DNA from: Paenibacillus sp. Root52
GTDB lineage: Bacteria; Bacillota; Bacilli; Paenibacillales; Paenibacillaceae
Length of the DNA stretch: 64,000 nt
NCBI RefSeq assembly: GCF_001426865.1
Contig: NZ_LMFO01000023.1
Span: 310,001-374,000 of the forward strand
Direction of reading: 5' to 3'
Shown: piece by piece, positions 1 to 64,000 of the stretch
Layout: each line of letters opens with the position of its first letter
Position numbering within the stretch: position 1 is the stretch's first letter
Notes under the pieces: model-generated
The model's input: only the letters and a program-made list of their open reading frames with translations
What the model was told of the DNA's origin: nothing
The model's database searches: none
Program-made: the position numbers and the translations under genes

Positions 1-134
1 TTCAACAAGTCCGTTTTCTCAGTATGTAATGCAAAATCCATGGGCTTGGTATGTCTAAACAACGAAAAGTAAAACTGACTTGTATCTGTGTATTTCTGTT
101 TCAATACATCTATGGTTTGATATGAAATCTTCAT
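1..134 (-). CDS. hypothetical protein, N-terminal fragment
   Basis: A minus-strand reading frame starts at ATG 134 and stays open to the window edge (44 codons visible), beginning MKISYQTIDVLKQKY. A good Shine-Dalgarno sequence, GAGGTGATAAGG, lies just upstream. The family is not recognised from this fragment. It is the downstream member of a run of small minus-strand genes that look like orphan immunity or housekeeping-of-toxin genes. The C-terminus lies outside the window. Confidence 0.6.
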   Translation of the reverse strand, partial: MKISYQTIDVLKQKYTDTSQFYFSLFRHTKPMDFALHTEKTDLL

Positions 135-239
135 CTAAACCTTATCACCTCATTCTAAGTAACCTAGATAATCCCTTCTCTTACGAGTTCGCTTTTTTGA
201 TATGACCATAGATGTTCATCATCATTTCACCGTCTCATT

Positions 240-680
240 CTATTCCCAATCTTCTATATCGCGATGCCTACCCAAACCTACAGTATCAAACTCATCTTTG
301 CCCTGTAATTTGCATACTCCCAAAATTTCAAGTGATCGGTTGATTGCAGACTGACTTAACGTTTCCTCGAAAATAACCTGACTGGAGTCCCATACCATTG
401 CATTCTGTGAGCCGGTTCCTCCGAAATATTCTGCTTCAATATAAGCAACCAAGCCGAACTTAGAGATTTCTATACAATAGGAACTAATGGTATCAGTCAA
501 ATACTCATAGTTAGGCATGGTTGTACCTTGATTCATATTTATCTCATCATATAGCTCATCTGTTAGGGGGATAACGATTAATTCATTGTAGAACGGGATA
601 ATCTTAGTGCTCGTATACTTCTCCTTTAATCGTTTCATAGCATCAAATGATGTGACTATTCCTCTAAAGTCGTATCCCAC
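240..680 (-). CDS. hypothetical protein (146 aa)
   Basis: The 146-residue soluble protein has no signal peptide or membrane segment. The start is GTG at 680, supported by GGGAAGGTG about 6 bases upstream. The sequence is mixed alpha/beta with an acidic C-terminus (RHRDIEDWE) and no motif that I recognise. Its neighbours are other single-domain orphan proteins, a setting typical of immunity genes left after toxin loss, but this is only contextual inference. Confidence 0.6.
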   Translation of the reverse strand: MGYDFRGIVTSFDAMKRLKEKYTSTKIIPFYNELIVIPLTDELYDEINMNQGTTMPNYEYLTDTISSYCIEISKFGLVAYIEAEYFGGTGSQNAMVWDSSQVIFEETLSQSAINRSLEILGVCKLQGKDEFDTVGLGRHRDIEDWE

Positions 681-742
681 GGGTTCACCTTCCCTACTTT
701 TTTATAATTATTACGCAAAGAAACAGCAACATTGAAACATGG

Positions 743-831
743 CTAAACATCTGCTTGGATCAAGCGATACTCATAATCAAAATCTGCATGGATACGATGC
801 CCACCGAATAGGTCTCCGTCCGAGAACTTCT
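743..831 (-). pseudogene. C-terminal remnant of a small hypothetical protein
   Basis: Reading back from the TAG at 743-745, about 28 codons give a protein-like stretch (SDGDLFGGHRIHADFDYEY, then RLIQADV). Just upstream, two TAG codons in the same frame cut it off and no start codon precedes it. It resembles the tail of a small orphan protein whose 5' part is lost. The call rests only on codon pattern and position in an immunity-like array. Confidence 0.35.
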
Positions 832-854
832 ACTAGAAAGAAAAGCATGGATCA

Positions 855-1583
855 TTAACAACTAGCGCGTAATCCGTACCTATACTTGGTGAAATCCAAC
901 GTATGATTGATTTTGGATTGAAAGAACTCTTGATGCGCTTGCGTTATTTTAAAATATCCAAAAACAGGATGCTCTTCGGATAAACCAAATACATCACGGT
1001 ATTTCTGTATGGTCACATCTTGTATTTCCTCTTCACCAATAACGATCTCCACTTCCGCGTCTATTTCACTCCATTCTATCGATCTAGTTACATCTTTTTC
1101 CTCATAATAATAGGGTGAAGTACACTTTTCCACCGATAGATTTTTGCTTCTAGCAAATTCAATGGCCTGATATGAATCACGATAACTACCAATAAACATA
1201 TAATAGTCCCAACCAAAATGCACAAAAAAATGATCTTTGGCGTACAACTGACAATCCGCATAATTTCTGAGTATCATCTTGCAGATTGTGCGAATTTCAT
1301 CGGTGTTATATACCCCATCTTCTCGAATTACAATTTGACTAAATTCCTGTTCATATAACACAGAATGTTGATCTTCTTGTGAGATTGATCGATTCAATAC
1401 TTGAATAACCCGTAGATTCTGCTGTCCTGCTTCCTTTAAAAACGCCATGATTGTGTCTATGTATGCATCTTCAACAAGAAGATATTGTTCCAATGTGAAT
1501 ACATTACCTTGAATTACTTTTCCAATCTCGGATGGGCATGTCCATCCATCTAGTACATTGTTGACTTGCCATTGATAATTCAT
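855..1583 (-). CDS. hypothetical protein (242 aa)
   Basis: The soluble 242-residue protein begins MNYQWQVNNVLDGWTCPSEIG and has no signal peptide or obvious catalytic motif. The ATG at 1583 is preceded by AGGAGAGGAAAAA, a strong ribosome site. It contains many aromatic residues and an alternating alpha/beta pattern. I do not recognise the family. It lies upstream of a decayed remnant and downstream of two small membrane proteins on the same strand. Confidence 0.65.
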   Translation of the reverse strand: MNYQWQVNNVLDGWTCPSEIGKVIQGNVFTLEQYLLVEDAYIDTIMAFLKEAGQQNLRVIQVLNRSISQEDQHSVLYEQEFSQIVIREDGVYNTDEIRTICKMILRNYADCQLYAKDHFFVHFGWDYYMFIGSYRDSYQAIEFARSKNLSVEKCTSPYYYEEKDVTRSIEWSEIDAEVEIVIGEEEIQDVTIQKYRDVFGLSEEHPVFGYFKITQAHQEFFQSKINHTLDFTKYRYGLRASC

Positions 1584-1664
1584 TTTTTCCTCTCCTGGTT
1601 ACAAATTGTTCTATCGCTCTTAGCTCAATAGAGCAACACTTTAATACACTCTCTACATGACTTC

Positions 1665-2071
1665 CTAAATATTAATCTCATCCCAGTTCAGAATGACGTA
1701 GCCAATTTGAATGACGATCAGAACCAGATAACTTATCCCTATAGCGAGGCTGAACTTTATACTTTTCTGGCTAATCTTATACTCTGCTGTACTGATCGTA
1801 CCGTGATGAAGTCGGGAATGAAGCCTGTTCTTTGTTTTCATGATCAAGTGCAACTCAATGATTCCGAATACTGCCCAGAGCAATGTAAACATCAATAATA
1901 CAGCATTTGAAACAGACAATAGAAAGAGTACGCCCTCGTCCGAAATTGTACTATATTTAAAACTCAAATTAACGATCAGGGTTAGAATAGAGAAAGCAAT
2001 ACCAATGTAACTGTAATACGGTGTGTATTTGGAACTTCTCAGAATAGCTCTTCCTCTCTCGTTTTTCTCAT
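1665..2071 (-). CDS. small membrane protein, apparent frameshift after the start
   Basis: The long frame ending at 1665 encodes three hydrophobic segments and would start only at an internal TTG (1967), which discards the first one (YIGIAFSILTLIV). The frame stays open upstream to the stop of the preceding gene but offers no ATG. An ATG at 2071 lies one frame off and ends after 10 codons. Adding one A to the A5 run at 2062-2066 joins them into MRKNERGRAILRSSKYTPYY followed by the membrane domain. A 1-base deletion, real or technical, is the simplest explanation. Confidence 0.55.
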
Positions 2072-2078
2072 TTACTGC

Positions 2079-2387
2079 TCAAAACCAAAATGCATAGAAC
2101 TCTTCCGAAAACCAAAACCATACAATCCCCAGTAGCATCATCACAATTCCGCATATTTTTAATACCACTTCTACCCATCTGGGAATATCGCCGCTCGGTG
2201 GGTTATCCTCGAACTCCCAATTGGGTTTAATACGTCTGTATCTCAGAAGGACGAAGCACCTATATAAAATGTCCGGAAAAAAGTGAACGATCACACCCAT
2301 GATAAACATCGGAATGGATAAATAACCAAATGTACTACTAGTCCATTCCATCTCGATCATTTTCATTTTATAAGGATACAGATCCAT
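2079..2387 (-). CDS. small two-helix membrane protein
   Basis: This 102-residue protein has two membrane helices (about residues 20-42 and 78-98) separated by a basic, proline-containing loop. I chose ATG 2387 over the TTG at 2405 because AAGAGA sits 5 bases upstream and the TTG start would overlap the Nudix gene. The family is not recognised. It lies directly downstream of the Nudix gene with little spacing, so they are probably co-transcribed. Confidence 0.55.
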   Translation of the reverse strand: MDLYPYKMKMIEMEWTSSTFGYLSIPMFIMGVIVHFFPDILYRCFVLLRYRRIKPNWEFEDNPPSGDIPRWVEVVLKICGIVMMLLGIVWFWFSEEFYAFWF

Positions 2388-2394
2388 TAATCTC

Positions 2395-2868
2395 TTATTT
2401 AACAAAATGTGCCCGCTCTTCCTGCTGGGAACTAAATATATGATGTGGATACTTGTTTACCATGGGAGGAAGCTGATGTGCAGGGAAAAATTGAAGTTCC
2501 TTCATCTCGTCATTATCGGGAGAGAGCTGTCCGGACTTAATTCTACATTCGAAAATAATCGTTATGTATTCAACCTGATGGCCGTTCGCATAGGTAAACC
2601 GTTGCTCTTCGCCACCGTACACCCCAGTGATCTTCTCTGGTTCAATCACAAGCCCCGTCTCTTCCATCGCCTCTCTAACCATCGCTTGAGCTGGCGTCTC
2701 ACCTAGTTCAATAGCTCCGGCAATCAATCCCCAAGTGGACTCCTTATGCTTACGACCAAATAATATCTCTCCTTGCTCATTACGGATAATTCCAGCCACA
2801 CCTGGCATAAAAATCAGATCGTTGCCAATCTTATCTCTTAGATTTTGGTAATAGTCCGACATGCCCAT
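2395..2868 (-). CDS. Nudix hydrolase
   Basis: The 157-residue protein carries a complete Nudix box, G-x5-E-x7-REAMEETGL, at about residues 51-73, the Mg2+-binding helix that cleaves nucleoside diphosphates linked to another moiety. Beta strands around GVAGIIRNEQGEILFGRK and the WGLIAGAIELGE segment match the fold. Length is normal for the family. Start ATG 2868 has AGAGGAGG upstream. The substrate cannot be read from sequence; NTP clean-up or a nucleotide-sugar are possibilities. Confidence 0.9.
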   Translation of the reverse strand: MGMSDYYQNLRDKIGNDLIFMPGVAGIIRNEQGEILFGRKHKESTWGLIAGAIELGETPAQAMVREAMEETGLVIEPEKITGVYGGEEQRFTYANGHQVEYITIIFECRIKSGQLSPDNDEMKELQFFPAHQLPPMVNKYPHHIFSSQQEERAHFVK

Positions 2869-3056
2869 ATTCTTAAAATCCTCCTCTGGATAATTCTACT
2901 AGAATTCAACCGTTGACTTTAACTTATTAGAAATAACGTATCCACCTTCAACTAAGTTTCACTTTTATTCCATCTATGGCGAACATTTCTTTCAACATTA
3001 CATGTTAATCCATCCCCTCTTCAACTCACATATGAAGAATAGATATTTAACATAAT

Positions 3057-3095
3057 AAAAGTGGGCGACTCTACGTAGCTAGAGTCGTCCACTTT
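3057..3095 (-). terminator. intrinsic terminator
   Basis: A 15-base stem, AAAGTGGGCGACTCT against AGAGTCGTCCACTTT, closes an 8-base loop; on the minus strand it is followed by TTTTATT. It lies just downstream of the small membrane protein gene ending at 3162. Confidence 0.8.
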
Positions 3096-3161
3096 AGATG
3101 CGATGGTATAACATAAGTACATCCGCTTACTACATAGCTACTGACTGATCTGAACAAGTTT

Positions 3162-3374
3162 CTACACTTTTTTATTAATAATATGTTTGTTGCCATCTGA
3201 ATAATCTTGATTCTGTTTTTTTACTTCAGATCTTAAGTACCTAACTTCTTTAATTAGAACGTCAAGTCTTCTCGATGTTTGGGATGAATCTATGGCATAA
3301 CGTATAACAAAGGCAATGATTAGAAACGCAAAGATGCTCACGAATATTATTAATAAAACGCCGAATAATTCCAT
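3162..3374 (-). CDS. small membrane protein with cytoplasmic coiled tail
   Basis: The 70-residue protein has one N-terminal membrane helix (about residues 4-26) and a charged tail (SSQTSRRLDVLIKEVRYLR) with a heptad-like pattern. AAGGAG is spaced correctly before ATG 3374, and a strong terminator follows. The layout recalls small DUF-type Bacillus membrane proteins of unknown role. No function is assigned. Confidence 0.6.
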   Translation of the reverse strand: MELFGVLLIIFVSIFAFLIIAFVIRYAIDSSQTSRRLDVLIKEVRYLRSEVKKQNQDYSDGNKHIINKKV

Positions 3375-3468
3375 ACAAGTACAACTCCTTACTAACTAAA
3401 GCTTTAAATCTGTGATTGCACATGAGTGCTTATCTCAATTTTTCTGAATAGCTCCATTCAATACGCCC

Positions 3469-4332
3469 CTACTCGATCTCTACCAGAAAATCCTTACAGC
3501 GAACAATCAGTTCAGGCATACCTTCACCTTCAAACAGAATATGAAGCTCATATCCATCATCGATCCGATAAAGTTCTTCATATAGCCAGTATCTGCCGAC
3601 AATATCTCCTTCTTGTTTGATGATTTTGGGTGCGACCAGTGTGAGCTTGTTTATATTAGTGAAGCCCCCGCGGGTATCAAATCGAATGACAAGTTCATCA
3701 CCTGTTACTAGTTCCGTCACCGTACAATCGTGGAAATGCAAGCGTCGACGCACCTCAAGTGGAATATCTTGCGTTACGTTCACTTCTCTGTATTCCTTCA
3801 GCACAAGCTGCATTTGTTCTTCATTTCGTTTGCTCTGTTTCTTCAATTGGCGCATTATGCCTCTCGTGCAATACCCAAGAGTAAATACACGGATATCCGC
3901 AATTCGGTCATAGATTTCTTGGGGTAATCGTTCTGTCTGTTGTTTATAATTCCACTCCATCATTTCTTTGTACTCTTCCCGACATTTCTTCTCGTCAAAC
4001 GGCGGACGTGCATCATACGCTGCAATGAGCTTCTCGATATGTGCTCTTTCTTCCGGTGGCATGGAATAAACGATCAGATCTTCTTCTGTTACCTCTTCTC
4101 CGCTAAAAAACGCATCAGCCCGTGTCAAGACCTCACCATTATGCTTTAACATATACCGAGGATCAGTGTCATACATCTGTCGTTCTAGATTGACATGTGC
4201 TTTTTCTTTTCTCTCATAGAGCCGTTGAAAAAGGGTTTCGTCCAACTCATAAGCTCCGCTATGTACTTTCATGCCAAAATGAAGTCCTGTCCGTTGGCTC
4301 AGTTCATACCATTCGTTCGTTAAATATTTCAT
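3469..4332 (-). CDS. DUF4085-like protein
   Basis: The 287-residue soluble protein begins MKYLTNEWYELSQRTGLHF, which resembles the DUF4085 family of Bacillus and Paenibacillus. The N-terminal half is helical and charged; the C-terminal part (about residues 195-287) is beta-rich with LHFHDCTVTEL and a hydrophobic strand pattern. GGGAGAG precedes ATG 4332. The role of the family is unknown to me. Genes of this group often occur beside SMI1-like immunity genes, as in this neighbourhood. Confidence 0.65.
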   Translation of the reverse strand: MKYLTNEWYELSQRTGLHFGMKVHSGAYELDETLFQRLYERKEKAHVNLERQMYDTDPRYMLKHNGEVLTRADAFFSGEEVTEEDLIVYSMPPEERAHIEKLIAAYDARPPFDEKKCREEYKEMMEWNYKQQTERLPQEIYDRIADIRVFTLGYCTRGIMRQLKKQSKRNEEQMQLVLKEYREVNVTQDIPLEVRRRLHFHDCTVTELVTGDELVIRFDTRGGFTNINKLTLVAPKIIKQEGDIVGRYWLYEELYRIDDGYELHILFEGEGMPELIVRCKDFLVEIE

Positions 4333-4415
4333 AGATGATCTCTCCCACTGATGATTTAAATCTCTCTCATATCCCGCTGTGTGGCTCTATCTCCATTTGG
4401 ATGTCCTTCAATGAT

Positions 4416-4931
4416 CTATTTGGCTATGGATGCATACACCTTTTTAATCTGTGACGAAAATTTTGCTGCACCTGGAATTCGTGTCCGTTTATAATAAGCT
4501 GTTAATTGTTTAGGGTGATTTTTGACAAAATCATATTCAATGATCGTACTCGCGATGACCGACCTCGCAAAACCTAGAACCTCAACAACTTCAGAACGAT
4601 CACCTTCATCAAGCTCCTCGCCCTCAGGAAACTCTCCATCAGGATCATCATCTAATTCTTCACTAAAAGTGATCCGAGCCACCACAAAAGACATGATGTC
4701 ATCCTTATCATTGTTGTATTGCTCCAGTAACCATTGAATGCATTCTTCTTCTGTTGGAAGAGAAGCGCCAAATCCTTCAAGCACATACTTCCGTTCCTTG
4801 AAATCATCCATTAATATGCTCGCTTCATAGCTGCCATGCTCTACAAATTGGATGCGAGGTTTAAGTTGAAGCAATTCTGTTATAACGGCCTGATACCAAT
4901 CACTTGTTAGCAATTGTTCGAATGTCTTCAT
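4416..4931 (-). CDS. hypothetical protein with acidic insert
   Basis: The 171-residue soluble protein has a highly acidic segment in the middle (EELDDDPDGEFPEGEELDEG) flanked by helical parts. GGGAGGG lies 7 bases before ATG 4931. No family is recognised. Spacing to the upstream and downstream genes is about 35-85 bases, compatible with one transcript. Confidence 0.6.
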   Translation of the reverse strand: MKTFEQLLTSDWYQAVITELLQLKPRIQFVEHGSYEASILMDDFKERKYVLEGFGASLPTEEECIQWLLEQYNNDKDDIMSFVVARITFSEELDDDPDGEFPEGEELDEGDRSEVVEVLGFARSVIASTIIEYDFVKNHPKQLTAYYKRTRIPGAAKFSSQIKKVYASIAK

Positions 4932-4964
4932 TAGAATGCCCTCCCTATAATTAGACGCACAGGT

Positions 4965-5402
4965 CTAGGTTAAGGTTTGAAAAAACTTGTTTTTCACGTC
5001 TTTTTGGTTCCGTGCTGCCCATTCATATAATTCTTCTAATCCTGCATGCTCTTGGCTAGAGTCAAAATAAAAACACAGATCCACTGGCACAAGCCTGCGC
5101 CCATAGAGCTTGATACCGATCCGTTTGTAATTGATAAAGACACACTCGATCTGAGAGGCGTCATATCTCTGATTTTTAGTCGATATCACATAATCGGCAC
5201 CTAGAGTAATGCTTGGTTTGGCAGATAATAAACGTCTGATCGTGATGATGATATTAGTAAAAGTAACAGCCATTAGAAATAGAATGAAATACTTAGAAAA
5301 ACCTTCTTGGTTAATATGAAAAATTGTATATAGCATAAGTCCAAGGAGTAGCATCAAAATTAAATTCAACCTAGCTCTAGGATAAATCGTCAAATAGCTC
5401 AT
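4965..5402 (-). CDS. two-helix membrane protein with cytoplasmic PH-like domain
   Basis: Two membrane helices occupy about residues 12-30 and 38-56, followed by a beta-rich domain (PSITLGADYVISTKNQRYDA onward) typical of PH-like or bPH2 membrane proteins. Length is 145 aa. GGAGGAGAGG precedes ATG 5402. A similar architecture is seen at 57912-58334, so these may be distant relatives. Function unknown. Confidence 0.6.
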   Translation of the reverse strand: MSYLTIYPRARLNLILMLLLGLMLYTIFHINQEGFSKYFILFLMAVTFTNIIITIRRLLSAKPSITLGADYVISTKNQRYDASQIECVFINYKRIGIKLYGRRLVPVDLCFYFDSSQEHAGLEELYEWAARNQKDVKNKFFQTLT

Positions 5403-5514
5403 GATTTATTCCTCTCCTCCATTCGTTGAGATTATTATTTATATGTCCTAGACCTATCAGTTAGCCATACCTCTCCCAATCTAGCACTTTTCAAATTTTT
5501 CCCTTCTTTTACAT

Positions 5515-5529
5515 AGTACCTTATGTACT
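5515..5529. promoter_or_regulatory. perfect palindrome AGTAC-N5-GTACT
   Basis: A 15-base inverted repeat, AGTACCTTATGTACT, sits between the minus-strand gene ending its 5' side at 5402 and the plus-strand exporter. It could be an operator for the exporter, but no regulator gene is adjacent. Confidence 0.3.
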
Positions 5530-5652
5530 TTTTAATATTCAAATGAAATCTTCACTACTCCGCTCAACCCTCACATAAATAGGAGATAAACCTGTCCTAT
5601 AAGAGCCATTCGCAGAATAAGCTAGTAAAGTACGCGAAAGGAGGAGACATCT

Positions 5653-6285
5653 ATCTCGATCTTATTAGGCTATGTTTTTCTCGGACTAACCCTGTCGGCG
5701 CCTATGGGACCCATTAATGCAGCGCAATTGGACAAGGGTGTCCGTGGAGGTTTCATGCCCGCCTGGTTTGTTGGACTGGGAGCAATCGCAGCAGATATCC
5801 TGTACATGTTGCTCGTATACTTTGGCGTTGTGCACCTGCTGGAACTGCCTTTTGTAAGGGTATTCTTGTGGCTATTTGGCTGTTTTGTGCTCGTTTACAC
5901 TGGCGTAGAAAGTATGAAAAATGCAGGAAACCTCGCTCTCAATGAGACGAGAGGAGGTCATTCCGAACTATCGAGGTCATTTGTTCAAGGGTTCCTAATG
6001 TCTCTATTCAACCCTCTATCCATCATGTTCTGGCTTGGCATATACGAATCTGTTCTGGCTAAAGCGGTCAATGACTCGCCACTAGATCAGATGTTGATCT
6101 ACAGTGGTGCTATCATCTTCGGTGTTCTACTGTGGGACTTGTGCATGGCGACAGCGGTCAGCTTTTTCCGCAAATATCTCACGTCTGCGGTACTTCGAGC
6201 CATCGGACTGATCTCCGGAGTTTCCCTGATTGGTTTTGGCATTTATTTTGGCGTCAAAGCCGTACAAGTTCTGTTAGTTCTATGA
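5653..6285 (+). CDS. LysE/RhtB-type amino acid exporter, non-AUG start
   Basis: The protein has the LysE pattern of six membrane helices, with the signature APMGPINAAQLDKGV near the N-terminus. The first ATG (5704) would delete most of helix 1. The frame is open upstream and encodes SILLGYVFLGLTLSAP, exactly the expected helix 1, preceded by AAAGGAGGAG. The best-placed initiator, 6 bases after that site, is ATC at 5653. So either AUC is used or a former ATG was lost. Full length is about 210 aa. A paralogue follows at 8825. The exported substrate is unknown. Confidence 0.75.
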   Translation: MSILLGYVFLGLTLSAPMGPINAAQLDKGVRGGFMPAWFVGLGAIAADILYMLLVYFGVVHLLELPFVRVFLWLFGCFVLVYTGVESMKNAGNLALNETRGGHSELSRSFVQGFLMSLFNPLSIMFWLGIYESVLAKAVNDSPLDQMLIYSGAIIFGVLLWDLCMATAVSFFRKYLTSAVLRAIGLISGVSLIGFGIYFGVKAVQVLLVL

Positions 6286-6297
6286 CCTAGTTGTCCG

Positions 6298-7740
6298 TCA
6301 TTTCACCTTACTTCTGCGAAGACGTATGCCGGTGATATGATAACCGGTTGCTTCCTCGGGACTTGGTTCATGAGCTTCATCGTCTTCCTTCCCGGTGCTT
6401 GCCGATTGAGCCGAGGACTTTTTCTTGCGTTTGCGCTGTACAATGATATCACTAATTCCAATAAGCAACACCAGCATGAGACTTATGAATAAGCCCGGTC
6501 TACTGAGTGCGTGGAAGAGCGTACCGGTCACGGCTAACGTAATGAGCACCAGTCCAATCCAACGTTTGACGACATCGAACTTGCCTGATTTCAGCAGTCG
6601 ACCAGAGGATAGTAAGATAAATGACCAGTTATATAAAAGCATCAATCCAGCCGCAGTCGTAATATATTCATACACTTTACCAGGCAGCAACAGAGACATA
6701 ACAATCGTTCCAATAAGCCCACACCCGATGAGGGAGAGTGCGAATAAGGGATATTTCTTCTTCCACTTACGTGAGAATAACGATGGAGCATCTCCCTCCT
6801 TCGCCAGTGTAATAATCATTGAGGTCACCGCATAAAGCGATGCCGTCATGGTCGAGAAACCCGCTACAATTAGCACGCCATTGAACAGGTGCGGAACAAA
6901 GGCTAGATGATCGCTGCTCAGTGCCAGGACAAACGGACTTTCTTTGGGATTAAATGCACTCAGCGGTACCATAATTAACGCAAGACCAATGGAAACGACA
7001 TATACAGTCGATAGGGAAATGAGCATCACCTTACCTGCCTTGGGTGCGTCCTCGGGCTTTTCCAATCGATAAGACATAATTCCCAGCACCTCAATCCCTC
7101 CGTAGGCATAGAACGCAAACAGAAATGCAGCCCACAAGCCTACTCCACCCTTGGGAAAAATCGCTGCCAGATCCATCGGTACTTTGTGATCGTACTTCGT
7201 TCCTCCAATCCAACCGGCAAGGAGTGCAATAGCTAGGATCAGGAACATAATAATGGCTGCAATCTTAATGATTGCGAGCACGTTCTCAACCCGGTCAAAT
7301 CCTTTGTTGCCAAAAAACACGATACATAGGCCGATTACGCCAAATCCTGCGGCAAAGACCCACAGCGGAACATTGGGAAACCAGAATCGAGAAAATATGG
7401 ACAGAGCCGTCAACTGACTCCCCATAATAAGCAACTCAGAGAACCAATACACCCATCCGCTGGCAAAACCAGCCCAATTCCCAAAAGCCTTCTTCGCATA
7501 GGAACGGAATGAACCCTCCTCTGGATGATCTGAAGTCATTCGTGCCAATGCATCAAACACAACATATGTACCCAGAGCAGCTAAGGCATAAGCGATTAAT
7601 ACCGCAGGGCCACCAATGGATATCGCAAGACTTGAGCCTAAAAAGTATCCTGTTCCAATCGTTCCTGCCACACCAAGCAGACTTAACTGCCACCATTTCA
7701 ATTTCTTTTCCTCTGTTGACGATTTGGATGCCTTACTCAT
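6298..7740 (-). CDS. APC superfamily amino acid permease
   Basis: This 480-residue protein has about twelve membrane helices and the APC helix-1 signature VAGTIGTGYFLGSSLAISIGG. The C-terminal tail is hydrophilic and charged. ATG 7740 with AAAGGACTGACAAC is preferred over a TTG 39 bases upstream. It is an amino acid/polyamine transporter by family; the substrate is not predictable. It converges on the LysE gene with a gap of 12 bases, without a visible terminator between them. Confidence 0.85.
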   Translation of the reverse strand: MSKASKSSTEEKKLKWWQLSLLGVAGTIGTGYFLGSSLAISIGGPAVLIAYALAALGTYVVFDALARMTSDHPEEGSFRSYAKKAFGNWAGFASGWVYWFSELLIMGSQLTALSIFSRFWFPNVPLWVFAAGFGVIGLCIVFFGNKGFDRVENVLAIIKIAAIIMFLILAIALLAGWIGGTKYDHKVPMDLAAIFPKGGVGLWAAFLFAFYAYGGIEVLGIMSYRLEKPEDAPKAGKVMLISLSTVYVVSIGLALIMVPLSAFNPKESPFVLALSSDHLAFVPHLFNGVLIVAGFSTMTASLYAVTSMIITLAKEGDAPSLFSRKWKKKYPLFALSLIGCGLIGTIVMSLLLPGKVYEYITTAAGLMLLYNWSFILLSSGRLLKSGKFDVVKRWIGLVLITLAVTGTLFHALSRPGLFISLMLVLLIGISDIIVQRKRKKKSSAQSASTGKEDDEAHEPSPEEATGYHITGIRLRRSKVK

Positions 7741-7929
7741 GTTGTCAGTCCTTTCTACATCATTTCCAAGCTGCTTCAAGTAGCCTGCCCCATTCGCGTG
7801 GAAACATGTTAGGACTGTGTCAAAGAAAAAAAATGTGAGACATCCTTTTACATATGTAAGGTGAGGTGTGGACAGTCACCATTTTGACGCTAGGTTATAT
7901 CCTAGTAGTAGTAAAAAGGAGGACTGTTC

Positions 7930-8676
7930 ATGCCGCTGTTGTTTTCTTCTGTCGAGATTGATAATCATGAACTGACGCTTGATCCCTGGATGAGGGATGC
8001 GCATCGTTTATTTTCTGCCAAAATGAGCGACCGGGAAGCTCGCTTTCCGTGTATTCCGGCTACACAGGCTCATGCGCTGGGTCACCTTCGATATGGATTC
8101 ATATCCTGTTCTGAGCACAATTTCCCCGCAAAGCAATTATCAAGAATTGTTGAGGAATATGGAAAGTCGTCCCGTTCTTTCGGTGACTATTCTTCTCTCG
8201 TTGTGTTCTTTGAGCAAGAAAAAGAAATCCGGAGTGTTCTTGATTACGAAAAAACCTTCTGGAACTTATTAAGTGAGATTCGGGATCTGGACAGTGAGCC
8301 TTGGCCAGGTGATATTCCCGAAGATCCGGAGAATCCACTCTGGGAATTTTGTTTCGGAGATGAACGATATTTCGTGTACTGTGGCACACCTGCACATACG
8401 TCTCGTCAAAGTAGGAACTTTCCCTATCTCATGCTGGCTTTAACACCCCGTTGGGTGCTGAATCTCTGGAATGAACAACCTCAGCGGGCTGCAGCCATCG
8501 CTCCTAGAATTCGTGCACGCCTGGCTGCGTATGATACCGTTCCAGCTCATCCTGAATTGAAGCAATATGGAAGCGAAGGTAACTTGGAGTACAAACAGTA
8601 TTTTCTTCGTGATGATGATACCGCTCCTTCCAAATGTCCATTTCTTCGATCCTTGCAGGAAAAAGGCAAGTCATAA
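7930..8676 (+). CDS. YqcI/YcgG family protein
   Basis: The 248-residue soluble protein matches the YqcI/YcgG family: PCIPATQAHALGHLRYGF near the start, FVYCGTPAHTSRQSRNFPY in the middle and a C-terminal KCPF motif (residues about 237-240). AAAAAGGAGGACTGTTC precedes ATG 7930. The biochemical role of the family is not established to my knowledge; conserved Cys and His suggest metal or haem binding, as inference only. It lies upstream of a LysE paralogue in the same direction. Confidence 0.8.
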   Translation: MPLLFSSVEIDNHELTLDPWMRDAHRLFSAKMSDREARFPCIPATQAHALGHLRYGFISCSEHNFPAKQLSRIVEEYGKSSRSFGDYSSLVVFFEQEKEIRSVLDYEKTFWNLLSEIRDLDSEPWPGDIPEDPENPLWEFCFGDERYFVYCGTPAHTSRQSRNFPYLMLALTPRWVLNLWNEQPQRAAAIAPRIRARLAAYDTVPAHPELKQYGSEGNLEYKQYFLRDDDTAPSKCPFLRSLQEKGKS

Positions 8677-8691
8677 CGGCATCTCGATTCT

Positions 8692-8743
8692 AAAAAAGCT
8701 CTCCTCCGAATAAGCTGAATACCAGCGGTTCCCCGAGGAGAGC
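8692..8743 (-). promoter_or_regulatory. 9-bp stem with minus-strand T-run between two plus-strand genes
   Basis: GCTCTCCTC (8698-8706) pairs with GAGGAGAGC (8735-8743) across a 28-base loop. On the minus strand it is followed by TTTTTTAG, giving an intrinsic-terminator shape that points against both flanking plus-strand genes. It may end antisense transcription or form part of a leader for the exporter gene. Confidence 0.35.
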
Positions 8744-8824
8744 GGAATGCATTACAGGCATATTTCACCAACCACCAGCGGACAAGCCCTCATGTAATCA
8801 TTCATGTATAGAAAGGAAATGATT

Positions 8825-9469
8825 ATGGAAATCTATATTAAATTCGTACTCATTGGACTCGCTATTGCCATGCCTGTTGGAGCTATCACCGTAGAGATGA
8901 CCAAACAGGGGTTACGAAATGGATTCATGCATGGCTGGGCGGTAGGCCTTGGTGGAATGACTGTAGATGCTGGATTAATCCTTGCCATGTATTTTGGCTT
9001 CGCCTCTCTATTGTCACTTCCGTATGTTCAGATTCCGTTATGGCTCGCTGGTGCAGGCTTCTTAGCCTTTCTGGGTTATGATTCTATCCGAAACTCAGAG
9101 CTTAATCTGGTCTCTACCGAGGGAAAGAACGCAAAAACCAACAAATCATTTTGGAAGACATATCGCAATGGATTACTGGTTGCTGTCTCGCCAGGTAATC
9201 TTATTTTCTGGATATCCGTGTTCGGTACCGTATTATCTGATTCCTACCAAGCGTCTGGCAAATTGAGCTTTATCTTCGCTGGACTCGGTGTGCTCTGTGG
9301 AATTCTTCTACATGATGTGGGTCTGGTCTCGATCGTCTCCATCACACGCAAAATGATGAGCTCCAAAATGATACAAGTTGTCTCGGCTCTGGCGGGTGTA
9401 CTTTTACTGGGTTTCGCGGTCTACTTTTTGTACAAGTTTGTGCTAGCCGTGTGGCTCATCTTGTCATAA
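8825..9469 (+). CDS. LysE-type exporter (second paralogue)
   Basis: Six hydrophobic helices and the N-terminal segment GLAIAMPVGAITVEMTKQG place this in the LysE/RhtB superfamily. It is 214 aa from ATG 8825, chosen over ATG 8804 and 8819 because GAAAGGAA is best spaced to it. It shares the layout of the exporter at 5653 (APMGPI there, MPVGAI here) but is divergent. A bidirectional terminator follows. Confidence 0.8.
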   Translation: MEIYIKFVLIGLAIAMPVGAITVEMTKQGLRNGFMHGWAVGLGGMTVDAGLILAMYFGFASLLSLPYVQIPLWLAGAGFLAFLGYDSIRNSELNLVSTEGKNAKTNKSFWKTYRNGLLVAVSPGNLIFWISVFGTVLSDSYQASGKLSFIFAGLGVLCGILLHDVGLVSIVSITRKMMSSKMIQVVSALAGVLLLGFAVYFLYKFVLAVWLILS

Positions 9470-9596
9470 CTGAATATCCTTTTTTGACGCTTATAATATT
9501 TATGCGATCATTTCCAATGTCCATAATGGATATGTAATATAAAAGGAGATTTCTAAGATAGCGGAATGCCTAATCAAACTCCTTAATAAAAGAGCA

Positions 9597-9641
9597 AAAA
9601 AAGTGTCCTTCATGCACGAGTGCACGAACCGACACTTTTCT
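9597..9641. terminator. bidirectional intrinsic terminator
   Basis: AAAAGTGTC and GACACTTTT form a stem around a loop that itself contains TGCACGAGTGCA. A-run on the left and T-run on the right allow it to end both the exporter (plus) and the beta-glucoside operon (minus). Confidence 0.8.
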
Positions 9642-9677
9642 TTTATAAAAATCATGTTCGATTAAATCTATTCAAAC

Positions 9678-11153
<1,476 letters not shown>

Positions 11154-11172
11154 TCACTCCTTAGTTTATGTT

Positions 11173-13089
11173 TTATTTCATAATGGTTAATGCTCGTTCT
11201 CCTTCAAAAATAGGACCTGTTTCGTTAATCGTCAGTACGTCTAGATAGTCGGCGGTATTGGTGACAATCATCATCGTTACCGTCTCAAGACCCGCTTCAC
11301 GAATGGCGGCGCGGTCGAATTCAATTAAAGGTTGTCCCACTTCGAGTCGATCCCCTGGCTTCACGAGACTTGTAAAATGCTTACCTTTTAGCGAAACGGT
11401 CTCTATCCCAATGTGGATAAGCAGTTCTTCACCGTCATCCCCTTTAATACCAATGGCATGACCGGACTTCGGCATAATGCTGACCTCTCCATTAACAGGT
11501 GAAACGATGCGATCTTCGTCTGGCTCAATCGCAATACCTTTGCCCATCGCTTCTTCTGAGAACGTCGGGTCGGATACGTCATGAAGGTTTACAATCTGTC
11601 CTTTCAATGGCGAATGGATGTTGATCGGTCCTTTCGTTGCAGCTGCTGTAATACTCGCACTCGATGCTTTCGGGTTCGTTGGAACCTTCGGTGCGCCCTT
11701 TTCTTCCTGTTGTCCTTCAGCTGGAATATCTTTGAAACCGAAGATCATGACAAGCACAAAGGCACCGAGCAAGGCTCCAACAAAAAGAATCGAGGTCATG
11801 ATCAAGTTATACGAATTACCCAACGGATCAGCATACGCTGGTAAAACGAAGAGCCCCGGCAGTCCGCCTAATACTTGTTTCTTAATTCCAAGCCATGCAG
11901 CAATTCCACCCATAACCCCAGCAGAGATCATGGCGAGATACAGCGGTTTTTTCAATTTCATGTTAACCCCGTACATCGCAGGCTCCGTGATACCCAGAAG
12001 AGCCGAGAAGCCGGTAGATGCACCCAACTGTTTGAATTGAGAGTTTTTACTTCTCACTGCGACTGCGAATGCAGCCCCAGCCTGTGCCACATTACTAAGC
12101 AACATCATGGGAGAGACAATTGGATCGAATCCGTAGCTCGCGAAATTTTGAAAAATAATGGGAACAAGGGCATAGTGCATACCTGTCATAATGAGCAGCG
12201 GCATGAAACCAGCAACCAAGAAGCCTGCAAGTGGCCCAGCCACATCGAACAACCATACGAGTCCACTTGCGACCCAATTACCAGCATAGGTACCCATTGG
12301 TCCAATAAGCCACAGCGTAATCGGAGCCACAATAATCAGGGACAGCAGCGGTGTGAACATCATCGTTAACACATTTGGCATCCATGACTTAACAAAAGCA
12401 CTTACGTATTTCAGAAGAATGACACCGAGTATGATCGGAATAACCGATGAAGAATAATTAATCACCGGGATGGTAATCCCACCGAAAATGGTAAAACTCG
12501 TGATCTCTCCACCCGAATTGACTGCGTTGACCATGGTTGGATACAGCATCGGTGCGGCAAGCGCGAGCGCAACATACTCGTTCGTCTTAATTTTGCGCGC
12601 AGCGGTTACAGCCAGGAACAAGGGCAGGAAGTAAAAGAGTCCGTCTCCGATCATGTTCAATACTAGATATGTCTCGCTTTGATTACTCAACCAGCCAAAT
12701 GTTACAAACATCGCCAGGAAACCTTTGAGCAGACCCGCTCCGGCAAGCGCTGGAATGAGCGGGGTGAATACACCTGAGATGAAGTCAAAGACGGAGGAGA
12801 TTATCCCTTTTTTCTCTCCGCTCGCTGCCTGCGCTCCACCTGTGCCGACTAGAGGTTCAACCTCAGCGAATACATCAGCCACCTGATTACCGATAATGAC
12901 CTGGAATTGATCACCCGAAAATTGAGCACCGATGACTCCTTTTAATTGTTTGATCTCTTCTAGCTTTATCTTTTCCTTGTCGCTCACCAAGAAGCGCAGG
13001 CGCGTCACACAATGCCAGGACTGCTCTACATTCTCCCTCCCTCCGACTTTCTCTACAATCTGTTTAGCTAACTCTTGATATGCTTTCAT
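11173..13089 (-). CDS. bglP: PTS beta-glucoside transporter EIIBCA
   Basis: The protein has the EIIB-EIIC-EIIA order. EIIB (residues 1-85) has the phosphocysteine in QSWHCVTRLRF (Cys27); EIIC spans about 100-450 with multiple membrane helices; EIIA (about 490-638) holds the active histidine in LLIHIGIETVSLKG. The ATG at 13089 with GAGAGGGG upstream is preferred to an upstream in-frame start at 13116 that lies close to the leader terminator. It imports and phosphorylates beta-glucosides, and in this family also phosphorylates LicT to switch antitermination. Confidence 0.92.
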   Translation of the reverse strand: MKAYQELAKQIVEKVGGRENVEQSWHCVTRLRFLVSDKEKIKLEEIKQLKGVIGAQFSGDQFQVIIGNQVADVFAEVEPLVGTGGAQAASGEKKGIISSVFDFISGVFTPLIPALAGAGLLKGFLAMFVTFGWLSNQSETYLVLNMIGDGLFYFLPLFLAVTAARKIKTNEYVALALAAPMLYPTMVNAVNSGGEITSFTIFGGITIPVINYSSSVIPIILGVILLKYVSAFVKSWMPNVLTMMFTPLLSLIIVAPITLWLIGPMGTYAGNWVASGLVWLFDVAGPLAGFLVAGFMPLLIMTGMHYALVPIIFQNFASYGFDPIVSPMMLLSNVAQAGAAFAVAVRSKNSQFKQLGASTGFSALLGITEPAMYGVNMKLKKPLYLAMISAGVMGGIAAWLGIKKQVLGGLPGLFVLPAYADPLGNSYNLIMTSILFVGALLGAFVLVMIFGFKDIPAEGQQEEKGAPKVPTNPKASSASITAAATKGPINIHSPLKGQIVNLHDVSDPTFSEEAMGKGIAIEPDEDRIVSPVNGEVSIMPKSGHAIGIKGDDGEELLIHIGIETVSLKGKHFTSLVKPGDRLEVGQPLIEFDRAAIREAGLETVTMMIVTNTADYLDVLTINETGPIFEGERALTIMK

Positions 13090-13114
13090 CGCGAATCCCC
13101 TCTCTGAAATTTTC

Positions 13115-13164
13115 AAAAAAAATACCCAAACAACGGTAGAGCTCTCGCTCTCCTATGCTTGGGT
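13115..13164 (-). terminator. leader terminator before bglP
   Basis: On the minus strand ACCCAAGC pairs with GTTTGGGT, followed by eight T residues, immediately before bglP. Its upstream arm overlaps the RAT sequence, so antiterminator and terminator are mutually exclusive. Confidence 0.85.
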
Positions 13165-13196
13165 AACGCCTGAATCGATGATTCAGTAACAATTCC
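13161..13196 (-). promoter_or_regulatory. RAT (ribonucleic antiterminator) for LicT before bglP
   Basis: The minus strand reads GGAATTGTTACTG, then ATTCAGGCGTTACCC, matching the BglG/LicT RAT pattern TTGTTACTG-loop-CAGGC-ACC. It overlaps the 5' arm of the leader terminator. Bound LicT should stabilise this fold and permit bglP-bglH expression when beta-glucosides are present. Confidence 0.85.
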
Positions 13197-13205
13197 ACGG
13201 TTGAC

Positions 13206-14060
13206 CTATTTAGTTTCTAGTTGGCTGGTTAAACGCCAGATATGAAGAGCAAGATACAGTCTTTCATTCGGCGAAAGCGACCAACCATACTTCCGTTCTA
13301 GCAGATGTGCAATTTTCTCAACTGCCTGATAGGAACGAGGGTACTTGCTCTTGACCACTTCCACAATCGTTAGATCAACCTCTTGATCTTCGATATGATT
13401 TTGCTTGAATTGACGAATAAAAAAGTGACGCAGATGGGTGATAAATCGCGTGTAGCTCAACGATTCTTCATCCAGCTTGACTTGAAAATGATATTGGATA
13501 ACCTCAATAATTCGATTAATAACTTCCGTCATTTTCAACGTTTCTTCAATCCGTGTCTTTTTAGTCTGCTGTCCATTTACGAAATGGTAGGTTAGAAAGG
13601 TTTCCTCACTTTTGGGCAAAAGAACATCAAGGCGATCGAATACTAGCCGGATGGCTTCTTGAGCTGCGAGATATTCCTTCGGATATAGATTCTTGACTTC
13701 CCAACGGTTCGTTTCAACGTATTCAATTTGCTCATTTGCTCGTTTAATCGCAAAGTTCAAATGATCGGCGATGGTTAAATAAATGTTATTTTCAAACGTC
13801 GTATTAAGCGAAACTTCCGCATTTTTAACCACTTCTACCGCTACATCGAGAACATCAGGGTCCATATGATCCAATACTTGCACGAGAGGTTTCTTCGCTG
13901 CTGAATCCTCTGCTGCAAACTTCCGGCGAATACTCTCTTCTTCGATCAGATCTCCTTTTTTCTTTTGGAAACCTACTCCAGTACCCATCACTACCCATTC
14001 AAGTCCAGAGAGATCTTTAACTAAAGCCACGTTATTGTTGAAGGCTTTAATATACCTCAC
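13206..14060 (-). CDS. licT: BglG/LicT family transcription antiterminator
   Basis: The 284-residue protein starts with the RNA-binding CAT domain (RYIKAFNNNVALV, residues 2-14 and onward to about 55), then two PRD domains (about 65-170 and 172-280) with the conserved histidines phosphorylated by the PTS. The start is taken as GTG 14060: the CAT domain begins there as in all homologues, and GAGGTGG lies upstream; the longer frame to 14111 runs into the leader terminator. Two RAT sites, before its own gene and before bglP, show autoregulation and operon control. Confidence 0.92.
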   Translation of the reverse strand: MRYIKAFNNNVALVKDLSGLEWVVMGTGVGFQKKKGDLIEEESIRRKFAAEDSAAKKPLVQVLDHMDPDVLDVAVEVVKNAEVSLNTTFENNIYLTIADHLNFAIKRANEQIEYVETNRWEVKNLYPKEYLAAQEAIRLVFDRLDVLLPKSEETFLTYHFVNGQQTKKTRIEETLKMTEVINRIIEVIQYHFQVKLDEESLSYTRFITHLRHFFIRQFKQNHIEDQEVDLTIVEVVKSKYPRSYQAVEKIAHLLERKYGWSLSPNERLYLALHIWRLTSQLETK

Positions 14061-14090
14061 TTTACTGACCCCACCTCTTAAAAAACACAA

Positions 14091-14129
14091 AAATCCATCT
14101 TGAAAATACATAAGGTATTTTCAACATGG
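14091..14129 (-). terminator. leader terminator before licT
   Basis: A 15-base stem (CCATGTTGAAAATAC against GTATTTTCAAGATGG, one mismatch) is followed on the minus strand by ATTTTTG and a further T6 run. It overlaps the end of the upstream RAT. Confidence 0.85.
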
Positions 14130-14156
14130 TAATGCCTGATCTAATCAGTAACACCC
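14128..14156 (-). promoter_or_regulatory. RAT site before licT
   Basis: The minus strand reads GGGTGTTACTGATTAG then ATCAGGCATTACC, the RAT consensus with a short loop. It overlaps the terminator arm at 14128-14129, giving an autoregulatory antitermination switch for licT itself. Confidence 0.85.
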
Positions 14157-14174
14157 ATTTCAAATTATAGCCTT

Positions 14175-14203
14175 AATGTATCATTTCATGAAAACGGTGT
14201 CAA
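14175..14203 (-). promoter_or_regulatory. sigma-A type promoter of the licT operon
   Basis: The minus strand has TTGACA (14198-14203) and TACATT (14175-14180) separated by 17 bases, upstream of the RAT. Confidence 0.75.
14189..14202. promoter_or_regulatory. cre site (CcpA catabolite repression)
   Basis: TGAAAACGGTGTCA fits the cre consensus TGWAANCGNTNWCA at every fixed position. It overlaps the -35 box, so CcpA binding should block the promoter when glucose is plentiful. Confidence 0.8.
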
Positions 14204-14369
14204 CCGAAACTTTGCCAAAGCTAATAGATCATAAGGAGAATCGGAAAAAGGCTTAATCATTCAAGCTAAAAGCATATTGTTGTGCGTATTTTCCACATTT
14301 TGTATGACAAATGCAAGAGGCCATTTTACGGTGCAAGAGAAACCTTTCTCCTAGTCTCTCGTTACGGAT

Positions 14370-14759
14370 TCAACGCTTCTCTGAAGAGTCGAACTCCTCT
14401 AACACCTTGGACTTATCTCCGTAAACCTTATCCAGGTGCTCCTCACCCCAGTAACATAGTAGATCGAGGGCAGGTTTAAGCCCCCAGCCATAGTCCGTTA
14501 ACTCATACTCCACTTTAGGCGGAATCTCCGAATATACCTTTCGCTGCACAATCTCATCCTTTTCCAGACCTCTAAGCTGTGTTGTCAGCATCTTCTGCGT
14601 GATTTCGGGGATCAGCCTCCGCAGCTCCGATGTACGTTTCCGCCCTGTCGTCAAATGGTAGATAATTAAAGGCTTCCACTTCCCACCCATGACTTCCAAG
14701 GCTGCTTCCACGCCTACTTTGTATTTCTTGGGAGCACTCGTATGTCCATCCTCTGTCAA
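14370..14759 (-). CDS. HxlR family transcriptional regulator
   Basis: The winged-helix HxlR/DUF24 fold is clear: ALEVMGGKWKPLIIYHLTTG, RRLIPEITQKMLTTQLRGLE (recognition region) and the wing SEIPPKVEYELTDYG. I place the start at TTG 14759 because CAGGAGGG lies 7 bases upstream; ATG 14801 has its ribosome site too close. HxlR proteins often sense quinones or aldehydes through a cysteine; here the only one is near the C-terminus (LLCYWGE). The divergent quinone reductase is the likely target. Confidence 0.88.
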   Translation of the reverse strand: MTEDGHTSAPKKYKVGVEAALEVMGGKWKPLIIYHLTTGRKRTSELRRLIPEITQKMLTTQLRGLEKDEIVQRKVYSEIPPKVEYELTDYGWGLKPALDLLCYWGEEHLDKVYGDKSKVLEEFDSSEKR

Positions 14760-14870
14760 CGTTCTTCCCTCCTGATTCAAGCTATTGCTGGGCGAAAACA
14801 TAACCTCTTGTTTCTTGCGTACTACTATTGTGTATTGAATGTTAATTGCAGTTAACTAGGGTACTTTCAT

Positions 14871-14904
14871 GTTCCTATAGAACTTATTTCTTCCTATAGA
14901 ACTT
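14871..14904. promoter_or_regulatory. tandem 14-bp direct repeat, candidate HxlR operator
   Basis: TTCCTATAGAACTT occurs twice (14872-14885 and 14891-14904), 19 bases apart, in the divergent intergenic region. Each contains the dyad TTC-N5-GAA. Spacing of about two helical turns suits a dimeric winged-helix regulator. Confidence 0.55.
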
Positions 14905-15005
14905 CAAAGTGCGTTCTTCCAAACGATTTCATTCCTCGTCTATAATAGCATTGGCTATAAGGTATGGCTATTAATCGTGATTGAGAAAGGTAGTGAACTA
15001 TACGT

Positions 15006-15593
15006 ATGAACGTATTAGTTGTTGTGTCGCATTCGAGGAAGAATTCCCTGACTTTTCAGGTTACTGATCGTTTTGTGCACGGTCTAACTGAGGCTGGTCA
15101 CAGTGCGGAGATATTGGATTTACACGGCATTGGCTTCGACCCTCTCCTCCTAGAAGGAGATGAACCAAGCCTTACTCAAGAAGTTCAAGTATTCTCTCCT
15201 GAAGTCCAAACAGAAATGGAACGGTTGAAAAAGCATGATGCTGTGGCTTTTGTGTTTCCCCTCTGGTGGTGGCATCTGCCAGCTATGCTGAAGGGTTATA
15301 TTGATCGTGTATTTAATAACGGATTTGCCTATGGGGCAAATAAGCTTCATCATCAGCAAATACTATGGATTGCCCTTTCGGGTGTGACGGAACAACAGAT
15401 GCAAAAGCGCAATTATGATGAATCCATTCAGAATCTGCTCAACGTGGGTATTGCTGATTACTGCGGTGTGTCTCGCTCGAGGGTTGAATTTCTGTATGAA
15501 ACATTGGATGCTGCACCAGAGCATTATGAGCAGTTGCTTAACCATGCCTATCAGTTAGGACTGGATTATGCTAAGGATATTCAGGCGCAATAA
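15006..15593 (+). CDS. NAD(P)H-dependent quinone/FMN oxidoreductase
   Basis: The flavodoxin-like fold is shown by VVVSHSRKNSLTFQVTDRF (FMN phosphate loop, residues 5-23) and the signature VFPLWWWHLPAMLKGYIDRV (about 78-97). The family (MdaB/KefF-like) performs two-electron reduction of quinones with NAD(P)H, using FAD or FMN. Length 195 aa is typical. It is divergent from an HxlR regulator with repeated operator-like sequences between them, suggesting induction by electrophiles or quinones. A TATAAT-like box is at 14941. Terminator follows at 15625. Confidence 0.88.
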   Translation: MNVLVVVSHSRKNSLTFQVTDRFVHGLTEAGHSAEILDLHGIGFDPLLLEGDEPSLTQEVQVFSPEVQTEMERLKKHDAVAFVFPLWWWHLPAMLKGYIDRVFNNGFAYGANKLHHQQILWIALSGVTEQQMQKRNYDESIQNLLNVGIADYCGVSRSRVEFLYETLDAAPEHYEQLLNHAYQLGLDYAKDIQAQ

Positions 15594-15624
15594 GGATCAG
15601 AGCCCATTGATGTAGCGAAAAAGA

Positions 15625-15652
15625 AAAAGGTCACTCCGAAGAGCGACCTTTT
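15625..15652. terminator. intrinsic terminator between convergent genes
   Basis: AAAAGGTCACTC and GAGCGACCTTTT pair around a CGAA tetraloop with A-run and T-run on both sides, serving the oxidoreductase (plus) and the FusB-like gene (minus). Confidence 0.8.
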
Positions 15653-15667
15653 CGCTGTGTAACTACC

Positions 15668-16321
15668 TTATTTTACTGCCGAGAAAAGAAATTTCTCCAG
15701 CATCGTTATATCACTAATGCTATGGTTACAAGCATCGTTATCCATGCATACATACTGGCCAATGGCACTAAAGTGATCTTGTGAATGGCTCTTGTTCTTC
15801 ACGTTGAAGAATCCAAGCTCCTGATGGCGATGGCAGAACATACAGTATCCCTTCTTGTTCGTAGCCGTAATCCGTCCCTCAATACCGAAGAATCTGCCTT
15901 CGTGAGAGTACACGATGAACAAACGGCTCGTCGCAATGTCGATCCATCTCAAATAGGTCGTGTGTGCATAATTGATGGATTCGAGATCAGGCAATTTGAG
16001 CTTTTTCGCCTTAGGAAACAGCTTCTGAATCTGCTTCGCCGATATTTGCGGGAACAGAATCAGATATGCTTCCAGCTCGTTCAGATACAATTGCACGTCA
16101 TGGGGCGTATCAAACGTGGATAACCGCTCCAGTAAATGCTTCTGTTCCGATGTCAATTCTGATGTCAGCTCATCAAAGACTTCAATGACATTTGTGCCGA
16201 CCGTATAACGAACGGTCTCCAATACTTTAGGATCCACGACAGAGCGTAGCGTTTTGATCAGGAAATTGGCTTGCTTATGAATATAATTAAATTGATGATT
16301 ATGAATAAATGGTGTTTGCAT
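15668..16321 (-). CDS. FusB/FusC-type EF-G-binding protein
   Basis: The 217-residue protein has a helical N-terminal domain and a C-terminal treble-clef zinc finger with four cysteines (YCMFC, residues about 168-172, and VCMDNDAC near 200). This is the architecture of FusB/FusC proteins, which bind EF-G and release it from ribosomes stalled by fusidic acid. ATG 16321 with AAGGGG is preferred to an upstream start. Chromosomal Bacillota homologues are common, so resistance is possible but not proven. A long leader precedes the gene. Confidence 0.8.
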   Translation of the reverse strand: MQTPFIHNHQFNYIHKQANFLIKTLRSVVDPKVLETVRYTVGTNVIEVFDELTSELTSEQKHLLERLSTFDTPHDVQLYLNELEAYLILFPQISAKQIQKLFPKAKKLKLPDLESINYAHTTYLRWIDIATSRLFIVYSHEGRFFGIEGRITATNKKGYCMFCHRHQELGFFNVKNKSHSQDHFSAIGQYVCMDNDACNHSISDITMLEKFLFSAVK

Positions 16322-16553
16322 GGCGTTCAGCCCCTTATAGTTATTGATCAATCCAATAAGGTGCAAAGCCAGCGGGATGATACATGTTGTTTATGGTACT
16401 CACGTACTTACAGGGCGATCGATTGCATTCTCGTCGCGCCCTACACAAAGTCCACCCCTATTCAGGCTTTGCGTAAGGCCTTTCTAGCGAACGAGCAATC
16501 CGGCACAGCCAATATTGCCACGGTATAACCCCCAATATAGTAGATATACCGGC

Positions 16554-16583
16554 ATTATAGCAGGATAGGGAATGTGGGGGCAA
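16554..16583 (-). promoter_or_regulatory. promoter of the FusB-like gene
   Basis: On the minus strand TTGCCC (16578-16583) and TATAAT (16554-16559) are 18 bases apart. The start site would lie about 220 bases before the ATG at 16321, leaving a long untranslated leader. Confidence 0.55.
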
Positions 16584-16616
16584 TGGGTTCCTAGTTCAAA
16601 AGGTATGTTCCTACTT

Positions 16617-17066
16617 TTATTCAATCAACACCTTGATAAAATTCTTCTGATCTTTGGTAAACTGGTATCCTCGTTTCTCATAAAAGGCATGTGCATTCTT
16701 TCTACTAGGGTGTGACAGCAGTTTAATCCCATAATAACCCTCATCCTGAGCCCATGATTCCAAATGTTGAATTAAACGTCCTCCGATTCCCTGATTTCGA
16801 TATCCTTCTTTAACAACAAACCCTAGTACATTGACCAACGGCTCTGAGAATAACAGTTGATACGGGCTACCGTGGATATATCCAAGAACTTCATTATTCT
16901 GCTCATAAACCCAGACCACATCTCTGGTATGTTCAAGAATGGTTTCGATTTTTTGCTTAACCTGTTCAATACCGAAAGTTGCAAACTGAGAATTAAAATG
17001 CTGATTTAATATATAAATATCATGAACATCTGTGATTTGAATGAACCTAATAGTATACTCTGCCAT
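16617..17066 (-). CDS. GNAT family N-acetyltransferase
   Basis: The GNAT fold is visible: VNVLGFVVKEGYRNQGIGGRLI (acetyl-CoA binding motif A, R-x2-G-IG-G at about residues 88-95) and HAFYEKRGYQF (motif B, about 127-137). Length 149 aa is normal. The acceptor is unknown. It reads toward the FusB gene but that gene has its own promoter inside the gap, so they are probably separate. Confidence 0.88.
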   Translation of the reverse strand: MAEYTIRFIQITDVHDIYILNQHFNSQFATFGIEQVKQKIETILEHTRDVVWVYEQNNEVLGYIHGSPYQLLFSEPLVNVLGFVVKEGYRNQGIGGRLIQHLESWAQDEGYYGIKLLSHPSRKNAHAFYEKRGYQFTKDQKNFIKVLIE

Positions 17067-17164
17067 TCGTACAACCCCTATCTCACATTTATAGCCATGA
17101 TTATACTATTGAAATAGAAAAATATAAGGATTCAATTATTCATAATTCAAACGAAATATTTAAT

Positions 17165-17207
17165 CAAAAAAGAAGCCACCTCCCTGGCCTTCCCCAGTTC
17201 AGTAGCT
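17165..17207 (-). terminator. intrinsic terminator of the permease operon
   Basis: On the minus strand AGCTAC pairs with GTGGCT (one G-T pair), enclosing a CTGG/CCAG inner stem, followed by TCTTTTTT. It lies 45 bases after the stop of the downstream permease gene. Confidence 0.65.
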
Positions 17208-17251
17208 CCCTTTTACGATCCTCATGTTACCTTACTTCATACAACCGCACA

Positions 17252-18124
17252 TTACTCCTTCACCGCTCCAACCACAATCCCGGTTACAAAATACCGTTGC
17301 AAGAACGGGTACACCAGCAGGATCGGCAGTGCGCTGATGAAAATCTGAGATGCCCGGATTGTCCGCTGCGACAGATTCGCAATCGCTTCGGGATCAAGCT
17401 TGGTCATGTCGGCTTGCACGATGATCGTCTGCATAAACGTCGCGAGTGGCAGCTTTTCCGAATCACGGATATAAATGATTCCGTCAAAATAGGCATTCCA
17501 ATGCCCAACCATCATGAACAGAGACACGGTGGCGATGACAGGCACGGAGACGGGCAGATAGATTTTGATAAATGACTGAAAATATCCTGCGCCATCAATA
17601 AATGCTGCCTCTTCCAGATCCTTCGGCACCGTGCGGAAGAAATTCAGCAGCAGGATGATATTGAACACCGCCACAAGACCTGGCAGAATCAGCGCCCACA
17701 GCGTATTCATCAGTCCCAGCTTTAGAATAAGGATATACCCCGGAATGAGTCCTCCGCTGAACAGCATGGTAACTACGAAATACCACAGATAGATGTTTCG
17801 CGCACGGAACACCCGTGTCTCCTTGGACAGCGCATATGCCGCAAGCGTATTGACGATGAGCGCAAGCCCTGTACCCAGTACCGTCCGTTCTACGGATACC
17901 CACAAGGAAGACAGGAAGTTGGAATTATCAAATGTTTTGGCGTACGCTTCGAGCGTGAATCCAATCGGCCAGAACGTGACCAACCCGGCATTAGCAGGTG
18001 CAGACGCGCTGAGCGATACCATCAGTAAGTGATAAAGCGGTAGCAGACAGAGCAGCGAAAGGATGGTCAGGAATACATTGTTGAAGATGCTGAATATGCG
18101 ATAGGGCAGCGTTTTATGATACAT
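17252..18124 (-). CDS. carbohydrate ABC permease (YtcP/LplC type)
   Basis: Six predicted membrane helices and the EAA loop EEAAFIDGAGYFQSFIKIYLP (about residues 188-208) identify an inner-membrane permease of the CUT1 branch that pairs with LplB-type partners. It lies 15 bases downstream of that partner. AAAGGATGACGAG precedes ATG 18124. No ATPase is encoded nearby, so an MsmX-like shared ATPase is expected. The matching binding protein is divergent at 23494. Confidence 0.9.
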   Translation of the reverse strand: MYHKTLPYRIFSIFNNVFLTILSLLCLLPLYHLLMVSLSASAPANAGLVTFWPIGFTLEAYAKTFDNSNFLSSLWVSVERTVLGTGLALIVNTLAAYALSKETRVFRARNIYLWYFVVTMLFSGGLIPGYILILKLGLMNTLWALILPGLVAVFNIILLLNFFRTVPKDLEEAAFIDGAGYFQSFIKIYLPVSVPVIATVSLFMMVGHWNAYFDGIIYIRDSEKLPLATFMQTIIVQADMTKLDPEAIANLSQRTIRASQIFISALPILLVYPFLQRYFVTGIVVGAVKE

Positions 18125-18139
18125 GGCTCGTCATCCTTT

Positions 18140-19102
18140 CTAGAAAATTCGGTATCCGGCGAAACGGTAAGCCAGTCGGTAAGAGATTACGATCAGGATC
18201 AGACTGATGACCGATTTGAACAGATTCACCGCGGTAGCGAAGCTGAACTGCCCACTTAACAGACCTTCCCGATACACAAACGTATCAATGATATCCGCTT
18301 GCTGATAGATTAATGGACTATATAAGTTAAAGATCTGGTCGAAGTTCGCGTTGAGCACATTACCCAGTGCCAGAGTTGCGATTACAATCCCAATCGGGAT
18401 GAGTGCCGGGATGGTAATATAGATCGTTTGCTTCCAGCGCCCTGCTCCATCCACTTCCGCAGCTTCATAGAGTGATGGATTGATGCCGGACAAGGCTGCA
18501 AGGAAGATGATTGTGTTGAAGCCGAACTCTTTCCAGACATCACTTGCAATGACCGTGAACCGGAACCAGCTACCGTCCCCAAGGAAGAAGATCGGCTTGA
18601 TGCCAAATACCGAGACCAGGAACTGATTGACTATCCCCGTTTGCGCCAGAATGTCGATCAAAATACCGGACAGTGTTACCCAAGACAAAAAGTGTGGCAG
18701 ATACACGAGTGTCTGGATCGTTCTTTTGAGCGCCATCTTCCGTACCTCATTGAGCAATAAGGCGAAGACAAATGGAATGATCAGGTTCATGACAATTTTG
18801 GAGCAGGCAAAAAACAGTGTATTCCACGTAATTTGCAGGAAGTAATCATTTTCCCACATGTACCTGAAGTGCTTCAGTCCTACCCATTCCGAATTTAAAA
18901 AACCTAACGCAGGTTTGTAATCTTGAAATGCCATCAGAATTCCCGACATCGGAATATATGAAAAAATAAAGACCATAATGGCCGCAGGCAACACCATGAA
19001 GTGTAGAATCCACGGCTGTTTATAACGTTTTTTTCTCTTATGCTCCAGCTTGTTTCCAAGACTGGCCTGCGGGACTCGTTTACCCTCCAATTTTGCCTCC
19101 AT
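18140..19102 (-). CDS. carbohydrate ABC permease (LplB type)
   Basis: The 320-residue protein has a basic N-terminal tail, six membrane helices (first about residues 32-54) and the EAA loop YEAAEVDGAGRWKQTIYITIP. This is the LplB half of an LplB/YtcP oligosaccharide permease. ACAGGAGAAGCGCT precedes ATG 19102. An AAACTAACAAA motif in its upstream region recurs before the binding-protein gene, suggesting shared control by the response regulator at 21779. Confidence 0.9.
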   Translation of the reverse strand: MEAKLEGKRVPQASLGNKLEHKRKKRYKQPWILHFMVLPAAIMVFIFSYIPMSGILMAFQDYKPALGFLNSEWVGLKHFRYMWENDYFLQITWNTLFFACSKIVMNLIIPFVFALLLNEVRKMALKRTIQTLVYLPHFLSWVTLSGILIDILAQTGIVNQFLVSVFGIKPIFFLGDGSWFRFTVIASDVWKEFGFNTIIFLAALSGINPSLYEAAEVDGAGRWKQTIYITIPALIPIGIVIATLALGNVLNANFDQIFNLYSPLIYQQADIIDTFVYREGLLSGQFSFATAVNLFKSVISLILIVISYRLAYRFAGYRIF

Positions 19103-19195
19103 AGCGCTTCTCCTGTTCCCAAAAAAAGTTTTTGTGTGTGATGGGGTTCTCTGATATAAATAGTATCAAGCCATTCTGAGGTCTGACTATATAAC

Positions 19196-19229
19196 ATTGT
19201 TAGGCTCGATAGGGTTTTGTTAGTTTGAT
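19196..19229 (-). promoter_or_regulatory. candidate response-regulator binding repeats upstream of the permeases
   Basis: The minus strand holds ATCAAACTAACAAAACC and, 20 bases further toward the gene, CCTAACAATG: two CTAACAA direct repeats two helical turns apart, as AraC-type regulators often bind. A related sequence precedes the binding-protein gene (23404-23419). Confidence 0.5.
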
Positions 19230-19279
19230 CTATATCGCTGAACACTATTTTTCACACAAACACTTCGATGACAGAACAA

Positions 19280-19412
19280 CCTTCCAATCGCCGTTATCCC
19301 CAGATTTCTTTTATTCCCATTTTTAATGGGGAAATCCAAGGATAGCTTATGCTTCCGATGTAGCTTTCCTTCAGAAAGCTTTCAAGCGACCGCTCCGCTT
19401 CTCCAGGTTCTT
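19280..19412 (-). repeat. dispersed intergenic repeat, family B copy 1
   Basis: Read on the minus strand this matches the sequence at 21591-21700: GAAGCGGAGCGGTCGC, then TCCTTGGATTTCCCC, then AAATCTGGGGATAACGGCGAT. The two copies flank the histidine kinase gene in opposite orientation. Internal inverted repeats suggest a foldable, non-coding element. Confidence 0.65.
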
Positions 19413-19487
19413 TCTGTCCTCTCCGTTTCCGTGTGAATGTTTAGTTCAGCCTATGTAGTCTGAAAGTGAAGGTAAAGGAGAATTTTC

Positions 19488-21293
19488 ATGCATACATGGA
19501 AGCGCTTAATATTATTTCCAGCCAAGGCGAGATCGCGGTTTAGCCTGTTTGCCAAAATAAATTTGTTAATAGTGGTGTTATTCATCCCTATTCTCATCAT
19601 GTACACCTACTCGAATAGCGTCACCTATGACGTGGTGAGTAATGAGTTGCAGATTTCGAACACGAAGCAGCTGACGTTCCTATCCAGCCAGATCGATTCG
19701 CGCATTAATCAGATGATGGATTTCAGCTTAATTCTCTCTCGCGATCCGAATGTACGAGCCTTCAATGGATTGAATATGTGGGATGATCGGTATGACCAGA
19801 TGCAGACCCGTTATGTCATACAGGAGAAGATGACGCTGCAATCCGGCGTTACAGATATATGGCCTACTCGGTATGCCGTGTATTCCCAGCAGAATCAGGA
19901 AGTTATCGCCAACTACAACCGTTCATCCGAGTATGATGAGGAATATTTGAAGAAAAATATGAGCGGACAATGGACCTACGGGGATCAAGGGACAGCACCT
20001 CAAGATGGACTGCAATCCTTCTACTGGTTCTTTACAGATTCCTTGGCTCAACCGGGAACGCTTACTGGAAGCAACCTCGTTATCGAAGCCAGTTTCAGCT
20101 ATGAAAATATTCAAAATATGCTGGATACGTATAAAGCTGGCGGGCAAGGTGATCCGTTCTTTTATCACAAGGGTGACGCCCCCATTCTGAATCGTAGTGC
20201 AGACAAGCAGTTATCCCAAGAACTCATCCGTTATCTGGATACACACTCCTCGGCAGATACAACACAGGATGTCGTCGAGCTGGGTGGAAAAAAACACTTG
20301 GTTAGCTCCGTGAAATCCACGTATCTGGACTGGCATCTGGTTGATGTCATTCCGCTCTATCAGATTCTTCAGCCGATCTCACTCAGCCGGAATCTATTCT
20401 ATGCTTGTATGATTTTGTTACTGGTGGTGGGCATCTCGGCATCGATCCTGCTCTACCGAAATGTGCAATATCCAATCAAAAAACTGATCAAAGGCTTACG
20501 CCGTGTAGAGCAGGGAGACTATTCCGTGCGCCTGCATAGTAACAAGCAGAACGAGTTCTCGTTCCTATTCCGCCGCTTCAACGACATGTCTCACCAGATT
20601 CAAGACCTGATCGAGAATGTATTTCATGAGAAAATTAGAGCTAGAGAAGCAACGCTGAAGCAGTTGCAAGCACAGATTAATCCACATTTTCTATATAACT
20701 GTCTTGGCTATATCATCAATATGGCTCAGATGAAGGACGAGCAAGCCGTCGTGTCCATGGCTCATAACTTAAGTGCGTATTATCGCTATACGACGCGCAT
20801 GGAACGAGAGACCTCTTCCCTTCAGGAAGAGATTAAGCTGCTCATCAACTATCTGGATATTCAGAAGCTGCGTAATGGTCGCATTGAGTATCACATTGAT
20901 ATTCCGGAGAACATGCTCCATCAGCCTGTGCCGCGATTAATGCTGCAACCGATGGTCGAGAATTCCGTCATTCACGGCGTGGCGAAGTCCTATTCTTCCG
21001 GGGAAATTCGCATAACTGGCGAGAGCGAGGACGGAATAGGCAAAATATATATCGATGACGACGGCCCTGGCCTAAGTCCGGAACAGTACGAAGCACTGAA
21101 CATGAAAATGCAGGAGCCGTTGCAAGAGGAAATGGGCTGCGGTCTCTGGAATACCAACCAGCGCATCATGCACCTATTCGGCACCCAATCCTACCTCCGA
21201 TTCGGCCCTTCCCCACTTGGCGGATTCCGAACCGAGATCGTCTGGGAGATTCCGAAGGAAGATACAGATCCCGTGCGAGGAAACCGAAACTAA
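19488..21293 (+). CDS. YesM-type sensor histidine kinase
   Basis: Membrane helices at about residues 25-43 and 302-323 enclose an extracellular sensor domain. A HAMP domain follows (about 325-378), then the His_kinase motif QINPHFLYNCLGYI with phospho-acceptor His400, the N box MVENSVIHGV (489-498), DDDGPGLS (523-530) and CGLWNTNQRI. This is the full 601-residue YesM/LytS-like architecture. AAAGGAGAATTTTC precedes ATG 19488. It should phosphorylate the YesN-type regulator encoded next (gap 485 bases) and sense a sugar or its binding protein outside the cell. Confidence 0.92.
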   Translation: MHTWKRLILFPAKARSRFSLFAKINLLIVVLFIPILIMYTYSNSVTYDVVSNELQISNTKQLTFLSSQIDSRINQMMDFSLILSRDPNVRAFNGLNMWDDRYDQMQTRYVIQEKMTLQSGVTDIWPTRYAVYSQQNQEVIANYNRSSEYDEEYLKKNMSGQWTYGDQGTAPQDGLQSFYWFFTDSLAQPGTLTGSNLVIEASFSYENIQNMLDTYKAGGQGDPFFYHKGDAPILNRSADKQLSQELIRYLDTHSSADTTQDVVELGGKKHLVSSVKSTYLDWHLVDVIPLYQILQPISLSRNLFYACMILLLVVGISASILLYRNVQYPIKKLIKGLRRVEQGDYSVRLHSNKQNEFSFLFRRFNDMSHQIQDLIENVFHEKIRAREATLKQLQAQINPHFLYNCLGYIINMAQMKDEQAVVSMAHNLSAYYRYTTRMERETSSLQEEIKLLINYLDIQKLRNGRIEYHIDIPENMLHQPVPRLMLQPMVENSVIHGVAKSYSSGEIRITGESEDGIGKIYIDDDGPGLSPEQYEALNMKMQEPLQEEMGCGLWNTNQRIMHLFGTQSYLRFGPSPLGGFRTEIVWEIPKEDTDPVRGNRN

Positions 21294-21298
21294 TATGA

Positions 21299-21382
21299 GA
21301 GGTTGTTTAAAAAGTCAGATTGGGATGACAAAGGATGCCTAGAGACATATCGCATCGGATATAGGATTCAGGGGAAATAAGT
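21299..21382 (-). repeat. truncated copy of MITE-like family A
   Basis: GAGGTTGTTTAAAAAGTC begins 6 bases after the kinase stop codon and continues through AAGGATGCC and GGATTCAG to AAATAAGT. This matches the reverse complement of the right end of the intact element at 41059-41267. The other terminus is missing, so it is a one-ended remnant. Confidence 0.65.
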
Positions 21383-21590
21383 ATCTGATGAAATATGACA
21401 GAAGCGCAAAAACCTGGAGCACAGTAAAAAAACTTGAAAAGAACAGTGTATGTACTTGTTCAACTGAAAGCCTTTTTTGATAACTGGCTGTAGCGAAACC
21501 ATACGATCCGTCCTTAAATTAATACTAATTCACCTTTATATTAGTCTTTCTTTAAAATAAAGGGGAGCTTTATGTGAACCAAAGCGAAGG

Positions 21591-21700
21591 ATTGAAGGGA
21601 TTCTGTAGAAGCGAAGCGTTCGCCTTTATCCCCGGATTTCACCTTTAGAAAAGATTCAATAAAATCTGGGGATAACAGCGATCGAAAGAACCCTTCAAAT
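21591..21700 (+). repeat. dispersed intergenic repeat, family B copy 2
   Basis: ATTGAAGGG at the left and CCCTTCAAAT at the right are terminal inverted repeats; inside are GAAGCGAAGCGTTCGCC, ATCCCCGGATTTCACC and AAATCTGGGGATAACAGCG. The core matches family B copy 1 on the opposite strand at 19280-19412. The rest of the 485-base kinase-regulator gap (21294-21778) shows nothing gene-like apart from the family A remnant. Confidence 0.65.
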
Positions 21701-21778
21701 CCGTAGCGCCCTTGTTCACATCATCTATCCCTTGATTTTAACCTCAAGACTTATATACCACCCAAGGAGACTAACATC

Positions 21779-23386
21779 ATGCAGATGATCATCGTAGACG
21801 ACGAAGCACATTGGGTAGACAATCTATCCATGACAAAGCCCTGGCATACGCTGGGGATCGAACAGGTGCATAAAGCCTATTCGGCGCGTGAAGCTTTACA
21901 AATGATTGATACACACCCGATTGATATCGTGATTTCAGACATTCAAATGCCAGAAATGACAGGTATTGAACTGATTGAACGGATTCGAGTCCGTGACAAA
22001 AAAATTAAATGCATTCTTTTATCCGGGTACTCCGAATTCGAATATGCCAAAAAAGCCATCCAGTATGAGGCCGTAGATTATCTGCTCAAGCCGCCTACAG
22101 ATGATGAATTAATGGGTGCAGTGCAGAAAGCAATCGACCAACTCAATAACGAATGGGAGCTTGTAAGCTCACTTACGCGAACTCAGTTTACTTTGCGGGA
22201 GAATCTGCCTCATTTGCGGGGACGACTGCTGTTAGAGGCCTTGCAGGGACATCGCTACTCTGCTAGTGAATGGGATCGGAAGCTCGCTAACTATGGTCTG
22301 CCCTTCCATACGGGGGATGCGGCACTTATGTTGGTGCGTTTGGAAGAGGAATTCGGTCAATATGACAGCCATGATCAGACGCTAATCGAATATGCCATCA
22401 TCAATATGGCGGAGGAGATTATGGGTGAATTTATGGAAGTATGGGGTGTCAAGGAAGAGCACGGCTATCTGGTGTTCTTACTGCAATTGAAGGAGCGCAA
22501 AGGCGATATCGGCAAAGAAACCATTCTGGAGAAGCTGTCCATTCAGCTGCAATCTAAGGTCAAGCAGTTCCTCAAGGGCTCCCTCTCTATCGTTATGACC
22601 GAGTGGTTTGCTTTCCCGGAGCAGCTCTATCCCCGTTTTCGCCAGGCCTCTGCCTATTTCCGGCAGATCGTTGGAGACGAGCGCGAATTCGTGATGCGGG
22701 TCAGTGATGTGGAATCACACGCAGCGCAAGGCCCGTTGGATGAGCTTTATACCCCACCTACGTTGGTACAGCTGCTAGAGAGTGGGCAGTGGGATGCTGC
22801 GAAAGAGAAGATTCTCGCTGTCTGCGCGGAACTGGATGAGAAATGGTCGGAATCGTGGGAGCACTGCATGGAGGCTGGTTTTCTCATTACGGCTTCATTC
22901 ACTAATCTCGCACACCGTAACAAGCTCACACTGGCTCATCTAATGGGTAGCGATATCGAATTTCTTCAGAGTGGAGAAGCCTTCTCCACTATTGGAAAAC
23001 TGCGGAAATGGTCACTCAGCGTACTTGGCAAACTCAAGGAAGGCACGTCCAACGAGATCAAGGACATTCGCTCCGAGTATGTGAAGAAGATTCAGGATTA
23101 TACAGATAAGAACCTGCATTTGGATGTGTCTCTGCGAGCCTTGGCCGATCATGTCAATCTGCATCCGACCCATCTGTCCAAGATTTATAAGATTGAAACA
23201 GGCGAAGGCATTAGTGAATATATCTCGCGCCTACGTATGGATCGAGCCTGTCACAAGCTGGTGACGACCAGCAAAAAAGTATATGAAATCAGTATGGAGA
23301 TTGGCTATATGGACCCAGCTTATTTTATCAAAGTATTCAAGCGTCAGTTCGGCGTAACGCCACAGGAGTATAGAGACCAGCATTAA
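21779..23386 (+). CDS. YesN-type response regulator, AraC DNA-binding domain
   Basis: The 535-residue protein has an N-terminal receiver domain (residues 1-120; acidic pair in IIVDDEA, phospho-acceptor Asp54 in ISDIQMPEMTG, conserved K in LKPP), a long central helical linker, and two C-terminal AraC helix-turn-helix motifs (about 435-535, ending FKRQFGVTPQEYRDQ). CCAAGGAGACTAACATC precedes ATG 21779. With the upstream kinase it forms a YesM/YesN pair, whose usual targets are adjacent sugar ABC transporter genes. Confidence 0.92.
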   Translation: MQMIIVDDEAHWVDNLSMTKPWHTLGIEQVHKAYSAREALQMIDTHPIDIVISDIQMPEMTGIELIERIRVRDKKIKCILLSGYSEFEYAKKAIQYEAVDYLLKPPTDDELMGAVQKAIDQLNNEWELVSSLTRTQFTLRENLPHLRGRLLLEALQGHRYSASEWDRKLANYGLPFHTGDAALMLVRLEEEFGQYDSHDQTLIEYAIINMAEEIMGEFMEVWGVKEEHGYLVFLLQLKERKGDIGKETILEKLSIQLQSKVKQFLKGSLSIVMTEWFAFPEQLYPRFRQASAYFRQIVGDEREFVMRVSDVESHAAQGPLDELYTPPTLVQLLESGQWDAAKEKILAVCAELDEKWSESWEHCMEAGFLITASFTNLAHRNKLTLAHLMGSDIEFLQSGEAFSTIGKLRKWSLSVLGKLKEGTSNEIKDIRSEYVKKIQDYTDKNLHLDVSLRALADHVNLHPTHLSKIYKIETGEGISEYISRLRMDRACHKLVTTSKKVYEISMEIGYMDPAYFIKVFKRQFGVTPQEYRDQH

Positions 23387-23403
23387 TAACATAATAGAGT
23401 CCT

Positions 23404-23419
23404 ATCAAAACTAACAAAC
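23404..23419 (+). promoter_or_regulatory. candidate response-regulator site before the binding-protein gene
   Basis: CTATCAAAACTAACAAAC contains the 11-base string AAACTAACAAA, also present on the minus strand upstream of the permease operon (19215-19229). It lies about 80 bases before the ATG at 23494. Confidence 0.5.
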
Positions 23420-23493
23420 TCATATAGATGCCCTCCCACCCAAATTGGTACAGTTACATTAGTAAAGATCATACATCGTAGGGGGATTGAACA

Positions 23494-25176
23494 ATGATCA
23501 AATTCAAAACATGGTGGTCACTGCTCATGGTTATCGCACTCATCACGATCACTGCGTGCGGCAGTGGTGAGACAGCGAGTGAAAATGGTACTGACGATAA
23601 TACGCCGGCAACTGTCGGTTCGGCTGAAGCAGAAGCTGCTTTTGCTAATGGAAAATACGACCCACCTATTGAGTTTAGTTCGGTGCTGATGCCGAAGAAA
23701 TACGTGCAAGGCGATACAAAAGAAAACAATGTGCACGATCGTTGGATGCTGGAAACGCTGGGTATGAAGCATAAGGATACATGGTATCCGGCCAATGACG
23801 ATCAATACAGACAGAAGCTGCAGCTCGCGATTGCGTCTGGCGAGAAACTGCCTGATTTCGTAACTGTACCAACCAACGCTGTACTGACGAATCAGCTGAT
23901 CGACTCCGGTCAATTCATCGCCATCGATGAGCTGTTCGACAAGTACGCAAACCAAACACTGAAAGATCACGCAGCAGCGCATCCTGAGCTGTGGTACCCG
24001 TTTACCAAGGACGGCAAAAAATACAACATGCCGATCATGGAGTACACGGATAACGACGATACCCTGCTCTGGCTCAGAGAAGACTGGATGGAGAAGCTGA
24101 ATCTAGAAGCTCCAAAGACCATCGCAGACCTTGAGAACATCATGGACAAATTCAAGAACGAGAACCCGGACGGTCTGTCTCCGGATAAAGTGTTCCCACT
24201 GGCAATCTCGCTGAAAAATAACACCAATACCTGGATGGGCTCGCTCGACTGGTTATTCGGTGCATACGGCACAATCCAGGAACAATGGAACAAAGACGCC
24301 GATGGTAATCTCGAATATGGCTCCATTAACCCAGGTGCCAAACAAGCTCTTGCCAAGCTAAACGAATGGATGAACAAAGGGTACATCCACGCCGACTCTG
24401 CACTGTGGGACGAAGGTAAATCTGCTGAAAGCTGGACTGCTGGCAACGCTGGCATTCTGCCTGGAGCGAACTGGGTACCCGACTGGCCTGCACCTGACCT
24501 GCTGAAGAACGTACCTGGTGCCAAATACAAAGCCTACCCTATTCCGGCTGGCCCAGACGGCAAGATCGGTACGAAGTGGCAGAACTCTGGTGTGAACGCC
24601 AGTATCATGATTAATAAGGATGCCAAGCATCCCGAAGCAATTTTCCTGTACTACAACTACTTGCTCGATAACCTGGCCAACCCGGCTGCAGGTAGTGATT
24701 ACGAATATGGCTTTGCCAAAGGATACGACTGGGATATCATCGACGGTCAACCAACCAGTGATAAGGAGAAAATCAAAGACTTCTCCAACGAATTCCCATT
24801 CCTGACTGGTCCAGCACGTATTCCAGACCTGTACATGAAAACCCTCGTGAAACTAGCCGACGGTGAGAAGCCCGAAACGCCTTACGAGAAACAAATGGCC
24901 GAGTTCCGCAAACCGGAAAACTGGGTCGCTGCCAAAGTCGTCATGTCTCAGATCGACATTCGCAAACAAAACTATTTCACTGGTGCTGCCACACCAACCA
25001 TGGTCTCCAAATGGAACCTGCTCCGCCAGTCCGAGATGGAAACGTTCAATAAGATCATCTACGGCAAACTGCCAGTCGATGCCTTCGACCAATTCGTCGC
25101 CAACTGGAAATCCAACGGCGGAGACCAGATCACGCAAGAAGTGAATGATTGGTTTAAGTCGGTGAGTGGGAATTAA
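23494..25176 (+). CDS. extracellular sugar-binding lipoprotein (LplA type)
   Basis: A lipoprotein signal peptide (KTWWSLLMVIALITITACGS, lipid-anchored Cys at about 23) is followed by a 530-residue solute-binding domain typical of LplA/YtcQ proteins: WLREDWMEKLNLEAPKTIAD and WGSLDW-like aromatic patches. It captures an oligosaccharide for the LplB/YtcP permease pair encoded divergently at 17252-19102. GTAGGGGGATTGAACA precedes the ATG. Separation of binding protein and permeases by the two-component genes is an unusual layout. Confidence 0.9.
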   Translation: MIKFKTWWSLLMVIALITITACGSGETASENGTDDNTPATVGSAEAEAAFANGKYDPPIEFSSVLMPKKYVQGDTKENNVHDRWMLETLGMKHKDTWYPANDDQYRQKLQLAIASGEKLPDFVTVPTNAVLTNQLIDSGQFIAIDELFDKYANQTLKDHAAAHPELWYPFTKDGKKYNMPIMEYTDNDDTLLWLREDWMEKLNLEAPKTIADLENIMDKFKNENPDGLSPDKVFPLAISLKNNTNTWMGSLDWLFGAYGTIQEQWNKDADGNLEYGSINPGAKQALAKLNEWMNKGYIHADSALWDEGKSAESWTAGNAGILPGANWVPDWPAPDLLKNVPGAKYKAYPIPAGPDGKIGTKWQNSGVNASIMINKDAKHPEAIFLYYNYLLDNLANPAAGSDYEYGFAKGYDWDIIDGQPTSDKEKIKDFSNEFPFLTGPARIPDLYMKTLVKLADGEKPETPYEKQMAEFRKPENWVAAKVVMSQIDIRKQNYFTGAATPTMVSKWNLLRQSEMETFNKIIYGKLPVDAFDQFVANWKSNGGDQITQEVNDWFKSVSGN

Positions 25177-25206
25177 GGATTGGGATTTGGGAAACATAAA
25201 GCACTA

Positions 25207-25252
25207 AAACCCGAGCTGAAGCGTGTATAACTCGCTTCGACTCGGGTTTTTT
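25207..25252 (+). terminator. strong intrinsic terminator
   Basis: AAAACCCGAG and CTCGGGTTTT pair, extended inward by GAAGCG/CGCTTC, and end in a T-run. It ends the binding-protein transcript. Confidence 0.9.
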
Positions 25253-25401
25253 AAGTTGAATTTTTGTACCGCTTGCCTTTTATAGGTTCGCGTTAGTGGA
25301 ATTAGCGTTAGTGATTTGAACCTTTGTTGAGTTCTCTATTATTTATAATATTTGTTTTTCTTGTTCGACCTCAGCGCTAGTCGTGGAATAACTTTTCCTT
25401 T

Positions 25402-25881
25402 TTAAGGTTCCATTCTAAATGCATCACTATAGATTTCACGCAGCTTGGCTGAGTTATCGTTCCACTGAATAGGTTTACCATTGATAATCTGCACCAACAC
25501 ATCCAGACACCTATGCCATCCTGTGGCAGTATTTACTGCCCATGAATCATTATTAAACGTATGGGTGAAGGTCATTCGGCACCCTTGATCTTCCTCCTGC
25601 AATGAAATGTTAATCAGATCATCAACTTCACGGAAACCAAATACGTATGGCTTGTCTAGCTCGGTGATGATCCCCTCATATCTCGTTCCTTCACCGTCAT
25701 CAAAGGCAATCTTGCCCCCAATTCTGAGATCCATCTCTCCTGTTGCGAAAGGGTACCATTGGGAGAAAGAACTAGACTTCGTAATAACAAGGAATACATC
25801 TTCTGGATTGTGACGAAGAAATCGTTCAAATCTCAAAGCATAACGACCGTTCGACTCATGTAATGTACCATATTCATTCAT
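25402..25881 (-). CDS. SRPBCC/AHSA1-like domain protein
   Basis: The 159-residue soluble protein has the START/Bet v1-like pattern: RFLRHNPEDVFLVITKSSSFSQWYPF, a beta-rich centre (GKIAFDDGEGTRYEG) and a C-terminal helix (WHRCLDVLVQIING). These proteins bind hydrophobic ligands or act as Aha1-like helpers. ATG 25881, with GGGAG 9 bases upstream, is chosen over the longer frame. No operon partner is apparent; upstream lies pseudogene debris. Confidence 0.8.
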   Translation of the reverse strand: MNEYGTLHESNGRYALRFERFLRHNPEDVFLVITKSSSFSQWYPFATGEMDLRIGGKIAFDDGEGTRYEGIITELDKPYVFGFREVDDLINISLQEEDQGCRMTFTHTFNNDSWAVNTATGWHRCLDVLVQIINGKPIQWNDNSAKLREIYSDAFRMEP

Positions 25882-25913
25882 CAGCTCATTCTCCCTTTCA
25901 ATCCTTTGACTAT

Positions 25914-26094
25914 TCACTTATGTAACTCTAACCTCTTCAAATCAATACTAAAATTCTGTTGTTTCTAAATATCCAATCCAAGAAGCCCTTTGTGTTCTTT
26001 AGGCAATACGTCTACGTCTACGTCTACATCTATCTCTATACTCTCAATGCTGTTTGTGCCTATGATAATCTCACTCTCATTAATGGATCCTTAC
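25914..26094 (-). pseudogene. remnant of retropepsin-like aspartyl protease gene
   Basis: Only the C-terminal part remains: EIIIGTNSIESIEID, a VDVDVDV tract made by a 6-base tandem repeat, LPKEHKGLLGLDI, then TAG in place of an expected Leu codon, then KQQNFSIDLKRLELHK and TGA. GLLGLDIL is the second conserved strand of bacterial retropepsin-like proteins, as I recall it. The N-terminal half with the catalytic Asp is missing. It is fused to the tail of the preceding remnant. Confidence 0.55.
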
Positions 26095-26305
26095 GCAGAT
26101 GAATCACAAAGTCTTGATTTGAAGTATGATATACAAAGTTACCAGGCTCTACTTGAAAAAATTCTCTATTCGCATCTTATTCTGATACCGTGCGAATGGG
26201 TGCAACTTCATCTACAATCTTTTTATTATCTTCCTCATGATAATGAATGATATTTACCAGAACAAATTGGTCAGGGAACAGTTCTCTAACTTCTTGCCAT
26301 TTAAT
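26060..26305 (-). pseudogene. small protein of the retropepsin pair, start lost and in-frame stop
   Basis: An 81-codon frame reads KWQEVRELFPDQFVLVNIIH, HYHEEDNKKIVDEVAPIRT and so on, interrupted by TAA at codon 43 (26177-26179) and continuing in the same frame with DANREFFQVEPGNFVYHTS. The initiator after AGGAGG is ATT instead of ATG. Genes like this usually sit just upstream of a retropepsin-like gene, which fits the fragment that follows. Two independent lesions make it a real pseudogene rather than a read error. Confidence 0.65.
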
Positions 26306-26437
26306 GAGTTATACCTCCTGTTATTCGTATTGGTTCAACTTTCTATCATTTTAACATATCCCCTAATTTCATATACCGTTCCTGTATACATAAATTCGAT
26401 CTGATTAAATGTTTCTTTACTTAAGTATAGAAAAGTA

Positions 26438-26497
26438 AAAAAACCGTCTCTTTGGTATATGGTTACCAGCACTTCCATACTAAGAGATGGTGTTTTT
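26438..26497 (-). terminator. long-stem terminator at the end of the lipase operon
   Basis: AAAAAC/GTTTTT, TCTCTT/AAGAGA and GTAT/ATAC pair in register around a 20-base loop. On the minus strand a T-run follows. It closes the transcript that starts with the lipase gene at 28535. Confidence 0.65.
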
Positions 26498-26568
26498 ATC
26501 TTTCAATTTCTTTAGCCGATGTATTTTCTTAATTTTGATTTCTCCGTCATCGCCGCTAAGAGTTTCAA

Positions 26569-26745
26569 TTAATCTCCGACCTGCCCATATAGCATTGAAA
26601 TATTCCACTGTGGTTCTATGAAAACTATGTCTACTTCTTTCTGGTAATGCTCTAAAAAATCATTTGCACTCCGTTTATCTCTAAAGGAGGTAAACAAAAT
26701 GGACAAAAAATCTCTCCTTTTGTTTATGAATTGATCTATTGTCAT
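26569..26745 (-). CDS. 58-aa ORF at the decayed end of the lipase operon
   Basis: The frame MTIDQFINKRRDFLSILFTS to MLYGQVGD is linked to the upstream frame by an ATGA overlap, as in genuine operons. A second frame continues beyond it (TTVEYFNAIWAGRR, then IETLSGDDGEIKIKK) up to the terminator, suggesting a frameshifted longer gene. No family is recognised. By position it could be what is left of an immunity or chaperone gene. Confidence 0.4.
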   Translation of the reverse strand: MTIDQFINKRRDFLSILFTSFRDKRSANDFLEHYQKEVDIVFIEPQWNISMLYGQVGD

Positions 26746-26887
26746 TTAGGCTTTTCAGACACTCTGATCATTTCCTCGACACTTTCTTCTGGAGACAACC
26801 AGAGTTGCAATTAAATGATCGGCCTGGAACTTGGTTATGTGAATGAGAATGCTGTAGAATCTGCAAACAACTGTTAGGATAATTCAT
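26742..26887 (-). pseudogene. frameshifted small gene after the WXG partner
   Basis: ATG 26887 overlaps the stop of the preceding gene (ATGA). The first frame (MNYPNSCLQILQHSHSHNQV, PGRSFN) stops at 26768; a one-base shift near AATTGCAAC joins it to LQLWLSPEESVEEMIRVSEK ending at 26742. The joined product would be about 48 aa. Family unknown; the overlap pattern supports membership of the lipase operon. Confidence 0.4.
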
Positions 26888-27180
26888 CTCAGTATGCGGC
26901 GGTGTCTGCTGTCCTCACGGTCAGCTTCCTCCATCTTGCGAATATATCGTCGCAGTTCTTCTTTATGTGCCTCCAACTCAACCATTCGTGAGGATGTCCC
27001 GCTCAAGAAAGACTGCATCTTGAATCCTAGCGTTGATGCGGCGTTTCCGACCCAATCCTGCTCCAGCCGATTATGAATTGAACGCATCTTCTGTTCCTGC
27101 TGCATCAACCGCTCCTGCAACTGTTCACATTGCTGAACTGCTCTTCATAGATCTGATAATGATACTGATATTCTAGACAT
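26884..27180 (-). pseudogene. WXG100-like partner protein with in-frame TGA
   Basis: From ATG 27180 (GGGAGG embedded in the last lipase codons) a 98-codon frame runs MSRISVSLSDL, TGA at codon 12 (27145-27147), RAVQQCEQLQERL and onward. Two helices flank a WVG turn at codons 43-45, the hallmark of WXG100/ESX-type helical hairpins. Without the stop it would be a standard-sized partner. Translation could restart at TTG or ATG near codons 21-26, losing part of helix 1. TGA probably derives from CGA. Sequencing error is the alternative. Confidence 0.6.
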
Positions 27181-27185
27181 GTTAC

Positions 27186-28535
27186 TTACCTCCCGTTAAT
27201 GAACTGGTCTGCCTGAATGAAATCTTCGTGCTTGCGTTCAATGTACTCGGCAATTTCACTGATTGATTCCTGATACCAACGGTTGATTCGTTCCAGTGTC
27301 GCCGTAGCTTCATAAGCGATCGGAGTGAAGGAATGGCTCTCACTTGTAGCGGTATAAACCTCAAACATCTTGATGGAAGTTCGTGCATCATTTGAGAACC
27401 CAACCAGACTAAGTCTCATTTCCTTGGCCGCATGCGCCAATTCCTCAGGCGTTAGTCGAATTGTGCCGCCACCTTCTCCTGATTTCCCAACGGATGCAGC
27501 CGCAATCAAAGGGGCTACCAACCCTCCAACTAGGTTAGACAAAGCCAGTTTTGATTCCTGATAAGCGATCCAGCGCGGTGAGTTGTCAATCCGTTTCCCA
27601 GTAGCGCGATCTATAAGTGGACCGACCAAGTTACCTTGTTTATCAAACTGAAACTGGTTCATTGAATGGTAACCCTTGCCATCTTCTTTAGAGAACGAGT
27701 CAAAAAAGCGAATAATATTGCCCGCTTGGAGCTTGTCTAGATCTATATTCAATGGGATATAAATGGGAGCCACTAGTTGAGATTGTAGTCTCCAGTTTTG
27801 GTACATCGCATTAGCCGAATCAAAATCCTGGTCTTTGTAGTACGTGCTGCCAACATGTCTAACATATTCATTAATCCCTCCTGCACCTACGGAATCGTTA
27901 GGTTGGACAATGTTCACCACTTTTCCATCATAGTAACCTTCGTTCACTTTGGCCAAGCTTGCATCATCCAGCAGATTAATTACACTTGGAGCACTGTATG
28001 TCATGGCTGACAAATCCTGCCTCGCTGCCACGTATTGCGCTAAACCACCTCCAAGCGAATGTCCCGTGAGTGAGATACTGGCGTCGGGGTATTTTTCTTC
28101 GACTTGTTCATAGAGCACTTCTGCCTGATGAAACTGATTGTTTTCCCAAGCAATATCGTCCTTGATGGATAAAATAAAACTCTTTTTGAAAATGTTATGA
28201 TGATCAGGATCAGTTACGGCATCTTCCAATTTTCTAGTACGCCCAGTTAAAACATCGTATACGTCCGTTTCGTAATCGACTGCTCTCCCAAGCCAGCTTC
28301 CATCTGGCTCCGTTCCGCGGTAACCGATGACGATCTGATCCGTCTGATTGTTTTGGAGGACGATAGAATCAAAACCCGACACCTTATTGTGGAGCTTCAC
28401 ACCTTCAGGTTCGATGACCTTCCACTGTGCATAATCTTCCTCTTCTGTAAGCGGTGTGCCGGCAGTAACGTTGTCCTGGTAGGCAAGGTTGGATATTTTT
28501 TGATACAACTCATCACTAATGTAATCGTCTCGCAT
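27186..28535 (-). CDS. lipase with C-terminal WXG/LXG-like domain, putative type VII-secreted toxin
   Basis: The 449-residue protein has a class-3 lipase domain: nucleophile elbow GHSLGGG (Ser160), QPND (Asp214) and KGYHSM (His290) form the likely triad. A hydrophobic Gly/Ala-rich linker (333-357) leads to a helical tail (358-449: LTPEELAHAAKEMRLSLVGF, then SISEIAEYIERKHEDFI) resembling a WXG100/LXG targeting domain, placed at the C-terminus rather than the usual N-terminus. There is no Sec signal. This is the reverse arrangement I know from the S. aureus type VII lipase toxin TslA. CAGGAGGTATTTT precedes ATG 28535. A WXG-like partner follows 5 bases after the stop. Confidence 0.75.
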   Translation of the reverse strand: MRDDYISDELYQKISNLAYQDNVTAGTPLTEEEDYAQWKVIEPEGVKLHNKVSGFDSIVLQNNQTDQIVIGYRGTEPDGSWLGRAVDYETDVYDVLTGRTRKLEDAVTDPDHHNIFKKSFILSIKDDIAWENNQFHQAEVLYEQVEEKYPDASISLTGHSLGGGLAQYVAARQDLSAMTYSAPSVINLLDDASLAKVNEGYYDGKVVNIVQPNDSVGAGGINEYVRHVGSTYYKDQDFDSANAMYQNWRLQSQLVAPIYIPLNIDLDKLQAGNIIRFFDSFSKEDGKGYHSMNQFQFDKQGNLVGPLIDRATGKRIDNSPRWIAYQESKLALSNLVGGLVAPLIAAASVGKSGEGGGTIRLTPEELAHAAKEMRLSLVGFSNDARTSIKMFEVYTATSESHSFTPIAYEATATLERINRWYQESISEIAEYIERKHEDFIQADQFINGR

Positions 28536-28644
28536 AAAATACCTCCTGAATTGAACATTTCAAGTTGAATATGTAAACTAGTGATAATCCAATCTTTATA
28601 GTATATTAATACCATTCTATAAGAGAAAGTAGAGGTGTCCCCGC

Positions 28645-28968
28645 TTGAGAAAACCTTTCATCCTGTTTGTAATTCTAATCATTTCATCACTCTTGCTTGG
28701 AGCATGTGCTTCCGAAGAGAAAAAGGCGATCGTATCTTCCGCTGAGAAGTTTGCTGCAAATTATATTTCTGAAAAATATGGGGAAACCGTCCGTTTTACT
28801 GAGTATAAATTTTCTCCTCCCGATTTAGACAAATCGTTAGGGCTCCACGGTTATATTGAAGGAAACAAGGAACAGAAAGTGTTTGTTCTCGTAAAATACG
28901 ATCCTCTGAGTATCGAGACACTATCCCTTCCTGAGGAGATACGTGCTAAGAAACCGCACTCCGAATAG
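28645..28968 (+). CDS. small lipoprotein, candidate immunity protein
   Basis: A lipoprotein signal (FVILIISSLLLGACAS, lipidated Cys at residue 21) precedes an 86-residue domain (SSAEKFAANYISEKYGETV, then FVLVKYDPLSIE) of cystatin-like alpha/beta pattern. The start is TTG 28645 with AGAGGTG upstream. It is divergent from the lipase gene, 109 bases away. Because the S. aureus lipase toxin is neutralised outside the cell by a lipoprotein (TilA), this is a plausible immunity candidate; homology to TilA was not tested. Confidence 0.6.
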   Translation: MRKPFILFVILIISSLLLGACASEEKKAIVSSAEKFAANYISEKYGETVRFTEYKFSPPDLDKSLGLHGYIEGNKEQKVFVLVKYDPLSIETLSLPEEIRAKKPHSE

Positions 28969-29498
28969 GAAGTGAATTACCTTACTAAAAACAAAAAAAT
29001 ATATCGAGCTTGTCAACCATCTCAAACCTTATACTGCAAAGATTTATATCTACGTAAGATCTTAATCAAGTAATTATGAGTTGAAATGAGAAAGACAGTA
29101 AAGAAATAAAGACGGGACACAGTTCTGTAGTTAACAGAATGGCCGTCTTATTCTTCCTGTTCTCGCTTCAGATTATTATTTATAGAATAAAATTCATAAG
29201 TTATTCAAATGCGGATGGGAAGCCCAGTTCACGAATATAGACAAAGAAATTATATTCAATTAGGACAAATTACATAGACTATCAGATTTCCCTTTTTAAT
29301 CATAGGTAATATATGGATTTTATCTTTTGATAATTACTTCTGTCAACTATCTCCACAACAACAAAACAAAGAAATCAGTAATAATTACACGTTAGAATGT
29401 CTCCTTTCTTAATTATGATACATCTCGGTTGGAACCACTCTACTAATTCAATTAATTCTAAATATACGCAAATAGGAGAGTCCAAGCGGATCTCCCCC
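28969..29498. other. 530-base gene-free stretch
   Basis: AT-rich sequence between the lipoprotein gene and the end of the iron regulator gene. Apart from the hairpin at 29106-29153 I see no gene, repeat or clear promoter. Short open frames here have no ribosome sites. Confidence 0.5.
29106..29153 (+). terminator. probable terminator of the lipoprotein gene
   Basis: AAGACGG pairs with CCGTCTT around an inner TTCTGT/ACAGAA stem; the tail TATTCTTCC is only moderately T-rich. Confidence 0.5.
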
Positions 29499-31220
29499 TT
29501 AAGCCAAAAAAGCCTGCGCAATCTGATCCACGATCCCATTAATTCCTGTTGGTCCATAACAGCCGATCCAGGTTGCGGCATCGACCGAGTGTATGTGTTG
29601 TCGCTCACCCTCATCAAGCATGCCCCAGACACGCTGCTCTGTCGCAGATATGCCATCCTGAATGAGTTCATTACTCAGCAAGAAATAGTGACTAGCATGT
29701 ACAACTGGTAGTCTATCCACTGAAATATGATAGGCCGTGTCAGAGGTGTCTGCGACAAATAACGGAGCAGGCAGACCTAGATCACGGTACAGTACAGCAC
29801 CTGTACGATGAAACGGCGAATGTACGCGAACCAGAGACTCCAGCGGACGGATCAATGCCACGCTTTTGCCTGCCAATACTGGAGCAAGCTCTTCTGACAG
29901 CAAAGCCGTTCGGCGATGATAATCCGCAATAATACGTTTGGCTTCTGCTCGCTTACCCGTTAGTTCACCGAACAAGCTCAGAATGGTCTGCCAGCTCTCA
30001 TTGCGCTTGAACATGAGAACTGGAGCGATCCGACTTAAACGTTCATAATACTGGTCATGCACCTCGGTACAGATAATCAGATCCGGTGCCAACCGTTCCA
30101 CCGCAGGCAGATCAGGGTACTCATAGGTTCCGAGCAACTCGGTATTTTGCAGCCCTGCTCTAATATATTGAGGGAAATTGACCACCGCACTCCCCGTTCC
30201 TACACTACCTGCTGGAGACAAATCCAGCGCAAGCATATGATCCGCATATTGAACATCGAGTACAGCGATACGCCGTGGTGGCTCAGTGACACAATATTCC
30301 CCTCGCATATGGCATATAACTGTGCCTTCGGATGACTCATATGAAGAAGCCATGTTATTCCTGAGCAAGGAATCTGACATATAATTATCCGTTCTCGAAG
30401 CAGATGTAAGCCTATAGCGCTGCGGCGGAACCCCAAAGTATTTTTTAAATGCTCGACTGAAATAATACATATCGCGATAACCCATTTTGTCAGCAATTTC
30501 ACCGATGGAAACATCCGTATGACGCAGCATCCGTGATGCACTCTCCATCCGTAACTGAATGACGTATTCCATCGGCCCGAGTTCTTTCTCTTGTTTGAAG
30601 CGTCGCTGTAGCTGTCTTACACTGCATCCAGCAAGTGCCGCTAACTCCTTCAGCTCCAGATTCTGCCGATAGTGACCCGATATATATGTAGCGACAGCAT
30701 CCACCATGTCTGACTTTGCTCCGCCCTGACTGCTCTCATACTCCATAATGAGTTCGTAGATTATGCCCTGCATCAATGCATTGGCGTGAAACCGTTCCAG
30801 CCCTTCACCACGACTCCATTTTGCTACAATTTTCTCCGCGACCTGAACCCATTCCGTTTGAGTGACAGAATCCTGTATAAATGAAGTGTTCAACGGATGT
30901 TTACGATACGAGGGCATAACAAGAGAGGCTCCTTCCATAGAAGTAACCTGGTACATGATCACAAGATATTGTAAGTCCTCTGCTATAGCAGTCAGCGTAA
31001 AGGATGCTCCCTTAGCCACATGAGCAGCAAAAGAAGCCCCTACATGGCAAACCTCACCATTTATGAAGAGCTCCCCTTCTCCCCCGCCTGCCAATAGCAG
31101 CACATTGGATGTTAATTCTGTTTCGCTAAGCACGCTACCTGTCTGCAAAATTCCGCTATGCAGTTCAAGCACCTTGATCGCCGTATTACTCCATAGACTT
31201 GTCTGTTCTTGCAGCGGCAT
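29499..31220 (-). CDS. AraC-type regulator fused to a siderophore-binding domain (Btr-like)
   Basis: From ATG 31220 (AGGAG 9 bases upstream; 573 aa) the protein has an N-terminal cupin-like region, two AraC helix-turn-helix motifs (about 165-270; LAALAGCSVRQLQRRFKQEK and IADKMGYRDMYYFSRAFKKY) and a C-terminal TroA/FhuD-type binding domain (about 310-573). B. subtilis Btr, which activates feuABC on binding bacillibactin, has the same build. The sensor domain is visibly similar to the lipoprotein encoded at 32108 (RIAVLDV, PAGSV, VALIRP, HRTG, DLGL in the same order), so both probably bind the same siderophore. A Fur box lies upstream. Confidence 0.9.
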   Translation of the reverse strand: MPLQEQTSLWSNTAIKVLELHSGILQTGSVLSETELTSNVLLLAGGGEGELFINGEVCHVGASFAAHVAKGASFTLTAIAEDLQYLVIMYQVTSMEGASLVMPSYRKHPLNTSFIQDSVTQTEWVQVAEKIVAKWSRGEGLERFHANALMQGIIYELIMEYESSQGGAKSDMVDAVATYISGHYRQNLELKELAALAGCSVRQLQRRFKQEKELGPMEYVIQLRMESASRMLRHTDVSIGEIADKMGYRDMYYFSRAFKKYFGVPPQRYRLTSASRTDNYMSDSLLRNNMASSYESSEGTVICHMRGEYCVTEPPRRIAVLDVQYADHMLALDLSPAGSVGTGSAVVNFPQYIRAGLQNTELLGTYEYPDLPAVERLAPDLIICTEVHDQYYERLSRIAPVLMFKRNESWQTILSLFGELTGKRAEAKRIIADYHRRTALLSEELAPVLAGKSVALIRPLESLVRVHSPFHRTGAVLYRDLGLPAPLFVADTSDTAYHISVDRLPVVHASHYFLLSNELIQDGISATEQRVWGMLDEGERQHIHSVDAATWIGCYGPTGINGIVDQIAQAFLA

Positions 31221-31329
31221 TTCTCTCATCTCCTGACAATAGCATCCTTTGCTAGAGAGAATCGCCCGAATAGGTGTATACCCTTAACTCCAAGCGAGTC
31301 CCTTAGCAAAGGTAAAATTGTTGCTCTTG

Positions 31330-32106
31330 TCATTTTAATTGAGATTCATTCTCATTGTCAATTTTCGGACATTTCCTGCAATATTCCCCTGACATCTGGT
31401 AATAGAAACAACAGGTGATCCGTTCGCTTTTCGCAACTGGAATATTGTCTTTAATGTACGTGAAGCGGGTTAACGGATTCTTTCTCACACCAAACACTTG
31501 CCCCGATGCCACCTGCGTCAGATATGCAAAATCAGCCTGGATATGCTCATTTCCCTGCTCTACCTCGTCTGCATCAGGCGTATACAGCGGCCCAATGCGT
31601 ACCATGATATTCTCCCAAAGAATGCTCATGGAAAGAGGTGCAACCACAGCAAGCGTTTGTAACAACGGTGTAAGCTGCTCTGCAAACATCTCCTGTACTA
31701 CCTTTTCCCGCCACACGTTTCTTTCTCCCGTTAGTTCTTCTGCTTGAAGCCCATTCACCGCTAGAAAAGGAAAACGTGTACCGCCCTCATTAGATGAGAG
31801 CGTCGGATGATAGAGGAAGCTGTTCTCCAGCTGAAACGAAACATGCTGGTGATGAAACGTCATTGCGGTCACAAGTGGAGCTGTCCACAGATAACCAATT
31901 CGCTTGGCTAACATGGAAGCGGCAACCTTCATGTCAGGCGCATCAATATACTCCTGAAACCAGCTGATATACTCTCGGCATACCGCTTCATCATGCAGCT
32001 CACTCAAAGCAATGGTACGGACACTATTCTCAGGCGGCTTACCAAGCAGAATCGAATGATCCTCCACGGTTTCTTTCCATAAGTCACTCGAGAGATACTG
32101 ATCCAT
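31330..32106 (-). CDS. fhuF: FhuF-type ferric siderophore reductase
   Basis: The 258-residue protein ends with the FhuF [2Fe-2S] motif: Cys-Cys-x10-Cys-x2-Cys in ITCCFYYQMSGEYCRKCPK (about 231-249). FhuF reduces ferric siderophores in the cytoplasm to release iron. ATG 32106 follows the stop of the binding-protein gene by 1 base, so the two are translationally coupled. The last codons overlap the Fur box that controls the next gene. Confidence 0.82.
   Translation of the reverse strand: MDQYLSSDLWKETVEDHSILLGKPPENSVRTIALSELHDEAVCREYISWFQEYIDAPDMKVAASMLAKRIGYLWTAPLVTAMTFHHQHVSFQLENSFLYHPTLSSNEGGTRFPFLAVNGLQAEELTGERNVWREKVVQEMFAEQLTPLLQTLAVVAPLSMSILWENIMVRIGPLYTPDADEVEQGNEHIQADFAYLTQVASGQVFGVRKNPLTRFTYIKDNIPVAKSERITCCFYYQMSGEYCRKCPKIDNENESQLK
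31340..31354. promoter_or_regulatory. Fur box before the AraC/Btr-like regulator
   Basis: TGAGATTCATTCTCA differs at one position from the palindrome TGAGAATCATTCTCA. It lies about 120 bases upstream of the regulator start and inside the last codons of fhuF, giving the regulator its own iron-responsive promoter. Confidence 0.7.
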
Positions 32107-32107
32107 A

Positions 32108-33148
32108 TTAATTCGATCCCAGCAGCGCTTCTGATGCTTGATCTACAATCAGGTTAATCGCGATAGGACCATAGTATGCGATCCAAAGGGTTGAATTTAC
32201 GTCATAGGTAAGGTTGTTTTTCACTGCATCTAGAGATTGCCATACTGGATTGCTAACCATAGCCTCTGCCTCTGCTGCAAACAGCTCATCTGACAGTACG
32301 AAATAACGATCTGCGCCGATCTCAGGAACCTTCTCCATCGAGATTTCAACAGAGGTATCCCCTTTGATCTCCTCAACGAGTGCAGGCATTTTCAAACCTA
32401 AGTCCTTATACAGAATTTCGCCTGTGCGATGCTCGATACCATGAACACGGATGCCTTCTTTTCTCGGACGAATAAGGGCTACCGTCTCATCTCCCATTTT
32501 CTCTGCCAGTTGCGCCTTCACTCCAGCGGCTTTCTCCTCATATGCTTTACGCACTGTCTCTGCCTCGTCCTGCTTGTCTGTAATCTGAGCAATCGTAGCT
32601 AACGTATCACGCCAGTCTTCGTAGAAGTCGAGTACGAGGGTTGGTGCGATTTTGCTCACACTCTCATACTGTTTCTCTTGAAAGTCAGTCATGATGATCA
32701 GATCCGGATCCAAAGCTACAATAGCTTCCAGATTAGGCTCGTCCCGTGTACCCAGAACCTGTACGTCTTTCGGCTCATCACCTAAGTATTCTGGAAAATC
32801 GGTGTTGCCTCCAGCGATAACACTACCTGCCGGCTTCTCGCCAACAGCTAACATTTGATCCAGAAACTTAACATCAAGCACAGCAATTCTCTGTGGTTTC
32901 TCATCTAGTGTTAGCTCGCCCTTCATATGTTTGAGCGTTACAGGAAAAGCTCCTGCAGCTTGAGTTTCTGTATTCGAAGGTGTTTCCGCAGGCGTTGCAG
33001 CAGACTCATTGCCCCCGTTTGTACCTGCTCCGGCACCACAAGCCGTTAATACAAGCACAAGTGTCAGCATCAGACCCATGATAAATCGTGTTTTTTGGGC
33101 AGCGTATATCTTGCTTATCGCCGTTTTCCCCTCTGTTCCTTTAATCAA
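32108..33148 (-). CDS. siderophore-binding lipoprotein of an ABC importer
   Basis: A lipoprotein signal (FIMGLMLTLVLVLTACGAG, Cys about residue 37) is followed by a low-complexity linker and a TroA/FhuD-fold domain (RIAVLDVKFLDQMLAVG onward). TTG 33148 is used as start because AAGGGGGATTCATC is well spaced; signal peptide position agrees. The permeases and ATPase are not in the window, so they lie elsewhere or a shared transporter is used. A near-perfect Fur box precedes the gene. Confidence 0.88.
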   Translation of the reverse strand: MIKGTEGKTAISKIYAAQKTRFIMGLMLTLVLVLTACGAGAGTNGGNESAATPAETPSNTETQAAGAFPVTLKHMKGELTLDEKPQRIAVLDVKFLDQMLAVGEKPAGSVIAGGNTDFPEYLGDEPKDVQVLGTRDEPNLEAIVALDPDLIIMTDFQEKQYESVSKIAPTLVLDFYEDWRDTLATIAQITDKQDEAETVRKAYEEKAAGVKAQLAEKMGDETVALIRPRKEGIRVHGIEHRTGEILYKDLGLKMPALVEEIKGDTSVEISMEKVPEIGADRYFVLSDELFAAEAEAMVSNPVWQSLDAVKNNLTYDVNSTLWIAYYGPIAINLIVDQASEALLGSN

Positions 33149-33168
33149 GATGAATCCCCCTTGTATGT

Positions 33169-33187
33169 GATAATGATTTTCATTATC
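33169..33187. promoter_or_regulatory. Fur box before the siderophore-binding gene
   Basis: GATAATGATTTTCATTATC is a 19-base palindrome matching the Fur box GATAATGATNATCATTATC with one mismatch. It lies 21 bases upstream of the TTG start. Confidence 0.88.
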
Positions 33188-33349
33188 GTATGATAAGGCG
33201 AGTATATACGATCTTCACACCGCCTTACCATGTACTTTTGCGACATTTCAACCGGACTAAAACGACATTACATCTACATACCCAAGCTCACAAACACAAG
33301 GTATACTTGAAAATAAATGTAATTCACACAACATAAGGATGTGCTTTTC

Positions 33350-33923
33350 ATGAAGAATAAGTGGCTAATACTGAGTATCGTTACACTATGTATTCTACTT
33401 ATATTGGGTAATTTCAGGTGGGTTGACCTCGAATCCAGCGTAGACTTCAGGTATAAGTGCGTGTTCAAAAAGGTCGGTTTTCAGTATCGAGAAGATGGGG
33501 TGAAGCTAGAAATGGAGTAGCGGAGCGTAGATGGAGCTACGTGAGCAACGGACATTTCGGCTGAATCCCAGCTTCGATGCTGATGATGCCGCTAGGCATC
33601 CTTCGTAATCAAAAGCGGACTTTTTGAACAACCTCTATAAGTATGACAGATGGGCAGGGCAGAAATGGGTAGACTTCTATCCACCGCTAGCTTCTACCAA
33701 TAGCATGGAGTTTCCACTTATCTATATTGATGAGATCAACCAGGACACGCTAGAAACGTATTTGCACAAACAAGCTCTCTCAGGAGAGTTAGCGAATAAG
33801 TGGGTTGAACGTACGAGGATCACAGACGGGTATATTGGTCTAATATTACTAAATATTTTAGTGGTCATATGGAGTGGATTTAAGCTAGTTATTCTAAGAA
33901 ACAAAAAAGAAAGAGCGTCTTAG
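33350..33923 (+). pseudogene. membrane protein gene split by a MITE-like insertion
   Basis: The 5' part (ATG 33350, AAGGATG upstream) reads MKNKWLILSIVTLCILLILG and runs into the inserted element, stopping at 33520. The 3' part resumes at 33641 (YDRWAGQKWVDFYPPLAS). Removing the element and one 5-base target duplicate (33457-33640) restores a continuous 129-codon frame with membrane helices at both ends. The intact gene product is not recognised. The downstream ORF now starts inside the element (TTG 33624) and could still be expressed. Confidence 0.8.
33457..33635 (+). mobile_element. MITE-like element, family A copy 1 (179 bp)
   Basis: The right terminus, read inward, is GAGGTTGTTCAAAAAGTCCG; the left terminus is GTGCGTGTTCAAAAAGGTCG, giving imperfect terminal inverted repeats. 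The element is flanked by TATAA direct repeats (33452-33456 and 33636-33640). Internal hairpins include CGTAG/CTACG and GATGCC-GCTA-GGCATC. There is no coding sequence. It interrupts the gene at 33350-33923. Confidence 0.82.
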
Positions 33924-34004
33924 TTAAGACACCCTTGTCCTTACTCATTCATTTCCAATCTCAACTTCATCGTATCACGATTAGAAACCAATTTAGCTAT
34001 TCAT

Positions 34005-35327
34005 TTAGCTACTCGAAGCAACATAACGGTTAACCGGAACATTAAGCCCCAGATTCCCACGTAACGTATCGTGCTCATACTCTGTGCGGAACAGTCCGCG
34101 CTGTTGCAGCACCGGTACGACTAACTCCACAAAATCTTCCAGACCATTCGGTACCGTCGGGAGAATAATAAAGCCGTCCACCGCCTGCTGCTCGAACCAT
34201 AGTTGCATTCTGTCAGCAATCGTTTCAGGTGTGCCAAAAAATAGGGGGCGGGGCTGTGCCACATGTAGAGCAACCTCGCGCAACGTTAACCCTTGCTCCT
34301 TGGCATCCCTTTTGATCTGATCCGTCAGACTTCGGAAGCCATTGGAGCCGAAATCGCCCAGATCCGGGAAAGGCTCATCCAGAGCATACTGCGTAAAATC
34401 ATGATAATCGAAATAACGACTCAAGTATTGAACTGCATCTTCGACGGAGCCAAGACGGACAACCTCATCATATTTACGCTGAGCCTCCTCTTCGGTATGC
34501 CCTACAATCGGTGCAATGCCTGGCAAAATCAGAATGTCCTCTGGCTTGCGTCCGTGGGAGACAGCCCGCTGCTTCAGGTCATCATATACCGCCTTGGCTT
34601 CCTCCAATGAATTCCCATGAACAAAGACAGCGTCTGCTGTACTCGCAGCAAAATTTCGCCCTGATTCCGAAGCACCTGCTTGGAAAATGACAGGATGTCC
34701 CTGTTTCGAACGTGCGATGTTCAGCGGGCCTGCCACCTGGTAAAACTCACCTTTATGATTAAGCTTGTGTAGCTTCTCTGGGTCAAAGAAAATGCCGCTT
34801 TCCTTATCTCGAATTAACGCATCATCTTCCCACGAGTCCCATAGGCCCCGCGTAACCTCCACATACTCTTCTGCCATGCGATAACGGGTTTCATGATCAG
34901 GATGGCCCCCCTTGTTGAAGTTGTCCGCCACCCCCTCCGATGGCGAGGTCACCACATTCCAAGCTGCGCGTCCACCGCTTAGATGATCTAGAGATGCAAA
35001 CTGACGAGCCACGGTAAACGGTTCGCTGTAGGAAGTGGACAGCGTTCCCGCAAGACCGATGTTTCGAGTTGATGCTGCCAGGGCAGACAAAACCGTAAGT
35101 GGCTCAAAACGATTCAAAAAATGAGGAATTGACTTCTCGGTAATATGTAGACCATCTGCAATAAACACAAAATCAAGCTTGCCTGCCTCTGCACGCTTAG
35201 CCTGCTGAATATAAAAGTCTATATTAATACTTGCATCTGCCGGTAGATCCGGATGTCTCCAACCCGAAACACTGGAACCAACGCCGTGCAATGATGTGCC
35301 CAGCTTTAATTGACCTTCTCTAGACAT
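34005..35327 (-). CDS. NtaA/SnaA/DszA family FMN-dependent monooxygenase
   Basis: The 440-residue protein belongs to the long bacterial-luciferase-like monooxygenases: [40 protein letters not shown], and [23 protein letters not shown]2 comes from a separate reductase. ATG 35327 with GAGAGGAGAACGGTT is the start. Related enzymes (YtnJ, YxeK in B. subtilis) open S-alkylated cysteine derivatives; the neighbouring transporter and acetyltransferase suggest the same. A paralogue lies immediately upstream. Confidence 0.88.
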
Positions 35328-35363
35328 AACCGTTCTCCTCTCAACTCTTTTTGAACACACACT

Positions 35364-36701
35364 TTAGAATGCGGTATTCGCTTCCTTCCGCTGAGCATAA
35401 CGATTTTCTGGTACTGGCAACCCCAGATGACCTCGCAGTGTGTCGAACTCATAATCGTTACGAAACACACCCCGCTCTTGCAAAATCGGCACAACGTTAT
35501 CGACAAAAACATCAAGGTCTTCCGGTCTAATTGGATGCACAATGAAGCCGTCGGCTGCTCCCGTCTCGAACCAACGCTGCAGCGTATCTGCTACCGTCTC
35601 AGGTGATCCGATAAAAGGAGTCCGCGGCGCCACCGCTTCCAGCGCGACCTGTCGCAACGTCTGTCCTAGTTCACGAGCTCTCGCTTTGATGCGATCTGTG
35701 CTGCTGCGGAATGAGTTTTGTCCTATATTGCCAAGCTCCGGAAATGGCTCATCCAGCGGGTACTGATGAAAATCATGATGGTCGAAAAACCGGGCCAGCA
35801 CATCCAGCGCTTCCGTAATCGGTATGCGGTTTATAGACTCTTGGTATCTCTGCTCTGCCGCTTCGTCCGTTTGCTCAACGATGGGAACAATGCCTACCAT
35901 AATGGCAAGGTCATCAACTTCGCGCCCTTCCGTAAGCGTACGCTGCTTCACATCCTGATAGAAGGCTCTGGCATCTTCGATGGAGTTCTGTCCCGTAAAT
36001 ACTGCATCTGCTCCCTTAGCCGCGAGTTGTTTTCCAGGCTCCGATGAGCCCGCCTGAAACACTACAGGCTGTCCCTGTTTAGTACGTGCAATGTTGAGTG
36101 GTCCTGCTACCTTGAAATGTTTGCCTTTATGATTAAGCGTATGTAGCTTATCAGCATCGAAAAAGACACCCGTCTCCTTGTTCCGTACAAAAGCGTCATC
36201 CTCCCAAGAATCCCAGAGACCACGCACAATGTCCAAGAACTCCTCTGCAATCTCGTAACGATCCCCATGAGATGGGTGCTGCTCTTTACTGTAATTGGCT
36301 GCGGAACCTTCCAGCGGTGATGTCACCAGATTCCAGCCTCCACGTCCCTTGCTGATATGATCAAGAGAAGCAAACTGACGAGCTGCGTTAAAAGGTTCAC
36401 TGTACGTGCTGGATAACGTCCCCACCAGCCCGATTCGAGTAGTGACTGCCGCAAGCGCGGACAAAATCGTCAATGGCTCGAAGCGATTCAGAAAATGAGG
36501 AATCGACTTTTCGTTGATAGACAATCCATCAGCAATAAATACAAGATCAAATTTGCCTCGCTCCGCCGTCTGTGCCTGCTGTGTGTAAAAGTCCAGATTA
36601 ACGCTGGCATCTACGGGTACACTTGGATGACGCCAACTGGACATCGTTCCACCAACGCCCAGAATAATACTGCCTAATTTAAGCTGTTTAGGTTTACTCA
36701 T
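35364..36701 (-). CDS. NtaA-type FMN-dependent monooxygenase (paralogue)
   Basis: The 445-residue protein shares the whole architecture of its downstream neighbour ([59 protein letters not shown]). The pair looks like a tandem duplication followed by divergence, probably giving two substrate ranges. CGGGAGGTCTGAATC precedes ATG 36701. Spacing to the downstream gene is 36 bases. Confidence 0.88.
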
Positions 36702-36727
36702 GATTCAGACCTCCCGCAGAGTTGCAT

Positions 36728-37309
36728 TTATTGAAGCAGTGGGGTGTTGGCTAGCTGTAAGCAATAGCTTTTGACCAGCGTCTGCCCTGTAGTAAATTCT
36801 TTATCGTAGGCTCGTTCAAAGCCCAGTCGCTCATAGAGACGGATAGCCTCCCCCATCATATCCGAAGTATGAAGGTGCAACGTATTCGCTCCACGTTCTC
36901 TAGCGAATTGGGCGCTAGCTCGAATTAACCCCGTAGCTACGCCTCTGCCACGTGCCTTGCTTGTCACGCCGAGCAGACGAATAACAGGGGAGTGGATGCC
37001 AAGCTCTGGCCTACCGTAAGCCGTGTCGGATGAAGCATACACAAACACACTGCCTACAACTTCTCCGTCAAGCTCAGCTACCAGCTTCGCTACCGTTGAC
37101 GATTGCTCGATCGCTTCTACAATACTTGCTTTATACGCAATCCATACATCATGAGGCAGTTCCTGTTCATATTGGCTATATGCATCCAGCAGAACTGCCT
37201 CCAATAAATGAAGGTCTTCGGTAGTGGCTTCTCTAATGAAAGGTTCGCTACCATCCGCACCCTCCGTCGTATGCTGACTTCCATTAGATTGCGCCTCTAT
37301 ATTTCCCAT
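36728..37309 (-). CDS. GNAT family acetyltransferase
   Basis: The 193-residue protein has motif A in VIRLLGVTSKARGRGVATGL (R-G-x-G-V-A-T) and a motif B region, AIRLYERLGFERAY. ATG 37309 overlaps the TGA of the preceding gene (TGATG), so expression is coupled. In B. subtilis the SnaA/SnaB acetyltransferases N-acetylate S-modified cysteines before monooxygenase cleavage; the same step is inferred here from context. Confidence 0.85.
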   Translation of the reverse strand: MGNIEAQSNGSQHTTEGADGSEPFIREATTEDLHLLEAVLLDAYSQYEQELPHDVWIAYKASIVEAIEQSSTVAKLVAELDGEVVGSVFVYASSDTAYGRPELGIHSPVIRLLGVTSKARGRGVATGLIRASAQFARERGANTLHLHTSDMMGEAIRLYERLGFERAYDKEFTTGQTLVKSYCLQLANTPLLQ

Positions 37310-37803
37310 CACAGCACCTGCTTTCCGGCTGCTTCCTGCTTAATTCTCCGAATCTGGTTCACATGATGCTGCACATGAGCAACAAAGGCCGGAATGATCG
37401 CGGAAAGAGAGACCGACTCGCCTTTAAAGTTGATACCGGTTTTGTTCCATTCCTGTTCATCAAGCCGCTCCAATAGACCGGAGTTGTATTGAACCAAACC
37501 GTGAGCAATCGCAATAAGTTTGGATACGTGTTCCTCATTCGCTTTTTGTCCAGCAACCCATGCATCCTGATCAAACGCAGGTAGCTTTACCTGCGATCCC
37601 GCTAATATCTCACGGATTCGAAAGGAAACAACGATACTATGATCCACCAGATGTGCCAGCACCTCCGTAACACTCCACGAAGTTGGAGATGACTTCCATC
37701 TCACCTGCTGCTCGCTTAGTCCAGCAATTTCCTGTTCAATCTCGCTATACGCCTGTGTATATGCGGAAATGATTGACTCCGTTGTGTCTACTGTGTTCCC
37801 CAT
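37309..37803 (-). CDS. DinB-like (YfiT/DUF664-type) protein
   Basis: The four-helix DinB pattern is clear: WSVTEVLAHLVDHSIVVSFR (about 43-62) and PAFVAHVQHHVNQIRRI (about 138-154), with histidines placed to bind a metal. Some members are thiol-dependent transferases using bacillithiol or mycothiol. In this sulfur-linked operon a thiol-transfer step would fit, but that is inference. It lies between the LLM oxidoreductase and the acetyltransferase. Confidence 0.82.
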   Translation of the reverse strand: MGNTVDTTESIISAYTQAYSEIEQEIAGLSEQQVRWKSSPTSWSVTEVLAHLVDHSIVVSFRIREILAGSQVKLPAFDQDAWVAGQKANEEHVSKLIAIAHGLVQYNSGLLERLDEQEWNKTGINFKGESVSLSAIIPAFVAHVQHHVNQIRRIKQEAAGKQVL

Positions 37804-37848
37804 AATTACCGCTCTCCGATCTGTATCATTAATTTAAACGTGATATGT

Positions 37849-38859
37849 TTACACTAATTCTTCTGCAAACGCCTCTTTAAGCAACTGGAAGGAGCGAACC
37901 CTTTTATTAAAATCAGGGACTATTGTTGTAAATACAAAACTGTCTACACCGTATTCCTCCGAAAGTCCAAGTAATCGCTCCCTCACGGTTTCCTTCGTGC
38001 CACGGGTGATGCCCGCTTCGCGCTCAACCGCTGTATACGTTTCTCCTGCCTGTCTTGCGAATTCCTCCGCCTGCTTCAGCGTCTGTACATTAACGGTTTT
38101 GCCACTGGCCAACGTCACACGTACACTTTTGTGCTGTCCTGCCAGTTCCGCTGCCTCTTCTTCCGTATCTGCTGCAATAACAGACAGGGCCAGAATGGCT
38201 TGTGGTTCCCCATGCTTCTCACGATTGAACTGATTGCGGTAGGTATCCAGCGCAGCCAGCGCTGCCTCAGGATCACTGTTAATAAACAATGCAAATACAT
38301 AAGGCAGCCCCTGCTTTGCTGCTAATTCAGCACTGGAAACACTCGTACCAAGCATGTAAATACCTGCTGGTTGTACCGGCAACGGTTGGGCAGACAGTCC
38401 AGGCTGCGCATGGTGTTCACCGGCAGAGGAATGCAAGAAGTCATGAAGTTCCACTAATTTGTCTTCCAACGTTTCCGGTTCCGCGATCCCTTTTTGCAGT
38501 GCCTTTGTCGAACGAGGTAAACCTCCCGGTGCACGTCCGATGCCAAGTTCTACCCGACCAGGTGCCAGCGTGGCAAGCACATTAAAGTTCTCCGCTACTT
38601 TATAAGGACTGTAATGCTGGAGCATGACGCCGCCAGAACCAATTCGGATCGTACTTGTCTGTGCGAGCAAATAAGATACCAACACTTCTGGAGAGGAGCC
38701 GGCAACACCTTCCGAGTCATGATGCTCCGCTACCCAAAACCGATCATAGCCAAGCGACTCTGCGAGTTTCACAAGTTCGACTGTATTATTCAACGCTTCC
38801 GCAGCCGTTTGGCCTGGAAACACAATGCTTTGATCCAAAATCCCCAATGTAAATGACAT
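37849..38859 (-). CDS. LLM class flavin oxidoreductase (YtmO-like)
   Basis: The 336-residue short luciferase-like protein has LGILDQSIVFPGQTAAEAL, RFWVAEHHDSEGVAGSSPEV and VELGIGRAPGGLPRST, typical of the MsnO8/YtmO group. ATG 38859 is chosen because AGGAGG is 7 bases upstream; the ATG at 38865 touches that site. Its place next to a cystine-type ABC importer matches ytmO in the B. subtilis ytmI operon. Confidence 0.87.
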   Translation of the reverse strand: MSFTLGILDQSIVFPGQTAAEALNNTVELVKLAESLGYDRFWVAEHHDSEGVAGSSPEVLVSYLLAQTSTIRIGSGGVMLQHYSPYKVAENFNVLATLAPGRVELGIGRAPGGLPRSTKALQKGIAEPETLEDKLVELHDFLHSSAGEHHAQPGLSAQPLPVQPAGIYMLGTSVSSAELAAKQGLPYVFALFINSDPEAALAALDTYRNQFNREKHGEPQAILALSVIAADTEEEAAELAGQHKSVRVTLASGKTVNVQTLKQAEEFARQAGETYTAVEREAGITRGTKETVRERLLGLSEEYGVDSFVFTTIVPDFNKRVRSFQLLKEAFAEELV

Positions 38860-38882
38860 ATGCATTCCTCCTCAAATGTGAC

Positions 38883-39635
38883 CTAGATGGAATACGCGCT
38901 ATCAGGCGTAATCCGTTTAAGGAACTGTTTCGTACGTTCCTCTTTTGGATATCGGAATAACTGAGTTGGTTCCCCTTCCTCAACAATGACTCCACCGTCC
39001 ATAAATACAACGTGATTCGCCACTTCCTGAGCGAAGCCCATCTCGTGGGTAACGATGATCATCGTAATGCCTTCCTTTGCAATTTGGCGTATAACAGCCA
39101 GTACCTCACCCACAAGTTCCGGATCCAGAGCAGAGGTTGGCTCATCGAACAAAATAACTTCCGGATTCATCGCCAAGGCTCGTGCAATGCCAACACGCTG
39201 CTGTTGTCCACCTGACAACTCACTAGGGTACGAATCAAGCTTATTTCCGAGACCCACCTTCTCCAGCAAGGCAGCGCTACGCGCCCGCGCTTCATCCTTT
39301 GGTACTTTGCGAACAGCAACGAGACCTTCCATCACATTTTGCAGCGCCGTTTTGTGGCGGAACAAATTGTATTGCTGAAATACCATCGCTGATTTTTGGC
39401 GTAGAGCATGGATGTCCTTTTTGCCATGCTTCTTATAATCCAAGGTGAAATCTCCGAGTGTGATATGCCCGGAATCCGGTTTCTCCAGATAGTTAATGCA
39501 GCGCAGAAGTGTGGTTTTGCCCGAGCCACTTGGCCCCAAAATCGCAACGACCTCACCACGTGCCACATTTAGGTCAATGCCGGTAAGCACCTTGTTGTCT
39601 CCGAAGCTTTTATATATTTGCTTAAGTTCAATCAT
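38883..39635 (-). CDS. polar amino acid ABC transporter ATPase (TcyN-like)
   Basis: A complete ABC ATPase of 250 aa: Walker [10 protein letters not shown] (34-42), signature LSGGQQQR (about 140-147), Walker [12 protein letters not shown] and the H loop in VTHEMGF. It energises the two permeases encoded upstream. Its ATG overlaps the stop of the permease gene (ATGA). The family transports cystine and related sulfur amino acids in TcyJKLMN systems. Confidence 0.92.
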
Positions 39636-40342
39636 GACACGCCTCCCCGACTGTACGCTCTGAACCGCTTCTCTGCCAGCGCGCTCAGTCTTTCAATCCC
39701 AATGGTCAGACCCCAGAAAATAAGAGCAGCTGCCACATATGCCTCAAAAAACTTCCAATTCGTTGATGCAACAATCTGTGCCTTGGCATTAATCTCGACC
39801 ACCGATACGGCAAATGCCAACGTTGAACCATGCAACATACCGATCAGCATGTTCGAAATGTTGGGTAGACTCGCTGCAAAAGCCTGCGGCAACACAATTC
39901 TGCGCAAGGCTTTCGTCGCAGTCATACCTAGAGAATAAGCGGCCTCAATCTGCCCGCGATCAACCGAAAGCAAACCTGATCTGACAATCTCGGATGCATA
40001 AGCTCCAGCCGTAATTGAAAATGCCAGATAAGCAAATCCGATCAACGGAATAGAGGCCGAATTAAACCCAAGCCCGAGCGATTCCGACACACTATCTAGC
40101 AGCATGGGAACACCAAAGTAAATCAGTAACAGGTGGGTAATCATCGGTGTGCCGCGAACAAATGTAACGTAGGCAGCCGCCAGTTGACTTAGCACAGGAA
40201 TTCGAAATTGACGAACAAGTGCAACGGCTGTGCCGATTAGGAAACCGAAAACAACCGATACAACCGTAATCGCTAGCGTAATTGGGATTACGCCGAGAAG
40301 CTCCACAAAGGCGGTCCACACAAAAGAGAGATCAAAGCTCAT
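39632..40342 (-). CDS. amino acid ABC permease (TcyM-like)
   Basis: The 236-residue HisM-type permease has five membrane helices and the EAA motif [22 protein letters not shown]. It overlaps both neighbours by ATGA junctions, a tightly coupled transporter set. [17 protein letters not shown] is the family signature before the EAA loop. Confidence 0.9.
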
Positions 40343-41034
40343 ATCGGAGCAAACCCCCTTTTCTGCACTCTCCGCTCAAGTACACGGAACAGTCGTTCTA
40401 GCACAAAACTTAGGACGAAATAAATGAGAGCCAGTGAAATGTACGCTTCTATAAAATGCCGGGACATCGTCGCCAGCGTAGAAGATTTTCCTGTCATCTC
40501 CATAACACCCACGCTAAAAGCAAGCGAAGTATCCTTCAAGCTGCCAATGACCATATTGGAGAAGATCGGCAATGCCGTAACGATCGCCTGTGGCAATACA
40601 ATGCGGAAAAACGCTTGCGGCCCCGACATACCAATTGCATAAGCAGCCTCTACCTGACCACGATCAACAGAAGCAACGGAAGCCCGAATCATCTCCACCA
40701 TAAATGCCCCGCTGTTCAGCGCGTATGTCAAAATAACAAAATACAGGGCTGGTACACGATCTGTATTTACACCAAACAACTTCAATATTTCTGGAAATCC
40801 ATAATAGAATAAAAACAACTGAATTAAGATCGGCGTACCACGAAAAAAGGATACATACAGTTTCGATAACCGATTCAGCACTGGGATGTTATACATTTGA
40901 GGCAGTGCTGCGATAGAACTAATGACAAGTCCCAGTACCATCGCACTAACTACAATCAGAAGCGTAGTGCTGATGGTCGGTAGAAGCTTTATAAAATAGT
41001 CAATGATATAGCTGAACTCAAATGTTGCGCCCAT
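40339..41034 (-). CDS. amino acid ABC permease (TcyL-like)
   Basis: The 231-residue permease starts MGATFEFSYIIDYFIKLLPT; the longer frame to 41184 runs into the inserted repeat and is not the native start. Signatures RGTPILIQLFLFYYGFP and EAAYAIGMSGPQAFFRIVLP are present. Its ribosome site (GAGGAAAGG) lies directly against the family A element at 41059-41267, which separates it from the binding-protein gene. Confidence 0.9.
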   Translation of the reverse strand: MGATFEFSYIIDYFIKLLPTISTTLLIVVSAMVLGLVISSIAALPQMYNIPVLNRLSKLYVSFFRGTPILIQLFLFYYGFPEILKLFGVNTDRVPALYFVILTYALNSGAFMVEMIRASVASVDRGQVEAAYAIGMSGPQAFFRIVLPQAIVTALPIFSNMVIGSLKDTSLAFSVGVMEMTGKSSTLATMSRHFIEAYISLALIYFVLSFVLERLFRVLERRVQKRGFAPI

Positions 41035-41058
41035 CGTTGCGGCCTGCCTTTCCTCTAA

Positions 41059-41267
41059 GAGGTTGTTCAAAGTACGCAGTACCGAGAAGATGGGATAAAG
41101 ATAGAAATGGAGTGGCGGAGCGTAGGCAAAACTACGTGAGCAACTACATTGTTTCCAACGGAAACAAGCTTCGTAAGCCTCCACTTATTTCGGCTGAATC
41201 CCATATTCGATGCTGAGATGCCTCAGGGCATCCTTCGTAATCAAAAGCGGACTTTTTGAACAACCTC
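41059..41267 (+). mobile_element. MITE-like element, family A copy 2 (209 bp)
   Basis: Termini GAGGTTGTTCAAA and TTTGAACAACCTC are inverted repeats, flanked by TCTAA direct repeats (41054-41058 and 41268-41272). The body matches copy 1 at 33457-33635, with about 30 extra bases around TTGTTTCC-AAC-GGAAACAA. It is non-coding and inserted in an operon between the stop of the binding-protein gene and the ribosome site of the permease gene. Confidence 0.82.
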
Positions 41268-41275
41268 TCTAAGTG

Positions 41276-42103
41276 TTATTTGATCTCCGATTCCGTAGCG
41301 TCAAACCCAAGCCATTGCTCACTCAGTTGCTTCAATGTACCGTCCGCCTTAATTTCCTTCAGCACTTCGTCAACACGGTCAGCGAGCTTCTGCTCTTCAG
41401 GGTCATTTTTGCGGAACATAAACAGCGTGTCAGATTCACTAAGCGGCGCACCGACTAGCTTCAAATCGTTGTTAGGGTCAATCAGTGGAAGTGTAAAGTC
41501 GGCAGCAATCGACGCTGCAACCCGTTTCGACTTGAGTTGTGAGATGAAATCGTTGGCTACACCGCTTGAATAAACAATTTCAAGTGCATTGTCATGCTCT
41601 TTATTGTAGTTTTCCAGCAGGATCGCTTGTGCACTGGTTGCTGTCGTAAATACTTTTTTGCCCTTCAAATCGTCAATCGATTGAATGGCGTTATCGTCTT
41701 TGAGAACAGCAATTTTGTTTTTCCAATGTGAATATGCTTCTTTGTTAAACAGATACTTCTCCTCGCGCTCCGGATTTTTCTCCATTTGATGTGCAACCAT
41801 ATCAATCTTGTTCGTTTCTAGGCTCAGCAGTAAGTTAGTGAACTCCAAGGTCTGAAACTCGAACTCGTAATCATCCAGACGTTTATCAATTTCTCTGACC
41901 AGCTCTACGTCATAACCTGTCAGCTTGTTATTATCGTCAATAAAGGCTACATTCGGAAACTGCGTGCCTGTCCCTACAATAATTTTGGTCGGCGCCTGTG
42001 CTCCATCTGCCCCTGCTGCTGTCGGAGTTTCCTCCCCAGCGCTGCATCCTGTCAACGCCACAAGCAGTGCAGTAGTAACCGTTAAAAGTGACCATTTTTT
42101 CAT
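41276..42103 (-). CDS. amino acid-binding lipoprotein of the ABC importer (TcyJ/K-like)
   Basis: A lipoprotein signal (LLTVTTALLVALTGCSAG) precedes a cluster-3 binding domain: VGTGTQFPNVAFIDDNNKLT, GYDVELVREIDKRL. The 275-residue length from ATG 42103 (GGGGGAAATATTC upstream) is typical. It is the first gene of the operon and is followed by a family A insertion before the permease gene. An inverted repeat in the promoter region suggests a sulfur-responsive repressor. Confidence 0.88.
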   Translation of the reverse strand: MKKWSLLTVTTALLVALTGCSAGEETPTAAGADGAQAPTKIIVGTGTQFPNVAFIDDNNKLTGYDVELVREIDKRLDDYEFEFQTLEFTNLLLSLETNKIDMVAHQMEKNPEREEKYLFNKEAYSHWKNKIAVLKDDNAIQSIDDLKGKKVFTTATSAQAILLENYNKEHDNALEIVYSSGVANDFISQLKSKRVAASIAADFTLPLIDPNNDLKLVGAPLSESDTLFMFRKNDPEEQKLADRVDEVLKEIKADGTLKQLSEQWLGFDATESEIK

Positions 42104-42146
42104 GAATATTTCCCCCGTCATGTTGGTTATTATTTTTATACCACCA

Positions 42147-42169
42147 ATTCTTACTTGTTAAGTAGGAAT
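42147..42169. promoter_or_regulatory. 23-bp palindrome at the sulfur operon promoter
   Basis: ATTCTTACTT-GTT-AAGTAGGAAT is an inverted repeat with 9 of 10 positions paired in each arm. On the minus strand TATAAA follows at the usual -10 distance, so the palindrome covers the -35 region. It is a candidate operator for a CymR- or LysR-type sulfur regulator. Confidence 0.6.
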
Positions 42170-42267
42170 TATTCTAAAAGTATCATTCCCACTGATCCAG
42201 CGTCAACGGATTGCTTATAGATAAGTTCTATATGAAGATTCAATTATTGAATGTGTGCGAATACATT

Positions 42268-42416
42268 GCCGCAGCATCACGAGTGTATCGTAGTGATGGG
42301 ATGCCAAAAAGCGCCACGTTTGTATCGCCGTGGCGCTTCTTTTCTGCTGATGCATGATCCTAATCGGTCATGTAGCACAACAATCTAGGCTGCTGTACCG
42401 ACATGGCAGCAGCTTC
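42268..42416 (-). repeat. four-hairpin 3' module, family C copy 1 (includes a terminator)
   Basis: On the minus strand four hairpins follow one another: AGCTGCTGCC/CAGCAGC, CATGACC/GGATCATG, GCGCCACG/CGTGGCGC followed by TTTTTGG (intrinsic terminator, 42305-42339), and GCATC..ATCAC/CTCGTGATGC. The same order and much of the sequence recur at 57769-57908. It lies downstream of the GH30 gene and ends the supercluster transcript. Confidence 0.7.
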
Positions 42417-42477
42417 TTAATCTAGCAGCAGCGTGTAAAACTACCTCATCTACTGAATATGCCGCACAACATCACAC

Positions 42478-44031
42478 CTAGTTCAGCTTCACTACACCAG
42501 TCAAAGTCACTACCGATTGCTCCGGAATCGTAACGAGAAAGGATTGTTCATCGCCTGCCTTAACACACCCCATATTAACCAAATCCAGCCCGGCATTCGT
42601 CACGTAACATTCCAGTACGGAAACGACTCCGTTTAACCCCAGATTGTGAAGACTCAGCTGAATGCATTTGTCTCGTGTTCCATGGTTCACCAAGACCACG
42701 GTCACCGTCTGCTCTTCGTCATGCACATAGGCAGAGCCCAGCAATCCGCTGTCTGCTTCTTCACCAAGACCCGTCAGGCCGATTCTTTGTGCGCCGGGAC
42801 GAATGAACTTGCTGTAGTTGCCCAGCACCCACAACATTTTGGACGTTAAAATGTTCTGTTCATCGCCCTCCTCCTGAAAATCGGTGTAGATCAGTCCGTC
42901 CTTATAGTCCACTTTGGATACCGCCGTCCACCACTGCCACGCAGCCGCGTTGGCTTCCACTAGGTCAAAATGAATGGTCCGTGCAACATGCAGTGCAGGC
43001 TCCATGCCCAGATCCCGACCAGGGCCGTAATCGCCCAAAATGCAATATTCCGTCACCCAATATTTGCTGCTCGCATCATAATGTTTCATATTGTCATTCA
43101 ATAACCGTCTGAGTCGAACTAGCCGATCGTCACCCGGATGGCTATAATCCGACCAGTAGGAGTGTGAAGCTATTTTATTGCCCACCGCTTCCTTCATCTC
43201 GGGGTCACCAATCAGTGCCTTGATGTATTCCCGGTATTGGCCTGTACCCAGCTTGTTGGCACCGCTTGAATACGTACCACTGCCTGCAAACTGGCGATAA
43301 TACGCATCGTCCAGCAGTGATGTAATTTCCACCCCGTCAGGCGCACTGATCCGTGTTCCCAGATGGGTTAACCGCAATTGCCGATGCAACTCCAGAATAA
43401 CACGTCTCATATCCTCGTTGTTATAGCGATTGCCCTCTTGCCAAGCCTGGTTCCAGTCCCAGGTAGGCTCATTAATCGGGCTGATATAATCAAAGGACAG
43501 TCCGATCTCCTGAAAGTGCGTCAATATATGTAGGAGAAAAGCTGCAAATGCCCCCTCGTACCCCTGCTTCAGATTGGTTGAACCCACTTCGGAATCTGGC
43601 TGGGCATGACCGTTTTTGGTCATCCATACCGGCGGACTATTCACAAATGCAATGAGCGTCTCCACCCCCCGATCACGTGCAGCCTGCAGGAACCATTGTT
43701 GTCCGGACTGTTTGCTCCAGTCGTATTCTCCATCCTCCGACATTTTGAAAGCTTCTGCGCGTCTCCATGGATCGGGAATTAGGGCTTGATCAGTTACTGT
43801 GGAACCGGCACCAATATTGAAACGCCAAGCAGATAATCCGATGCCCTTCTCTCTCGAAAATAACAGATCCGCCAACCGGTTTTTATTCTCCTCAGTCCAA
43901 TGCTTGCCTAACGGTTCCATGGACCATGCATCCGATGCGCCAAAGTTATCCATCATCTGGTAGCGAAGCTCCCCACTAACCGTTACCACCGCATCCGGTG
44001 ACCCTTCTGACTTCGATAGCGTTTTCCCCAT
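42478..44031 (-). CDS. GH30 family glycoside hydrolase, cytoplasmic
   Basis: The 517-residue protein has the GH30 barrel: MMDNFGASDAWSMEPLGKHW, SPINEPTWDW (acid/base Glu188) and WVTEYCILGDYG (nucleophile Glu328), with a C-terminal beta-sandwich side domain. It resembles endo-beta-1,6-galactanase-like members, but GH30 also has glucanases and xylanases. There is no signal peptide, so it should cleave imported oligosaccharides. GAGGAGGATTCTAG precedes ATG 44031. It is the last gene of the supercluster. Confidence 0.88.
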   Translation of the reverse strand: MGKTLSKSEGSPDAVVTVSGELRYQMMDNFGASDAWSMEPLGKHWTEENKNRLADLLFSREKGIGLSAWRFNIGAGSTVTDQALIPDPWRRAEAFKMSEDGEYDWSKQSGQQWFLQAARDRGVETLIAFVNSPPVWMTKNGHAQPDSEVGSTNLKQGYEGAFAAFLLHILTHFQEIGLSFDYISPINEPTWDWNQAWQEGNRYNNEDMRRVILELHRQLRLTHLGTRISAPDGVEITSLLDDAYYRQFAGSGTYSSGANKLGTGQYREYIKALIGDPEMKEAVGNKIASHSYWSDYSHPGDDRLVRLRRLLNDNMKHYDASSKYWVTEYCILGDYGPGRDLGMEPALHVARTIHFDLVEANAAAWQWWTAVSKVDYKDGLIYTDFQEEGDEQNILTSKMLWVLGNYSKFIRPGAQRIGLTGLGEEADSGLLGSAYVHDEEQTVTVVLVNHGTRDKCIQLSLHNLGLNGVVSVLECYVTNAGLDLVNMGCVKAGDEQSFLVTIPEQSVVTLTGVVKLN

Positions 44032-44175
44032 CTAGAATCCTCCTCTTTTCCAGCCGAAGCAGCTACATGTACTTGCACTACAGGGGCCACGCTTTACAGT
44101 GGCACCCATGTAATTGCAAGCCTACTGTCCTAACCTTCCAGCCTCTTCTCTTTCAGCCATTCTCTATGTTCAGGT

Positions 44176-45189
44176 CTAGCCCACAAGTCCGGAACGCTCC
44201 ACACTCTCTACGAAATGTCGCTGAACGAACAGATAGATGATCAGAAGTGGCAGAATAGCCATCAGCACACTTGTATTCATCATCATCGACATGAAAAATG
44301 GATCCTGCGTGTACGATTCTGCGGCTTGCCCACCACCGGTCAGGTACGTTGCGATCGTATATCCGGAGGAAGACATCATCGACGACATAACCTTGGGCTC
44401 GTTTAGGTACATATTGGTGAAGAACGAATCATTCCATTGCCATACAAACGAAAACAGCATTACAGTAATCATGGAAGGTATTGCATTTGGTAAAATAATG
44501 CGTCCGAACGTCTTGAAATAGCCTGCACCATCAACGTATGCTGCTTCTTCAATCTCACGCGGAATGCCCCTGAAGAATTGGCGGAAAATGTATACGTACA
44601 GACCTGTTTTCACACCCATGCCCAATAATGCAGATATCAGGAACGGCCAGTACGTATTAATCAGATTCGCAGGACTGCCTCGAAACAGTTCAATCAAACC
44701 AAGCACATCAAAATTTTTAAAATTCAGATAGAGCGGAATCATGATCGTCTGTGAAGGAACCAAAATGGTAAAGATAACCGTGGCAAACAACAGACCACTT
44801 CCTCTGAACCTGATCCTTGCGAACCCATAGCCTGCCAGTACACACGTTATCGTCTGAAGCAGCATGACAGCAGTCGACAACCATAAGGTATTCATCAGCA
44901 CACTGGGGTAGTTCATTGCCGTGAATACCAATTTAAAGTTATCCAGCGTGAATTCGCGGGGTAACCAGATTACTGTCGGGTCATACAGATCGGACATACT
45001 TTTAAATGAAATTGATATCTTCAATAAAATGGGATACAGAATAACGAATGAAATGCCAAATATCAGGACGAATCGCACCAAAATCCACAGCCACTTTTTA
45101 ATGAATTCAAACCAGTAGGCAGTAGAAGTTAGGCGCTCTAGCCCTTCTTTTTTTGCAGTTCGCTGCCCTGATGCGGTTCCTGTCTTCAT
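44176..45189 (-). CDS. carbohydrate ABC permease, second pair (MalG type)
   Basis: Six membrane helices and the EAA loop EEAAYVDGAGYFKTFGRIILP identify a CUT1 permease; 337 aa with a long cytoplasmic N-terminus. AAGGAGGCATGAC precedes ATG 45189. It pairs with the permease immediately upstream. The segment between helices around GYTIATYLTGGGQAAESYTQ is longer than usual. Confidence 0.88.
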   Translation of the reverse strand: MKTGTASGQRTAKKEGLERLTSTAYWFEFIKKWLWILVRFVLIFGISFVILYPILLKISISFKSMSDLYDPTVIWLPREFTLDNFKLVFTAMNYPSVLMNTLWLSTAVMLLQTITCVLAGYGFARIRFRGSGLLFATVIFTILVPSQTIMIPLYLNFKNFDVLGLIELFRGSPANLINTYWPFLISALLGMGVKTGLYVYIFRQFFRGIPREIEEAAYVDGAGYFKTFGRIILPNAIPSMITVMLFSFVWQWNDSFFTNMYLNEPKVMSSMMSSSGYTIATYLTGGGQAAESYTQDPFFMSMMMNTSVLMAILPLLIIYLFVQRHFVESVERSGLVG

Positions 45190-45210
45190 GTCATGCCTCC
45201 TTCGGGAATG

Positions 45211-46110
45211 CTAATTCTGATAAAAGACCTTGCGAGACACAAGGGCAGTCGTTACCCACAAGATCAGTGCAATAACGGCAAAATATATCCAGGACATCGC
45301 CGCACTGAGCCCAAAATTAAAGCTCTTGAAGGCCGTATCCACAACAAGTCGACTGGTCTGGTCACTGATGAAGCTATCCACGATCGTGTAGACCAGATTG
45401 GTCAGAATCAATGGACTCAGCATAGGGAATGTAATCTTCCAAAAGGCTTCATATCCTGTCGATCCCTCGATCTTGGCGGCTTCATACAGTGAAGGTGAGA
45501 TCGACTGCAAGCCTGCAAGGAAAATCAGAATTTGTACTCCGGACTGACTGACAATCTCATAAATACGACTTACCGCACCTGTCAAATATTCAACTAGAAT
45601 CGGACTCATGCCGGATTCAAGCAGCATAATCGTCAGATCTAGATTTTTTAAGACAGACAGTCCCCCACCGGTCATATCATTGGCATTGCGTACAACGGAT
45701 TGCATCAAGTCCCCGTTTTCAATACTGGCAATGATGCCTGAGGCCAGAATGACTGGCAGAAAAAAGATCGCTCTTGCCAAAACCCGTCCGTGAAACTTCT
45801 GATTCAGAATGACGGCAAAAAACAGGCTGAAAATAATAATCAGTGGTGTATTTACCACAATATTCAGAACTGATTCCGTCAACATTCGTACATAGGATTC
45901 ATGGGATAACAGAGCCTCACGGAAATTGCCCAAACCGATAAACTCTAGGGTGAACCCTTCATTAGACACCTGTAGATTACTCAGACTGTATCGGAACGAT
46001 GAGATTAACGGCACCATGAACAGAAATAGGAACCCGATGAACCAGGGCAGAATGAAATACAAACCGTAATATCTGTTTTTTTGTTCAAGAGATAACTTTT
46101 TGAGTTTCAT
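45211..46110 (-). CDS. sugar ABC permease, second pair (MalF type)
   Basis: The 299-residue protein has FILPWFIGFLFLFMVPLISS as first helix and the EAA loop YEAAKIEGSTGYEAFWKITFP. Its ATG overlaps the stop of the DUF5696 gene (ATGA), so its synthesis is tied to that surface protein. The region QSVVRNANDMTGGGLSVLKN is an extended loop unlike the standard partner, suggesting specialised interaction. Confidence 0.88.
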   Translation of the reverse strand: MKLKKLSLEQKNRYYGLYFILPWFIGFLFLFMVPLISSFRYSLSNLQVSNEGFTLEFIGLGNFREALLSHESYVRMLTESVLNIVVNTPLIIIFSLFFAVILNQKFHGRVLARAIFFLPVILASGIIASIENGDLMQSVVRNANDMTGGGLSVLKNLDLTIMLLESGMSPILVEYLTGAVSRIYEIVSQSGVQILIFLAGLQSISPSLYEAAKIEGSTGYEAFWKITFPMLSPLILTNLVYTIVDSFISDQTSRLVVDTAFKSFNFGLSAAMSWIYFAVIALILWVTTALVSRKVFYQN

Positions 46111-48749
46111 TCCGGCATGTCACCCCCTCCTACACGGTAACTCTTCGCTGCCACACTTACGCCGTTAATGTTCGCAGCAACATCGTTGTAATTGACCATG
46201 ACCGTTTTTCCTTTTTCAAAAGTCGTCTGATAGACACCATCGCTCAGCTTCTCATGTTTCACAATAGTTTGATTCTGCACGTCGTTCAGGACATCGCTAA
46301 TCTGCTCGTACCGCTCGGCTGATTCCTGAATCCAGCGCCGATAATCTGCTGAATACAACTCGTCGAATCCAGTCATCTTAATGGCAGATGGATCCGCATA
46401 GAACCATGTGTAGTAAGGTGCTGATCCCGTTTCAATCGCTCGCAGCATCTGGACAAGAGAATACTGATCGTCAGCCATATTCCATGCTTTTCCCGCATAT
46501 TGGATGTAGCCGTGATATACCAGCTGGAAAAAGGGCACGGCTTCGTCGGTTATGTTAAAGCCGCTGTTACTCATAGGTGCATCGACAACATGCCGGGTGT
46601 AGGCACTTGCATACACATTGCCACCTTCCACAAGAAGTGACGCATCGGAATGATGCAGCTGCTCAAGCTGTTCGACTACAACCTTCTTCGCCTGCTCGCG
46701 ATTTACCACATTTGTACGATTGAAATCGGAGTTCAACTGATCGCCTAAATCTCGAAGGGACACCCCCGAAAGTCCTAGCCGTATATGATCTTGCATAAAT
46801 CCATCCACAATGCCAGGTACGGCTTGCGGGCTGACGACATATCCTGGTGAAGCCTCTTCATCCCGCGTAAATGTAGAGATCCGGTATGGGAACAACTGCG
46901 CAAGCTTGCCTGTAACTTGACGTGAAGCATATGATTTCTTGAACGCTTTAGCTTCTGGATACACCTCCAGAAAAGACACATCCGGGTAAAATCCGAAGCC
47001 ATTCTGCTCCGTGTAGGCCTGCAGGCTTTGCAAACCCTGAGCACCTCCTAGCTTCTTATCAACATCAATTGACTGAGGCATGTCGTGATGAATTCCTCCG
47101 TTAAACCACCCCGAGTAACGAAGCTGAATTTCGCTCACACCGTAGCTCTGCATCTCCTTCAAGATTTCCTGTGCTTCCTCAAAGGTTGTCAACGGCTCAT
47201 AGGCATTGTAGGGTATGCCCAGAAAGAACTTTTTCTTCGGAATACCGCCAATGAGTTCTACGTAAAACGGCAGTGCTGTGTCATCAGCCAAACGCGTCAG
47301 CTGCTTGTGCTCAACCAGATAATCCCGATACGTCGAAGCCATACCTGAATAGCTCGCATTGTCCGCACCCAGAAATTCAAAGACAACTGCCATCTCATTA
47401 TGAAAAGGCTGTGCCTGAAACCGTTTGACCGTGCTGGAACGCCATCCATTGGTGAGCGTAACTTCCTCCATACTGCTCAGCGTAAAGCTTGAATGCACCG
47501 TATTGTATTGATTCAATCTACCACTGATATCCGCCTCAACGGATGCGACCGCATCGCCTTTATCAATGATGGCTAAATACCCTTTGTTTCCGTAACTCAT
47601 GCCATACACAGGAATTCTAGCCTTCTGTTCCTTCTGAATCTGGGTGAGTTGATTAACAGCATGATCCCCACCATACAGGGTGGTGCTATACGGTGATGCA
47701 TGCGTCTTTTGGTTATTAAAATAAATCAGTGATCCTGATCCGTCCGGCACCAGACTGTATCCTTCTTCTGAAGGCCCGCTGGCACCGAAAAAAGGTAGCA
47801 GTGACAAGGATTGAATCTTCATGGAATCCGGATACTGGATACCGCCCTCAGGGATCGATACCCTCAGACGTCCATCTTCGAGTCGATAGTGCACTGGCAC
47901 GACGACATTCTCAAGCCCGCTCTCTCCCTCACCGTAGGCTTCCTTGTCAATCGCGATCTGCACCTCATCATAGTCAATGGATTCCAGAATTCGGGTTACT
48001 TTGGACAAACCAACACCTTTCAGAGACGAATCCCGTCTTTCGTAACGCTTGTTCTGCTCATCGTAACGAAAGCGCTTCTCTAACTCTTTCTGATCCTTTT
48101 CCTCCAGTTTCTCGAGGATTAAAGTCCTGAAACGTTCCTCGATAATATATTTGGGAATAGCTTCGATATCGCTATTGACTTCACCTAGCGTATACACGAT
48201 ATTAACGCCGTCTTCGACTTTTTCGATCTCAAACTGACCACTCTGAACACTATGTGTATAATTGTCGTATTTGAGCGCGTTGCCGGCGTTATCGTAATAC
48301 GTCAATTCGAGCTGTACATTCAGCTGGGACTTGTTATATCCGGTTGCGATGGCATCCTGTTCCCGATCCTGCGGATTGGAGAACCATATCTCACCATGCT
48401 GCTTATCGAGCGTCGCAATCTCTGTCGTTTCCGGCTGAAGATACAGAATCAGCTCTTCGTTTTCGGCGATAGCCTCCATACCATCAGGAACAGTTATTAC
48501 GTTGTGGCTTGCAGCTTGATTTGCCAGCTCTTTGGTTATGGATGGATCTGCGTCAGCCTGAATAGACTCTGTCGTCTTTTGCTCTGGTGATGCTTCTGTT
48601 TCGGCAACAGTGCTACGATGAGGTTGTTCAGACTCAACTGTTGTGGTCACCGCTCGTTCATAGACCGACTCTGCATAGTTGACATTTTGAGTCATTAACA
48701 AGCTGCCGATCATGATGGTTATGGCAAACATCGTACGACTTTTGTTCAC
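46107..48749 (-). CDS. DUF5696 secreted protein, glycoside-hydrolase-like barrel
   Basis: From GTG 48749 (AGGAGGTG upstream; 880 aa) a signal peptide (MFAITIMIGSLLMTQNVNYA) is followed by a Thr/Glu-rich linker, a beta-rich domain (about 75-330) and a barrel-like domain with GVSEIQLRYSGWFNGGIHHD, YPDVSFLEVYPEA and GVSLRDLGDQLNSDF. Acidic residues at strand ends resemble clan-type glycosidases. DUF5696 is widespread in Paenibacillus; no activity is established to my knowledge. It probably processes or holds glycans at the surface for the adjacent importers. Confidence 0.82.
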   Translation of the reverse strand: MNKSRTMFAITIMIGSLLMTQNVNYAESVYERAVTTTVESEQPHRSTVAETEASPEQKTTESIQADADPSITKELANQAASHNVITVPDGMEAIAENEELILYLQPETTEIATLDKQHGEIWFSNPQDREQDAIATGYNKSQLNVQLELTYYDNAGNALKYDNYTHSVQSGQFEIEKVEDGVNIVYTLGEVNSDIEAIPKYIIEERFRTLILEKLEEKDQKELEKRFRYDEQNKRYERRDSSLKGVGLSKVTRILESIDYDEVQIAIDKEAYGEGESGLENVVVPVHYRLEDGRLRVSIPEGGIQYPDSMKIQSLSLLPFFGASGPSEEGYSLVPDGSGSLIYFNNQKTHASPYSTTLYGGDHAVNQLTQIQKEQKARIPVYGMSYGNKGYLAIIDKGDAVASVEADISGRLNQYNTVHSSFTLSSMEEVTLTNGWRSSTVKRFQAQPFHNEMAVVFEFLGADNASYSGMASTYRDYLVEHKQLTRLADDTALPFYVELIGGIPKKKFFLGIPYNAYEPLTTFEEAQEILKEMQSYGVSEIQLRYSGWFNGGIHHDMPQSIDVDKKLGGAQGLQSLQAYTEQNGFGFYPDVSFLEVYPEAKAFKKSYASRQVTGKLAQLFPYRISTFTRDEEASPGYVVSPQAVPGIVDGFMQDHIRLGLSGVSLRDLGDQLNSDFNRTNVVNREQAKKVVVEQLEQLHHSDASLLVEGGNVYASAYTRHVVDAPMSNSGFNITDEAVPFFQLVYHGYIQYAGKAWNMADDQYSLVQMLRAIETGSAPYYTWFYADPSAIKMTGFDELYSADYRRWIQESAERYEQISDVLNDVQNQTIVKHEKLSDGVYQTTFEKGKTVMVNYNDVAANINGVSVAAKSYRVGGGDMPE

Positions 48750-48771
48750 CTCTGACACCTCCTTCCTTCTC

Positions 48772-49395
48772 CTATTTGCGCAGCGTGATCTCTTGATAGA
48801 GGGTGTACACAAAACTGATAATCTGTTGAATCAAGCTAAAGAAAAGCAGACCCAGAAAGATAACGATCCCCATAACAACCAGGGTGAGCAGCATCGTACT
48901 AATCGTTTTGATCACGGAATACTGATGTACCGTTTTGGTTCCTATAAAAAGCAGCCAGACAAACCAAATGACCCCTATTGAGTCAAATAAATAATAGAAA
49001 GAAGATTCACGCAGTGTAATCACATTACTCAGTAATATATTGGGAATGTTGATGAGAATAAGCGGGAGCATGGCATATCCCGTCGCGATCAGAATATCCC
49101 TGAACTTGCCTTCTCCGTCCATCAGCGTGGTCAGAGACCAATTGGAGATACACCAGAGCAGGAAGGGAAGAATGATGTACTTCAACTCATTGATACTGTT
49201 CAAAGAGAGTGGATCGTTGTCATTCACGACATATCCGGCGTACTGACGTTTCAGAATCATCGTTACGGTAACACCGAGCAGCACTAATAGCGCCACACGC
49301 AGCCTGCCTTTATTTTCATACTTCAGATCCCAGTATCCGTCGAATGGACGTACAGCGACATGTAGAGAGTATTTGATTTCCTTAATTAGCGACAT
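48772..49395 (-). CDS. YIP1 family membrane protein
   Basis: The 207-residue protein has five hydrophobic segments and the YIP1-type start (YSLHVAVRPFDGYWDLKYE, then VALLVLLGVTVTMIL). ATG 49395 with GAGAGGGGAG is chosen; it overlaps the end of the NHL-repeat gene by 14 bases. YIP1 proteins are found in several Paenibacillus carbohydrate clusters beside DUF5696; a scaffold or regulatory role in the membrane complex is a guess. Confidence 0.8.
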   Translation of the reverse strand: MSLIKEIKYSLHVAVRPFDGYWDLKYENKGRLRVALLVLLGVTVTMILKRQYAGYVVNDNDPLSLNSINELKYIILPFLLWCISNWSLTTLMDGEGKFRDILIATGYAMLPLILINIPNILLSNVITLRESSFYYLFDSIGVIWFVWLLFIGTKTVHQYSVIKTISTMLLTLVVMGIVIFLGLLFFSLIQQIISFVYTLYQEITLRK

Positions 49396-50821
49396 CTCGG
49401 GCTCCCCTCTCATTCCTCGATCTAGCGATTCGGCGCCAGATGATTAGGCTGACAAGCACTCCGATCGCCACCGTCATATAGATTCCGAAATATTCCCGCA
49501 TGTATTCTCTCCGATATTTCGCCAGAGCTCTGGAGTAATATTCCCGATCATTGCCAAGCTTCAGGTGGGTCATCGCTTCCTTGTACTTTCCTTCTCTCAG
49601 CATTGATTTGCCGATGCCTACATAGGCCATTTCATAGTTGGCGTCAAGTCGCAGCACCTCTTGCCACAACGTTGCAGCTTCCGAATGTTTGCCTGAGCTG
49701 TACAAACGATTGGCCTCGTTCACCAGGCCTCCAAATGTCGTCGGCTTGAATTCGGTGATCTGGCCAAGATCGCGATCCAGCACATAGATGGCGTCTCCGT
49801 AGCTTTCAATGGCTACCGGATTTTTGAATGTGCCTTTCTGATTACCTAGCTGACCAATCACATACAGTAAGTTGCCATCCTCGTTGTACGTAAACACACG
49901 CCCTCTCGTAGAATCGAGAGCACGGTAGACCCCATTGCCGGACACCTGAATATCAATGAAGGAGGAGCGATTAATACTCAAGTCCCCCACCGGGGCAAAT
50001 TCTCCGTTGACCCGAAGTACATCAATGCCGGAGGGATTCAATTTTTTTACCGCCGAAGCTGTGTTTTTGTCCGCTGTCGTTGTATAGATGAAACCGCCTT
50101 CATCAATATCTGCGTTATTGAACTCCAATGGAATAAAACGAATCATCTTTTCCCGCTGTTCCTTGGTGGACACGCTTTTCCAGAATAGATCAACCGGATC
50201 AAACTGCACACGATTCGTGCCCATAAACCCCGTAAAGCGCCCGTCACTATCGAATTCGATCAACCCTTCATAGACACCACGACCGACAACATAGATGCGC
50301 CCAGCCTTGTCAACGATCACTTTCCTGGGAAAATACTCAAATGTATCACTGATCACATCCGACTCCGGCGCACCAATGGCACGAACGAACGTACCGTCCG
50401 GATTCAGCTCCACGACTCGTCTGTTTTCGGTGTCGGCAACGTAAATCTGACCTGACTCCGTAACGAACAGCCCTTCAGGATTCAGAAAACTGTCCTCTTT
50501 GCCATCATGCTCAAAATGTTGGATGACTCGCATCGTTTCCCATTGATCGTTCAATACGACAATGCGTCCATTGCCTGAATCCAGGACGTAGAGCAAGCCA
50601 TTATGTGCAGCATACAAATCCAGTGGAGATTGCCATGCTCCCGTTCCGGCATCGTTACCCGTGATCACTCTGGAGGGGAGAAAAGCAATCGGAGACTTGA
50701 CCGAATTACCCCAGTAATTGTAGGTATAGCCCTCATACGGTGCCCCATAAGACACGTTATGTCCGAATCCGGAGATCAGCAGGGAAGCTGCCAGAACGAT
50801 TAGCCATGATCTTACTTTCAT
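49382..50821 (-). CDS. secreted NHL beta-propeller/TPR protein with C-terminal anchor
   Basis: A signal peptide (WLIVLAASLLISGFGHNVSYG) leads to a six-bladed NHL-type propeller (about 45-370; repeats such as GLLYVLDSGNGRIVVLNDQW and GQIYVADTENRRVVELNPDG), then a short TPR pair (about 375-440) and a C-terminal membrane helix (FGIYMTVAIGVLVSLIIW). The propeller faces outside, suited to bind glycans or partner proteins. GAGGGGGTGTTAGAG precedes ATG 50821. It lies between permease pair 1 and YIP1. Confidence 0.82.
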   Translation of the reverse strand: MKVRSWLIVLAASLLISGFGHNVSYGAPYEGYTYNYWGNSVKSPIAFLPSRVITGNDAGTGAWQSPLDLYAAHNGLLYVLDSGNGRIVVLNDQWETMRVIQHFEHDGKEDSFLNPEGLFVTESGQIYVADTENRRVVELNPDGTFVRAIGAPESDVISDTFEYFPRKVIVDKAGRIYVVGRGVYEGLIEFDSDGRFTGFMGTNRVQFDPVDLFWKSVSTKEQREKMIRFIPLEFNNADIDEGGFIYTTTADKNTASAVKKLNPSGIDVLRVNGEFAPVGDLSINRSSFIDIQVSGNGVYRALDSTRGRVFTYNEDGNLLYVIGQLGNQKGTFKNPVAIESYGDAIYVLDRDLGQITEFKPTTFGGLVNEANRLYSSGKHSEAATLWQEVLRLDANYEMAYVGIGKSMLREGKYKEAMTHLKLGNDREYYSRALAKYRREYMREYFGIYMTVAIGVLVSLIIWRRIARSRNERGARDVAN

Positions 50822-50838
50822 CTCTAACACCCCCTCAC

Positions 50839-51702
50839 TTAGTCCTTCATGCCGGATGAGGCCATTGTTTGGATGACTTGGCTCTGAGATAATACAAACG
50901 TCACGATCGGCACCGTCATCATGATGACAGCAACGGCAGCACCCACACCCGCACGAGCTATTCCCCCCTGAACAATCTGTCCCATGGCATAATGCATCGT
51001 TTTGAGCTGCTCACTGTAGATAAAGCTACCGCCATCCGTTCCCCACAACATCTGCATCATTAAAATCAGCAGCGTTAACCACGCAGGTTTGACAAGTGGC
51101 ATAACTACCTGAAAGAAAATCCGATATTCGCTGGCTCCATCCATTTTTGCCGCCTCCAGGAGCGCATCCGGTATTTGCTCCATAAACTGCTTCATCAAGT
51201 ACAGACCCAGCGGATAAGCGAAGGCGGGAATAATCATGGCCTGATAGGAATCGAGCCAGCCTAACGTGGACATGATCATGTAATTGGGAATAGCCGTTAC
51301 ATGCGGCGAGAACATCAGAGACAACACGATGATCGTGAACAGGATTTTGTGCCCGCGGAACTTGTATTTAGCTAGTGGATAAGCCGCCGCAGAGGCTAGC
51401 ATAATATGTCCGAACGTGCCTGCCGCAGTGATAAACACCGTGTTGAAAATATATCTTGAGAATGGAACCCATGAATTTTTCATCACCTGAAATAGATCTG
51501 AAAAATTCTCAAACGTCGGATTCCGGACAAACAGCGTTGGTGGGAAAATAAAAAGTTCATCCAACGGCTTAAACGCATTATTGATCACATAGATAAGCGG
51601 AATGACCATAAACGCACCAAATCCGCCGAGCAAAAGGAAAAGCAAGATATCGACCTGCCAGGACCTGTTGATTTTCCTTTTCATACGCAAGGCCATCTTC
51701 AT
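50839..51702 (-). CDS. carbohydrate ABC permease, first pair (MalG type)
   Basis: The 287-residue permease has six helices and the EAA loop LEAAKMDGASEYRIFFQVVMP. GTGGGGGAATAGCAG precedes ATG 51702, 3 bases after the stop of its partner. It forms the first of two permease pairs in the cluster. Confidence 0.9.
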   Translation of the reverse strand: MKMALRMKRKINRSWQVDILLFLLLGGFGAFMVIPLIYVINNAFKPLDELFIFPPTLFVRNPTFENFSDLFQVMKNSWVPFSRYIFNTVFITAAGTFGHIMLASAAAYPLAKYKFRGHKILFTIIVLSLMFSPHVTAIPNYMIMSTLGWLDSYQAMIIPAFAYPLGLYLMKQFMEQIPDALLEAAKMDGASEYRIFFQVVMPLVKPAWLTLLILMMQMLWGTDGGSFIYSEQLKTMHYAMGQIVQGGIARAGVGAAVAVIMMTVPIVTFVLSQSQVIQTMASSGMKD

Positions 51703-51705
51703 CTG

Positions 51706-52671
51706 CTATTCCCCCACTCTCTTTAACAGCTTTTGAACAAGCAGGTTGGAACCGAGCATCAGACTGAACAGCACCGTTGCAATGGCAGAAGCATAGCCCA
51801 TCTCGAATCGGATCGTTCCGTAATCCATCAAGTGAGTAACTATCGTATGCGCTCCGTACTGTACGCTCGGGAAACCTGCCAACGCAGTAGCCACTTCTGC
51901 AACGGCCAGGGATGAGGTAATCTGGATCACAGCTCCGAACATGAGCTGCGGACGCATCGAAGGCAAAGTAATATACCACAGCTCCTGCCAACGATTTTGA
52001 ACCCCGTCGATGCTTCCTGCTTCATACAAGGTGCGATCCACGGTTTGCAAACCGGCAATGAACGCAAGAAAACTGGTTCCAAGACTGAGCCATAGCTGTA
52101 CAAGCATAATGATCGCAAGCATGTATTTGGGATTCTGTAGCCACAGGATTGGCTCATAAATGATGCCTATTTTCATCAGGAACCCGTTCATAATGCCGTA
52201 CGAATCTCCAGAGAAAATAATTTGCCAAATAAAAAACACATTGCCTGAAATGGACGGTGCAAAAAAGATCAGTGTCATGAAGGCTCTCACCTTTGGATTC
52301 AGCTCATTAATAAGCCAGGCAAATACAAAGCAGGCAATGTAGCTAATTGGACCGGTGATCACCGAGAAAATAATTGTATTTTTAAGACCGATCAGAAACA
52401 CATCATCATTCCAGAGCAGCTTGGAGTAGTTCTCCCAACCAACCCACTCTGGAAACTCCAGCATGTTGAAATTGGTGAAGCTGAAGAAGGTGGAGATCAT
52501 GACTGGAAACACGGTAAACAAGAAGAATAACAACATGTAGGGTGAAAGAAGTATATAGAGATGCTTATCCCGCTTTATATCTCTCCTAAAGAGTTCCCAC
52601 TTCCCGGGTAAGCCGGCAGGCGTACGTTTGGGCTGAGAACCGGTTTTGGTCACCATATTAGCCTTCTGCAA
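51706..52671 (-). CDS. sugar ABC permease, first pair (MalF type)
   Basis: The 321-residue permease has LSPYMLLFFLFTVFPVMIST as first helix and the EAA loop YEAGSIDGVQNRWQELWYIT (with G in place of the second A). TTG 52671 is the likely start, 5 bases after GGGAGGGA; the next ATG is too far from it. It lies 12 bases after the large binding-protein gene. Confidence 0.88.
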   Translation of the reverse strand: MQKANMVTKTGSQPKRTPAGLPGKWELFRRDIKRDKHLYILLSPYMLLFFLFTVFPVMISTFFSFTNFNMLEFPEWVGWENYSKLLWNDDVFLIGLKNTIIFSVITGPISYIACFVFAWLINELNPKVRAFMTLIFFAPSISGNVFFIWQIIFSGDSYGIMNGFLMKIGIIYEPILWLQNPKYMLAIIMLVQLWLSLGTSFLAFIAGLQTVDRTLYEAGSIDGVQNRWQELWYITLPSMRPQLMFGAVIQITSSLAVAEVATALAGFPSVQYGAHTIVTHLMDYGTIRFEMGYASAIATVLFSLMLGSNLLVQKLLKRVGE

Positions 52672-52683
52672 AAGAGTCCCTCC

Positions 52684-55596
52684 CTAGTGCATTCCGTCCA
52701 ATTTAAACTCTTTTCGTTTCTCCTGAATTTCGTAGTTAATTTCCTGCACATAATCGTATAAGGCATCGGTGGAATTCGTCCCGTTATTGACGACCTCACG
52801 CAGAGCATTGTCCAGATGCCGACCCGTAAAATAACCTCCCGGAACCTCCGGAACACCCTGAAGCCATTCCCATTGTTCTTCGAGACTTCGATAATCGCGG
52901 ACAGGCCAAGGTAACTCCTGTAACGCTTCAATATTCGCCGTTGGATACCGCGCCGCCGCCCCCATCAGACCTTCCATTTCACGTCCGAAACGAACCTGTG
53001 CATCCTTGCTGACCCACCACTTCATAAATTCCCAGGCCGCATCCTTATGCTTCGATTGCTTAAGCATAACGGTTGCCGTACCTCCACTCGCGACATCTCG
53101 TTTGATACTTCCGTCTTGCTGCTTGAGGCCGGGAACCGGAATGAACTCCCATAACCCCTTGATCTCGGGCGCAGATACGGACAGATAGTTATAAAAGGTG
53201 TAATCCATAATACCTATAGGCATTTCTCCGGTTCTAAAGCGCATTGGAAAATCGAAGGTGAGTGGCAGCTTGTAACTGGTATAGAAATTCGTCCACTCCT
53301 TGAACGCCTCCAGCCCCGTTTCCGTATCCATACCGCTTTTGGAGCCATTGTCCAAATAAAACGAACCGCCCATCTGGTACAGCAGCATGGCATATGCCCG
53401 GTTCACTTCCAATACGGGTACACCTGTCGTTTGAGCAAGCGGCAAAGCCATTTCCATATTATGCTTCTGTAGCACCGGGATCATGGCGTAGACGTCCTCC
53501 CATGTCTGCGGCGGCTCCAGATCAAGCTGTTCCAAAATATCCTTCCGGTAAAATAACATATTGAATATTTGTTGCTCCGGCAGTGCAAATACTTGATCCT
53601 CATAGTTATAGGGAACCATCGCACTATCCCTGAACTGCCTAATTAACTCGTCATAGCCGGGATACTCGGACAGATCTTCTGCCGCGTTCCGCATTCCGAA
53701 GTTGACAGGCACATCATTTCCGACCTGCATGGCCACATCCGGCCCCTCTCCTGCCAGGGAAGCACGCAGCAAAACATCCGCATTCACCAGCTTGAGGTTC
53801 ACACTAATTCCCGTCAGCGGTGTAAACGTATCGTCAATCATGGCCTTCAACACCTGAGCCTGATCCCGGCCTGTACCAATCCATACCGTGACTGACTTGT
53901 CTTCATCAGATGTGCTGCCAATGGTGTCATAATCCTCGAAAAATGAATGGAAAAAAGACGAGATTTCGTGTCCAACTTTTCGGAAGGACGAATCATTTGC
54001 TTTCGGCAGTTTCTCATCAGGTGAAGCGAGCAACAGATAGTCAATTTCCAGTGGCTGTTCGCGCACCTCCAGAAGCCATGAGCCGACACTGCCTACATTG
54101 ATTTTGAATTGACCAAGCCGCTTCTGCACGGTTTCCGGCTTGTCGGCTAGATCGGCCAGTTGATAGGCTGTTTTAGTCAATATCGCGGTCTTATCACTTT
54201 TTTCCCCCGTTAAACGAATTAACTCTTCAGATACGGCATTTAGAATGTCACTTTGTTCGCGAAACACCTTCACCATGTCTGGAATCTGCTTCTCTAATTG
54301 ATAATCCCGATAGGGGTCAGGTACGTTACCTGTGATCATCAGAATTTTGCGATACATCGCATTGATATCGAGCACACTGGCTTCCACCTGACGGATCAGA
54401 GGCGCAATCGCTCCCAGACTGACCTCAAGCTGCAATTCATGTTTTCCTTCGGTCAAATAAAATAAGTAGGGTTCGTCCTCGCTGCCAAGCATATTCATCT
54501 GCCAATTCGAGTCATAGAAGAACGGAATTTGCATCATTTCACGGAAGGGAACCTTATTGTCGATCTGCAGCGAACGGGTGGAATAGATCCCCCTCAGCAG
54601 TTCCTGCCTACCTTTGATCGCAATCTTGTATAGTCCATCCTCCGGCACATCCATTTCCCATGCAATCCATTGTCCTGGCACACGCCAGTTGTTTCCGCCG
54701 ATGGTGTTCATTCTGATTTTGGATACATCGTACGGTTCTGTGGATGTGCTTGATCGATCAGTGATTGGATACAACGTTGGTGATGACTTGTACTTGGCAT
54801 GCTCACCTTGAACTTTGATCAAGTGTCCACTGGTTTCCGTATATCCCTGTCTCTCATACTCCTGCTTCACTTCTGCATAGGATATCGGTTCTTCATACTG
54901 GTGTAGCCTAATCGAATCAATAACCATAGGCTCCCGGGTGGACACAAGCGTCAATGAGTGTTTGCCTGCAGAAAAATAAAACTGGTAAGGCTCCTCATAA
55001 TAGCCCTCCTTGTCTCTCAGAAGAGATTCTTGCCACATCGGTGCCTCCGTCTGACGTGGGCGCAGGTCGTTACCTCTGTTATCTTGTTCGATCTCGGATT
55101 TCTCGTTGACCCATACACGATGAAAACTCAGATTACGTGCGCTATTAAAAGGCAACTTGCCATCGATCCATAGTTCACGTTCTATTGCGGAACTTTTACC
55201 CTGGATCGGGTAATAACGCAAAGTCATGTGATACATGCCCGATTCAGGAACATCCACTTCCCATTGCACTGAACCGCTCTCCTCTGTTCTTATGAACTTG
55301 CCAGTCTCGCCACCAAGCTCCGTGACCATCTTCGGTTCCATTCCTTCCGCAGCTGTGTAGTCAGCTCCGCGAATAACAATTTCCCTGGAAGGCTGCTTCT
55401 CGTTCTGGAATTGCTGCAAATAATAATCGTAGCTACCCTCAGAAGCAGATTCAGAGATTGGCATCACACGGCTCGGATCTGATGTTCGATTCCCGGACTT
55501 TGCATTGCCGCTTGCACCGGAACTGGATATCGTGTACACCATGACGAGGATTAGCATAACGACGATAAGCGTCACTCGGGATAATGTAAACTTCAC
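52684..55596 (-). CDS. membrane-anchored sugar-binding protein with N-terminal carbohydrate-binding-like domains
   Basis: At 970 aa it is twice the size of a normal binding protein. An uncleaved-looking N-terminal helix (VTLIVVMLILVMVYTISSSG) without lipobox is followed by two beta-sandwich repeats resembling CBM35/CBM6 (about 70-245 and 275-420; SGMYHMTLRYYPI and DGLYKIAIKGRQ), a helical linker (430-560), and an extracellular solute-binding domain (about 575-930; VTVWIGTGRDQAQVLKAMID). GTG 55596 follows AAAGGGGGGCATCGG. It may catch polymer chains and hand them to the permeases. Confidence 0.85.
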   Translation of the reverse strand: MKFTLSRVTLIVVMLILVMVYTISSSGASGNAKSGNRTSDPSRVMPISESASEGSYDYYLQQFQNEKQPSREIVIRGADYTAAEGMEPKMVTELGGETGKFIRTEESGSVQWEVDVPESGMYHMTLRYYPIQGKSSAIERELWIDGKLPFNSARNLSFHRVWVNEKSEIEQDNRGNDLRPRQTEAPMWQESLLRDKEGYYEEPYQFYFSAGKHSLTLVSTREPMVIDSIRLHQYEEPISYAEVKQEYERQGYTETSGHLIKVQGEHAKYKSSPTLYPITDRSSTSTEPYDVSKIRMNTIGGNNWRVPGQWIAWEMDVPEDGLYKIAIKGRQELLRGIYSTRSLQIDNKVPFREMMQIPFFYDSNWQMNMLGSEDEPYLFYLTEGKHELQLEVSLGAIAPLIRQVEASVLDINAMYRKILMITGNVPDPYRDYQLEKQIPDMVKVFREQSDILNAVSEELIRLTGEKSDKTAILTKTAYQLADLADKPETVQKRLGQFKINVGSVGSWLLEVREQPLEIDYLLLASPDEKLPKANDSSFRKVGHEISSFFHSFFEDYDTIGSTSDEDKSVTVWIGTGRDQAQVLKAMIDDTFTPLTGISVNLKLVNADVLLRASLAGEGPDVAMQVGNDVPVNFGMRNAAEDLSEYPGYDELIRQFRDSAMVPYNYEDQVFALPEQQIFNMLFYRKDILEQLDLEPPQTWEDVYAMIPVLQKHNMEMALPLAQTTGVPVLEVNRAYAMLLYQMGGSFYLDNGSKSGMDTETGLEAFKEWTNFYTSYKLPLTFDFPMRFRTGEMPIGIMDYTFYNYLSVSAPEIKGLWEFIPVPGLKQQDGSIKRDVASGGTATVMLKQSKHKDAAWEFMKWWVSKDAQVRFGREMEGLMGAAARYPTANIEALQELPWPVRDYRSLEEQWEWLQGVPEVPGGYFTGRHLDNALREVVNNGTNSTDALYDYVQEINYEIQEKRKEFKLDGMH

Positions 55597-55707
55597 CCGA
55601 TGCCCCCCTTTAGCAGACTGTAGTGAATTAGATAGACGGCCCGCATATCGATTTTGGGATGAAATCAGAAATGAGGCCGTCCTGTTTGTTAACGCAGATT
55701 TCTCGAA

Positions 55708-57117
55708 CTATTTTTTCTCGGGCTGTTCCCCGCTTAACACTTTTTTCACCGCAGCCTGTGCAGGTCCGATAACCTGGGCAACACCTGTTGAAGGTGTAAT
55801 CTCGCCTTTGATGAATTTCTCAGTTACTTTGTCCAGTTGATCCTTAATGCCCAGACCACCAAAGCGACCACCAAACAGACGCTGCACCTGGCCATTATCA
55901 TTCATCGCGTTGGCAATGGATGCTTCGTCCGGCAAAATATTCTCGAGCGAGAGCCTACGGTTATCTTGCCAGTTATCGAAGTCTTGCAGATCTTCCCAAA
56001 TCTTCACGATCACATCTGCATCCTTCACTCCCTTTGGAACAACGTAAGCTGTAGCCTGACCGAATGGTTCGTAATACGACTCCGCTTGAGGTCCCTTCGG
56101 CATGTATACATAACCCCACTCATCCTTCATCTTATCTAGAATCCGGCCTTCGATCTCCCAGAGTCCACCCGGATACATGGCAATGGTGCCTTCCCCGAAG
56201 AACTTGGCTGGATCTTCCCAGTCGTTACCTCCGTTGGCCTTCACCACTTTGTGCTCATTGTACAGACCATGCAGAAAATTAAGCGCTTCCATAGATTCGG
56301 GTGAATCAAACGTCACTGTACCTGTTTGCTCATCATATAATTTGCCTCCGTTGCTCGCGACCAGCATCTCAGAAAGTACGTAATGCGCTCCAGCCAGTCC
56401 GTATTGATCCATTTTACCGTCACCGTTACGATCAACCGTTAGCTTTTTCGCCGCATCCAGCATCGTATCCCAGTTCCAGTTATCTTCGTCCATCAATTGC
56501 TGCGGGTCTTTCAGACCAGCCTCCTTGAATATACGCTTGTTGTAGAACATGCCACTATCATTAGGTGTATACCAGCTTTCGAGTCCGTACACCTTGTCGC
56601 CTCCAAAGCGCATAGCATTAACAACATCCTGCTCCACACGAGTATCTTGAAGGTAGTCATCCAGCGGTGTCAGAAAACCACTCTGCATAAGTCCCCAGAT
56701 AAATCCATCAGGAACCCGGACTATTTCAGCAAATGGCTCGTTCGCGAGCACAGAGGAGGACAGCTTTTCAGAGGTAGACCAATATTCTGTATTCAAATAT
56801 TTGATCTTTACGTTATACTTTTCTTCCACCATTTGAATACGCTCGCGGGCAAGTTCATCTGATTCTGAATCCCCTTTTGGTGTAGCATCCCACCAGTGAG
56901 AAATTCGAATAACACGGCCGTCTAAATCTGGCGCCGGCACAGCTTCTTCCTTGTCCTCTTCCTCTTCCTGCACTGGTGTTGTGTTCGTCTCTACTTCAGC
57001 TGGTTGAGCAACTGGATCGGCTGGTTTGTCATTTGTACCACTGCATGCAGACAAAAGCATCATTAACGTGGCAAATAACACGAACATCATCATTGGTTTA
57101 GACATCATTTTTTTCAA
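55708..57117 (-). CDS. extracellular sugar-binding lipoprotein
   Basis: A lipoprotein signal (MMFVLFATLMMLLSACSGT, Cys about residue 25) leads to an acidic linker and a cluster-1 binding domain (RVIRISHWWDATPKGDSESD, AMYPGGLWEIEGR). The start is TTG 57117 or ATG 57108; GAGGGAGG fits the TTG better. It is the first gene of the supercluster, 111 bases before the large binding protein. Its promoter region holds a LacI/CcpA-like palindrome. Confidence 0.88.
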   Translation of the reverse strand: MKKMMSKPMMMFVLFATLMMLLSACSGTNDKPADPVAQPAEVETNTTPVQEEEEDKEEAVPAPDLDGRVIRISHWWDATPKGDSESDELARERIQMVEEKYNVKIKYLNTEYWSTSEKLSSSVLANEPFAEIVRVPDGFIWGLMQSGFLTPLDDYLQDTRVEQDVVNAMRFGGDKVYGLESWYTPNDSGMFYNKRIFKEAGLKDPQQLMDEDNWNWDTMLDAAKKLTVDRNGDGKMDQYGLAGAHYVLSEMLVASNGGKLYDEQTGTVTFDSPESMEALNFLHGLYNEHKVVKANGGNDWEDPAKFFGEGTIAMYPGGLWEIEGRILDKMKDEWGYVYMPKGPQAESYYEPFGQATAYVVPKGVKDADVIVKIWEDLQDFDNWQDNRRLSLENILPDEASIANAMNDNGQVQRLFGGRFGGLGIKDQLDKVTEKFIKGEITPSTGVAQVIGPAQAAVKKVLSGEQPEKK

Positions 57118-57249
57118 AATGGGCGGCCTCCCTCAAGTAAATGATCTTAATCTGTTCCAGTGCAAACGTGAGCGCCATAGCCTGTTCAGCTTCTCAATTG
57201 CCGTTCAGGGTGTTCGCTCCTTTCTTGAAATGACTGAATTATGCAGCGG

Positions 57250-57263
57250 GTTAAGCGCTTACA
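57250..57263. promoter_or_regulatory. LacI/CcpA-type operator upstream of the supercluster
   Basis: On the minus strand TGTAAGCGCTTAAC contains the perfect palindrome TAAGCGCTTA and agrees with the cre consensus at 12 of 14 positions. It lies about 130 bases before the first gene. It could bind CcpA or a LacI-family regulator encoded elsewhere. Confidence 0.55.
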
Positions 57264-57296
57264 AATATTGAACAAAGTACACTTCTAGGTGTTGGA

Positions 57297-57371
57297 TTAT
57301 GTACCTTCACCACCCCAGCCATCCATATCGATTCCTCGCAAAGTGATCTTTTCTTTGGGCTCAAACTTCAT
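57297..57371 (-). CDS. 24-aa ORF with ribosome site, unassigned
   Basis: ATG 57371 is preceded by GAGGGGGAG with long spacing (about 11 bases) and encodes MKFEPKEKITLRGIDMDGWG followed by GEGT and a stop. It lies upstream of the supercluster promoter region in the same direction. It might be a leader peptide, a truncated gene or chance; the composition is protein-like (charged, ending in a Gly-rich tail). Confidence 0.35.
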   Translation of the reverse strand: MKFEPKEKITLRGIDMDGWGGEGT

Positions 57372-57768
57372 CCTACACACGCTCCCCCTCAAAGTTGATA
57401 ACATTGAATCAAGCTTACAAAATGCTTTTTGATGACTGCCCTGAACAATCTGACTCATTACAAGGCCGCCTTAATGGGATTTGAAAACCTAGATTCACAC
57501 TTCGCTTTGAAGAGCACTAGCCAAGTTGTTGAGTATACTTGAAAAGGATTTCATGAAACCCATTTCATTTATAGTATTATTAAAATCCTTAAGTCAGTAC
57601 ACATTCTGATATTTTTTATAATTTTTTAGTCTTGTTGTTTCATTCCACAGCATTTCCTTGCATTTGCGGCCTGTACTTTGCAAGCCACATATGGTTATGG
57701 TGCTGTGTCAAAGAGGTAGCACCTCAACGTATTGGGTCGTGTATTAATTACTGCGGTACTCGTAATTG

Positions 57769-57908
57769 TAGCAGCATCACGAGTGCATCATCGTGATGCA
57801 TGACAAAAAGCGCCACGCTTGTATCGTCGTGGCGCTTCTGCCTGCTGTATGATTCCAATTGGTCATACAGCACAATCATAAGCTGCTGTTTTACCTTCAG
57901 CGCAGCAA
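57769..57908 (-). repeat. four-hairpin 3' module, family C copy 2 (includes a terminator)
   Basis: On the minus strand: GTTGCTG/CAGCAGC, CTGTATGACC/GGAATCATACAG, GCGCCACG/CGTGGCGC followed by TTTTTGTC (terminator, 57805-57837), and GCATCACG/CTCGTGATGC. It ends 3 bases before the stop codon of the gene at 57912. Loop sequences such as CGATACAA are shared with copy 1. Confidence 0.7.
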
Positions 57909-57911
57909 CTT

Positions 57912-58334
57912 TTATACCTTTTGATAATCCTCTGCTTTTATCCCGAAATTTTCACAATATTCTTTGAATGCCTTGATTACGCTATCTTTATCCTGACTCT
58001 TTAATGAGAAAGCTAGCTTTTTATTTTTATCGGAAAGTTGAATTTGAAGAAGATTAGTACCTATTCTCATTTCACTAATTTGATTAATCGAATAGCTCGT
58101 CTTATTTACTGTTATTCCCTCGGGCGATAACACTACCGCATATTCCTTTTGTGAATCGCTCCAACTTTTAATAACTAGAGAAATCACGATTACCCCAGTT
58201 GTTATCAGTAGTATTACTCGAATGCCATCACCAAAATAATTACTTAATATAGTAATTACAGGGAGAAAGCCAATTGGTAAAAATATAAATAGATAATATA
58301 ATGGGTAACCCTTCAACATAAATTTATAATTCAT
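57912..58334 (-). CDS. two-helix membrane protein with PH-like domain
   Basis: The 140-residue protein has membrane helices at about 11-30 and 38-57 and then a beta-rich cytoplasmic domain (YAVVLSPEGITVNKTSYSIN) resembling bacterial PH-like domains. GAGAGGAATTCAGA precedes ATG 58334. The layout mirrors the protein at 4965-5402. It ends immediately beside family C copy 2, which supplies its terminator. Confidence 0.65.
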   Translation of the reverse strand: MNYKFMLKGYPLYYLFIFLPIGFLPVITILSNYFGDGIRVILLITTGVIVISLVIKSWSDSQKEYAVVLSPEGITVNKTSYSINQISEMRIGTNLLQIQLSDKNKKLAFSLKSQDKDSVIKAFKEYCENFGIKAEDYQKV

Positions 58335-58375
58335 TCTGAATTCCTCTCATACAAAGTACATCGCCTAGGCGTACT

Positions 58376-58924
58376 TTATCCTTTTAATTTATAGTAATTT
58401 TCTGCCGTATATATTGACCAGTCCCAAAATTTATCTCCCTGACTGATAATAAATCGATCAAACCACAACTCGAAGTTCATATTAAAGGGTCTCGACTCAT
58501 CAAAGTTGTCTATGTGCCCCTTAACCATTAAGTAATTATTTGAGCCTTCGCTGTATTTTTTCAGATTAATTACGATATTATCTTGGTAGATATAGGCGAT
58601 CTTCAGATACCCCTCGTTTGAACTCTCATACGTTGCTTCTTGGATATCCTGCCACTTATATAAATACGCCTCTCCTCCGTATTGCGGATGGTCAAATAAC
58701 GAGCAACCATTACTTATCTTCAAAAAGTTAATATAATCATTCGGAAGTTCATACCCTAATGTTCTTTGGAATTCGATTAAATCACTTTCATCTGCCGGTT
58801 CATTAAACGTACAGGTAGCTTGAGTTAGATAACCTTCCTGAAGCTGCAATTCTAGCAGATTGTTATTGTCCAATCTTTTCTTTAGCGAGTCGATTGTTTT
58901 ATAAATTAATTCTCCTTGAATCAA
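58376..58924 (-). CDS. SMI1/KNR4 (SUKH) family protein
   Basis: The SUKH fold signature is evident: ESDLIEFQRTLGYELPNDYI followed by FLKISNGCSLF (about 44-76), and the W-rich C-terminal part FELWFDRFI. Many SUKH proteins are immunity proteins against contact-dependent or polymorphic toxins. The start is TTG 58924 near a G-rich ribosome site. No toxin gene is adjacent, so it is an orphan. Confidence 0.82.
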   Translation of the reverse strand: MIQGELIYKTIDSLKKRLDNNNLLELQLQEGYLTQATCTFNEPADESDLIEFQRTLGYELPNDYINFLKISNGCSLFDHPQYGGEAYLYKWQDIQEATYESSNEGYLKIAYIYQDNIVINLKKYSEGSNNYLMVKGHIDNFDESRPFNMNFELWFDRFIISQGDKFWDWSIYTAENYYKLKG

Positions 58925-59009
58925 CTTCCATCCACCCTTTCAATAAGCCGTGAGAAGTCAGAACGTAAAAATTAGGTTATATGAAGTACGAAGCGTGATG
59001 ACTGTGTAT

Positions 59010-59504
59010 TTACTTAAATATCTTGCTCTCGTTCTCTAATTCAAACTTCTTCGCTTGATTAATGATGCCTTCCCCTGAGAAATGTACAATCTCATGATGA
59101 TCTTCACATACGAGCCATTCATATTTCTTCGATACCAGAAAGTATTCGTCCAAATGGTAAAGTTCAGGAATTATTTTATCGAAAATAATATTCTTTTCCC
59201 CTTCATAAACCCACATTTTATCGTTGTGGTCTTCAGCAATAAACCATATAAATTCATCTTTAATAATCTCTTTAACAGATTTATAAGGTTGCTCGATAAA
59301 CCTCAATGCGTAATAAGGTTCTTGAATTCTATTCCATCCCCAATGCAAGTCTTGAGTGTAATGAGTCTTATTTAGAAAATGCTTTTCGATATGATCTAGA
59401 ATCGTCTTCCATTGATCTTTTCGGACTTCGAACAGCGCTTTCCTATTGATTGAAAACTCTTTAATGAGTTCTTCAATCTCCAATCGCACGGATAAAGACT
59501 CCAT
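59010..59504 (-). CDS. hypothetical protein, immunity-like
   Basis: The 164-residue soluble protein has segments FIWFIAEDHNDKMWVYEGE and YEWLVCEDHHEIVHFSGEG, a duplicated WxxxEDH-like pattern seen in uncharacterised small proteins (possibly DUF6756, not verified). AGGAGG 8 bases upstream selects ATG 59504 over the GTG at 59513. It lies between a SUKH gene and small membrane genes, typical for immunity arrays. Confidence 0.62.
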   Translation of the reverse strand: MESLSVRLEIEELIKEFSINRKALFEVRKDQWKTILDHIEKHFLNKTHYTQDLHWGWNRIQEPYYALRFIEQPYKSVKEIIKDEFIWFIAEDHNDKMWVYEGEKNIIFDKIIPELYHLDEYFLVSKKYEWLVCEDHHEIVHFSGEGIINQAKKFELENESKIFK

Positions 59505-59563
59505 CTCTAGCACCTCCTGATTCGAACTGTTTGCTCACAACTTACTCCCATATTCTTGATGTC

Positions 59564-59839
59564 CTATCCTAGGATCAATGCTGCGAAAGAAACCACCCAC
59601 AGTAATGGAAATGCACTGATAAGAATAAGACTTATCGTCTTCACCTTTTTCTTTAATAACCAAGATAAAACCGAACAAATTACAACAGCCAGAGGATACA
59701 ATGTAACGATCGTTACTAATGTTATTCCCCACATTGAAACTCCACTGTCAAATGCCATAAAAGATAATCCCCAAATGATGAACCAAGGCATTAAGGTCAA
59801 CACATAGAAGCTTTGAATAATAAATAAGTACAATTTCAT
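59564..59839 (-). CDS. small three-helix membrane protein
   Basis: The 91-residue protein is almost entirely hydrophobic with three membrane helices (about 5-26, 36-60, 68-90). AAAGGAATTCATCG precedes ATG 59839. Family unknown. A different overlapping frame (59535-59732) lacks a ribosome site and is judged a shadow. Confidence 0.55.
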   Translation of the reverse strand: MKLYLFIIQSFYVLTLMPWFIIWGLSFMAFDSGVSMWGITLVTIVTLYPLAVVICSVLSWLLKKKVKTISLILISAFPLLWVVSFAALILG

Positions 59840-59882
59840 CGATGAATTCCTTTATCATTTAGTATTAGTCCGTTATATTCTC

Positions 59883-60623
59883 TTATTTCTTTATATTTTG
59901 GTTCCAGTAGAATGCTCCTTGGTTCTCTTCTCTTATTCTTGCTAATGCTCTTTTCGCTGCGAGCTTCCCATTATGCATTCCGTTTGTAGAAACCTCTACT
60001 AACTTATCTCTAGCTGGAATGTATCTATGAAAACCAAGAATCTCACACGCTCTCTCTTGAACATACATATCTTCGTCATCTAAATATTTTATTAATGAAT
60101 CAAGATTTCTTATCGGTGTTAACGCCATAATTGAAAAAATATACTGACAACGAATATCGTCATCTATTTGTTGGTTAGAACTTATCAGCTTGTTTAATTC
60201 ATCAATACAACGTAAGTCTTCCTCCATCTCAGCATGACTAATTTCTATATCTGACGGATAGTCTTTCTTCAATTCATCCCAATCAAAATTAGGATGTTGT
60301 TCGAGTTTAGATATAAAAGAACGTACGCTTCTAAAACCGGGAGATAAATCTGTTTCCTCATGATTGATGTAACCGATTCTGTATTGGCAAGCCCCTTGAA
60401 CATATAAACCTATGTAGTTCGAATGATCATCTGTCCATAAAGGAATAATGTCTTGATACACCTCCATTTCAGACATGAAATCGACCATTTCAATGACTTC
60501 GTCAAATTCCATTAATCTCAACAAGTAATCTTGATCCTTTTGTTTCTTATGGTGAGTTTCTAACTCCTCAATGAGTAGAATAGGTAATGTAATACTGAGT
60601 CTATTAAAAAGGTCTATAAACAT
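59883..60623 (-). CDS. HEAT-repeat-containing protein with SUKH-like N-terminus
   Basis: The 246-residue protein has an N-terminal part with FMSEMEVYQDIIPLWTDDHS and NYIGLYVQGAC, as in SMI1-related proteins, and C-terminal HEAT-type helices (NLDSLIKYLDDEDMYVQERA, ACEILGFHRYIPARDKL). HEAT repeats mediate protein binding. AAAGGAGAGGTAAT precedes ATG 60623. A role in immunity is inferred from neighbours only. Confidence 0.65.
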   Translation of the reverse strand: MFIDLFNRLSITLPILLIEELETHHKKQKDQDYLLRLMEFDEVIEMVDFMSEMEVYQDIIPLWTDDHSNYIGLYVQGACQYRIGYINHEETDLSPGFRSVRSFISKLEQHPNFDWDELKKDYPSDIEISHAEMEEDLRCIDELNKLISSNQQIDDDIRCQYIFSIMALTPIRNLDSLIKYLDDEDMYVQERACEILGFHRYIPARDKLVEVSTNGMHNGKLAAKRALARIREENQGAFYWNQNIKK

Positions 60624-60684
60624 ATTACCTCTCCTTTGTAAGATTGATTTTTCTGTATTTCACTTGAGTCTTGCTCGAACAACT

Positions 60685-61404
60685 TTACGCTTCGACTTTT
60701 CCTAATACCATGAGTTGTGTAGGTCGTTGAATACCCACGGTATTGAGCCGTTCAATTATTTCTTCGCCACGTCTTTTGAACTCAATGTAGTCCGAGAAAT
60801 CCTTAGTTCTCTCTATATGTTTTCGACATGCCTCTGTGACTAGAACAATATCTTGCTCAGCTCTTACATTTCCCTTGGATTCATTGTATTCATGCACAAT
60901 CTCTAATCCTATACCTTTATCCCTAATCAGATCTAAAATATCTTGTTTCGTGTAAGTCTGATGATGGTAGATCCCTAATCGTCGATCAATTTCAGCACTA
61001 AAATGATGATACATGACATGAGATAATTGTGCTTCATTTTGACCATCGCAAAACAATTCGTTGATTAGAAATAACCCTTCACTCTTCAAAACCCTTTTCA
61101 TTTCTTCTAATACTTTTGATTCTGGGGGCATATGATGTAATGCGTTCGATATGCATACCGTATTAAAAGTATGATCTTCATAACTTAACTGCTCAGCGTT
61201 CATTGCAACAAATTTAATTTTAGTATTTTCTATGTAAGTGTTCTTTGCTTCGAGTAATGCATCATGATCCATATCAATGCCCACGATTTGGTCAATTCCA
61301 TTAAATATATTCATCATCATCGGAATAAACTTCCCTGTTCCTGTGCCTACTTCGAGTATATGACCTGCCTTATACTGGACAAGCTTACTTTTTAATGTTT
61401 CCAT
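60685..61404 (-). CDS. class I SAM-dependent methyltransferase
   Basis: Motif I HILEVGTGTGKFIPMM (about 14-29), motif II IVGIDMDHDAL (about 40-50) and NALHHMPPES (post-II region) define a class I methyltransferase of 239 aa. ATG 61404 with GAGGGAGGATATAC is preferred over 61461. The substrate is unknown. It follows the TetR gene by 65 bases and is probably under its control. Confidence 0.85.
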   Translation of the reverse strand: METLKSKLVQYKAGHILEVGTGTGKFIPMMMNIFNGIDQIVGIDMDHDALLEAKNTYIENTKIKFVAMNAEQLSYEDHTFNTVCISNALHHMPPESKVLEEMKRVLKSEGLFLINELFCDGQNEAQLSHVMYHHFSAEIDRRLGIYHHQTYTKQDILDLIRDKGIGLEIVHEYNESKGNVRAEQDIVLVTEACRKHIERTKDFSDYIEFKRRGEEIIERLNTVGIQRPTQLMVLGKVEA

Positions 61405-61469
61405 GTATATCCTCCCTCTTAGAATTATTCTACTCGAATTCCATCTAACATTCTTCTTCACATCAACAT

Positions 61470-62030
61470 TTATACCTCCAGATTTCTTTCAAGCAATACG
61501 CCCACTCGCTGCGCCATAAAGGAAGGAGTAGGAGGCTTCCCTTGTTTAAACCACCACTCCACTACGCCAACGATCGCTGACCCCAGGAACTGAACATCCA
61601 CATTCATTCCCTCCGTTAATTCAGAGTTACACCCTTCGGACATGCCGTTTCCTTTCTCTAGTTCTTCGATGAAAAACGTAAGGAACTGATCGCGGAAAAA
61701 AGGGCTCCCTTTACTCGCTAGTAATGCAGAAAAGAACATCGAATGATTCTCGAAATACTGGAACCACACCAACCCCATATCCTTATAATCCGCGTCATCG
61801 TCTGTAGAATTGCAGATCCTTCTTAAGTCATCAATATGTTCTTTGATGAGCTGATCCAGAAGATCGAATTTGTCCATGTAGTGAAGATAGATAGTCCTTC
61901 GACTAACATCTGCTCTGTCAGAAATATCTTGAATCGTAATTTGATCAAATGCTTTTTCCATCATCAAATGAATAACAGCCATTTTTATGGCCTCTTGGGA
62001 TTTGCGTATTCTGCGATCTACCTTTACCAC
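61470..62030 (-). CDS. TetR family regulator
   Basis: The N-terminal TetR helix-turn-helix is clear: FDQITIQDISDRADVSRRTI with YLHYMDKFDLLDQLI (about 28-62); the C-terminal ligand domain (WWFKQGKPPTP) resembles the TetR_C_7 group. Length 186 aa. It is divergent from a NAD-binding oxidoreductase gene; an inverted repeat in the gap is a likely operator. Confidence 0.88.
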   Translation of the reverse strand: MVKVDRRIRKSQEAIKMAVIHLMMEKAFDQITIQDISDRADVSRRTIYLHYMDKFDLLDQLIKEHIDDLRRICNSTDDDADYKDMGLVWFQYFENHSMFFSALLASKGSPFFRDQFLTFFIEELEKGNGMSEGCNSELTEGMNVDVQFLGSAIVGVVEWWFKQGKPPTPSFMAQRVGVLLERNLEV

Positions 62031-62133
62031 TTTAGAACCACCAGCTTCCTAATTAAATACTACACACTTTCTGAGAAACTGTGAACTAATGCACAAAATC
62101 ACTCATTTTAAGACTTGTAGCGTTTTCATTTCT

Positions 62134-62156
62134 GTCTATCATTATACGTAATAGAC
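62134..62156. promoter_or_regulatory. inverted repeat, candidate TetR operator
   Basis: GTCTATCA and TAATAGAC are half-sites (one mismatch) of a 23-base inverted repeat in the divergent promoter region, 105 bases from the TetR start and 53 bases before ATG 62209. Confidence 0.5.
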
Positions 62157-62208
62157 TATTAATACACTATTGTGCATTTATGCATGGATGGGAATGGAGT
62201 TCATTATT

Positions 62209-62907
62209 ATGAAAATTGCAGTTATTGGAGCAACAGGAGGAACTGGAAGGAAAGTGATGGAACGAGCACTTGAACTTGGCCATGATGTTATAGCCATAGC
62301 TCGTCGGCCAGAAATGATCCCCCCCTTGGAGAGACTCACCGTCAGACAGGGAGATGTATTTGACGAGTCCAGTTTGGTCAGAGCCGTTGCTGGTGCAGAA
62401 GTAGTCATCAGCTGCATCGGCCCGCCCAGTAACGTTTCGCCGGATGCTGCCAAGCAATTTCTAAATCTAAGAGCTGGCATGAATGTTATGGCGGCTAACT
62501 TCTCACCCGGTACTGTCATGTCCGAAGGTATGCCCAATATGATAGCAGCCTGTCAAATTGCGGGTGTGAAGCGTCTAATCATGCAGAGCGGCATTAATTT
62601 GAGCAACGGAAGAGAGCTGTCTCCCCTCCATCGATTGGCAGTTCGCATGATGCGCCGTATATTTTGGAAAGCCATCGAGGATAAATCAATTGCTGAGCAT
62701 GCGTTAATACAGAGTGAGCTAGAATGGGTCATTGTACGGGCATCCGTGCTTCAATACGCCGAGGGTACTTTAAAATATACAGCAGGCCCATTAGCTCGCA
62801 TAAATCCTGTCGGAGCACTTCCCTTTGCAGACTGTGCCGACTGCCTAGTGCGGGCAGCAACCAGTGAGTCTGAGTGGATCAGGCAAGTTGTTAATGTTGG
62901 ACGTTGA
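62209..62907 (+). CDS. NAD(P)-binding oxidoreductase (atypical SDR)
   Basis: The Rossmann motif GATGGTGRKVMERALELGHD (about 8-27) and LIMQSGINLS place this 232-residue protein among atypical SDR/NmrA-like NAD(P)H-binding proteins. ATG 62209 is chosen as the Rossmann strand begins immediately after it and GGAG lies 9 bases upstream. The substrate is unknown. Regulation by the divergent TetR protein is likely. Confidence 0.85.
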   Translation: MKIAVIGATGGTGRKVMERALELGHDVIAIARRPEMIPPLERLTVRQGDVFDESSLVRAVAGAEVVISCIGPPSNVSPDAAKQFLNLRAGMNVMAANFSPGTVMSEGMPNMIAACQIAGVKRLIMQSGINLSNGRELSPLHRLAVRMMRRIFWKAIEDKSIAEHALIQSELEWVIVRASVLQYAEGTLKYTAGPLARINPVGALPFADCADCLVRAATSESEWIRQVVNVGR

Positions 62908-63037
62908 CATCGGTCATCCAGCTCTCTAAACATTTCAATCTAACTTAGTCATCAACTACCTGATGTTACTCTCATAGGATCTTAGAGTCTTCAACAAATT
63001 CATCCTGCTTTTAAGCGTTTATTAAATCTTCACATCA

Positions 63038-63268
63038 CTATGTACTGTAGATGTCTTTGATCGTTAACCATGTTTCATACCATAATGTTTTTTGATTCAA
63101 AGGCTCTATCACTACAGTTTGACCATCTTTTTTATTTAAGTAAATGACACCTTCCCGCTGAACAAGCTCATCGTTGAAATTAAACACAATATCTCTACAT
63201 TCTTGCTCATACTCCTTTTCTCTTGTTTCTGACCACTCTGCTTTTTCAATAGAATATCTCTTCCTCAT
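63038..63268 (-). CDS. small hypothetical protein (76 aa)
   Basis: The 76-residue charged protein (MRKRYSIEKAEWSETREKEY) has a helical N-terminus and a short beta part (GVIYLNKKDGQTVVIEPLNQ). CAGGAGGATTCTACTA precedes ATG 63268. No family is recognised. Confidence 0.6.
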   Translation of the reverse strand: MRKRYSIEKAEWSETREKEYEQECRDIVFNFNDELVQREGVIYLNKKDGQTVVIEPLNQKTLWYETWLTIKDIYST

Positions 63269-63364
63269 TAGTAGAATCCTCCTGGAGTTATTATTGAAGT
63301 AACCTCCCTGTATGCCTTCTGAGCGTATTTATTAAAATAGTCTTCATATCTCGGTTGTTTTTGT

Positions 63365-63760
63365 TTACACTCTTAGTTGTTCTTCCAACCATTCTTCAAG
63401 TGTCTCTTTAATTACAAATCGATCTTTAGTAGAAATGCTTTTGATCTCATTCCATTCCCCATCAACAAGTTCCAGACGGTAATGGCCGTTAATATCTGAA
63501 TCTGGATACCATCCTAAATCAAAAAGTATCGTGTCTTCTCTTTCAGGAATAAACCACTTCCCATTGTTGATTTTCATTTTAACGATCTGTAATAAATCTT
63601 CTGTGAAGAATTCCCAATTCTCAATAAAGTAATCACTATCTGCACTAAGAACAGGGTCTACATCGTAGAATTTGTTATAGGTTACTGCATAACCTGCTGG
63701 GATCTTGAGTTGCATTAAATTCAATTTTCTCGCCTTCCTGTCTTCTTTTTTTAACTTCAT
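63365..63760 (-). CDS. hypothetical protein, immunity-like
   Basis: The 131-residue protein has VDPVLSADSDYFIENWEFFT, KWFIPEREDTILFDLGWYPD and a C-terminal helix WLEEQLRV, a small alpha/beta pattern seen in orphan immunity proteins. ATG 63760 follows the stop of the upstream frame by 2 bases, with a weak ribosome site, suggesting translational coupling. Function unknown. Confidence 0.6.
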   Translation of the reverse strand: MKLKKEDRKARKLNLMQLKIPAGYAVTYNKFYDVDPVLSADSDYFIENWEFFTEDLLQIVKMKINNGKWFIPEREDTILFDLGWYPDSDINGHYRLELVDGEWNEIKSISTKDRFVIKETLEEWLEEQLRV

Positions 63761-63762
63761 CT

Positions 63763-64000
63763 CTAGTTATGCATCGCTGCCATTTTATATGTACGAATAA
63801 TCTCTCTCTTATAATCTTTCCACTTGAAAGTGAACGATTCTAGATCAATTTTTCTATTATGTGGTTCTAATCTAAAATCGCTCCACCTTACAAAATCCCC
63901 TTCCCTTTCACATAACCGCAATCTTCATCCTTACACCAAGGACACACTAATATGGGGTACCTATAATATAAGACTGGATGTAGTTGCTTCAGCAGAAAAT
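63763..64000 (-). CDS. cysteine-motif protein, C-terminal part, apparent frameshift
   Basis: From the window edge the frame reads KQLHPVLYYRYPILVCPWCK, DEDCGYVKGKG and then stops; a +1 frame continues DFVRWSDFRLEPHNRKIDLE to TAG at 63763. Adding one G to the G4 run (63897-63900) fuses them without a gap. CPWC with a nearby Cys suggests a zinc-binding loop. A one-base deletion in a homopolymer is the likely cause. The 5' end is outside the window. Confidence 0.5.

What the first reader, a model, noticed from the sequence alone, without database searches (positions are those of the whole stretch)
42478..57117. A 14.6-kb carbohydrate supercluster with two importers and a surface machine that I cannot match to a known system
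Nine minus-strand genes with close spacing or overlaps encode two binding proteins (one lipoprotein, one 970-aa anchored fusion), two CUT1 permease pairs, an NHL/TPR anchored propeller, a YIP1 protein, a DUF5696 GH-like secreted protein and a cytoplasmic GH30 enzyme. No ATPase or regulator is included. The co-translation of DUF5696 with permease pair 2 (ATGA) and of the NHL protein with YIP1 (14-base overlap) suggests a physical complex for capturing and trimming a polymer. This is a Gram-positive analogue in concept to polysaccharide utilisation loci, but with components of unknown function.
Basis: partly seen in the sequence, partly recalled or inferred. Interest (0 to 1): 0.8.

Follow-up and report, generated by a model that had tools for sequence, protein, structure and literature searches.

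The report
Reusable double sugar importer gene cassette
A set of ten neighbouring genes encodes two sugar importers, extra surface proteins and one enzyme; relatives keep the importer part fixed and swap the enzymes, and a shared gene switch suggests that here the food is plant galactan.

The parts
55708..57117 (-). SBP469: lipoprotein-type solute-binding protein, probably the binding protein of importer 2 (P2a/P2b); survivor of a tandem pair
   Evidence: Pfam SBP_bac_1 2e-25; in several Clostridia a homologue sits directly after P2b
52684..55596 (-). SBP970: N-terminal anchor/signal, two beta-sandwich (CBM35-like) domains, helical domain, C-terminal MalE-type binding protein; importer 1
51706..52671 (-). 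P1a: CUT1 permease, importer 1
   Evidence: BPD_transp_1
50839..51702 (-). P1b: CUT1 permease, importer 1
   Evidence: BPD_transp_1
49382..50830 (-). NHL propeller + TPR, probably outside, with one C-terminal membrane segment (447-465)
   Evidence: Pfam NHL/TPR; hydropathy
48772..49413 (-). YIP1 membrane protein (a second possible start is ATG 49395); homologues fused to NHL in 38 of 121 loci
   Evidence: Pfam Yip1 1.3e-15; fusions
46107..48812 (-). DUF5696: secreted GH129-fold protein; D688 and E729 align with the GH129 catalytic pair; likely start GTG 48749
45211..46110 (-). P2a: CUT1 permease, importer 2, ATGA overlap with DUF5696
   Evidence: BPD_transp_1, sequence
44176..45189 (-). P2b: CUT1 permease, importer 2
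   Evidence: BPD_transp_1
42478..44031 (-). GH30 enzyme without a hydrophobic N-terminus (probably cytoplasmic), nearest structure 3clw (GH30_4); the exchangeable part
57540..57567 (-). two adjacent inverted repeats TGAAA-N4-TTTCA, predicted operator of a LacI-type regulator
57297..57371 (-). remnant start (MKFEPKEK..., 24 codons and stop) of a deleted first tandem binding-protein gene, kept in L073-L075
   Evidence: blastn of the leader against L073-L075

Best explanation
It is a modular double importer. Shown: a fixed eight-gene core made of importer 1 (SBP970, P1a, P1b) and a second module (NHL, YIP1, DUF5696, P2a, P2b, usually with SBP469), followed by exchangeable enzymes. Inferred: a membrane-anchored GH30_5-type endo-beta-1,6-galactanase encoded elsewhere in the same regulon cuts type II arabinogalactan outside; SBP970 and SBP469 catch the oligosaccharides; NHL-YIP1 holds the outer parts at the membrane next to the permeases; DUF5696, with both GH129-type carboxylates in this clade, trims or binds alpha-linked decorations; both permease pairs are driven by the genome's single MalK/MsmX-type ATPase; the cytoplasmic GH30 cleaves the imported chains. 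A LacI-type repressor coded on another contig controls both loci through TGAAATGGGTTTCA.
For: Order in 117 of 121 loci; SBP970 and strong DUF5696 in the same 82 of 149 genomes. Modules shown by the swapped order in 4 of 20 phylum-wide regions and by 4 with the second module alone in the stretch, two of these cut by contig ends. Enzyme class changes 9 times on the DUF5696 tree against at least 44 in 200 shuffles, n=74. Published twin XDL: induced on xylan, XynR/AraR regulon, growth defect after deletion of the shared MsmK (PMC8579813); its operator found exactly in L179. One OB_MalK ATPase in this genome; in 6 of 121 loci a MalK-like ATPase gene stands before SBP970 (Pfam run on one of the six). 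Operator: in 14 of 15 GH30-type loci; 3 exact sites in 6.6 Mb, at the cassette and, as a pair, behind a LacI gene and before SBP-permeases-GH30_5-type-GH35; in the genus all 13 genomes with the cassette's GH30 have it 13.2-16.4 kb upstream of that gene, and all 24 listed second GH30 frames of 499-546 residues have it within 4.2 kb; reversed-pattern control 0 of 75 genomes.
Against: No expression, binding or enzyme data for this organism. The cassette's GH30 is nearest to 3clw (GH30_4, uncharacterised), not to GH30_5. Within the window alone the operator is weak evidence (2 sites, 0.23 expected, 3 of 100 shuffles have 2 or more). The aligned catalytic pair of DUF5696 is missing in 100 of 141 sequences, so catalysis by it cannot be the general role. 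L063 and some Clostridia have the second module without importer 1 in the stretch read. The other two copies in this genome have no recognised glycosidase gene directly behind them. Which binding protein serves which permease pair is inferred from position.
Confidence: 0.6

Rival explanations
1. Two independent importers that happen to be co-transcribed; NHL-YIP1 and DUF5696 are accessory proteins of importer 2 alone and no joint complex exists.
For: Importer 1 and the second module are separable: swapped order in L180, L185, L187, L189 and second module alone in the fetched stretch of L172, L173, L174, L190 (the last two are cut by contig ends) and L063. C. bescii authors name them as two CUT1 transporters (PMC8579813).
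Against: In 149 Paenibacillales genomes SBP970 (E 1e-60 or better) and strong DUF5696 matches are not found one without the other (82 both, 67 neither); 123 of 150 listed places lie within 10 kb of each other (6.2-8.0 kb).
Confidence: 0.4
2. DUF5696 is a true exo-alpha-glycosidase in every cassette, using another acid/base residue where E729 is lost, as suggested for ZgDagB.
For: GH129 fold over model residues 114-901; E794 in 120 of 121 and D696 in 116 of 121; DagB keeps only Asp435 of the two NagBb residues and is active (PMC5698469).
Against: The Asp itself is lost in 27 of 141, also in the C. bescii locus published as GH129 (L179).
Confidence: 0.3
3. The substrate is not galactan but another GH30_4 target, for example a fucosylated or xylan-type glycan (GH30_4 activities recalled, not from a call).
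For: Nearest structure to the cassette's GH30 is the uncharacterised GH30_4 protein 3clw, E 1.2e-71, against 4.7e-6 for the GH30_5 enzyme 24td.
Against: Shared rare operator with a GH30_5-type and a GH35 gene in the window's genome, and operators near the 24 listed second GH30 frames of the genus.
Confidence: 0.3

Closest known systems
[quoted passage not shown] xloEFG-X-GH129-axoFGE-xyn genes) of Caldicellulosiruptor/Anaerocellum bescii
   Same: Same eight parts in the same order, no ATPase gene inside, LacI-family regulator, enzymes behind the core (PMC8579813, PMC12285236 passages; L179)
   Different: Enzymes are GH43 and xylanases named in PMC8579813; SBP469 homologue stands after P2b; NHL and YIP1 fused; DUF5696 lacks both aligned catalytic residues; operator is that of XynR
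GH129 alpha-N-acetylgalactosaminidase NagBb (5wzn) and ZgDagB/ZgGH129 (5opq, 8rzk)
   Same: Fold of DUF5696 over nearly its whole length; Asp435 aligns with D688
   Different: 13-19% identity; catalytic pair kept in 41 of 141
CUT1 importers with a shared MsmK/MsmX ATPase
   Same: Two permeases plus binding protein, no own ATPase (PMC8579813)
   Different: Two such importers in one conserved block with extra surface proteins; one binding protein with CBM35-like domains
SusCD-type polysaccharide utilisation loci
   Same: Concept: capture, cut, import in one locus with exchangeable enzymes
   Different: No SusC or SusD domain reported for the ten proteins by Pfam

Membership tests
XDL-type double CUT1 locus (Xlo/Axo) | gene order xloEFG-X-GH129-axoFG | tested here: met
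   window order equals L179, whose leader carries the published XDL operator
XDL-type double CUT1 locus (Xlo/Axo) | xylanolytic enzymes behind the core | tested here: not met
   window has a GH30 of the 3clw type and another operator. So: same cassette, not a xylan locus
XDL-type double CUT1 locus (Xlo/Axo) | induction on xylan | not testable with these tools
   needs transcript data
GH129 | GH129 fold | tested here: met
GH129 | nucleophile Asp (Asp435 of NagBb) | tested here: met
   D688 just behind strand 683-686; D in 114 of 141; placed by moving a 3-residue gap of the hhalign alignment, so a reading, not the printed alignment
GH129 | acid/base Glu (Glu478 of NagBb, recalled) | tested here: inconclusive
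   E729 aligns with the Glu of Paenibacillus GH129 relatives but is E in 45 of 141
GH129 | alpha-glycosidase activity | not testable with these tools
   needs enzyme assay
CUT1 ABC importer | permease pair and MalE-type binding protein | tested here: met
CUT1 ABC importer | MalK/MsmX-type ATPase | tested here: inconclusive
   one OB_MalK ATPase elsewhere in the genome; use by this importer not shown
GH30_5 endo-beta-1,6-galactanase (for the cassette's GH30) | closest to GH30_5 sequences | tested here: not met
   3clw (GH30_4) 245 bits against 28.7 for 24td; the regulon partner L198:10185-11678 does fit: 24td 230.7 bits, next 107.1
SusCD polysaccharide utilisation locus | SusC/SusD pair | tested here: not met
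   no such Pfam domain in the ten proteins

The most novel reading that the evidence does not exclude
The core is one physical machine: NHL-YIP1 is a membrane hub that docks a catalytically worn-down glycosidase fold (DUF5696) as a glycan receptor over two ABC channels, so that a long branched glycan is handed from a CBM35-like binding protein to both channels; evolution retargets it by exchanging enzymes while the hub stays.
Probability: 0.3. Interest if true: 0.85.

Novelty: new variant of a known kind. Interest (0 to 1): 0.6.

Why it matters
It shows that one conserved importer block is reused with different enzymes in Bacilli and Clostridia, which lets substrates be predicted from the plugged-in enzyme and the operator. 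It puts a testable role on unnamed or loosely named parts of a published locus (gene X = NHL-YIP1; 'GH129' = DUF5696, probably without GH129 catalysis in C. bescii). It also gives a concrete candidate regulon for beta-1,6-galactan in the window's genus.

Tried and rejected
Rejected: 'unmatched system' (XDL is the same core). Rejected: substrate from the GH30 name alone. First thought, dropped: that the Asp of HLDGW in NagBb is the nucleophile and DUF5696 therefore always dead; PMC5698469 (passages and section 7) names Asp435, and one search places it in AYLDVF. Rfam found nothing in 41000-58500 at gathering scores. Consensus promoters (30, shuffles 26.4) and terminators (17, shuffles 12.7) are near the shuffled means and were not used. 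A generic LacI-type pattern is not enriched in the window (5 matches, 2.68 expected). PMC4765114 (passages): 0 occurrences of NHL or Yip1. Paper searches without a match to this system: DUF5696 (0 papers); NHL/YIP1/ABC/Paenibacillus (2 listed, unrelated by title); NHL/solute-binding/GH/Firmicutes (0); YIP1/NHL/permease/GH129 (0). The library is open-access only, so absence from print is not shown. Athe_0181, reported as a noncatalytic protein that helps hydrolysis (PMC10492685, passages), is by counting from Athe_0174 the binding protein after P2b; this is inference, and the printed operon (14 genes) and tag range (12) do not agree in number. GH30_4 activities, NagBb Glu478 and the CBM35 nature of 5x7g are recalled. 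The fold search of SBP970 was filled by its binding-protein part; its N-terminal domains were not folded alone.
Full report
Observation. The minus strand of 42478-57117 carries ten genes, not nine: SBP469, SBP970, P1a, P1b, NHL/TPR, YIP1, DUF5696, P2a, P2b, GH30. The quoted overlaps exist, with one proviso: the 14-base NHL/YIP1 overlap needs the second ATG of YIP1. DUF5696 probably starts at GTG 48749 behind a strong ribosome site. The next genes downstream are an amino-acid-type ABC importer and a luciferase-like monooxygenase, the first 356 bases away.

Conservation. I took 40 stretches around DUF5696 from Paenibacillales genomes (picked by hand from the listed hits for spread), 80 named loci (best 80 of 574), and the window. 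By profile search on stop-to-stop frames, 117 of 121 have the eight genes SBP970-P1a-P1b-NHL-YIP1-DUF5696-P2a-P2b in this order and strand, and 103 of 121 also have SBP469 in front; five more have it behind P2b. In that script permease pair 1 was sought only before and pair 2 only behind DUF5696, so their side was imposed; with plain labels of picked frames and no such rule, 98 of 121 have all eight (order printed). Of the four exceptions, L038, L134 and L148 are cut by contig ends; L063 is a real one within 20 kb. The set is redundant: 111 sequences below 95% identity, 75 below 70%, 29 below 50%. The test is conditioned on DUF5696, so I turned it round: SBP970, searched by itself, is in 82 of 149 genomes at E 1e-60 or better, and DUF5696 matches of E 3.5e-88 or better are in the same 82. 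Dropped before this count: nine genomes whose only DUF5696 matches are E 1.2e-6 or weaker; three of the 85 genomes over Pfam's own cut-off are among them. Of the 150 listed DUF5696 places, 123 have SBP970 within 10 kb (6.2-8.0 kb), 8 at 10-60 kb, 19 none nearer or none on the contig in a truncated list. In the phylum, 37 of 398 genomes have DUF5696 at E 1e-30. Of 20 regions read there, 11 keep the order, 4 have the modules swapped (L180, L185, L187, L189; one permease unlabelled in two of them), 4 show only the second module in the stretch (L172, L173, L174, L190; the last two are cut by contig ends), and one (L188) was not resolved.

Parts. Spacing is tight: on longest frames NHL and YIP1 overlap in 74 of 75 separate pairs, DUF5696 and P2a in 95 of 119. 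NHL and YIP1 are a single reading frame in 38 of 121 loci, separate in 81, and in 2 cut loci only one was seen; on the DUF5696 tree the state changes 6 times against at least 24 in 200 shuffles (104 rows), so fusion or fission happened several times. SBP970 is slower than DUF5696 (47-92% against 35-79% identity to the window); its model (pLDDT 85.8) has two beta-sandwiches, a helical part and a MalE-type binding protein. A profile of the first two meets 5x7g at E 7e-6 (that this part is a CBM35 is recalled); Pfam CBM_35 is below its cut-off.

Exchangeable enzymes. The genes behind P2b fall into many families, by Pfam of one representative per cluster: GH30, GH26, GH10, GH38, GH43, GH2, GH95, GH106-like, ricin-lectin proteins, a GDSL hydrolase, regulators, further importers. 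For 74 rows with an assigned class (first recognised of two genes, eight classes), the class changes 9 times on the DUF5696 tree, at least 44 in 200 shuffles. The two other copies in this genome (L033, L034) have only frames of 245, 201 (DUF1349) and 117 residues directly behind P2b.

Known twin. PMC8579813 (passages) describes the C. bescii xylan degradation locus with operon xloEFG-X-GH129-axoFGE-xynF-xynE-..., two CUT1 importers, predicted XynR and AraR control, induction on xylan, and a growth defect on oligo- and polysaccharides after deletion of MsmK, the ATPase presumed shared. PMC12285236 (passages) gives the XynR operator in front of Athe_0174 and tests it in vitro. That 20-base operator occurs once in L179, 150 bases before its SBP970 frame; behind the core L179 has a GH43 protein with CBM_4_9 and CBM_6 and a further CBM_4_9 protein cut by the end of the stretch. 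PMC5658599 (passages) reports upregulated XDL transporter genes Csac_2412 and Csac_2417-2419, whose spacing fits the same block. So the finding's own condition for loss of novelty is met in part.

Power and control here. The genome has one ATPase with the MalK OB domain (ATPases without that domain would be missed). In six divergent loci a similar ATPase gene is the one before SBP970 (Pfam on L060 only). GH30-type relatives mostly have a LacI-type gene directly upstream: 10 of the 12 GH30-type loci whose flank reaches there, read from the sequences; not L076, unclear in L085. TGAAATGGGTTTCA, on either strand, is upstream in 14 of the 15; in L081 it stands before the LacI gene and only a variant before the cassette; the fifteenth, L075, begins inside this region. 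The window has the site at 57554-57567 next to a similar one; within the window this alone is weak (0.23 expected). The exact site occurs three times in 6.6 Mb: here and twice at C30:209853-209880, 115 bases behind the end of the gene that is the best LacI homologue (61% identity, next 36%). Behind it follow a binding protein, two permeases, a GH30 with a hydrophobic N-terminal segment whose nearest structure is the GH30_5 endo-beta-1,6-galactanase 24td (230.7 bits, next 107.1), and a GH35 protein. In the genus the site is in 52 of 75 genomes, the reversed control in 0 of 75. All 13 genomes with the cassette's GH30 (72% identity or more) have it 13.2-16.4 kb upstream of that gene; for 5 of the 13 I saw the cassette itself (window, L039, L045-L047). 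All 24 listed second GH30 frames of 499-546 residues have it within 4.2 kb; I take these for counterparts of the GH30_5-type gene by length and distance and did not classify them singly, and I left the longer GH30 frames (566 residues and more) of that list out. This makes beta-1,6-galactan, as in type II arabinogalactan, the best guess for the substrate. It is inference from regulation, not an assay.

A deletion. L073, L074 and L075 have two binding-protein genes in tandem (broken in two frames in L075). In the window the leader and the first codons of the first remain and the rest is gone.

Verdict. A real, conserved, modular double importer; the same core is in print for xylan in one thermophile group; the general cassette, the loss of the GH129 pair and the galactan regulon were not found in the paper searches made. 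A physical complex is plausible and unproven.

Noticed in passing
window 57912-62030: A low-GC stretch (0.35-0.37) upstream of the cassette with SUKH (SMI1/KNR4), DUF6756 and weakly EbsA-like genes, which resembles an array of toxin-immunity genes.
   Followed up: no
window 57297-57371: Remnant of a deleted tandem binding-protein gene with its leader and ribosome site kept.
   Followed up: partly
window 37849-42121: Amino-acid-type ABC importer (SBP_bac_3, two permeases, ATPase) with a luciferase-like monooxygenase, apparently unrelated to the cassette.
   Followed up: no
L033 (G000:C23:225500-245499) and L034 (G000:C1:301300-321299): Two further complete copies of the cassette in the same genome without a recognised glycosidase gene directly behind them; L033 has a DUF1349 gene.
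   Followed up: partly
L179 (C. bescii): The gene published as GH129 in the xylan locus lacks both aligned catalytic residues.
   Followed up: partly
L178:4687-6012: A 442-aa frame on the other strand interrupts P1b of a Caldicellulosiruptor-like cassette, possibly a mobile element.
   Followed up: no
G563:C1:1781366-1782912: In one relative of the genus the cassette's GH30 is split into two frames by a stop.
   Followed up: no
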